Below, piece by piece: positions 1 to 32,672 of a DNA stretch of 32,672 bases. The notes under the pieces were generated by a model. That model made no database searches. It was not told the origin of the DNA and saw only the letters and a list, made by a program, of their open reading frames with translations. Source of the stretch: a virus; IMG/VR virus record IMGVR_UViG_3300038463_000495, positions 1 to 32,672 of that record. One strand, given 5' to 3'. Both the position numbers and the translations under genes were made by a program. Within the stretch, counting starts at the first letter, position 1. Every line of letters starts with the position of its first letter.

Positions 1-2823
1 CGCGGTATCGCTAACGCCAGCGCCTTCGGTAACGACGCGCGTGAGTACGCGCAAGACTTAATTCCGGTGACGGTTGCTGCGCCCGGGATGGTGGGCGGGA
101 TCGGAAAGGTTCTCGGGGCGGGCGGGGAGGCGCTGGGGTGGGGCGGGCGCATCGCTGCTATGGCTGGGCGCGCCTCACAACTCGGGAAGCTCAGTCCTTT
201 CGCAGGACGCGTCGGCTCGGTGCTGGCGGGCGACGCCGCGGCTGTGGGCAATACAGGTGCGCGCGTTGCAGGGGCAGCTAATGCAGCATTAGGAGAATCT
301 AGCCCCTTGTGGAGTAAGCTCGCACCCTCTGCTGCACAGCACGCGTTTAACTCGTGGCCGGTTGGGCTAGCTGAGTATGGCGCTGCCGCTGTCGATAACT
401 CCAAAGAGTGGCAGCATTACTGGGGGTTGGATCAGAGCCCTGAGGGACAAGTTGTCAGTAGGCTTCCGTTGGAGCAGCAGAAAGAGCTAAACGCGCGTGC
501 GGTGGCGTACACAAACACCGCTATGGCGAACCGTCCAGAAGCGGATATCGAGGAAGAGTACGAAAAACAGCTTAAGCAGCTGAAGACGCAAGTCATGCAG
601 AACAGCTACCACGCTACCCCGCTGGATCGTGTCCCGCTCAAGTTTAACGCGGACAGCGGCGTAGACTTCAACAACCCGGAGGCGGGAGAACTCGCTAAGT
701 TGGGCGACACCCTAGCTGACCGATACCGCCAGTACCTGGTACCAAAGTTGCACCAGCAAATTTTATCTGGACAACAAACTCCTGCGGTACAAAAAGGGCT
801 CGCGAACTATACCGACGCGGTGCGGCATAATGTCGTAAACGCTAATAGGGAGCTAAGCGAGGACGGCAGTGCTACCCCTGAGATTGATCCAGCGTATATC
901 CAGAAGTACTTGCCCGAGGAGCACCGTGCAGGCTTCCAAGGATGGCTTAACGGCACGGGTACGATTACCCCAGAATTGCGCCACGCGGTACAAGACCTAC
1001 ATATGCACTACAATATCGGTAACAAGCTGGGGTGGAATAAGCTCGAAGCTCCGCCCACTGCGCCTGTTGACACTAAGAACCTATGGGCGCCACCGGCACC
1101 AGCAACCCCCACACTACCTATGACTACACCCTCCTCCGCAATCGCCGCGATAAAAGCCGCTGCCGCCTTCGACGCGTGGTTTTACAAGGTCGCGATCTGG
1201 GACATGCCTAAGGTTCCACCAGTGGGGCCTGGCGGACCAGGAGAAGAGCCTGTCGCCGCGCCAGTATCGCCCCTGCACCCTGATGGCATTAATGCAACGC
1301 CGGTAGCAGGTCCGCCACAACCAGAGATACCGTTCGAGACTGACCTGCCAGCAGACCAAGCGGCACCTCCTGGCGCTGTACCTCCGCAAGCACCAGCTAA
1401 ACCAGGCGAACTGCCACAACCAGAAGCTGCCTCGCCAGCCCCGCCACAGACGCCCCTGCCGAAAGTAGGCCCTGGCGGGGTTAACGTCACCCCGTTTTTA
1501 GAAGAGCCGCCCCCTGGTGGCGGACAGCCTACTACACCGGACGCAGGTAATCCACCAGGCGCAGGCAGCCCACAACCTGGAGCTACCGCTCCTGGCGGGG
1601 CTAATACACCTGGCACAGCTAATGCGGTCGCGGGTAAAGCAGGTGCGCCTCCAGCTGCCCCCGTAGGAGCAAAACCTGCCGCACCTGCCGCAAAACCTGC
1701 TGCACCTGCGCCTATGGAGGACTTTCACAGCAAGATCCTGCCGCCCGAGCAGTTCGAGCAGATGCGCCACCAGATTTCTACACCAGAGTTCGAACAGTTG
1801 GCGCAAACCAACCCAGAGCAAGCCAAAAGCACTCTGGATAAGTTCTGGACCGCAGCTATCGCACAGAAAGCGGCACAAAGTGAAAAAGAGCTAGGCACTG
1901 GCTTTAACCCCGCGCAGTGGGCAGGACAGAAGATGTCGGAGATACACTCCCACAATTTCTCGCCCACTACGTGGAAAGACATCCACGCGGAAGCGTGTAA
2001 GGACGCAGGGGTAAACCCGCAAGACCCAACGATGTTCCAGCAGATCGGGGCGCACCTTAGCGGGTTGATTGACCGAGCGGTGAAGGGTGATACAGACGCG
2101 CAGCTTAAGTTGGCGGGGTACGCCTTCGGGGTCTGCGGTATTGCCGCGGGTCTTTACAACATGGTAACCAACGGCGTCGGGGTAGCGAGTGTGGCCCCCT
2201 TGGTTGCTGGTACGTTAGGTATCGCTGGCGGAGCGGGTGCCTTCGACAGCTTAGGGAGTATGCTCGGCGGATCGCCTGGTACACAACCAGGAGGTAGCGG
2301 GCAGGTCGGTAATCCTACTGGTGCCGCTATCTATAACCCGCACATGGATAACGACAATCCGAACAATCCCCCGCCGCTGCCAGCTAGCCCCCTGGATAGC
2401 CCCGGGAAGCCCCCTGCCGCTGCGTCTGGGGCACCCGCACCCCAAACACCGCCTGGAACACCTCCTGGGGCTCCAGCGGCTCCTGGAGGCAATCCTGCGC
2501 TCGCCATGATGCGTAACCCTAATGCGTCGTCGAAAGATATCGAATCAGCGGGGCAGCAACTAATGCACGATCCTGCTGCGCTGCAATCGATGCCGCCGAA
2601 TAGTCCTGAAACGATACAGTTCGTGCAACGCTACGCCAGTGTTAATCCAGAGTTCAAAGCTGGGCTAGTAAAGTTGAAGTCAAGTATGGGCGGGCTGCTC
2701 GGCGGACTCGTGACCCCGCAGCGTATAGTCGACGCAACGAAAGATCCTGCGACAGGACAACCTACAATGTCGCCCGAACAAGCTGAATGGTTAATGAAGG
2801 TCGCGCCAAACGTACAGATTTGA
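1..2823 (+). CDS. Large Pro/Gly-rich virion-like protein (5' end outside window)
   Basis: The reading frame is open from base 1 to a TGA at 2821-2823, so the gene very likely starts upstream. A GTG at 67 is the first in-window start but has no convincing ribosome site. What is seen: a Gly/Ala-rich N-terminal part, a charged helical segment (about 450-1000), a Pro/Ala/Gly-rich low-complexity region (about 1200-1710), a second globular part (about 1715-2090), a hydrophobic Gly/Ala-rich segment (about 2100-2270) and another Pro-rich linker before an Ala/Pro tail. No enzyme motif is recognised. Length, low-complexity linkers and hydrophobic glycine-zipper segments resemble internal virion, ejection or tape-measure-type proteins of large phages. 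That role is inferred from composition and from similar neighbours, not from a recognised family. A terminator follows directly. Confidence 0.75.
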   Translation, partial: RGIANASAFGNDAREYAQDLIPVTVAAPGMVGGIGKVLGAGGEALGWGGRIAAMAGRASQLGKLSPFAGRVGSVLAGDAAAVGNTGARVAGAANAALGESSPLWSKLAPSAAQHAFNSWPVGLAEYGAAAVDNSKEWQHYWGLDQSPEGQVVSRLPLEQQKELNARAVAYTNTAMANRPEADIEEEYEKQLKQLKTQVMQNSYHATPLDRVPLKFNADSGVDFNNPEAGELAKLGDTLADRYRQYLVPKLHQQILSGQQTPAVQKGLANYTDAVRHNVVNANRELSEDGSATPEIDPAYIQKYLPEEHRAGFQGWLNGTGTITPELRHAVQDLHMHYNIGNKLGWNKLEAPPTAPVDTKNLWAPPAPATPTLPMTTPSSAIAAIKAAAAFDAWFYKVAIWDMPKVPPVGPGGPGEEPVAAPVSPLHPDGINATPVAGPPQPEIPFETDLPADQAAPPGAVPPQAPAKPGELPQPEAASPAPPQTPLPKVGPGGVNVTPFLEEPPPGGGQPTTPDAGNPPGAGSPQPGATAPGGANTPGTANAVAGKAGAPPAAPVGAKPAAPAAKPAAPAPMEDFHSKILPPEQFEQMRHQISTPEFEQLAQTNPEQAKSTLDKFWTAAIAQKAAQSEKELGTGFNPAQWAGQKMSEIHSHNFSPTTWKDIHAEACKDAGVNPQDPTMFQQIGAHLSGLIDRAVKGDTDAQLKLAGYAFGVCGIAAGLYNMVTNGVGVASVAPLVAGTLGIAGGAGAFDSLGSMLGGSPGTQPGGSGQVGNPTGAAIYNPHMDNDNPNNPPPLPASPLDSPGKPPAAASGAPAPQTPPGTPPGAPAAPGGNPALAMMRNPNASSKDIESAGQQLMHDPAALQSMPPNSPETIQFVQRYASVNPEFKAGLVKLKSSMGGLLGGLVTPQRIVDATKDPATGQPTMSPEQAEWLMKVAPNVQI

Positions 2824-2850
2824 TAATCGTACGTTCGCAGAAGAGTTATA

Positions 2851-2908
2851 AGCCAGGGTACGGTTGAGAGGTTTCTCCTTTACTCAATACCGTCCCTGGC
2901 TCTTTTCT
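2851..2908 (+). terminator. Rho-independent terminator after the large virion-like gene
   Basis: GCCAGGG-T-ACGG (from 2852) pairs with CCGTCCCTGGC (2891-2901) with one bulged T. An internal mini-hairpin GAGA..TCTC sits in the loop, and TCTTTTCTTA follows. It lies 28 bases after the stop codon of the upstream gene, so it probably ends that transcript before the repeat region. Confidence 0.8.
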
Positions 2909-2921
2909 TAAAGATAGAGAA

Positions 2922-2988
2922 ATTTTTTGTGAGAGACTATTCTCTTCCGTAAGGAAGAGAATAGTAGAGAATAAACAGCTCCAACATT
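2922..2988 (+). repeat. Structured direct repeat, copy 1 (hairpin plus conserved tail)
   Basis: A 67-base element nearly identical to copy 2 at 3028-3093. It begins ATTTTTTGTGAGAG. It then has a perfect 13-bp hairpin (2936-2948 with 2953-2965, loop GTAA) and ends with the tail ATAAACAGCTCCAACATT. It lies in an AT-rich non-coding stretch of about 325 bases (2824-3149) that holds only the terminator and these repeats. The function is unknown: candidates are a regulatory RNA structure, an RNA processing site, a protein-binding site or a phage-polymerase signal. Confidence 0.85.
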
Positions 2989-3027
2989 GTTTTTGCAATT
3001 TTCATCATATGAACAAAAAGTAAGAAG

Positions 3028-3093
3028 ATTTTTTGTGAGAGACTATTCTCTACCGTAGGTAGAGAATAGTAGAGAATAAACAGCTCCAACATT
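3028..3093 (+). repeat. Structured direct repeat, copy 2 with compensatory stem change
   Basis: A 66-base second copy, about 106 bases after the first. Its stem (3042-3054 with 3058-3070, loop GTA) is again a perfect 13 bp. The T-A pair in copy 1 (2946/2955) is an A-T pair here (3052/3060), so pairing is kept although both bases changed. The tail ATAAACAGCTCCAACATT is identical. Confidence 0.85.
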
Positions 3094-3120
3094 CCCGACG
3101 CCAAAAAGCTGCTCTTGTAT

Positions 3121-3136
3121 ATAAACAGCTCCAACA
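3121..3136 (+). repeat. Third copy of the tail motif, without hairpin
   Basis: ATAAACAGCTCCAACA occurs a third time here, matching 2971-2986 and 3076-3091 exactly. It lies 14 bases before the start codon of the next gene. Since this copy lacks the hairpin, the tail may be an element in its own right, such as a binding or processing site. Confidence 0.75.
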
Positions 3137-3149
3137 AATTGTACATGAG

Positions 3150-3473
3150 ATGAAATTTCTTCTGATCCTGCTTTGCTTGCTCTGGTCACTGCTAACTTAT
3201 GCCTCTGGGGAGTATTTCAGTAAGCGTTACGCGAACACACCGCGCTACTACCTTATTGGGTGTGTAACGCTTTCCTACGCCTTAGCCCAGGTAGGGTGGC
3301 TCCCTGCCCTGCGCTTGCATAATCAGCTATCCGCGCTTACCGTGGTCTGGTCGCTCTCTGCGCTCGTCTGCGGGGTGCTTATCGGCGTTATAGCCTTCGG
3401 GGAGCACTTATCGAGCTGTCAGCAGGTAGGCATGTTCCTGGGGTTTATCGCGATGATTCTGATGTTTGCGTAG
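3150..3473 (+). CDS. Small four-helix membrane protein, SMR/DMT (EmrE-like) type
   Basis: 107 aa, almost entirely hydrophobic, with four predicted membrane helices (about residues 1-19, 32-51, 61-82, 88-107). Size and topology match small multidrug resistance proteins or half-size DMT/EamA transporters. The last third (FGEHLSSCQQVGMFLGFIA) has the 'F.E.L...Q..G..L...G' pattern of EamA/SMR repeats. The membrane-embedded Glu of helix 1 typical of EmrE is not clearly in place: a Glu at residue 21 lies at the end of helix 1. Transport activity and substrate are therefore uncertain. There is no strong ribosome site before the ATG. The gene stands alone between the hairpin repeats and a weak hairpin, and could be a cargo gene acquired from a bacterium. 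Confidence 0.7.
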   Translation: MKFLLILLCLLWSLLTYASGEYFSKRYANTPRYYLIGCVTLSYALAQVGWLPALRLHNQLSALTVVWSLSALVCGVLIGVIAFGEHLSSCQQVGMFLGFIAMILMFA

Positions 3474-3525
3474 CGAAGTCCTCTACGCACCTACTATGTA
3501 GTTCGGTAATATAAACACTATACAC

Positions 3526-3550
3526 CTCGCGCGTGCGAGTGAATCTTTTT
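3526..3550 (+). terminator. Weak hairpin with T-run between transporter and cold-shock genes
   Basis: CTCGC (3526-3530) pairs with GCGAG (3535-3539) over a four-base loop, followed by TGAATCTTTTT. The stem has only 5 bp. It could be a weak terminator of the membrane-protein gene or a structure in the 5' leader of the cold-shock gene, whose ribosome site AGGAG begins just after it. Confidence 0.4.
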
Positions 3551-3565
3551 AGCAGGAGTACGTAG

Positions 3566-3793
3566 ATGCCGATCAAAGGCACCATTAAGAAGTTATCTGA
3601 ACGCGGATTTGGTTTTATCAAGGCGGACACTGGCGGATCGGACATTTTCGTTCACGCCTCCGCATTCGTCGAAGGCACCGTCTTTGACGAGCTAGTCGAA
3701 GGACAGCGGGTCGAATTCGAGAAAGAAGCCGGAACCGGCGACAGCAAAGACAAGACGTCTCGCCCCAAAGCGATCGACGTCAAGCTAATCTAA
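3566..3793 (+). CDS. Cold-shock domain protein (CspA family)
   Basis: 75 aa, the usual size for a single cold-shock domain, an OB-fold that binds single-stranded RNA or DNA and can act as an RNA chaperone. Both nucleic-acid-binding motifs are visible: RNP1 GFGFI at residues 14-18 and RNP2 DIFVH at residues 26-30, then the VEGQRVEFE strand and the terminal AIDVKLI strand. A good ribosome site (AGGAG, 8 bases before the ATG) supports the start. Its leader contains a small hairpin that might affect expression. Csp-like proteins are fairly common in phages. Confidence 0.93.
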
Positions 3794-3867
3794 GCTGCAT
3801 TTTCGCGGCATTATAAAGTGTGCGTGGACTTACTACGTACATACTGCACCAGAAGCAAGGAAGCAAA

Positions 3868-4515
3868 GTGGAAGAAGTGTTGGGGGTGCAGAGACGCCTC
3901 CTGGACGAGTGTGGGAGTTTTCAAGGGTATCAGACGTGGCACGAGAACTATATGCCCCTGTTCAACGAACAGGAGCATACGTTTATGCCACGAGAGCGCG
4001 CGGAGAAGGATCCGAGCTTCAAGCAGCTGATACCGTACATCATGATCTGGAACGAAGACGGGGTTGCTGCGTACTGGCGCGGCTCGGGACAAGGTGAGTC
4101 TCGGCTACACGGTAAACGCAGTATCGGCTTCGGCGGGCACATCAACTCGGTTGACGCAGACATGGCCATCGGCGGATCTGCGTACGAACGCGGGTTGGCG
4201 CGTGAACTGGAAGAGGAAGTGGTGTTCACGCCAAAGCCTGACTTCATTACCCCGTACATCGTTGGGTTGCTCAACGACGACAGTACCGAGGTTGGTAAGG
4301 TGCACCTGGGGATTGTGCACTATCTTGATATGACCGGGCTCTGCAAGATTACCGCTAAAGAGGCGGATATTGCGGGGCTTGAGTTTCTACGACTAGAGGA
4401 CCTGGTTGCGAACCGCGATCAATTCGAGACGTGGTCGCAGTACTGTATTGACGAGCTAGTCTTGCAGTTGCAGATGTCGACTCTCGCGGACGCAGATCCG
4501 CAAAGCGAAAAATAA
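3868..4515 (+). CDS. Nudix-type hydrolase / phage phosphoesterase-like protein
   Basis: The start chosen is GTG 3868, because AAGGA at 3857-3861 is ideally placed. The GTG at 3820 would add 16 residues with no ribosome site. The N-terminus (VLGVQRRLLDECGSFQG) fits a group of phage proteins annotated as phosphoesterases. The Nudix core is clear: a GFGGHIN segment, a loop, then RELEEEVVF carrying the Mg-binding Glu residues. The box departs from the standard pattern: there is an extended loop between the first Gly and the REL helix, and Val replaces the last Gly. Nudix enzymes hydrolyse nucleoside diphosphates linked to other groups; the substrate here cannot be told. The gene ends in its own terminator. 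Confidence 0.85.
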   Translation: MEEVLGVQRRLLDECGSFQGYQTWHENYMPLFNEQEHTFMPRERAEKDPSFKQLIPYIMIWNEDGVAAYWRGSGQGESRLHGKRSIGFGGHINSVDADMAIGGSAYERGLARELEEEVVFTPKPDFITPYIVGLLNDDSTEVGKVHLGIVHYLDMTGLCKITAKEADIAGLEFLRLEDLVANRDQFETWSQYCIDELVLQLQMSTLADADPQSEK

Positions 4516-4524
4516 CGCTTTTTT
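4502..4524 (+). terminator. Rho-independent terminator overlapping the end of the Nudix gene
   Basis: AAAGCG (4502-4507) pairs with CGCTTT (4516-4521) around the stop codon, followed by TTTG. It is short, but T-rich and well placed. Confidence 0.6.
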
Positions 4525-4537
4525 GTGTAGTGCCCTC

Positions 4538-4566
4538 TTGACAGCAAAGCATTGCTGTGCTATCAT
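4538..4566 (+). promoter_or_regulatory. Consensus sigma70-type promoter
   Basis: TTGACA at 4538-4543 and TATCAT at 4561-4566 are separated by exactly 17 bases. The -35 box is perfect and the -10 box matches at five of six positions. It lies just after a terminator and about 75 bases before the start of the 75-aa gene. It implies transcription by the host sigma70 holoenzyme and marks the start of the transcription unit beginning at 4641. Confidence 0.88.
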
Positions 4567-4640
4567 GCTAGCAATCTTGAGGTGCCCGTAAATTTTGTAC
4601 ACGAGAACAATTTTGAATCTGTACTCAAAGGAGAAGGAAG

Positions 4641-4868
4641 ATGAGTATTAATTTTGGTGGGATAGCTCTTACGTGGGAAACCCCGAAAGAAGTTGAAGAC
4701 GTGGACAAGAACGAGGTTGCCTTAATCAACGGCGTGCGATACCGTCGCGGAGATTTTCTTACGCATCGTAAGTTTGTAGATGCGGTCACAGCTGCAATAA
4801 CTTCGTCAGAGGTGTTGAAACAAGACATCCAGCGGCAGATTGCGGCACTGCAGGCACAATTGCGGTAG
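4641..4868 (+). CDS. Small hypothetical protein
   Basis: 75 aa, family not recognised. The ribosome site AAAGGAG/AAGGAAG before the ATG is strong. The N-terminal half is mixed and probably beta-rich (NGVRYRRGDF). The C-terminal part (KQDIQRQIAALQAQL) is a short amphipathic helix suited to oligomerisation. It is the only gene between the consensus promoter and a very strong terminator, so it probably forms a highly expressed single-gene transcript early in infection. That expression pattern is inferred. Confidence 0.8.
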   Translation: MSINFGGIALTWETPKEVEDVDKNEVALINGVRYRRGDFLTHRKFVDAVTAAITSSEVLKQDIQRQIAALQAQLR

Positions 4869-4893
4869 GCTACGATTACTTTGAGAATACGTA

Positions 4894-4923
4894 TCTGCCG
4901 GGGTAGTTCGCTACCCCGGCAGA
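4894..4923 (+). terminator. Strong terminator with 13-bp stem and TTCG tetraloop
   Basis: TCTGCCGGGGTAG (4894-4906) and CTACCCCGGCAGA (4911-4923) form a perfect 13-bp stem capped by a stable TTCG loop. A T-rich tract follows (CTTTCAATAATTTTT). It ends the single-gene transcript from the 4538 promoter. Confidence 0.92.
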
Positions 4924-4933
4924 CTTTCAATAA

Positions 4934-4947
4934 TTTTTAGCTATCAG
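4934..4947 (+). repeat. 14-base motif TTTTTAGCTATCAG following a terminator (copy 1)
   Basis: TTTTTAGCTATCAG is found here and again at 18535-18548, each time at the tail of a strong terminator and just before the next gene. It might be part of a shared terminator module or an overlapping promoter for a phage-modified polymerase. No function is shown. Confidence 0.5.
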
Positions 4948-4953
4948 GGACTT

Positions 4954-5727
4954 ATGCCAAAACTATTCAAGGACCACGTCATCCTGTGGTTGAATGCGGC
5001 GGAGCTTGAACCCGCGCTAGCGTTCGCACGCGATTTTCGCTGCTGCTCTCGGACCGCGATGGTTGGACCTAACTTCTTTTTGGCGCACGGTCCAGCTGGT
5101 GTACGGTGCTTATACGAACTCGGTGTAAGCGATGTTGTTTTGGATTTACGTTTAATAGGAAACCCGCAGGAGATTCGACAGTGTGTGACAAGTGTAGCCC
5201 AGTTGGGTGTGAAGGCGGTGACCATCAGTGCCTTTGCAGGGAAAACAAATCTGGAAAACGCGTTAAGTGCAGCAGAGGCATCGAAAGCCAAAACGGGCAA
5301 GGTAACCCGCCCGTATATCTTGGTATCCCCGTTACCACCACACATCTCGGACGCGGAGATGGTAGACGCCCTGGGGTTACGGGTACGGCATAAAGACCAC
5401 ATTAAGCTCGCTACCCAGCTTGTTGTAGACACCAGGGCGGATGGCATCATCGTCGACTACGAAGACACGCACGCGGTTCGCAGGGTAAGCAGAGACGTAG
5501 CGCAAGTAGTATTCGCGCAAAAGAAGCCCCACAACCCGCACGAGATTGAGGCGCCCGGCACACGCGACCTGCCCAGCATTACTGAAATCCTGCTTACGAA
5601 AGCCGCACACGTAATTTTTGATTCACAGTTGGTGCGTAACACCGACGTGGACTGGTGTGCCGATATGATGATGAAAGAACTGGCAAACCTCCCAAGGAAA
5701 AGGGTCAAAACGAATGTCTACGGGTGA
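4954..5727 (+). CDS. Orotidine-5'-phosphate decarboxylase-like protein with altered active site
   Basis: 257 aa with the TIM-barrel outline of PyrF: VILWLNAAELEPALAFAR for strand/helix 1, MVGPNFFLAHGP, GVSDVVLDLRLIGNP, LGVKAVTISAFAG, and a C-terminal APGTR like the phosphate-binding PGIR. The catalytic residues differ: the Lys of the 'LKVG' strand is Met36, and the DxKxxD signature reads D64-L-R66-L-I-G69, so Lys becomes Arg and the second Asp becomes Gly. The usual strand-1 Asp is Asn14. The scaffold and phosphate site are kept but decarboxylation is unlikely. It may be a neofunctionalised or regulatory relative. It overlaps the next gene by 14 bases, and that partner is also catalytically altered. 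AGGGA just before the ATG supports the start. Confidence 0.75.
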   Translation: MPKLFKDHVILWLNAAELEPALAFARDFRCCSRTAMVGPNFFLAHGPAGVRCLYELGVSDVVLDLRLIGNPQEIRQCVTSVAQLGVKAVTISAFAGKTNLENALSAAEASKAKTGKVTRPYILVSPLPPHISDAEMVDALGLRVRHKDHIKLATQLVVDTRADGIIVDYEDTHAVRRVSRDVAQVVFAQKKPHNPHEIEAPGTRDLPSITEILLTKAAHVIFDSQLVRNTDVDWCADMMMKELANLPRKRVKTNVYG

Positions 5728-6379
5728 TATGGGAATGATCTACTTAGTGAGGGCAGCTGCTACGGTTAACGACGGGAAAAACTACCCGAAGCTTCTCGGA
5801 CGGCAAGTACCGCAGGGGTTATCGGAAACAGGCAAGAAGCAGGCGCAGAACCTTGCGGTACACCTCGCTAAGAGAAACATCACCGCGATCTACACGAGTT
5901 CGATGTCCGCTGCGGTACAGACCGCGCGTGCTATCCGTGCCGACCACGAGGTGCCGCTGACGTTTTGTAGCTCCCTGGTGGAAGCAAACTTTGGCACGTG
6001 GGAAGGGCAGGAGCTCGCCCAGTTGGTGCGAGATCCGTACCACCCGCAGTTTATGGGCGGGGTAGGCTTCCCGGAAGGAGAGACATTCAAACAGGTTTGT
6101 CGGAGGACTTACCAGTACATCAAACAACTAGCAGAGACCCACGCTCACGACAGGATTGTAGTGGTCTCGCACGAGTACCCCTTGCGCGCTCTAATCTGCC
6201 ACCTCTGCAAGGTGCCCTTTAGCAGGATGCGCGAAGTTGACCAGGAACCTGGAAGAGTAAGCTTAGTTCGAGTCTTCCGCGGGGTGCTTGAGCTGAAAGC
6301 TGTAAATAATGACCTCGCTTACGTTGAGGAGGACATGGAAGAACCATGCGATACGTTTTCTGTTTCCCAATCACCGTAG
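5714..6379 (+). CDS. Histidine-phosphatase (phosphoglycerate-mutase-like) protein lacking the catalytic His
   Basis: 221 aa with the fold signatures of the histidine phosphatase superfamily: IYLVRAAAT at the N-terminus, LSETGKKQAQNLA, IYTSSMSAAVQTARAI, an L.E..FG.WEG segment (residues 88-98), and VVVSHEYPLRALI. The RHG signature reads R13-A14-A15, so the phospho-accepting His is Ala. The Arg usual in 'S.L.RA..TA' is also Ala (residue 66). The second His (H153) and the acidic Glu90 remain. A normal phosphotransfer mechanism seems impossible, suggesting a binding or regulatory role. The start ATG lies inside the end of the upstream gene, with AAGGA before it, so the two are translationally coupled. 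Confidence 0.8.
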   Translation: MSTGDMGMIYLVRAAATVNDGKNYPKLLGRQVPQGLSETGKKQAQNLAVHLAKRNITAIYTSSMSAAVQTARAIRADHEVPLTFCSSLVEANFGTWEGQELAQLVRDPYHPQFMGGVGFPEGETFKQVCRRTYQYIKQLAETHAHDRIVVVSHEYPLRALICHLCKVPFSRMREVDQEPGRVSLVRVFRGVLELKAVNNDLAYVEEDMEEPCDTFSVSQSP

Positions 6380-6582
6380 CGGTGGTAACACCGGACGGTA
6401 ACCTTTCGCGCTTACGCTTCGGCGGCGGAGAGGTTGTTAATACGGTTGCACGCACCGTGCACCCGGTAGCCAACACTGGTTGGACAATGAACTTTGAGTT
6501 GACTGACGGCACTATGTTGGTCAACGTACCGAACCACGCGATTCGCTGGGAAGGCTATACCGATAAGGTAGGCACGAATTAA
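6346..6582 (+). CDS. Small hypothetical protein
   Basis: 78 aa, not recognised. It overlaps the preceding gene by 34 bases in another frame, with AGGAGG at 6327-6332 and GGAAG at 6337-6341 upstream of the ATG. The sequence looks all-beta (ITVAVVTPDGN, WTMNFELTDGTMLVNVP), with no Cys or metal motif and no membrane segment. It sits between the phosphatase-like gene and thymidylate kinase in one operon, which gives no clear functional hint. Confidence 0.7.
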   Translation: MRYVFCFPITVAVVTPDGNLSRLRFGGGEVVNTVARTVHPVANTGWTMNFELTDGTMLVNVPNHAIRWEGYTDKVGTN

Positions 6583-6593
6583 GAAGGAAGAAG

Positions 6594-7247
6594 ATGCTTT
6601 GTGCAGTGGAAGGTATTGATGGGTCGGGAAAAAATACGCAAGCTATAAAGCTCGTTGAGCGGGTCTCGCGCGAGTACGGGGACGCTGCTTTCTTTAGCTT
6701 CCCTGACTACGCAAATTCTACGCTGGGTCCAAGGATTCGGCACTATCTGCGCGGTGCGCTAGGCACCGTATACGCTAATCACCCTTTGCTGGTGTCTTTA
6801 CTCTTCGCGGTAGAGCGATACGAAGCGCGCATCCCTATTGTGCAAGCACTAAACGTGGGTAAGACCGTCATTTGCGACCGGTACGTTCCTTCGAACCTTG
6901 CGCACCAAGCGGGTAAGCTCTACGACGGCGGACAATGTATGGACGTGCTCTCCCTTATTGCTCACATCGAGTACGCCATCCTGGACACGCCGACCCCCGA
7001 CCTGGTATTCTACCTGGACTTAACAGCGGAGCAGTCCTACGCGCGAACCCACGCACGTGACGACGCGCCAGATCTTCATCAGGACAACAAAATGTACCTT
7101 CGTAACGTGCGGCACGTCTACCAATACCTCGCTAAGGATCCCTCCTGGCATACGATCACGTGTTTCAACGAAGACGGTACGCCACGCACCGTGGACGAGA
7201 TCCACGCGGAAATCTTTGAAATCTTCGTGGCTGCTGCAGGTGTATGA
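6594..7247 (+). CDS. tmk: Thymidylate kinase (dTMP kinase)
   Basis: 217 aa, the normal length for the family. It phosphorylates dTMP to dTDP with ATP, feeding dTTP synthesis for phage DNA replication. Key features are intact: the P-loop GIDGSGKNTQ (residues 8-17), FSFPDY for substrate recognition, the DRYVPSNLAHQ motif containing the family DR(Y/W) signature, and an Arg-rich lid region in the second half (THARDDAPDLHQ). Ribosome site AAGGAAG lies 5-6 bases before the ATG. It is the one clearly functional nucleotide enzyme in this cluster. The next gene starts within its stop codon (ATGA). Confidence 0.95.
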   Translation: MLCAVEGIDGSGKNTQAIKLVERVSREYGDAAFFSFPDYANSTLGPRIRHYLRGALGTVYANHPLLVSLLFAVERYEARIPIVQALNVGKTVICDRYVPSNLAHQAGKLYDGGQCMDVLSLIAHIEYAILDTPTPDLVFYLDLTAEQSYARTHARDDAPDLHQDNKMYLRNVRHVYQYLAKDPSWHTITCFNEDGTPRTVDEIHAEIFEIFVAAAGV

Positions 7248-7510
7248 TGTCTGGCGATACCCTAGATAATATCCTCCACAAGCTCCCCGACGCTAAAAAC
7301 CGGTCGAAACCCAAACAGCGGGTTATGACTGTGCGAATGCCAGAGGAGATTTACAACGCCCTGCAGAAAGAGGCGTACGACCGTAAGACCTCAGCAAACC
7401 GCATCGCGGTAGCAAAGCTTGCGCTAAAGGCGGAGTTACTAGATCACGTCGTTGAGACGATGGCGGCAATGGAGAGGGCAGCATGCCAGAATGGCTCCTC
7501 GCTGGAATAA
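7244..7510 (+). CDS. Ribbon-helix-helix-like DNA-binding protein
   Basis: 88 aa. Residues about 27-60 (VMTVRMPEEIYNALQKEA, then DRKTSANRIAVAKLAL) have the pattern of an Arc/CopG-type ribbon-helix-helix: a short beta strand ending in R-x-P, an amphipathic helix, a turn, and a second helix. Such proteins are usually dimeric repressors. The N-terminal 25 residues are polar and probably disordered. The ATG overlaps the tmk stop (ATGA), and the end overlaps the next gene by 28 bases, so all three are translated as a unit. It could regulate this operon or another phage promoter; the target is unknown. Confidence 0.7.
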   Translation: MMSGDTLDNILHKLPDAKNRSKPKQRVMTVRMPEEIYNALQKEAYDRKTSANRIAVAKLALKAELLDHVVETMAAMERAACQNGSSLE

Positions 7511-8088
7511 TAGCGTGTTCGATATGTTTGGCGCTTGGATTGATAGCGTACGTATGTCTACCGCTCCAATACAAAAACCTGCGCGATGTTGCAACTCGTA
7601 ATCGCAATTGGATGACAACAGCTGAGAACGAACGTGACGACCTACGTGTGCAGCTGACCAACATGACAGCCGATCGCGATACCCTGCGCGATCGGCTAAC
7701 CAACATGACAGCCGATCGCGATACCCTGCGCGATCGGCTAACCAACATAGCAGCCGAGTACTGGGTCAACCCGGGGCGCTCCTACGTCACGCCAACAATC
7801 ACTACAGTTGACCCCGCCCTGCTGGAACTGACGCACACCGCCGCTCCTCACACTCCGTGGGCTACCCTTAATGGGCAGCGGCTAAATATTACAAAGTTGG
7901 AGATGATTGACGAGGTCAGGATGCCTCGCCGCATAAGCCTCGAAGGCTTTCTACCGTCCGCCGATAACTTCTTGCCAATTTCTATTTTTGGCGACTCGCA
8001 GCCAGCCCCGCCGGTACGTACACCAGAAGGTCGGCTCCTCCGACGGGTACAAATACGCGATAGCGCAACCGCCGGGGATACTGTATAA
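7483..8088 (+). CDS. Membrane-anchored coiled-coil protein with internal repeat
   Basis: 201 aa. Residues 4-27 form one hydrophobic helix (LLAGIIACSICLALGLIAYV) with the short N-terminus probably cytoplasmic. Residues about 45-90 are a charged coiled coil containing a 14-residue repeat (LTNMTADRDTLRDR) present twice plus a partial third. The C-terminal 110 residues are an unrecognised mixed domain. The topology (N-terminal anchor, coiled coil, exported C-domain) and the position just before the holin-type gene resemble an inner-membrane spanin. However, the C-terminal domain is not typical and no outer-membrane partner is seen. The role is unproven. Confidence 0.7.
   Translation: MPEWLLAGIIACSICLALGLIAYVCLPLQYKNLRDVATRNRNWMTTAENERDDLRVQLTNMTADRDTLRDRLTNMTADRDTLRDRLTNIAAEYWVNPGRSYVTPTITTVDPALLELTHTAAPHTPWATLNGQRLNITKLEMIDEVRMPRRISLEGFLPSADNFLPISIFGDSQPAPPVRTPEGRLLRRVQIRDSATAGDTV
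7654..7757 (+). repeat. 42-bp in-frame tandem repeat (2.4 copies)
   Basis: Units 7654-7695 and 7696-7737 differ only at the third base of the first codon. A partial third unit runs from 7738 to about 7757. Being in frame, each unit adds 14 residues, two hepta-like turns, to the coiled coil. Near-perfect identity implies recent duplication and possible length variation between related phages. Confidence 0.92.
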
Positions 8089-8317
8089 CGAACGGACGTT
8101 TGATGTATCAGTCAGCCTGCTGACCGGTTAGGAGGGTGGTTGCGTTAGCAACAAATGCCCACTGGAATCTGCGCTATAGTTTAACTGAGGCGCGGTAAGG
8201 AGGACGAGAGACGCAGGTTTAGTCTTTCGTGTGTGGCGTTATTGTCACGCGTTTGGAGCTCTACGTAGGGGATGTAGAGGGATCATCAACCGTTTTTATT
8301 CAGCACCAGGAGCCACT
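8089..8317 (+). promoter_or_regulatory. Structured leader of the holin/PAS genes
   Basis: There is no convincing ORF in these 229 bases. Seen: hairpins GTCAG..CTGAC (8111-8124), GTTGC..GCAAC (8139-8152) and CTCTAC..GTAGAG (8259-8279). A -10-like TATAGT lies at 8175-8180 without a good -35. A strong but orphan ribosome-site sequence AAGGAGG is at about 8198-8204, with no start codon at normal distance. A possible regulatory leader for lysis genes; the mechanism is unknown. Confidence 0.4.
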
Positions 8318-8665
8318 ATGAACGGCGACAAGCTTGACCCGCTGACTCTTGCCATTACCGCAGCAGTGATCGGCGCTTTAGCGGGCGTTGCCGCCCTCCT
8401 GCGCTCGACGAGTATTTTAACGTGGCGAATGGTGCTAAGTGCAGGACTTAATTCTGCAGCTCTAGGTGCGGGCATGGCAATGCTGCTCTTCACCTACTTC
8501 AAGGACAATACCTGGTTTTTACTAGGTCTCTGTTTACTATCCGGACTTGGCGGCATGACCTTGCTAGGATTCGTCTTGCACCTCCTCAAAAAGGGCGGAG
8601 TGTACGTCGATATCCATCTGCCGCACGAGAAAGAGGACCATACACATGAACATAAGTCATCGTAG
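8318..8665 (+). CDS. Holin-like membrane protein
   Basis: 115 aa from ATG 8318, which has AGGAG at 8308-8312. An in-frame GTG at 8231 would add 29 Arg-rich residues but has no ribosome site nearby. Three membrane helices are visible (roughly residues 10-28, 37-60 and 66-90), followed by a charged His/Glu/Lys-rich cytoplasmic tail (HEKEDHTHEHK). Size and topology fit phage holins of the three-helix type, which open the inner membrane at the time of lysis. No endolysin is next to it; the next gene overlaps it by 20 bases and encodes a membrane-anchored PAS domain. The two possible starts recall dual-start holins, but only the shorter form is well supported. Confidence 0.7.
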   Translation: MNGDKLDPLTLAITAAVIGALAGVAALLRSTSILTWRMVLSAGLNSAALGAGMAMLLFTYFKDNTWFLLGLCLLSGLGGMTLLGFVLHLLKKGGVYVDIHLPHEKEDHTHEHKSS

Positions 8666-9233
8666 GACTATAGCTAGTGGTTTGATGGCGCTCGCGGTAG
8701 GCATCGTTATTTACGCAGGGCAAGCCGCGTGGCACTTGAAGCAAGTAGCCGACGTACAGCGCCATAGACTATTCGTAGTTAACGAGCTCCTCGCAAGTGA
8801 CGAGACAGCCATCGTTATCCTGACTCCAGATGATCGGATCTGCGAGTGGAGTCCTGGTGCTGAGAAGCTTTTCGGGTGGACCACAAAAGAAGTCATTGGG
8901 TCACCTCCAAATTTCCTGATGTCCGCGGGAAGTTGGGCGGCGCACCAGCGGGCGTTCGCCGAGAGCGCGAAGTTGTCTGCAGACCACAGCGTAATCGCTG
9001 CACACGACTGCTGGGCTTTCACTAAAGATAAAGGTCCGCTTGCTGTGCACTTCGTAGTTGCCCCGTTCAAAGATCACGTGGGTTACTATCACATGGCTAT
9101 TATGTCGAAGGAGACTGACTTCAAGAAAATAGTGATAGCCACTAAACCAGACCCTGGGGAAGTGCCGCCTGTGCCAGCTCCCGCACCGCTGCCACCAGAG
9201 CCAGGTATCTACCACGCATTCCAGAACGATTAA
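8646..9233 (+). CDS. Membrane-anchored PAS-domain protein
   Basis: 195 aa. One N-terminal hydrophobic helix (about residues 9-29) is followed by a PAS domain (about 42-155). Its signatures are ETAIVILTPDDRICEWSPGA, EKLFGWTTKEVIGSPPNFL and the terminal beta strands GPLAVHFVVAPF and YYHMAIMS. The C-terminus is a Pro-rich tail. PAS domains bind small ligands, haem or flavin, or mediate dimerisation, usually to sense redox, light or metabolites. No kinase or output domain is present. The start lies inside the holin-like gene, so the two are co-translated. A sensor next to a holin suggests it could tune lysis, but this is inference; it could instead be a simple scaffold. Confidence 0.8.
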   Translation: MNISHRRTIASGLMALAVGIVIYAGQAAWHLKQVADVQRHRLFVVNELLASDETAIVILTPDDRICEWSPGAEKLFGWTTKEVIGSPPNFLMSAGSWAAHQRAFAESAKLSADHSVIAAHDCWAFTKDKGPLAVHFVVAPFKDHVGYYHMAIMSKETDFKKIVIATKPDPGEVPPVPAPAPLPPEPGIYHAFQND

Positions 9234-9238
9234 TAAAG

Positions 9239-12200
9239 ATGGGTAAGCCAATAGCCGTAGAAAATAGCTTTACCGGCGAGCTTTACCTTTCGCAGTCGGG
9301 CTGGTTGTTATTAAGCGTGCCGAACGCGCTCGGGCAGGGCTACTTCAAAGCGCTGCACGAGCCCGGTGTCGAACTCCCTACCGGTGAGGAGGGTCGCTAC
9401 AATGCGCATATTTCTGTCGCTACAAGCGAAGAGGTCTCCAAGATCGGCGCATCGAATATTACTGAGCGCGGTAAGCACTTTGCCTATACGCTTAAAGGTG
9501 TTCGTAAGGTCGAGCCGGAAGGGTGGAACGACGTTAAAACGTGCTGGTTTGTCGAAGTCGATAGTCCTGCGCTTGAGAAACTACGACGCTCGTATGGTTT
9601 ATCAGCTTTGCCAAAAGATGGCAAACACAAATTCCATATCACTTTCGCCATTCTACGTCGTAGAGTTCTGGGGGCTAATGACGTCTCCAAATCCCCCGGC
9701 TTGGTTGCACCACCTAGCAGCGATACCCCGACATTCAAGCTCCACGACAAGCCTGGGGTACACCTCATTAAAGCTAGCAGCGCGTGCCCTGCGTGCAACG
9801 GACCCGTAATAGATATACGCGGCAAGCTGGTTTGCACTAAGTGCCACAGGATCTGCGAAGGGTGTTGTGAAGGCAGCCTCGCACTTTCGGTATCCAAAGC
9901 GGTGCGCAAAGGTTTAGAGAAGCAGAGCTTCGTCAAGCACGCGAGCTTCGGTGATGCCTTCCACTCTCTTCTAGAGCCCCTGGTACGCCACTGGTTACAG
10001 AGCCATGGTATGCAACTGGGACAGTTTCACCCAGACCGCAATTGGGCGGACCTCATGGAGAACCAGAGGTTTACCGACTTCCAGAACGAGGCGATGCGCG
10101 ACGCGGCAGCCCTGGACTCTTCTCCCCTGAAAATCCTGCACGGCTTTAATGCGCTCCTCGGCGGCTCCTGGGACCCCTCTATGGCTGCCCAGGATTCTAC
10201 CCTGCAAAAAGGGTACGCCGCGATCGCTCCGTACCTGATGCGGTGGTCCCCTAAGTTTTGGGACGAACTCCACGGCGGCACTGGTTCGGTAGCCTCCCTC
10301 GCGAACGCTATCGCGGAGACCCACCGGTATCGGTATGACATGACGCCGCAAGAGGCGGTGCAACGCGCTAACGGGGTGTTCAACGAGTTCTACTCCGACC
10401 CGATGATGCACAGGGGCTTTTCTGCGCGGGAACTTGGCGACATCTACCGAGAAGCGGGCAAGCGCGGATATATCGGACGTGATACAGACCCCACTAAGAT
10501 CTCAGAGAACCTCGCGCCCCTCGTTGGCGTAGCCTCAGCTATTCGTGACACCTCTGCGAGTACAGGGCAGCCCTTGACGAGCATCCCTGAGATCATGGAT
10601 CACTACGACAAGGTCCAAGCACAGTACCCTGGGCAACGTCCTGGCGCATTGGAAGGGTATATCCGCACAAACATGGAGATAGGGCGCCAGGGCGGTATGA
10701 TGTCCGCGGCGCTACTTCGCTCCGGGCAATCCCTGGGAGGCGAAGGCGACCCCAGTCTAGCCACCCTTAACGCACAGAACGAACAGCTCACCCAGAACGC
10801 GCGTAATAGCTCTGTAGGTCGAATGGTGGGCGCTACCGCGAGAATGCGCGCAGAGGGTCTGATACAACCAGGCTCAGAGACCGATAAGTTTCTAGAGCGG
10901 GCGCGGGCTGGACAGCTAGACGCAGCTTCCGCTAACCCTAGCGACTGGGCGGCAATGGTAGCACGCGACTCCGATACTTCGCCTGGCGCTGCGTGGGCGT
11001 GGTTACAGAATAACCAGAACCAGCGGTACTTAACGCCAGACCTTGCAATAGGTGTGCGACAGTCACAAGGCAATATCGACTTAAAGCCGATGCTGGACGG
11101 CGTCACTGAAGGTTACGACGATACGAACGACCCACACGGTATCATTCGGCAGTCCGCGCGTAACCAAATACTACAGAGTCGTGGATACATAGACGAGAGA
11201 AATTTTCAGCTCCTACAGGGACAAGACCTTACCGGAGTACAGCACGACGCTACCCAGAGGGGGCAGGTGGCGCAGAAAACCTCGCCGTACGGGTGGCACT
11301 CACCGACCGCGAGAGTAGTGGATGCGCTCAAGGAGCCGAACCCAACCCTAGGCGGTATCGGCAAACAGTTCTTGAATATTCAACCGCCACCGCCGGTACC
11401 GACAACACCGCCGCCACCTACGCCTTATACTCCGCCGCAGCCGCCAGTAGCACCAAAGATGGCGATGGACAAGCAAGCAGTAGGTCCCGGCTTCCGCGGC
11501 ATCCCCGATCGCAACGACATGGGCGACCTCTCTAAGCTGAACGCGGGTGAGATTATTGATCTGATCATTCAGCGACATAACGCTGTGCGCGCCGGCGAAC
11601 ACAAAGACTTAAGAATTGGCGACCAGCAGCGCGGACTATACTCTTGGGCGATGCGCAAGGATATGCCGGTGCCAGGGCAGAAAGTACTCGCCAACCAACA
11701 ACCCCTGCACACCCACGGATACGGTAGCTTCCAGGGCACCCTGGGACCTGGATACGGGCAGGGCACGGTACGAAGAGAGCGGAAGGGGCGCATCCTCATC
11801 ACGAATGCCAACCCGCAGAAAATCGAATTCACGACCGCGGATACCGGGACCCCAGAAAGGTTCGTCCTGTTTAAGCCAGAGGGCAAATTCGGACCGAAAC
11901 AGTGGCTCCTAATGAACAACACGCCAACAGAGGCGCCCTCCGCAGAGAAGCCACATATGCAAAGCATACCCGCCGAAGAAGTAGAGCCGTTTATCGAGCA
12001 AATGCAAACTGGCAGCACACACCAAGCTAAACTAGATGGCGCGCGTAGCTTGGTGAAGCTAATGAAGGGCGGCGTGGAAGTGCTCAGTTACCGTACGTCG
12101 AAACGCACCGGCGGTCCAATTACGCACACAGAGCGCGTATTCGGCGGTAGACCTAAAGTAGACTACCCGAAGAATCTAGAGGGCAGCACCCTAGTTGGTG

Positions 12201-12844
12201 AGCTAACCACACGCGATCCTTCAGGTAAAGTGATGCCTCCGCAGACTACCGGCGGCATATTAAACAGTACAATAGAAAACTCCCTAAAGTCCCAGAAGGC
12301 TAAAGGGTTACGATTACAAGACACGCTATTCGACGCGCAGAGCTTAGGCAAGACGCCTATCGATTACGCTACCATCCCGTACGCAGACAGGCGTAAAATC
12401 ATTGAGCAGGTGCTGCCGTACTTGCCGAAAAATCAGTTTGATATATCCGAGCAAGTCGAAGGACCGGAGGCGGGCAAGGCACTTTGGCGGCAGATTTCTT
12501 CAGGGCAAAATCCAATTTCTACTGAGGGCATGGTCTCGTATCCGCCAGTAGGGCCACCAGTTAAAGCGAAAGTATTACCGGAGAGCGATGTACACCTTAC
12601 GGGTACATTCCCTGGAAAGGGCAAGTACACTGGTAGGGGTGTTGGCGGATTTAACTACGCGCTCCAGCCAGGCGGACCCACGATCGGCGAGGTAGGCACC
12701 GGTCTTGACGATGATTTGCGAATGCAAGCATTTCAACGCCCAGCCGATTTTATTGGTAGGGTAGCGCGTATACGCTCACAGGGACAGTTTGCAAGCGGAG
12801 CGCACCGTGCCCCGGCACTCTTAGCTATTCACGAAGACTACTAA
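9239..12844 (+). CDS. Multidomain fusion: 2H phosphoesterase, zinc ribbon, virion-like middle, LigD-type phosphoesterase, ATP-dependent ligase
   Basis: 1201 aa. Residues 1-145 look like a 2H phosphoesterase, with paired motifs H57-I-S59 and H133-I-T135. Residues 183-210 are a zinc ribbon (C183-x2-C186, C199-x2-C202, plus C206, C209, C210). Residues about 220-740 resemble an internal virion protein, ending in a Pro-rich linker. Residues about 765-890 match the LigD 3'-phosphoesterase domain (H780, H788-x-D790-L-R792, then GYGQGTV). Residues about 925-1201 are an ATP-dependent ligase: motif I K931-L-D-G-A-R936, motif III VGELTTRD, motif IV E1096-G-M-V, motif V K1109-A-K1111, then an OB-like end. 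Together these would clean and seal nucleic-acid ends. No ribosome site precedes the ATG, which lies 5 bases after the PAS gene, so coupled translation is likely. The 2H call is weaker than the ligase call. Confidence 0.85.
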   Translation: MGKPIAVENSFTGELYLSQSGWLLLSVPNALGQGYFKALHEPGVELPTGEEGRYNAHISVATSEEVSKIGASNITERGKHFAYTLKGVRKVEPEGWNDVKTCWFVEVDSPALEKLRRSYGLSALPKDGKHKFHITFAILRRRVLGANDVSKSPGLVAPPSSDTPTFKLHDKPGVHLIKASSACPACNGPVIDIRGKLVCTKCHRICEGCCEGSLALSVSKAVRKGLEKQSFVKHASFGDAFHSLLEPLVRHWLQSHGMQLGQFHPDRNWADLMENQRFTDFQNEAMRDAAALDSSPLKILHGFNALLGGSWDPSMAAQDSTLQKGYAAIAPYLMRWSPKFWDELHGGTGSVASLANAIAETHRYRYDMTPQEAVQRANGVFNEFYSDPMMHRGFSARELGDIYREAGKRGYIGRDTDPTKISENLAPLVGVASAIRDTSASTGQPLTSIPEIMDHYDKVQAQYPGQRPGALEGYIRTNMEIGRQGGMMSAALLRSGQSLGGEGDPSLATLNAQNEQLTQNARNSSVGRMVGATARMRAEGLIQPGSETDKFLERARAGQLDAASANPSDWAAMVARDSDTSPGAAWAWLQNNQNQRYLTPDLAIGVRQSQGNIDLKPMLDGVTEGYDDTNDPHGIIRQSARNQILQSRGYIDERNFQLLQGQDLTGVQHDATQRGQVAQKTSPYGWHSPTARVVDALKEPNPTLGGIGKQFLNIQPPPPVPTTPPPPTPYTPPQPPVAPKMAMDKQAVGPGFRGIPDRNDMGDLSKLNAGEIIDLIIQRHNAVRAGEHKDLRIGDQQRGLYSWAMRKDMPVPGQKVLANQQPLHTHGYGSFQGTLGPGYGQGTVRRERKGRILITNANPQKIEFTTADTGTPERFVLFKPEGKFGPKQWLLMNNTPTEAPSAEKPHMQSIPAEEVEPFIEQMQTGSTHQAKLDGARSLVKLMKGGVEVLSYRTSKRTGGPITHTERVFGGRPKVDYPKNLEGSTLVGELTTRDPSGKVMPPQTTGGILNSTIENSLKSQKAKGLRLQDTLFDAQSLGKTPIDYATIPYADRRKIIEQVLPYLPKNQFDISEQVEGPEAGKALWRQISSGQNPISTEGMVSYPPVGPPVKAKVLPESDVHLTGTFPGKGKYTGRGVGGFNYALQPGGPTIGEVGTGLDDDLRMQAFQRPADFIGRVARIRSQGQFASGAHRAPALLAIHEDY

Positions 12845-12908
12845 AGGTTCCCGTAATTGAGCCGAATGAAAGATTCGACTACGGAACTATTAACACTTTG
12901 TAAACGAT

Positions 12909-13895
12909 ATGAAAATGTACGACTCCTGGCTAGAAGTACCTTACCGTGTGGGCGAATTGTACGTAAAGTACGCGTCGGACGCTGCTACCCTAGTGCAGCA
13001 GCCTACCACTACGCCCGTAGGGTGGGTGCTCAACACCGACGAGGTTGGACCGGTCTTCATTTCGAAGTACGCCTTCAATATCATGCCCGCCTTGGAGCAA
13101 GTACCGAAGTATATCGGTGCGGGTATGGACAGCGTACAGAAAGCGGTAGGCGGTCCAAACCCGCTTACAGCCACGTTACTCGGCGGCGCGTTAGGTGCTG
13201 GGTTAGGTTACGGCGGCGGGTGGTTGGCGCATAAGCTTGCCCCTGATTACGTAGGCGAAGATGCCCCTGGTAAATGGGCGCTAGCTGGTGGCGGACTCGG
13301 CGGGTTGGGTCCTGCGCTACTCCACGGAGTACCGAATGTAGCTGAGCTAGGGTGGCGGGGCTTGTTCCAGCCCTCGCGGTACCAAGGGAGGCAAGGTGGC
13401 GCAGAAACCCTACGCACCCTAATGTCAGAAGACCCCACCGACGATGCGCAAGCAGAACTACACCGTGCAGAGGCTCACGACGCGCGCAACCCTATCGCAG
13501 ACACCTTAAAGGCTGCGTGCGATATCTTCGGTATCGTCCCGGTGGACGACGAGTTCACCGAGAAAGCCGCAGACATTGCGGGGGCTGCGCTGCGACCAGT
13601 ACCTACCGATCAGTGGGGTCGCGCGATTATGTACGATCCGTTCCTGGACGATCAAAGTAAAGCTACCGCCTCCGGGCTACCAATGGCTGCGGCCGCCGCC
13701 AAGGGCAGTAACTGGGTAACCCCGATGGATATTGCGAGAGTTGCGTCTAATACCGCGCTGGGACGCGCTACCGGGTGGGGTATCGGACAACTGGCGAGCG
13801 CCTTCTTTGGCTTCACTCCGCAGGTGCGCGAGGGCTTGCAGCAAGCAGGCACTTTAGCAGGCGCTGTTCGCGGAGTATTGGGTATGTTACAGTAA
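12909..13895 (+). CDS. Virion-like protein with glycine-zipper segments
   Basis: 328 aa, family not recognised. An N-terminal region of about 90 residues is followed by Gly-rich hydrophobic segments (LLGGALGAGLGYGGGW and ALAGGGLGGLGPALL), a charged helical middle and a C-terminal hydrophobic part (TGWGIGQLASAFFG, LAGAVRGVLGML). Such glycine zippers occur in phage proteins that insert into membranes during DNA ejection, and the same style is seen in several neighbours. The first ATG after an upstream in-frame stop is 12909; an ATG two codons later is equally possible. No clear ribosome site. The role as an internal or ejection protein is inferred. Confidence 0.75.
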   Translation: MKMYDSWLEVPYRVGELYVKYASDAATLVQQPTTTPVGWVLNTDEVGPVFISKYAFNIMPALEQVPKYIGAGMDSVQKAVGGPNPLTATLLGGALGAGLGYGGGWLAHKLAPDYVGEDAPGKWALAGGGLGGLGPALLHGVPNVAELGWRGLFQPSRYQGRQGGAETLRTLMSEDPTDDAQAELHRAEAHDARNPIADTLKAACDIFGIVPVDDEFTEKAADIAGAALRPVPTDQWGRAIMYDPFLDDQSKATASGLPMAAAAAKGSNWVTPMDIARVASNTALGRATGWGIGQLASAFFGFTPQVREGLQQAGTLAGAVRGVLGMLQ

Positions 13896-13899
13896 TGAC

Positions 13900-14367
13900 A
13901 TGATAGAGAATCGGCAGTTACGAAAAATCAGAATTCAAGGCGCCGAGCCAGAGGCGCTCACTGCAGAGCAGTATAAAGCATTAGCAGACGCGCTCATGGA
14001 GCAGCAGCGCGAGCTGGAGACGCAACGGCGCGCGCTACTTGCAAAGATGTCGGAAGCGGGGATCGCGCCACACTCTGCAGAGTTGACCACGCTGGGTGAA
14101 CTATTCCACCGCGTAATGCACACGCCGCCTACCGAATGCATAGGCGCAACCTGCCAGGACACCGGGCAAATAACTACTATGCCGTACTCGCGCAGCGACG
14201 GTCCAGACATAATTATTCAAAACGTGCACAACCTTTCTACGTACGTGCCACTGGGGCGTACCGCCTCCGCAGCAATGCGCATTTGCGCAGCCGTCGGGCA
14301 ATATCCTAAATTAGTTGCTGGCGAGCACGTCGCACCCGCGTCTGCGGCTTTCGTGCGGCTTGCGTAA
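13900..14367 (+). CDS. Hypothetical protein with N-terminal coiled coil
   Basis: 155 aa, not recognised. Residues about 20-50 (ALADALMEQQRELETQRRAL) form a helical coiled coil. The C-terminal two-thirds are mixed, with two Cys residues (IGATCQD and AMRICAA) but no metal motif. It starts 4 bases after the stop of the preceding virion-like gene and probably belongs to the same transcript. Confidence 0.7.
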   Translation: MIENRQLRKIRIQGAEPEALTAEQYKALADALMEQQRELETQRRALLAKMSEAGIAPHSAELTTLGELFHRVMHTPPTECIGATCQDTGQITTMPYSRSDGPDIIIQNVHNLSTYVPLGRTASAAMRICAAVGQYPKLVAGEHVAPASAAFVRLA

Positions 14368-14431
14368 GCCCACGCCGAAGCTTAAGCTAAATGTGTTCTA
14401 AACCTAATTTTCTCAAAGGAGCAATACGCTC

Positions 14432-14992
14432 ATGGCTGACGCCACCTTAGACGCCGCATTTGGCGGCAACTTACTAGCTATCCTCGCGAAGTTGGTAACG
14501 CTTATTAAGTCTGGAGCTATCACAGCTCTGACGAACGAATCCACAATCGTAGCCATGCTCGAAGCAGCGGGCATCACGATTACGCCCACGGAAGAGGCAG
14601 AGATTGCCCTCCTGGCGAAGACCCTCCTGGCGTACCTTGTACCGACGCCGGTTGTCAAGACAGCCGCGCCGTTGTCTCGTGTGGACGTGCTCACACGTGC
14701 ACTCCTGCTGCACGTTGATGCTTTCGGCGGCGCTAAGGACACTGCGCTGCTTACGAACCTGCGGGCAATCCGCACGTTCCACGGTATTCACCAGCTGATC
14801 GCTGACGCTGGCGGAACGACCGCTATCGCCTCTGTGACAAGTTCGGCTACACCAATCGAACTTTCCGAGGCGGAAACTGCAGCGAAGGTTGTTGCGGGCA
14901 CAACCACTGTACTGCCCACTACGATCAACTGGGCAAACATCCTGACGATTGTCACCCAGATCATGGCTGCTTTGGCAGCACTGAAGATCTAA
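14432..14992 (+). CDS. Ala/Thr/Leu-rich helical hypothetical protein
   Basis: 186 aa, not recognised. Ribosome site AAAGGAG, 11 bases before the ATG, supports the start. The composition is rich in Ala, Leu, Thr and Ile with long amphipathic helices and no Cys. The C-terminus (NILTIVTQIMAALAALKI) is a hydrophobic helix that could pack in a virion or touch a membrane. The following small gene starts within its stop codon (TAATG). Perhaps a decoration or internal head protein; this is only a guess from composition and neighbours. Confidence 0.75.
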   Translation: MADATLDAAFGGNLLAILAKLVTLIKSGAITALTNESTIVAMLEAAGITITPTEEAEIALLAKTLLAYLVPTPVVKTAAPLSRVDVLTRALLLHVDAFGGAKDTALLTNLRAIRTFHGIHQLIADAGGTTAIASVTSSATPIELSEAETAAKVVAGTTTVLPTTINWANILTIVTQIMAALAALKI

Positions 14993-15138
14993 TGCAATAC
15001 GCGCTCGTGATAACACGTCCAGATGGCACCATTGCGTGCGATGCGATTTATTCGTGGAGCGAACTTGAGCGTTTCGCAATTAGCGAGGCCCAGGCGTATC
15101 TAGAAGCTGGCTGTGTTATTACGCTCAAGCAAGCCTAA
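14992..15138 (+). CDS. Small ORF of 48 aa translationally coupled to the upstream gene
   Basis: The ATG overlaps the stop of the preceding gene as TAATG, and the frame runs to TAA at 15136-15138. The product begins MQYALVITRPDGTIACD and continues with an acidic helix (SWSELERFAISEAQAYLEAG) and VITLKQA, a plausible small folded beta-alpha-beta protein. A terminator hairpin follows immediately. Support is the overlap, codon use and position between a gene and its terminator; the family is unknown. Confidence 0.65.
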   Translation: MQYALVITRPDGTIACDAIYSWSELERFAISEAQAYLEAGCVITLKQA

Positions 15139-15140
15139 TT

Positions 15141-15171
15141 CTGTAGCCCTAGCACTTTGCTAGGGCTACAG
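15141..15171 (+). terminator. 13-bp hairpin terminator
   Basis: CTGTAGCCCTAGC (15141-15153) pairs perfectly with GCTAGGGCTACAG (15159-15171) around an ACTTT loop. The T-run after it is weak (CCCTTTCAC), so termination may be partial, or the stem may instead protect the transcript end. Confidence 0.75.
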
Positions 15172-15193
15172 CCCTTTCACACAAGAGAAGTTT

Positions 15194-16090
15194 ATGAAAC
15201 GTGCCATCCTTGTCACGCTCCTCATTGGAGCCATGTTTTCACCGCTGGCGCTTTCTTTCAGCGCCAACCCAGCTACCCCAGTCGTTAAAAGCATCCCAGC
15301 CTTAGCGCCGACTACGGCGGCGCCGCTCTGTAAGCCTGACGATCCCAACTGCAAAGTTACTTCTGGCACGGCAAGCGCAATTACGCTCCTGATGCCAACT
15401 GCACCGGTTAACGCTGGCGATATGATAACGTTGGTAGTGCAGGGAGTGCCCACCGCACAATTGCCTAATCTACAACTAGTCATAACGCCCACCGCGGGCA
15501 TTACTGTCGTGCCAGGACAAGGCTTGAAGCCCACTGATCCAGTATTCATCGTGTTCCAAGCGAAGACCACAGGTACGTATACGTTCGTGGTGGCTTCGCC
15601 AGACGGCGCGAATGGTATGCTCTTGACTACGCAAGATCTGGTAGTCCTGCCTCCACCCCCCGCGCCCACACCAGTACCGCCGCCTGGACCTGGTCCGACG
15701 CCAGGCCCGAACCCGCCGCCGACACCTACACCCACAAAACTGCGCGCACTGTTTCTGTACGATCCAGCTACGCTTGATAAGCTCACCGAAGCGCAGCGGG
15801 AAATCATTTACTCTGTGCAGCCAGGTTCAGTACTTGACTACGTGACTACCCACGCGCTAACCGATACGGTTACAGACGCCGAAGGCGGCACTCACACAGT
15901 GTCCGCGTGGCGCAGGTTGCCTACAACTTCTGCACCTACAGCTTTTGGCGCACTCTGGGCGCCGTTGTTTACCGCTGCTAAAGGTACCCCAGGTATCATA
16001 GTGCAGTCAGGTGACAACGTAACTCGGTTTGACTTGCCAGCTACGGCAGCAGACGCCTTGAAGTTGCTTACGCCGCTCGGAGGCAACTAA
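15194..16090 (+). CDS. Secreted Ig-like protein with Pro-rich linker
   Basis: 298 aa. The N-terminus has a clear signal peptide (MKR followed by a hydrophobic stretch, likely cleaved after about residue 23). Residues about 60-150 are beta-rich and Ig-like (MITLVVQGVP, GTYTFVVASPDG). Residues about 155-185 are almost only Pro, Gly and Thr. The C-terminal domain (ALFLYDPATLDKLTEAQREI onwards) is an unrecognised alpha/beta fold. The layout resembles exported bacterial proteins rather than a typical virion protein, so bacterial origin is possible. It begins a run of overlapping genes (TAATG) leading to the papain-like protease, which suggests a joint extracellular or periplasmic role. Confidence 0.75.
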   Translation: MKRAILVTLLIGAMFSPLALSFSANPATPVVKSIPALAPTTAAPLCKPDDPNCKVTSGTASAITLLMPTAPVNAGDMITLVVQGVPTAQLPNLQLVITPTAGITVVPGQGLKPTDPVFIVFQAKTTGTYTFVVASPDGANGMLLTTQDLVVLPPPPAPTPVPPPGPGPTPGPNPPPTPTPTKLRALFLYDPATLDKLTEAQREIIYSVQPGSVLDYVTTHALTDTVTDAEGGTHTVSAWRRLPTTSAPTAFGALWAPLFTAAKGTPGIIVQSGDNVTRFDLPATAADALKLLTPLGGN

Positions 16091-16281
16091 TGTCCGAAGA
16101 AGAGGTTATTGACCGCGCCTTCGAAACCAGCCTTGCACAGTTGTTTAGCACGCTCTTTACGAATGCGGCGAGCGCTGTAGACGCGCCTGTGGGAGTAGCG
16201 GATCGATTTCGCAAAGGGGTCAGAATACTGCGCGAGGTGCGCGAACAAGCACTAGTAATAGTCAGAGAGCAGACCAAATAA
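16090..16281 (+). CDS. Small hypothetical protein between secreted protein and protease
   Basis: 63 aa, mostly helical and charged (FRKGVRILREVREQALVIV), not recognised. Both ends overlap neighbours by one base (TAATG), so it is translated in a chain with the secreted protein and the protease. No signal peptide. It could be a chaperone- or inhibitor-like partner of the protease, but only position suggests this. Confidence 0.7.
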   Translation: MSEEEVIDRAFETSLAQLFSTLFTNAASAVDAPVGVADRFRKGVRILREVREQALVIVREQTK

Positions 16282-18167
16282 TGCACGTAATCAATGATGA
16301 TAATTTCCAGGACGTAATGCGGGAAGCTGCGGCAGCAGGTCACGGCACCGGTTACGTCCCTAGCGATACGAAGCTTGCTACCAAGTTCACCGATTCCTAC
16401 ACGGTTATTCCGAGGGACCAGTGGACTTCGTTAATCACGCAAGGACAGGGCACGTTCCTGTCTGATTTAATTAAGGCAGCTAAGATCCCTGCTAAAGACC
16501 AGGACGGACTCGGGTATTGTGCCACCGCAGATACCGAAGTATTGACGGAAAAAGGCTTTGTCCCGTGGCCAGATTACAACGGTACGGACTTGCTGGCTAC
16601 GGTTAATGTGCCTACTGGCATGTTGGAGTTCCAGGCACCGCTGCGCGTGCACGCGTACGAATATTCTGGCGAGATGATTTATAGTACTAATCGTCGGCTA
16701 GATTTTGGCGTTACACCGGATCATAGGATGCTCGTGCGCAAATGGGATGAAGCGTCGCGCAGGCTGGCATCCGAATACACCTTTCAGCGCGCAGGCGAAC
16801 TAGGTTGGTATTGCGGAATGATGCACGCGCCTCGCGGGTTCATCGGTACTGAGCTACGAAGCGTCGGTATCGATGATGACCGTACGTACGACGGCGACGA
16901 TTTTTTGGCTATGCTGTCTCTTGTATGTTCTGACGGTTACGCTGGCGGCACAGAAAATACGCGTAACTGGGTGAGCTTTGCGTGCTTCGACGACGCGCGG
17001 CACGCGCAGCTGTCCGCGTTAGCATTGCGACTGGGTTTCCACGAACAGCCAGGGCGCCGCGGTGTCTGGATTCGCTATAATGCTGGCGCGTTAGCAAACT
17101 GGATCAGAGCAAACTGCTACGTACACACAGATCTAGGCGCAGCGCATAAGCGCGTACCAGCGCTGGTCAAACTATGCAATCAGCGACAGATTCAGCATTT
17201 TCTGGACTGCTATGGCGATCGTACACACGATATGTCGCAGCCAGATCCTCAGTTTTTTAGCACCAGCAAGCAAATAATTGACGATTTACAAGAGCTGCAT
17301 TTGCGTATCGGAAAGCGTAGTAGTATCCACAAAGCCGAACCCAAGTCGTCGACGCTTCGGGCTACTGGTCAGGTAATACGCGGTAAGCATGCTTTATATA
17401 CATTGTGCGTCTCGAAGACTGAGCGGTTGTGCCTCGAAAAGAAGAAACATATCGAGCAAGATCGATATAACGGCGTAGTTTACTGTGCTACTGTGCCTAA
17501 TAGTACGCTTGTTACGCGTCGTAACGGTAGCGTACTAATTTCAGGTAATTGTTGGGTCTACGCTTCGACAGAGACGGTGGAAGTCTGCCGCGCTATTCAA
17601 GGACAGCCGTACGTCAGCTTGTCACCAGAGAGTGTCGGCGGACCGCTGACTGGGTGGCGCAACGAGGGCGGTAATGGCTTGGACGCCCTACAGCAACTTA
17701 CAACTACCGGCGCGTGCGCTAACAGCTTTATGGACGCCGCCAATAGCTTGCACTCCAGCCGGTGGAAAACCGGGTGGCAAGCAGACTGCGCAAATCACAA
17801 GATTACAGCGTCGTGGACGTCGGTGTCGTCGTTTGACGAAGTGATTACCGCGCTGCTTCTCCGCATCCCAGTGTCGATCGGTTTGGACTGGTGGGGGCAC
17901 CAAGTGCTGCTCACCGACCCGGCGCTTGTCGGTAACGGCTACGGCGTAGTATTCCGCAACTCCTGGGGCGAAGATTGGCCCTCTGCAGGTGCCTCTGGGT
18001 GGTCGACCTTAACCGAAAGCAAATCCCAACCAGACGGCTCGTTTGCGGCGATCAACGTAACCGCGCTCGACGCCTCGTGGCACCAGGGCAAGCGGGTTGA
18101 CTCGCTCAGTGTTCTGGACTTCCACCAACGGTGTATTCAAAAAGCCATTGACCTACTTAAGGTGTAA
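16281..18167 (+). CDS. Papain-like (C1 family) cysteine protease interrupted by an intein
   Basis: 628-aa precursor; the mature protease would be 79 + 205 = 284 aa after removal of residues 80-423. Across the splice junction the sequence reads QDGLGY|CWVYASTETVE, matching the papain 'Q-x5-C-W' core: Gln74 is the oxyanion Gln and Cys424 the catalytic Cys. The remaining catalytic residues are His540 (WWGHQVLL) and Asn560 (FRNSWGEDW). The catalytic Cys is also the intein's +1 residue, so the unspliced precursor cannot act as a normal protease. No signal peptide is seen. The start overlaps the upstream stop (TAATG). A thioredoxin-like gene follows 2 bases later. A second C1-type peptidase begins at 32361. 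Confidence 0.92.
   Translation: MHVINDDNFQDVMREAAAAGHGTGYVPSDTKLATKFTDSYTVIPRDQWTSLITQGQGTFLSDLIKAAKIPAKDQDGLGYCATADTEVLTEKGFVPWPDYNGTDLLATVNVPTGMLEFQAPLRVHAYEYSGEMIYSTNRRLDFGVTPDHRMLVRKWDEASRRLASEYTFQRAGELGWYCGMMHAPRGFIGTELRSVGIDDDRTYDGDDFLAMLSLVCSDGYAGGTENTRNWVSFACFDDARHAQLSALALRLGFHEQPGRRGVWIRYNAGALANWIRANCYVHTDLGAAHKRVPALVKLCNQRQIQHFLDCYGDRTHDMSQPDPQFFSTSKQIIDDLQELHLRIGKRSSIHKAEPKSSTLRATGQVIRGKHALYTLCVSKTERLCLEKKKHIEQDRYNGVVYCATVPNSTLVTRRNGSVLISGNCWVYASTETVEVCRAIQGQPYVSLSPESVGGPLTGWRNEGGNGLDALQQLTTTGACANSFMDAANSLHSSRWKTGWQADCANHKITASWTSVSSFDEVITALLLRIPVSIGLDWWGHQVLLTDPALVGNGYGVVFRNSWGEDWPSAGASGWSTLTESKSQPDGSFAAINVTALDASWHQGKRVDSLSVLDFHQRCIQKAIDLLKV
16518..17549 (+). other. Intein in the papain-like protease (344 aa, LAGLIDADG type)
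   Basis: Residues 80-423 of the precursor. Block A starts with Cys (CATADTEVLTEKGF). Block B is VTPDHRM. The homing-endonuclease core has two LAGLIDADG-like motifs (FLAMLSLVCSDGY and a second near QIQHFLDCYGD). Block F/G is VVYCATVPNSTLV ... VLISGN followed by Cys+1. The penultimate residue is Gly instead of the usual His, as in the first beta-subunit intein. The second endonuclease motif is degenerate, so homing activity is uncertain. It resembles both beta-subunit inteins of this window (shared YCATVP/FCVTVP block). Confidence 0.92.
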
Positions 18168-18169
18168 CT

Positions 18170-18481
18170 ATGTACGGACTTGTTCTAGCACTTGCGTTAG
18201 TTAGCGGACAGCCCGGGTATACCGGCGTTGTCTGGGTTAAATCGGCGGCGTGTCCCGCGTGCACAGCTATGGAGAAGTCAGTCGACAAACTGCTTAGCGA
18301 GGGCGCACCTGTTATGGTAGTAGTTGTGGCTAACCAGGCGGAGCTCGCGCCGTACGATAACCACGGGCTCGTCCCGGTTACGATTCTGTACCGTGACGGT
18401 AAGGTCGTGGGGCGGAGCGTGGGCTACTTGGCGGATACGCAGTTGCGTAAAATGTTGACGAGCGTAAAGAAGAAAGAATAA
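18170..18481 (+). CDS. Thioredoxin-like protein with CPAC active site
   Basis: 103 aa. The first 13 residues are hydrophobic (MYGLVLALALVSG) and may be a short signal sequence or anchor. The thioredoxin fold is shown by VVWVKSAACPACTAMEK, with redox pair Cys28-Pro-Ala-Cys31, and by the cis-Pro motif VPVT at residues 68-71, then ILYRDGKVVGRSVGY. It would reduce or exchange disulfides. It directly follows the papain-like protease (2 bases), whose activity depends on a free catalytic Cys, so it may keep the protease or secreted partner reduced. That link is inferred. A strong terminator follows. Confidence 0.85.
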   Translation: MYGLVLALALVSGQPGYTGVVWVKSAACPACTAMEKSVDKLLSEGAPVMVVVVANQAELAPYDNHGLVPVTILYRDGKVVGRSVGYLADTQLRKMLTSVKKKE

Positions 18482-18503
18482 GTACCTGTACAGGCGGTAC
18501 GGA

Positions 18504-18540
18504 GAAGCCCGCAGCTTTACGCTAGCGGGCTTCTTTTTTA
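18504..18540 (+). terminator. Strong rho-independent terminator
   Basis: GAAGCCCGC (18504-18512) pairs with GCGGGCTTC (18525-18533) and is followed by TTTTTTA. It closes the transcription unit that ends with the thioredoxin-like gene. Confidence 0.93.
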
Positions 18541-18548
18541 GCTATCAG
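18535..18548 (+). repeat. 14-base motif TTTTTAGCTATCAG following a terminator (copy 2)
   Basis: Exact match to 4934-4947, again directly after a strong terminator stem and upstream of a gene. See copy 1. Confidence 0.5.
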
Positions 18549-18571
18549 AACCTTACCGCGTAGGTTATCAT
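18543..18571 (+). promoter_or_regulatory. Possible promoter before the 167-aa gene
   Basis: A -10-like TATCAT (18566-18571) is the same as in the strong 4538 promoter. The sequence 17 bases upstream (TATCAG) is a poor -35. Position after a terminator and 30 bases before a gene makes a promoter likely, but the exact element is uncertain. Confidence 0.35.
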
Positions 18572-18600
18572 AGTAGCGGACTCAAACGAAGGAGAAGAAG

Positions 18601-19104
18601 ATGCCATTAGAAGGCGAAAGTCGCCACTGCCGATTCCAGAAGTACGAGTTTTATGCCGAGAGGGGCATGATTACTCTTGTGGATACGGAGGCGGCGCAAG
18701 ATTCCTCAAAACACGTAGATGATTACACGTGGAGAATTTCCCCGGGTGCCTTTATGGCGCGCGCAATCGCTGCCATGGTACAGGAGCCAGACAAGTACGC
18801 AGACAAGCTCGGTCGCCTACGCAAGCTGGTTACAGATGCAGCGGAGATTTGCAAGATAGCAAAAGCGTTCGGCGACCCGACAGATCCGTCAGTTCTTGAT
18901 CACGTGATCAAACACCAGCGCAAAAACTCAATCGTGATGCCGCACGAACTACCGCCGATTTCTATGCCCGGGCTGCCGACGATCAAATACAAACTCGACG
19001 GACATACGGTAGCTGGCGACATTCTGACCAAGGGCTATACACTAACACCTGACCTTATGGCAACGCCCGCTGAAATGGCAGCCGTAAAGAAAACGAGGAA
19101 CTAA
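18601..19104 (+). CDS. Hypothetical protein
   Basis: 167 aa, not recognised. GAAGGAGAAGAAG before the ATG is a strong ribosome site. A mixed N-terminal part is followed by a helical middle (AFMARAIAAMVQEPDKYADK and on to about residue 90) and a Pro-rich C-terminal segment (LPPISMPGLPTIKYKLDG). No membrane segment or enzyme motif. It is the first gene of the run of virion-like genes leading into the RNA polymerase and follows a probable promoter. Confidence 0.75.
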   Translation: MPLEGESRHCRFQKYEFYAERGMITLVDTEAAQDSSKHVDDYTWRISPGAFMARAIAAMVQEPDKYADKLGRLRKLVTDAAEICKIAKAFGDPTDPSVLDHVIKHQRKNSIVMPHELPPISMPGLPTIKYKLDGHTVAGDILTKGYTLTPDLMATPAEMAAVKKTRN

Positions 19105-19105
19105 G

Positions 19106-19447
19106 ATGACGCCACGCGAGGCTTTCAAGTTAGGATTTTTGCAGAAGTGCGCAGCCGACGGGCTCTCTAATGAGGACATCCTCGCGCGTATCCGGCACGC
19201 GAAGTTCTTGAAGACTGGCGAGTGGTTTCCTGGACAGGACGCGCTCACCACCGCTGCGAAAGTTGGTATCGGCGGCGCAATGGTACTGCCGCCGCTTGCT
19301 GGTGTTCTAGGCGGCTCGCTGCTCGCAGACGCTACAAGCCGCGACTACAATACCGACGAAGCAAAGAAGCGTGAAGAACTTGCTGAGTACCAGCGGGCAC
19401 TCAAAGCAATGCAGTCGCTGCACGCGAAACAGCACGCAGTAGAGTAA
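19106..19447 (+). CDS. Small virion-like protein with membrane-like segment
   Basis: 113 aa. The N-terminus (EAFKLGFLQKCAADGLSNED) is an amphipathic helix of a type that recurs at the ends of large-phage structural proteins. Residues about 48-74 (AAKVGIGGAMVLPPLAGVL) are Gly/Ala-rich and hydrophobic, and the C-terminus is a charged helix (ELAEYQRALKAMQSLHAKQH). Not assigned to a family. It starts one base after the preceding stop codon and probably acts with the neighbouring 300-aa virion-like protein, which has the same layout. Confidence 0.72.
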   Translation: MTPREAFKLGFLQKCAADGLSNEDILARIRHAKFLKTGEWFPGQDALTTAAKVGIGGAMVLPPLAGVLGGSLLADATSRDYNTDEAKKREELAEYQRALKAMQSLHAKQHAVE

Positions 19448-19450
19448 GAC

Positions 19451-19849
19451 ATGTCCCCAGTGCAGAAATACCTTGGCGAGCAACACGAGCGCTACGGTGG
19501 AAGGTTGCAGTGGCCAGGTGCGCACGGTTTCCCCTTTCTTGGAGACGCGCCGCCTTCGCTAAAGCAGCACGAAGTTGAAGCGTTACCGACCTGCGGCAGA
19601 GCGTACGAAAAGGTCTTTGACCTTAATGACCCAGCAGACGCAGAGTACTACAACTGGGTACGCGATCGTATCCGTAATGGATTATTTGTGCAGGATTTTA
19701 AAAGAGAGCGATGGCCAGATGACAAGCAGTGTCCTACGATCTACCTAGAGTGGACGCAGTGCTTTACTGCGATGCCGCAGAAAACGTCTACAGGTGGGAG
19801 CATACAAAACACAAATGCAAAACAATTCACACTCAGGCGACCTACGTAA
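19451..19849 (+). CDS. Hypothetical protein
   Basis: 132 aa, not recognised. It is rich in aromatic and charged residues (WPGAHGFPFLGDAPPSL, YYNWVRDRIRNGLFVQDF, TIYLEWTQCF) and looks compact and soluble, with no signal or membrane helix. It starts 3 bases after the preceding gene and overlaps the next by about 35 bases, so it belongs to the same operon. The final 15 residues are polar and disordered-looking. Confidence 0.68.
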   Translation: MSPVQKYLGEQHERYGGRLQWPGAHGFPFLGDAPPSLKQHEVEALPTCGRAYEKVFDLNDPADAEYYNWVRDRIRNGLFVQDFKRERWPDDKQCPTIYLEWTQCFTAMPQKTSTGGSIQNTNAKQFTLRRPT

Positions 19850-20714
19850 ACAAGCGATGAACCCCGCCGACATCGAACAAGCACGCTCCGAAGCCGCACA
19901 ACGAATCTGGCAGATGATTTTGCTCGGCGGTGGTGCGGGTGCTGTAGGCGGCGCGGGGTTAGGGCTCGGCAAGATGATGACCGAGCAAAAGCCGTACACG
20001 CCCGATCCTTCCTTCCAGTCTGTCGACGTGATGTTGCCAGAGGAAAAGAAGAAGCAGCAGATCGCTAAGATCGCTGCCGCGTCTGTGACGGGCGCGCTCA
20101 CAAAAACAGCGAACCCGCAGCCTAGTGTTGCTGCGCAAGGGCTGGACTGGCTCACACGCAAAACGCGAGATATGATGCCCACAGATGGCTGGGCGGGCGA
20201 GTTATTCGGCAGCAAAGCGGACGGTGTCGGGCAAGTGCCCGCTGTGCTAGGTCTTGGCGTCCCCCTGGGGCTAGGCGCGATGTACGCGGGCTTTAAGGGT
20301 ACGCACGGCTTGGTTGATTCACTCCGCCAGCATGAGGTCGACAGCAAGCTTAAGAAGACAAAGGAAGACTACAGCAACTTTGTCTTGAAGAACCTCGCCA
20401 ACAAGCAAGCCAGCGACGCGGCGGTGGAGCGCGAACTGGATGACCTGGCGGACCTGTACGAGAAAGACGCTGTGGCGAACCCCCTGGCGCCGATTACCGA
20501 TAATCTACAACGCGTAAAGAACTACGCTGAGAGTATCTACGCCCCGTACGCGTTGCTGTCCGCGCTAGGCGCTGGCAAGCTCAGCTATGACTATTTCAAG
20601 AAGCGCAGCCCGGAAGAAATACAGGAAGAAGCCCTGCACAGGCGCGCGAAAGAGCGTTACGGCGGCACGACCCCAATCTTCTTAGAACCTAAGCCCGGTG
20701 GCGACCCTGTCTAA
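19815..20714 (+). CDS. Virion-like protein with glycine-zipper segments
   Basis: About 299 aa from ATG 19815. GTG 19794 and ATG 19857 are alternative starts and none has an ideal ribosome site. It has a Gly-rich hydrophobic stretch near the N-terminus (ILLGGGAGAVGGAGLGLG), a second in the middle (VLGLGVPLGLGAMYAGF), long charged helices (VDSKLKKTKEDYSNFVLKN) and a third weak hydrophobic part near the end. Not recognised as a family. The pattern suits an internal virion or ejection protein. Its stop codon overlaps the start of the RNA polymerase gene (TAATG), so the two are translated together. This supports co-packaging of the polymerase, but does not prove it. Confidence 0.75.
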   Translation: MQNNSHSGDLRKQAMNPADIEQARSEAAQRIWQMILLGGGAGAVGGAGLGLGKMMTEQKPYTPDPSFQSVDVMLPEEKKKQQIAKIAAASVTGALTKTANPQPSVAAQGLDWLTRKTRDMMPTDGWAGELFGSKADGVGQVPAVLGLGVPLGLGAMYAGFKGTHGLVDSLRQHEVDSKLKKTKEDYSNFVLKNLANKQASDAAVERELDDLADLYEKDAVANPLAPITDNLQRVKNYAESIYAPYALLSALGAGKLSYDYFKKRSPEEIQEEALHRRAKERYGGTTPIFLEPKPGGDPV

Positions 20715-23700
20715 TGGCAAATCTTGTAGACCTCGACAAGTTTGGCGGACCGCCCGGTACGCGGGCACTCGGCGACGTGGATGCTACGCGTACCGCTATC
20801 TACGATAGCGCGCTCTCCGCTGCTAAGACCCTAGAGCCGGTATCCAACCAGAAGTACATCCTCTCGCTCACCGACCCTGCGTTTGAGGGTCCAGAGGGCT
20901 ACACTATAGCCGACGAGAAGGCAGCTATCCTACAGGGTAAATCCCTAGGACGTCGGCTGAGAGGAACGTGGAACCTCCACACCAACGAACCGGAACCTAA
21001 GCTCGTAGACCAGCGGCGCGTCACCGTTGCGAACATCCCGCACATTACACCGAGAGGTACGTTTATCCTCGGGGGTAACGAGTACTCACTCTCCCACCAG
21101 ATGCGTTTGCGTCCAGGTATCTTTACGCGCGTTAAGGAATCTGGCGAACTCGAGTCCCACGTGAACGTAGCAAAGGGGCGCGGACACCGGTACTTCTTAG
21201 ACCCAGACTCTGGCGTCTTTCGTATTCAGATGGGGCAAGCGCGGATGCCGCTGCTGCCGGTGCTACAAACTCTCGGCGCTTCCGATAAAGACATCCGCGC
21301 AGCGTGGGGTAATGAGCTGTACGCTGCAAACGCCGCTAAGAGCGAACCGGGAGTACTCAAAAAGCTGTACAAGAAGTTCTCCAATAAGCCGATGCCAGAG
21401 GACGAGGGCGGAATAAAGGACGCTATCCACGCGGCGTTCGACGAGATGACCCTAGATCCAGAGGTCACCCAGCGCACCCTCGGCAAACCGTACAGCAAAG
21501 TAACTCCCGAGGTTATCCTAGCTGCAACTAAGAAGCTGCTGCGGGTACACCGACGTGAAGAAGAACCGGATGACCGAGACGCTATGGCGTTCCAGCAGAC
21601 GCTCGGGCCAGAAGATCTAATCTCGGAGCGGATCTCTAAGGGCGGTCCTGACGTACGCAGGGCGCTCTGGAAAGCAACCTTGCCTGGTAACCTGCAGCGT
21701 ATACAACCTGGTGTCCTAGACACCACGGTGCGTAACGCGATTCTGAAATCAGGGCTGGGTAACCCTCTTGAAGAAATCAATCCCGCAGAGTTATACGACC
21801 AGCGAATGCGCATAACGCGGATGGGCGAGGGCGGTATTGCGAGCGCTGACTCGGTGCCAGATGAGAGCCGCTCGGTACAGCCCAGCCACCTCGGTTTTAT
21901 AGATCCGGTACACACGCCGGAATGCTTTGGATTTTTATCCGAAGTGATGACTAAAACAGGTTGGATGTATTGGTCCACTGTAACGCCAGATACATTGTTT
22001 GCATGTCAGATTGACGGACGGCTTGAATATCATAAAGCCGAACGGCTTATTTGTGAGCCGTATGAGGGTCTGATGTATGGGGCTAGAAGCGCTACAACGA
22101 GTTACCTCGTGACTCCGACGCATAGAATTTGGACGCGTCCGGACCACGATGCATGTCCCAAATACCGTTTTGAAGAGGCGCAACGTACACACGAACGTCC
22201 ACGTAAGGTACAGTGTGGGGGCCACGGTGCATTTGTAGGCTGCGAGCTTGAATATTTCCGACTGCCAGCCGTGCCAATACGCAGCAACAGCCAGAAGGTT
22301 TATGACCCAATTCCGATCAATGATTGGGCCGAATTTATGGGCTGGTTTTTGTCAGAAGGTTGGACAGGTGGTAAATCGTCCATAAGTATCAGTCAGTCGC
22401 GTATGCGATATCCTAAGCATTGCACAGCAATCGAAGCACTATTCGAGCGGCTCGGGTGGACGTGGTCATATAAGGCGAAGAAGGGCGGCGGTGACTATAC
22501 TGTATGTGGCAAGCAGCTGGCCAAGTATCTAGGGCAATTTGGACTGTCACAGGATAAGTACATCCCCGAAGATTTGCTCAATGCGCCCGAAGTAGCGCGG
22601 CGCATCCTACTCGATACATTGCTTTGCGGAGATGGGCGTAAGGGCGCAACCTTACAGTATTGCACCGTAAGCAAGCGCCTCGCTGACGACGTACAACGTC
22701 TTTGTTTTGGGCTAGGTATTTCTACGCGCATCATCTTCGAACCCGACGAGCGCGAGCAGTCGAACTTTGGCGGTACGTATGTCGTTCATCTGCACAAGTA
22801 CAATGAACGAGTGTTCAATAATCGGCTAAAGGCTGCGGACAGTGGTTATTACACCCAGCACTACAAGGGTCTCGTTTATTGTGCCACCGTACCAGGTGGG
22901 CTGCTTTATTGCCGCCATGGCGATACTGGCGGGCATTGGACTGGTAACTCAGGCAAGATTGGCATCGACACACGTATGGCGTTCCGCACCCTTAAGGGTC
23001 ACGACGGGCGGCTCTACTCGCGCTTCCTAAACGCCAAAACCGGGCAACCCGAGTGGCAATCGCCGCAAGATCTAGCCGATAAGGTAGTAGCCTTTCCGGG
23101 CGAGTTAGAGAGCGGCGAGCGGTATGTGCGCGCGCAGCATAAGGGCAAGCTACAATATGTACACAGGAACAAAGTTGACCACCAACTAGCGCATATGACC
23201 GAGGCTTTCGGTCCCTTGGCGTCTCTAGTTCCTTTGAAGCAAAACGCCTTCGCCCAACGCGTCTCTATGGGTTCGCGCATGTTGACCCAGGCGTTGCCGC
23301 TTGTAGACGCCGAAGCCCCCCTAGTGCAATCAGGTATCCCGGGCACGAACGAATCATTCGAGTCCGCGTTGGGCACTGCTATGGGCGCTGCGCGGGCACC
23401 TACTGCGGGACAAGTGCTGGAAGTTACCCCCAACTACATTAAGCTGCGCGGCGACGACCGTAAGGTGCACCACGTAGAATTGTATAACCATTTTCCGCAC
23501 AACAGGAAAACATACACCCACAACACCCCGATCGTTAAGCCAGGCGATCGCGTAGCGCAAGATCAGTTGCTGGCGCCCTCTAACTTCACTGACAAAGAAG
23601 GAGTCACCGCGCTCGGGAAGAACCTACGCGTAGGATACATGGCGTACAAGGGACATAACTTCGAAGACGCGGTGGTTATGTCGGAATCCGCCGCAAAGAA

Positions 23701-25081
23701 GATGTCCTCCGAACACATGTACCAACACAGCTTAGACTTGGACGACGCCACCGTAGCGAACAAGAATAAGTTCATATCTATCTTCCCGGGGCAGTACGAC
23801 AAGAAGCTCCTGGACAAGTATGACGATGACGGTGTTATTAAGCCTGGGCAAACAGTGGCGATGGACGATCCGTTGGCGCTTGCGGTACGCGAACGCTCAA
23901 CTGGACCTAAGATGGGACGGCGCAAGGCATCCTGGTCGGACGCTTCTATCAAGTGGGAACACCACGCAGAGGGCACAGTTACCGACGTACACAAGGGCAA
24001 GGATGGCGTACACGTTGTCGTGCGCGCGGTTAACCCCGCCCAGGTTGGCGATAAGTTTTGTTATGATCCGCAAACGGCTATTTTGACGCGTCGTGGTTGG
24101 GTGCTCGCTGCAGAGGTGTCTAAGGACGACTACGTTGCGACTTTGAATGCCCAAGGCGTGTTGGAGTATCAGCAGCCTACGCACGTGTGGCGGTACGCAC
24201 ACGACGGACCGATGTACTATTTGAATACCAAGCACATTAACATGCTGGTAACACCTAATCATCAGCTGTGGGTGGCCCGCCCTGGGCAGGCGTATCAAGC
24301 AGTCGCAGCTGAGGATTTCTTATGTTCAGAGGGCGATTGGCTATTTAAGAAAGACTGTGAGTGGCACGGTAAAGAACTCGAATACGTGCAGCTTGAGCAC
24401 AAACGTGTTTACCAGCAGCGTACGCACGCGCTGTCCAAAGTGGCAGCGGACGACTGGTTGGCGTTCATGGGCTACTACTTGTCCGAAGGCTGGTGCACTG
24501 CACCTAGTTACGTAAAAATCGGGCAATTTCGCAGCTCGACACACTGGCAGAAAATAGAAGATTTATTAAACAGGCTAGGGCTGCCACATCGCTACGCAGA
24601 GGGGCGTTTTGAGATCGGCAATTGTTGGCTATACGATGAACTACTACCTCTAGGCAATAGCTATACGAAGTACGTGCCAGAATGGATACAAGAACTGTGT
24701 CCACGACAGCTGCGTATTTTTCTAGACGCGTACATGGACGGCGACGGACATCGCGGCGCGTGCTGGGAATATGGCTCGTCGTCTGAGCGGTTGGCAGTTG
24801 ATATACAGGTGATTTGTTTGAAACTAGGCTGGGCCGTCACGCTCAAGCAAACAAATCGTACTGATAACTGGCAGAAGCACCCACACTGGCGCGGACGTAT
24901 TAACCGTAAACAGTTACGGCCGCACTGGAAACGCGATAAAGGCAAGAAATATAAATCAAACCAAGAGGGTATGGTAGCGTATTCGGGTGACGTTTTTTGC
25001 GTCACAGTTCCCAACAATGTTATCTACTGCAAGAGGGAGGACAAAACGTACTGGTCACATAATAGTGGCCGGTACGGCTAA
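20714..25081 (+). CDS. rpoB: RNA polymerase beta subunit (front part) with two inteins; frame ends at a TAA inside a conserved motif
   Basis: 1455-aa precursor, 778 aa without inteins (residues 404-745 and 1116-1450). Beta-subunit landmarks: ITPRGTFILGGNEYSLSHQM, ITRMGEGGIASADSVPDESR followed by HLGFIDPVHTPE (the ETPEG region), and NPAQVGDKF before the second intein. After this intein the extein continues SGRYG and stops at TAA 25079-25081. The expected continuation (NDDKGVVSHIVPDDEMPH) is present at once in the +1 frame. Thus either one extra T lies at about 25079, or the phage uses +1 frameshifting, or the subunit is really split. This is a divergent multisubunit polymerase located in the virion-gene region, as expected for a packaged or early phage polymerase. 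Confidence 0.92.
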   Translation: MANLVDLDKFGGPPGTRALGDVDATRTAIYDSALSAAKTLEPVSNQKYILSLTDPAFEGPEGYTIADEKAAILQGKSLGRRLRGTWNLHTNEPEPKLVDQRRVTVANIPHITPRGTFILGGNEYSLSHQMRLRPGIFTRVKESGELESHVNVAKGRGHRYFLDPDSGVFRIQMGQARMPLLPVLQTLGASDKDIRAAWGNELYAANAAKSEPGVLKKLYKKFSNKPMPEDEGGIKDAIHAAFDEMTLDPEVTQRTLGKPYSKVTPEVILAATKKLLRVHRREEEPDDRDAMAFQQTLGPEDLISERISKGGPDVRRALWKATLPGNLQRIQPGVLDTTVRNAILKSGLGNPLEEINPAELYDQRMRITRMGEGGIASADSVPDESRSVQPSHLGFIDPVHTPECFGFLSEVMTKTGWMYWSTVTPDTLFACQIDGRLEYHKAERLICEPYEGLMYGARSATTSYLVTPTHRIWTRPDHDACPKYRFEEAQRTHERPRKVQCGGHGAFVGCELEYFRLPAVPIRSNSQKVYDPIPINDWAEFMGWFLSEGWTGGKSSISISQSRMRYPKHCTAIEALFERLGWTWSYKAKKGGGDYTVCGKQLAKYLGQFGLSQDKYIPEDLLNAPEVARRILLDTLLCGDGRKGATLQYCTVSKRLADDVQRLCFGLGISTRIIFEPDEREQSNFGGTYVVHLHKYNERVFNNRLKAADSGYYTQHYKGLVYCATVPGGLLYCRHGDTGGHWTGNSGKIGIDTRMAFRTLKGHDGRLYSRFLNAKTGQPEWQSPQDLADKVVAFPGELESGERYVRAQHKGKLQYVHRNKVDHQLAHMTEAFGPLASLVPLKQNAFAQRVSMGSRMLTQALPLVDAEAPLVQSGIPGTNESFESALGTAMGAARAPTAGQVLEVTPNYIKLRGDDRKVHHVELYNHFPHNRKTYTHNTPIVKPGDRVAQDQLLAPSNFTDKEGVTALGKNLRVGYMAYKGHNFEDAVVMSESAAKKMSSEHMYQHSLDLDDATVANKNKFISIFPGQYDKKLLDKYDDDGVIKPGQTVAMDDPLALAVRERSTGPKMGRRKASWSDASIKWEHHAEGTVTDVHKGKDGVHVVVRAVNPAQVGDKFCYDPQTAILTRRGWVLAAEVSKDDYVATLNAQGVLEYQQPTHVWRYAHDGPMYYLNTKHINMLVTPNHQLWVARPGQAYQAVAAEDFLCSEGDWLFKKDCEWHGKELEYVQLEHKRVYQQRTHALSKVAADDWLAFMGYYLSEGWCTAPSYVKIGQFRSSTHWQKIEDLLNRLGLPHRYAEGRFEIGNCWLYDELLPLGNSYTKYVPEWIQELCPRQLRIFLDAYMDGDGHRGACWEYGSSSERLAVDIQVICLKLGWAVTLKQTNRTDNWQKHPHWRGRINRKQLRPHWKRDKGKKYKSNQEGMVAYSGDVFCVTVPNNVIYCKREDKTYWSHNSGRYG
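21923..22948 (+). other. Intein 1 of RNA polymerase beta (342 aa), in the TPEG motif
   Basis: Residues 404-745. It interrupts PVHTPE|SGKIGID, the counterpart of bacterial ETPEGPNIGLI. It starts with Cys (CFGFLSEVMTKTGW), block B is LVTPTHRIW, and LAGLIDADG-like motifs are FMGWFLSEGW and LLDTLLCGDGR. The end is YCATVPGGLLYCRHG ... HWTGN followed by Ser+1. The penultimate residue is Gly instead of His. It is clearly related to intein 2 (FMG..LSEGW shared). Confidence 0.93.
24059..25063 (+). other. Intein 2 of RNA polymerase beta (335 aa), in the GDK..GR motif
   Basis: Residues 1116-1450. It interrupts VGDKF|SGRYG, the counterpart of bacterial GDKMAGRHGNKG, whose lysines contact the initiating nucleotides. 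It starts CYDPQTAILTRRGW, block B is LVTPNHQLW, endonuclease motifs are FMGYYLSEGW and FLDAYMDGDG, and the end is FCVTVPNNVIYCK ... YWSHN followed by Ser+1. It has the standard terminal His-Asn. The frame break lies only 15 bases after its end. Confidence 0.93.
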
Positions 25082-27119
25082 CGATGATAAGGGAGTTGTT
25101 TCACATATTGTGCCAGACGACGAGATGCCGCACACAAAAGACGGCACTCCCTTTGAGATGCTGCTTAATCCTTTGGGCGTCATTTCGCGCGGTAACCCGT
25201 CGCAGCTCATGGAGGCAAACTTAGGCAAGATTGCCAAGATTACTGGCAAGCCGTATAGGTTGCCAGACTTCGACAACATCAAAGATATGCGCGCACACGT
25301 CGAAGCTGAGCTGCAGAAGCACGGTCTGCAGAGCACAGAGGACGTTGTTGACCCCACAACTGGTCGTACAATTCCTGGTATCGCTACAGGGCATCGCTTC
25401 ATAATGAAGCTGCACCACACCGCCGAAGCTAAGTTGCAGGGGCGCGCCACTGGTGGATACACAGCCGAGGACACGCCCTCCAAGGGTGGCTCAACTGGCT
25501 CTAAGAGAATCGGGATGCTTGAATTGGGGGCGTTGCTCTCCCACGGCGCGTACCAAACCATTCGCGACGCGGGTATCATCCGCGGACAAAAGAACGAGGA
25601 CTACTGGCGCCAAGTAATGTCGGGGCACACCCCGCCCACTCCAAAGGTTCCGTTTGTCTACCAGAAGTTCCTCGTGCAGTTACAGGGTGCGGGCATCAAC
25701 CCGATTAAGTCTGGTACTACCACACACGTAGTGCCGATGACGAATAAGATGGCTACCGAGCTCACAGGTAATCGCGCCCTGCAAAACAAAGAAACAGTAG
25801 ACTGGCGCGTTGACCGACTCTCCCCTAAGAAGGGCGGGCTCTTTGATGAGACGCTCACGGGTGGACATACAGGCAACCGGTGGTCGTACATCCCCTTACA
25901 TGAGCCCCTACCTAACCCGGTGATGGAGGAGCCGATTCGGCATATCCTTGGGCTTACCGAGGCGCAGTTTGATGATGTCGTTGCGGGGCGTGCCAAGGTG
26001 CCCGGGCACGAGAACCTCACTGGACCGAAGGGCTTGGCGGATGCGCTAAAGAGCATCAATCTTGATAAAGAGATAGAGAAGGCACGTACAGAGATCAAAG
26101 GTAGCAAAGCCACCTACAGAGACAAAGCTATACGCCGGTTGGCGTACCTTAAGGCGGCGAAAGCGCAGGGACAGCACCCTGGTGACTGGGTGTTAGATCG
26201 TATGCCCGTGATGCCGCCGATCTTCCGTCCTGTATCTGTACTCGGTAGCTCTAAGTCACCCTTGATCTCGGACGTAAACCACTTGTACGGTGAAGTGTGG
26301 GACGCCAACGAAGGGTTAAAGCAACTTTCAGGCAAAACCGCGGACGTAGGCGACGAGCGGCTTGCGCTCTATAACGCGTGTAAGGGTGTCACAGGGTTGG
26401 GCGACCCGATCAAGCCAGAGAATAAACAAGACATCAAGGGTATCCTCAAGCAGGTATTTGGGGACGCGCCTAAGCTAGGGGTAGTGCAGCGCAAACTGCT
26501 GGGCTCTACCGTGGACTTAGTGGGGCGCGCGTCTATCACACCTAACCCAAATCTAGACATGGACCACGTAGGGCTGCCAGTAGATAAAGCGTGGACGCTC
26601 TACCAGCCTTTTGTTGTGCGTCGGTTGGTGCGTCGCGGGATGGGCAAGATCAAGGCTATGGAGGAGGTCAAAGAACGTTCCCCAGCGGCTTTGAAAGAAC
26701 TACAAGGCGAGATGGAAGTACGCCCCGTGGTTATTAACCGTGCGCCTGTACTACACAGGTACGGGGTAATGTCATTCTGGCCACAGTTAACAAAGTCCAA
26801 TACCCTAGAGATTCCGCCGCTGGTAGTTGGCGGGTTTGGTGCTGATTTCGACGGCGACGCAATGCAGTTTCACGTGCCGTCCTCGGACGAGGCGGTACAG
26901 GAGGCGCGCAAGAAACTACTGCCGTCTAGCAACCTGCTGAACGTGAACAGGTTCGATACCAACTACGCCCCAACTATGGAATATGTCGGAGGTCTCTGGC
27001 ACGCGTCATCTAAAGAAGACGGCAAACCTGTGCGCACCTTCCACTCGAAGCGAGACGCGATCGCAGCCTACAAGCGCGGCGATATAACCGCAGGGCAGAA
27101 GATTGAGATAGTAGGCTAA
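25065..27119 (+). CDS. RNA polymerase beta C-terminal part fused to beta' N-terminal part
   Basis: The start is uncertain: GTG 25065, GTG 25110 and ATG 25125 are in frame, none with a good ribosome site. Continuity with the upstream gene by frameshift at about 25079 is just as likely; from there the frame holds 679 aa. Beta part: KGVVSHIVPDDEMPH, LLNPLGVISRGNPSQ, then the C-terminal RIGMLELGALLSHGAY. Beta' part begins at SPKKGGLFDETLTGG without the Zn-binding N-terminal domain. It continues with MPVMPPIFRPVSVLG, VDLVGRASITPNPNLDM and RPVVINRAPVLHRYGVMSFW. The catalytic Mg-binding GADFDGDAM follows (DFDGD codons 26844-26858). It ends just after the GDITAGQKIEIVG region; the rest of beta' is encoded from 28120. 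Fused beta-beta' polymerases are known in a few bacteria, but the split in beta' is unusual. Confidence 0.88.
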   Translation: MAGTANDDKGVVSHIVPDDEMPHTKDGTPFEMLLNPLGVISRGNPSQLMEANLGKIAKITGKPYRLPDFDNIKDMRAHVEAELQKHGLQSTEDVVDPTTGRTIPGIATGHRFIMKLHHTAEAKLQGRATGGYTAEDTPSKGGSTGSKRIGMLELGALLSHGAYQTIRDAGIIRGQKNEDYWRQVMSGHTPPTPKVPFVYQKFLVQLQGAGINPIKSGTTTHVVPMTNKMATELTGNRALQNKETVDWRVDRLSPKKGGLFDETLTGGHTGNRWSYIPLHEPLPNPVMEEPIRHILGLTEAQFDDVVAGRAKVPGHENLTGPKGLADALKSINLDKEIEKARTEIKGSKATYRDKAIRRLAYLKAAKAQGQHPGDWVLDRMPVMPPIFRPVSVLGSSKSPLISDVNHLYGEVWDANEGLKQLSGKTADVGDERLALYNACKGVTGLGDPIKPENKQDIKGILKQVFGDAPKLGVVQRKLLGSTVDLVGRASITPNPNLDMDHVGLPVDKAWTLYQPFVVRRLVRRGMGKIKAMEEVKERSPAALKELQGEMEVRPVVINRAPVLHRYGVMSFWPQLTKSNTLEIPPLVVGGFGADFDGDAMQFHVPSSDEAVQEARKKLLPSSNLLNVNRFDTNYAPTMEYVGGLWHASSKEDGKPVRTFHSKRDAIAAYKRGDITAGQKIEIVG

Positions 27120-27190
27120 CGATTGTGTAAATCTCACCACCCATGTAAGCTGGTGATATTCAATGAGTCCAAACCGGAGTTTAGAGCGAA

Positions 27191-27853
27191 ATGTCAAAAG
27201 ATGTACTGAACCCAGTGTTATTCGATATTGCTGCGTGGAAGCTGCGCGGTGAGCGAGAAAAGAGCGCCTTTGTGCCGGCGGGCGGTGATCCCTCCCAAGG
27301 TGGCGGTGACCCAAGTCAAGGTGGTGCCCCGGATCCAAGCCAAGCTGGTATGGCTGGCCCGCCGCCAGGAATGGTTCCTCCGTCTGCTGCAACCCCGCCA
27401 GCGGCTGCAGCTGCGCAACCTGCGCCAGGCGGTCCACTTAGTCCGCAGCAGCCAGGCGTACCTGGCGCAGGCGGCAGTAAGAAATTAGACATAAATTTCG
27501 TCTATCTTGAACTGGGCCGCATCCGTAAACTTGTTACGCACCTAATGAAATCCACTGGTGTAGATCTGCCGCCAGATATTTTGGACGATACGACAGTCGC
27601 GCAGAATATGCAGGGGCAGCCGCCACAATCACCACCTATTGGGCAGGACGCCAGCGCGCAACAGCAGCCTGGGCTTCCCGCTATGGGCGGACAGGGCGGC
27701 ATTAGCCCGATCCAAGCGCCCGACGCTGGCGGAGCTACAAAGCAGTCCAGCGTAGCGTCGCTATTCCAAGGTCCGGTTGATTCCGACTTCGGTACCATGA
27801 CACGCCGTATGGATGCGCTCGCAGCGTTGTCGCGCAGTCTCGGACGGCTGTAA
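27191..27853 (+). CDS. Pro/Gly/Gln-rich protein between the two beta' genes
   Basis: 220 aa, not recognised. A short N-terminal domain (VLFDIAAWKLRGEREKSAF) is followed by low-complexity repeats (GGDPSQGGGDPSQGG) and a Pro/Ala-rich linker. A helical core comes next (INFVYLELGRIRKLVTHLMK, DLPPDILDD), then a second Pro/Gln linker and a C-terminal helix (TMTRRMDALAALSRSLGRL). The leader carries a small hairpin TCACCA..TGGTGA (27134-27156) and GGAG before the ATG. Its place inside the polymerase operon suggests a polymerase-associated or virion-assembly partner; no direct evidence. Confidence 0.72.
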   Translation: MSKDVLNPVLFDIAAWKLRGEREKSAFVPAGGDPSQGGGDPSQGGAPDPSQAGMAGPPPGMVPPSAATPPAAAAAQPAPGGPLSPQQPGVPGAGGSKKLDINFVYLELGRIRKLVTHLMKSTGVDLPPDILDDTTVAQNMQGQPPQSPPIGQDASAQQQPGLPAMGGQGGISPIQAPDAGGATKQSSVASLFQGPVDSDFGTMTRRMDALAALSRSLGRL

Positions 27854-28120
27854 ATGATCGTAGAGCTGCATAACAAGCTAGGGTCGCCCCAAATCATCGA
27901 GGCTACGAGAGTAGTCCTCCGCGATAGGGTGGACGGCGCAATCGCTGTTGCGGTAGAAGTCGGACCGCGGCACTATTACGTTGTGCACAGAGGCGATGGC
28001 GACGTTGCGATGATGCGCGCGCTCCGCTCCCTGGGAATTTCTGAGACAGTCATCAGCGATATGGTGACGGACCTCCCGAAGCCTAAGGGGCAGCTACTTC
28101 TTCCTGACGGCGAGCAATAA
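27854..28120 (+). CDS. Small hypothetical protein in the polymerase operon
   Basis: 88 aa, not recognised. It starts directly after the previous stop and its own stop overlaps the start of beta'-C (TAATG), so it is co-translated with the polymerase. The N-terminal 50 residues look beta-rich (TRVVLRDRVDGAIAVAVEVG, HYYVVHRGDG). The C-terminal part is helical (MMRALRSLGISETVISDMV). Possibly a small accessory subunit of the phage polymerase, by position only. Confidence 0.72.
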   Translation: MIVELHNKLGSPQIIEATRVVLRDRVDGAIAVAVEVGPRHYYVVHRGDGDVAMMRALRSLGISETVISDMVTDLPKPKGQLLLPDGEQ

Positions 28121-31100
28121 TGCTACACACAACGATCGGACAACTCCTCGTCAATGACGCGCTACCTCCTGATATGCAGGACTACACGCGCTTGATGGAT
28201 AAAAAAGGCATCGGCAAGCTCCTCCGGGAGCTCGTCGATAAGCATCCGGACCAGTATCGCGATGTCGCCAAAAGGTTGTCCGACGTCGGGCGCGACGTGG
28301 CCTACACAAGCGGCTCGCAATCCTTCGGGCTCGAGCATTTGCGCCCCACCCCGTGTGTACACCTCTCGCGGCTGCGCTTAAATCAAGTGATTAGGAACAC
28401 GCTTTCTGGTCCTGGGTCGGATCAAGAGAAGCAAGACAAGATCATTGAAGCGACCGCGGAAGAGCACCAACGCTTGATGAAAGAGATTCCGCAAGAAGCT
28501 AAAGAGCGCGGAAATCCTCTAGCGGATCAGGTGCAGTCTGGTGCGCGCGGTAACCCCGCACAACTTAAGCGCTTAATCGGTGGCGACTTGCTATACGTCG
28601 ACCACCACGAAAACGTTATTCCGTTTCCGGTACAGACGAGCTTTGCTGAGGGGCTGCGCCCCGCTGAGTTTTGGGCGAGCACGTACGGAGCGCGTAAGGG
28701 GTTGATAGACGTGAAATTTTGCGTAAGTCGCTATACGTCAATACTTTACGGCGACTACACTACACGTCCTATTGAAGAAGTACTGCCAGGCGACGTGATA
28801 ATGGGAGCCGATACCACAGGCAGAATCTTCCCCACCCGCGTTACACGCGTGTTTAAAAACGGTGTGCGTGATTGTTACCGGTATGGTTTCCGTAAAGGTA
28901 GTACGCGCAAGCAGCTGCCGCTAGAACTAGTCGCCACAGAGGATCACAAGGTTTTAGCCAAAATCATAGCGAGCGATCCGAGCTCCTCTCGTAATGTGCG
29001 TGTACCTACCCTGCTGCCCCTGCGCAAAGCGAAGCTTCTAGCGCACCCCGAGTACTCCGCGTTCCTCGCCCGGGGCGAGTGCAACCAGCCACGTAAACAC
29101 GTACCAGAAGCGCTCCTGGCTGGGTTAATGCTCGGCGACGGGTGTATGGCTCCTTCTACACATGGGCAGTATTCCTTATCGTGCGCTGACCCAACGCTCC
29201 TTACCGACGTGGCAGACTACCTGGCTGGGTTTGGTTTACACCTTACCCGGTCTTGTGCCACGCAGTACACGTATAATTTGTCCCAACTTGTTAAATCTTC
29301 CCCAGTGACAGCTGTCATCGCTGGGCATAATAGCTTTACGCCTGGCATGCACAACGCCACTAAACGCTGGCTTAAAGAGTCGTTGCACGAAAAGCTGGCG
29401 CACGAAAAAGCACTGCCCGCGGATGTCTGGGACTGGGATGACGCGTCGCTGGGAGCGCTGCTCGGCGGAATATTCGCCACCGACGCCACGATTGCTACGG
29501 CGGCGGGGCGGGTCAGTATTACGCTAGTTATGACAGCCCAGGGTATGATGCGAGACCTACAGCGCCTGCTGGAGTTGCGTTTAGGTATTTGGACAACTAG
29601 TTTAACGTGCATACCTCTGCGGGCAAATATGCGGCATACGCAGTACAAGTTTAGCGTATGCCAGCCCGAAGCGATTACCCGATTCAGCGAACGTGTCGCG
29701 CTAGTTGGTTGTAAGCGACAGCAACTATCGACAGCGCTGCGCACGCTGCCGACACTGCGGCAGGAGCTTACTGCAAAAATTTGCTATAAGGAATTCGTAG
29801 GCGCTGTCGAAACGTACGATTTAGAGGTTGAGAATCCGGCGCATATGTACGTGCTGGCTAACGGATTAATCGTTTCAAACTCCACTCAGGACGCGGGCTA
29901 CTTTGCTAAGCAGCTCGGGCAGCTGTCCCACAGGCTTATGGTCACCGATATAGACGCACCAGAGGGCGCGGCTCCTCCAGGTTTGCGCGGACTTCCGGTA
30001 GCCACCGCGGACCCCGACAACGAAGGTGCATTGCTGGCACACCCGGTGGGCGAATACAAACGAAATACAATACTTACACCGAAGATACTAAAGGAACTTG
30101 ACGCAAATGGCGTTAAAAAAATACTCGTCAGAAGCCCTGCTGTCGGTGGTCCTAGTCCTGGTGGCGTATACGTCCGAGACGTTGGCGTCCGGGAAAAAGG
30201 TACGCTCCCTCCCGTCGGAGACATGGTCGGAATTGCGGCGGCCCAAGCACTTTGTCTCAGCATCGGAACCGAGGTCCGAATGGCCGATGGCAGTGCAAAA
30301 GCGATTGAGTTGATCCGCGTAGGCGATGTGGTTTTAGCTTGCGATATGGCAGGAACAGTACGACCTGCGCGGGTACTAGCCGTACACGCAAACGGCGTGC
30401 GCGAATGCGTGCGTACCGTTTTTAGGCGCGGCACGGGTAAAAGTATAGCAGAGAACTTGCTTGTATTGGATTCTACGCAGGATCATAAATATCTCGGATA
30501 TGCGCGTACGTCACATCAGGCGATGTGTGCACCTGTATTGACAACTCCTGCAAGTTTATCGAACAACGCGCAACGGCATTACGCTTGTTTACCCGTCAGC
30601 TTCGATGATACGGGTAATCGTGTCGAGCCGTATGCGCTGCTGTTGGGTATAGCGATTGGTGACTGCTGTTATACTGGCGGTGTTAGTAGCAATGGTATTG
30701 ATCTGGCGTGTGCTGATAGCTCGCAGATCGCTGACATGTCGCAATACATGGCTAATTTGGGCCTGCGCTTTAAGCAGCAATATGATCCGATTCATTATCG
30801 CATCGTGGACGACAAGCGCTTTACGTATACGTACGTAAACGGCCGACGTATACGCAATCGCTTTCGCGGCGTATTATTGCGATACGGACTGTGGGGACAG
30901 TATTCTGGACAGAAGAGATTGCCGCAAACGTATGATTGGGACAACCAGAGCGTGGCAGCGTTGATTGCGGGCCTGCTTGCAACGGACGGCTGGGTGCATG
31001 TTGGCGCGAACGGTTGTGTATCCGCGGGTTTTAGCAGTAACTCGAAGGCAATGATGGAAGAGTTGCGAGTATTGTTGTCCGTCCGTTTCGGTATTTACAC

Positions 31101-32307
31101 GTCGGGCATTTGCAAGTCTATCAAAAAGCGTGTCGGTGGTGGAACTTATGCGCCCAACTATAAACTTATTGTATCTGCATGGGATAGCGTAAATAGGCTG
31201 CAGCAACTACCGATCCCTGGCCGAAAGCGCAATATTCTAGCAGCAGCTATGCAGGGATGGCCGCGACCAAAAACAGCCGCGTCAGCCTGTAAGGCCAATT
31301 TCGTGCGGCAGGAGCCGCTAGGGCAGCGGGCCACGTTCGATATCGAGGTAGATCATCCTGCGCATCTGTTTGTGCTGGCTAATGGCCTACTCGTTAGCAA
31401 TTCAGAGCGTCTTACACAGGGACAACTTGGCTCAAAGCACTCTGGAGGCGTTAAAGGCGAAGCAAAATCGGTTGCGGGTTTCGAGCACGTAAACCAGTTA
31501 GTGCAGGTGCCCGAGACCTTTAAGGGTGGCGCAGCGCACGCCCAGGTAGACGGACACGTCACGGATATTCACGCTGCCCCTGCTGGCGGACAGTACATTA
31601 CGATAAGCGGACAGCGGCACTACGTCGCCCCAGATTTTGATCTCAAGGTCAAAAAGGGCGACACGGTAGAGGCGGGAGACATGCTTTCCGACGGGATACC
31701 CAACCCTAAAGAGATTGTAAAGCACAAGGGTATTGGAGAGGGGCGCAGGTACTTTATTGACGCGTTTTGCGACGCGTACCGTAACAGTGGTATGCCCTTT
31801 CACCGCCGCAACGTGGAGCTGATCGCGCGTGGGCTCATTAACCACGTAGAATTAACCGACGAAGATAACGGGAACGTCCCTGGCGATATAGTGCCGTACC
31901 AGGAACTAGAGTCTACGTGGGTACCGCGCCACGGTACGCGGACCCTGTCACCGAAGGCAGCGGTCGGCAAGTACTTGGAATCCCCAGTGCTACACTACAC
32001 TGTAGGCACCCCGATTAAGCCCTCTATGGTACCCACACTTAACGAGTTCGGGGTCAAAGAAGTAGAGGCACACGACGACCCGCCACCTTTCCAGCCGACG
32101 ATGGTGCGGGCTATGGCGGCGGTAGGACACGACCCTGATTGGATGACACGATTCTTAGGTAGTAACCAGAAACGTAGTCTTCTGGACGCGGTACATAGGG
32201 GCGCAACCTCGGATATCAAGAGTACGAGCTTTGTGCCCGCGTTGGCGGCTGGCTTACCCTTCGGTACCCAGTGGCCGCAAAATGTACTAAAGCCGCCTGG
32301 TGGGTAG
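28120..32307 (+). CDS. rpoC: RNA polymerase beta' C-terminal part with two inteins
   Basis: 1395-aa precursor, 625 aa after removal of residues 201-587 and 712-1094. It starts MLHTTIGQLLVNDALP, which continues beta' where the upstream gene ended. Landmarks: QSGARGNPAQLKRLIGG, FAEGLRPAEFWASTYGARKG (start of the bridge helix), STQDAGYFAKQLGQLSHRLM (its second half, after intein 3), VGDMVGIAAAQAL|SERLTQ (trigger-loop base, at intein 4), then SKHSGG. The last 300 residues contain the jaw and rim regions typical of beta' (FDLKVKKGDTVEAGDMLSDG, IVKHKGIGEGRRYF). It is translated in a coupled run with the two small genes upstream. With the fusion protein it would make a complete beta/beta' core of about 2080 aa; no alpha, omega or sigma is seen in this window. 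Confidence 0.93.
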   Translation: MLHTTIGQLLVNDALPPDMQDYTRLMDKKGIGKLLRELVDKHPDQYRDVAKRLSDVGRDVAYTSGSQSFGLEHLRPTPCVHLSRLRLNQVIRNTLSGPGSDQEKQDKIIEATAEEHQRLMKEIPQEAKERGNPLADQVQSGARGNPAQLKRLIGGDLLYVDHHENVIPFPVQTSFAEGLRPAEFWASTYGARKGLIDVKFCVSRYTSILYGDYTTRPIEEVLPGDVIMGADTTGRIFPTRVTRVFKNGVRDCYRYGFRKGSTRKQLPLELVATEDHKVLAKIIASDPSSSRNVRVPTLLPLRKAKLLAHPEYSAFLARGECNQPRKHVPEALLAGLMLGDGCMAPSTHGQYSLSCADPTLLTDVADYLAGFGLHLTRSCATQYTYNLSQLVKSSPVTAVIAGHNSFTPGMHNATKRWLKESLHEKLAHEKALPADVWDWDDASLGALLGGIFATDATIATAAGRVSITLVMTAQGMMRDLQRLLELRLGIWTTSLTCIPLRANMRHTQYKFSVCQPEAITRFSERVALVGCKRQQLSTALRTLPTLRQELTAKICYKEFVGAVETYDLEVENPAHMYVLANGLIVSNSTQDAGYFAKQLGQLSHRLMVTDIDAPEGAAPPGLRGLPVATADPDNEGALLAHPVGEYKRNTILTPKILKELDANGVKKILVRSPAVGGPSPGGVYVRDVGVREKGTLPPVGDMVGIAAAQALCLSIGTEVRMADGSAKAIELIRVGDVVLACDMAGTVRPARVLAVHANGVRECVRTVFRRGTGKSIAENLLVLDSTQDHKYLGYARTSHQAMCAPVLTTPASLSNNAQRHYACLPVSFDDTGNRVEPYALLLGIAIGDCCYTGGVSSNGIDLACADSSQIADMSQYMANLGLRFKQQYDPIHYRIVDDKRFTYTYVNGRRIRNRFRGVLLRYGLWGQYSGQKRLPQTYDWDNQSVAALIAGLLATDGWVHVGANGCVSAGFSSNSKAMMEELRVLLSVRFGIYTSGICKSIKKRVGGGTYAPNYKLIVSAWDSVNRLQQLPIPGRKRNILAAAMQGWPRPKTAASACKANFVRQEPLGQRATFDIEVDHPAHLFVLANGLLVSNSERLTQGQLGSKHSGGVKGEAKSVAGFEHVNQLVQVPETFKGGAAHAQVDGHVTDIHAAPAGGQYITISGQRHYVAPDFDLKVKKGDTVEAGDMLSDGIPNPKEIVKHKGIGEGRRYFIDAFCDAYRNSGMPFHRRNVELIARGLINHVELTDEDNGNVPGDIVPYQELESTWVPRHGTRTLSPKAAVGKYLESPVLHYTVGTPIKPSMVPTLNEFGVKEVEAHDDPPPFQPTMVRAMAAVGHDPDWMTRFLGSNQKRSLLDAVHRGATSDIKSTSFVPALAAGLPFGTQWPQNVLKPPGG
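28720..29880 (+). other. Intein 3, in the beta' bridge helix (387 aa)
   Basis: Residues 201-587. It interrupts KGLIDVKF|STQDAGYF, the bridge-helix sequence. It begins CVSRYTSILYGDY, block B is LVATEDHKVL, and endonuclease motifs are LLAGLMLGDGCM and LGALLGGIFATDA. The C-terminus is YDLEVENPAHMYVLANGLIV followed by Ser-Asn and extein Ser+1. The penultimate residue is Ser, not His. It belongs to a different subfamily from the beta and protease inteins and pairs with intein 4. Confidence 0.93.
30253..31401 (+). other. Intein 4, at the beta' trigger-loop base (383 aa)
   Basis: Residues 712-1094. It interrupts GIAAAQAL|SERLTQ, the counterpart of GIIAAQSIGEPGTQLT. It begins CLSIGTEVRMADGSAKAIEL, block B is DSTQDHKYL, and endonuclease motifs are LLLGIAIGDCCYTG (Gly replaced by Cys after the acidic residue) and VAALIAGLLATDGW. 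The end is FDIEVDHPAHLFVLANGLLV, then Ser-Asn and Ser+1. It is clearly paralogous to intein 3 by its matching terminal blocks and endonuclease layout. Confidence 0.93.
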
Positions 32308-32360
32308 CATTATCCGCAGTTAAGATAAGTAGCAGCACATCTTTAACAAGGAGTCGTAAT

Positions 32361-32672
32361 ATGACTAGAGTTTACGGCTGGCGCGCACCGCGCCCAGACT
32401 TCAGAAATCTCAAGTTTCGTCCAGTAACAATTGAGGGTTTGCCGGCGCAGGTTGACTTGCGTACCGATCCAGCGATGCCTCCAGTTTACGATCAGGGTGA
32501 TCTGGGCAGCTGCACGGCCCATGGCGGCGGCGCGCTGCATCAGTATCTGCATACCAAGACATTCCCGTCCAACAACTTCGAGCCATCGCGACTTGCAATC
32601 TACTATTGTGAGCGTTCTCTAGAGGGTACGATTGGGCAGGACGCCGGCGCGTCTGTCGCCGATTGTATGAAA
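32361..32672 (+). CDS. Second papain-like (C1 family) cysteine peptidase, 3' end outside window
   Basis: Open from ATG 32361 to the last base (104 codons). The ribosome site AAGGAG lies 7 bases before the ATG. The N-terminal propeptide-like part is short. The catalytic region reads VYDQGDLGSCTAHGGGALHQ, with the oxyanion Gln six residues before the catalytic Cys. EPSRLAIYYCERSLEGTIGQ and DAGASVADCMK follow, typical of C1 peptidases. The His and Asn are beyond the window. Unlike the protease at 16281, no intein splits the catalytic Cys here. With the first protease it brackets the polymerase genes; the targets are unknown, virion proteins or host surface being the obvious candidates. Confidence 0.88.
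   Translation, partial: MTRVYGWRAPRPDFRNLKFRPVTIEGLPAQVDLRTDPAMPPVYDQGDLGSCTAHGGGALHQYLHTKTFPSNNFEPSRLAIYYCERSLEGTIGQDAGASVADCMK

Follow-up and report, generated by a model that had tools for sequence, protein, structure and literature searches.

An intein at the catalytic cysteine of a papain-like phage protease

Active-site insertion is a general rule for inteins, and native intein sites lie on average 8.3 Å from active-site residues, compared with 21.1 Å for other Cys, Ser and Thr residues (PMC3359363). In the available excerpt of a study on mycobacteriophage inteins (PMC5050341), these elements localise to functional motifs of phage genes and spread from phage to phage, features that they share with the intein described here; their hosts are terminase, nucleotidyltransferase and thymidylate synthase, and no protease is among those named in that excerpt, unlike in the present case. 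The intein of a C1 mycobacteriophage nucleotidyltransferase is 25-27% identical to ours.

The large subunit of the RNR of Salmonella phage SP3 (L166; NC_048001.1, positions 45500-50000) carries two inteins, the second of which is located at NL/C...GN/CVEI (here and below, slashes mark splice junctions). This junction falls on the established catalytic Cys of that enzyme, and insertion at such a residue is therefore already known in kind. As in the protease studied here, the +1 Cys of the intein is the catalytic Cys of an enzyme encoded by a phage, and splicing would be required to obtain active enzyme, whereas the host is a radical enzyme of nucleotide metabolism in SP3 and a protease in our case. 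The P1201 thymidylate synthase was considered as a further precedent and rejected, as the +1 residue of its intein is the Ser of SVLEH, which is not an established nucleophile. The mycobacterial intein DnaBi1 (PMC6195587) also has a Cys at position 4 of block F and, in principle, an oxidisable catalytic Cys; however, DnaBi1 is a class 3 intein with a measured redox response, whereas the intein described here is assigned to class 1.

Papain/cathepsin peptidases of family C1, as well as xylellain of Xylella (3ois), have the fold and the Gln, Cys, His and Asn residues in common with the host protease. In contrast to the papain/cathepsin enzymes, the latter is phage-encoded, has a short N-terminal extension in place of the usual inhibitory propeptide, and adjoins, or in one relative is fused to, a secreted proline-linker protein. 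The literature searched yielded no C1 (papain-like) protease that carries a natural intein.

The interrupted protease and its genomic context

The window, i.e. the whole stretch of DNA that was analysed (32,672 bases), contains an open reading frame (16281..18167; features written with two dots are located on the plus strand) that encodes a precursor of 628 aa consisting of a papain-like protease and an intein. Alignment with intein-free homologues delimited an N-extein of 79 aa that ends with QDGLGY (16281..16517). It is followed by the intein of 344 aa (16518..17549; precursor residues 80-423, starting with CATADTEVLT and ending with LISGN), which is backed by an allele of 59% identity occupying the very same position in locus L087, and by a C-extein of 205 aa starting with CWVYAS (17550..18164). 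With the junctions QDGLGY/C...GN/CWVYAS, the +1 Cys (17550..17552; extein C80, precursor residue 424) is the catalytic nucleophile of the protease, confirming the claim of an earlier note on this DNA that the intein is placed exactly at this residue. The spliced extein comprises 284 aa and contains QDGLGYCWVYAS, WGHQV and RNSWG. Besides C80, it harbors the oxyanion-hole Gln (Q74; 16500..16502), the catalytic His (H196; 17898..17900) and the catalytic Asn (N216; 17958..17960), all of which are conserved in homologues. The same note described Gln and Cys as 344 residues apart, which holds for the length of the intein but not for the distance between Q74 and the +1 Cys, which is 350 residues in the precursor and 6 after splicing. 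Because Cys1 of the intein stands in the register of the nucleophile (QDGLGY-C), the protease motif seems intact in the precursor; Cys1 and everything after it, however, belong to the intein.

The hallmarks of a class 1 intein, namely Cys1, a TxxH motif in block B (T66-P-D-H69; 16713..16724), a terminal Asn (Asn344) and a Cys at +1, are present, and by these motifs the intein is predicted to be a self-splicing member of class 1. Its penultimate residue is Gly343 and not His, and Gly is found likewise in the inteins of loci L087 and L101. The penultimate His is a common assisting residue of class 1 inteins but does not define the class, and endings in GN occur also in RNAP and RNR inteins. A sequence search against solved inteins gave no match to the window intein.

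On Pfam alone the family assignment of the extein would be weak, since the match to Peptidase C1 (E 0.0017) lies just under the cut-off. In sequence matches to the PDB, the extein was paired with papain-family chains with the catalytic Cys aligned (procerain, E 2.6e-5). These matches, together with the conserved Gln, Cys, His and Asn residues and the AlphaFold model of an intein-free homologue, firmly identify the extein as a C1 protease. In a comparison of 13 proteins (11 intein-free homologues together with the exteins of the window and of L087), the Gln, Cys and His residues do not vary, and Asn is absent only from one truncated copy; homologues with a different catalytic Cys, which would have spoken against the claim of the earlier note, did not appear. 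The AlphaFold model of the intein-free homologue L097 (pLDDT 85, pTM 0.87) adopts the papain fold, as cathepsins and procathepsins match it best in the PDB (E about 1e-9). In this model the active-site helix (residues 90-105) begins with the catalytic Cys90, which means that the intein interrupts the protein at the helix N-cap. The AlphaFold model of the precursor, which is poor (pLDDT 65.8) and too uncertain for distances, shows no more than that a papain fold occurs together with an intein fold, for which TliVMA is the best match. By chemistry and fold, the papain site should be unable to form in the unspliced protein, and the precursor should therefore be proteolytically inactive until splicing, as had been proposed. 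An inhibitory propeptide of the I29 type was not detected in the extein by Pfam scan.

The gene upstream of the protease (15194..16090) encodes a protein with a probable signal peptide, a proline-rich linker and a C-terminal domain, and similar genes are found upstream of the protease in most homologous loci. In L091 (3272-4891) the intein-free protease and the upstream secreted proline-linker protein form one open reading frame. This fusion suggests that the two proteins act together, and that the protease may have an exported protein as its partner, with the cell envelope as their place of action.

The window genome is very intein-rich. Four further inteins are present in the 32.7-kb window, all of them in genes of a multi-subunit phage RNA polymerase (beta and beta' parts; 20714-25081, 24987-27119 and 28120-32307) and two per subunit, with the junctions HTPE/CFGF..TGN/SGKIG, KF/CYDP..SHN/SGRYG, KF/CVSR..VSN/STQDAGY and AL/CLSI..VSN/SERL. 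Related loci contain many inteins as well. At positions 25060-25085, the frame of the RNA polymerase beta gene breaks a few codons past its second intein (WSHN/SGRYG stop) and the sequence goes on in a different frame, in the open reading frame starting at 24987, while the relative L003 is continuous at this place; an assembly error, a mutation or frameshifting might each account for the break. Elsewhere in the window (9239-12844), a fusion protein of 1201 aa combines a 2H phosphoesterase domain, a zinc-ribbon-like motif and an ATP-dependent DNA ligase-like domain.

Same-site inteins and intein-free alleles

No DNA-level similarity of the window to annotated phages was found, and a single-sequence search for close relatives of the extein yielded one weak match in the phage collection, whereas viral contigs gave no match. 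Relatives were reached only through RNA polymerase-linked loci and alignment queries. Intein-free homologues were obtained at the syntenic position beside phage RNA polymerase genes (L002, L069 and L003), from an alignment search in viral contigs (L082, L083, L090-L093, L095 and L096) and in a contig of a Planctomycetota MAG (L097). The comparison with intein-free alleles of related phages, which the earlier note had recommended, could be made: the nearest protease relatives of the window are the intein-free L091 (56%) and L097 (54%). Codons flanking the insertion site are conserved among the empty alleles, with 31-32 of 40 shared between the window and L091, L092 or L097. The intein-free relatives have the same architecture; their N-terminal extension is comparably short, and they lack a propeptide. 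Locus L092 contains in addition a second, truncated N-terminal part of the protease (6033-6473; KNQDGLGYCWVYGSTSC, followed by an unrelated tail), about 1.2 kb past the full-length gene.

An intein at the identical residue is present in L087 (TQDGLGYC/H...ISGN/CWTWS). A third one, more divergent (32% identical), is inserted at this residue in L101 (NQGNTGS/CH...ISGN/CTANA; 2584-4587), a phage contig of IMG record 2868057807 that also appears as L120. Downstream of its junction follow GGHQVAVVG and RNSWGEGWG, with a match to Peptidase_C1 (Pfam, E 1.2e-6), marking it as an intein at a papain nucleophile. Pattern scans for GN/CTANA or GN/CWAF[AS] at papain sites retrieved only this contig (as L120); the other matches were uninterrupted or unrelated frames. 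As the extein offers 54 candidate +1 positions (Cys, Ser or Thr), a random choice would hit the nucleophile in about 1 of 54 cases, and with inteins at the same residue in three phages a coincidence is very unlikely. The papain nucleophile is a new, recurrent intein site.

The inteins of the window and L087 are 59.3% identical, whereas the proteases that carry them are only 26.9% identical. In the protease tree, at least two changes of intein state are bootstrap-supported, and the two intein-bearing proteases (window and L087) were grouped in 0 of 200 bootstrap trees; L087 is located on a long branch. The difference in identity together with the changes on the tree argues that the intein is mobile apart from the protease, and these comparisons show the pattern expected of an element that homes to one fixed target.

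Origin of the insertion and consequences for the protease

Very probably, the protease gene was invaded at its catalytic-Cys codon by a mobile intein of class 1 that carries a LAGLIDADG homing endonuclease domain, and the presumably dead precursor is a by-product of this event. Since no part of the gene is better conserved than the Cys codon and its surrounding QDGxGYC stretch, these would provide a dependable target for the endonuclease, would make imprecise loss of the intein costly and would supply the required +1 nucleophile. After translation, judging from the motifs and from known class 1 chemistry, Cys1 would attack the Tyr79-Cys1 bond, the N-extein would be transferred to Cys+1 and Asn344 would cyclise. 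The exteins would be joined, and from then on the +1 Cys would act as the nucleophile of the protease. Silence of the protease before splicing would be a side effect of the insertion site and not an evolved control, and the intein looks like a selfish element at an unavoidable site rather than a purpose-built on/off switch.

It is possible, though doubtful, that the intein is decaying, having lost homing while splicing was kept by purifying selection because the unspliced protease is dead. A LAGLIDADG_3 domain (PF14528, E 2e-5) was detected in the intein by Pfam scan. Its first LAGLIDADG motif, assigned by alignment (FLAMLSLVCSDG; 16902..16937), is intact and retains the acidic residue, which speaks against decay, whereas the second motif (FLDCYGDR; 17199..17222), which is covered by the PF14528 match, is degenerate, with GDR instead of GDG. 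At the same position PDQ is found in L087, while L101 retains GDG, in an alignment that is ambiguous by two residues. The degenerate second motif suggests that homing may be weakened or lost in the window copy, and every splicing residue is intact, as would be expected from a decaying but splicing intein. Decay would also fit as a later stage of the invasion proposed above, and confidence in the two overlaps.

That the intein has instead been retained as a zymogen switch, with conditional splicing in response to redox state, temperature or a host signal delaying the protease, is improbable. A small thioredoxin-like protein with CPAC is indeed encoded 2 bases past the protease stop (18170..18481), as stated in the earlier note, which had regarded it as a possible part of the control, and it might reduce a disulfide between Cys1 and Cys+1, both of which are present as potential partners. 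PMC5874633 describes a reported inhibition of splicing in the Pyrococcus abyssi PolII intein by a disulfide between its catalytic cysteines. In addition, Cys323 (VYC; 17484..17486) at position 4 of block F (nomenclature of PMC4031507) corresponds to the redox-sensing Cys118 of DnaBi1 (PMC6195587), and the protease lacks a recognisable inhibitory propeptide. However, pairs of Cys1 and Cys+1 as well as a Cys at position 4 of block F are ordinary in inteins (PMC4031507). The thioredoxin-like gene is not linked to the presence of the intein: it is absent beside the intein-bearing L087 and L101/L120, none of the other protease loci compared contained a relative of it, and the thioredoxin-like gene behind the intein-free L093 is a different one (PF13899). 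This comparison contradicts the thioredoxin part of the switch. The N-terminal extension of intein-free alleles is about as short, so that nothing indicates replacement of a propeptide by the intein, and the enzyme copes without a switch. Intein mobility likewise argues against a purposeful switch, and regulated activation is unsupported. It is likewise very improbable that the nucleophile acts as a redox trap, a natural intein-based zymogen in which the Cys1-Cys+1 disulfide would block splicing until a reducing cytoplasm or the phage thioredoxin-like protein releases it. A chance insertion or a mis-assembled chimera, for which one could invoke that the window is a single metagenomic record, has next to no probability, as it is refuted by two independent contigs with the same junction to the residue and the frame is open through both junctions.

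Invasion by a mobile intein thus remains the preferred explanation. With related inteins at the same catalytic residue in three divergent phages, the site is a recurrent one, and a naturally spliced papain nucleophile could serve as an engineering template for protease activation. Because both intein-free alleles and two inteins that share an allele are available, the system offers a clean natural test of why inteins favour active sites, i.e. of selection for splicing versus regulation.
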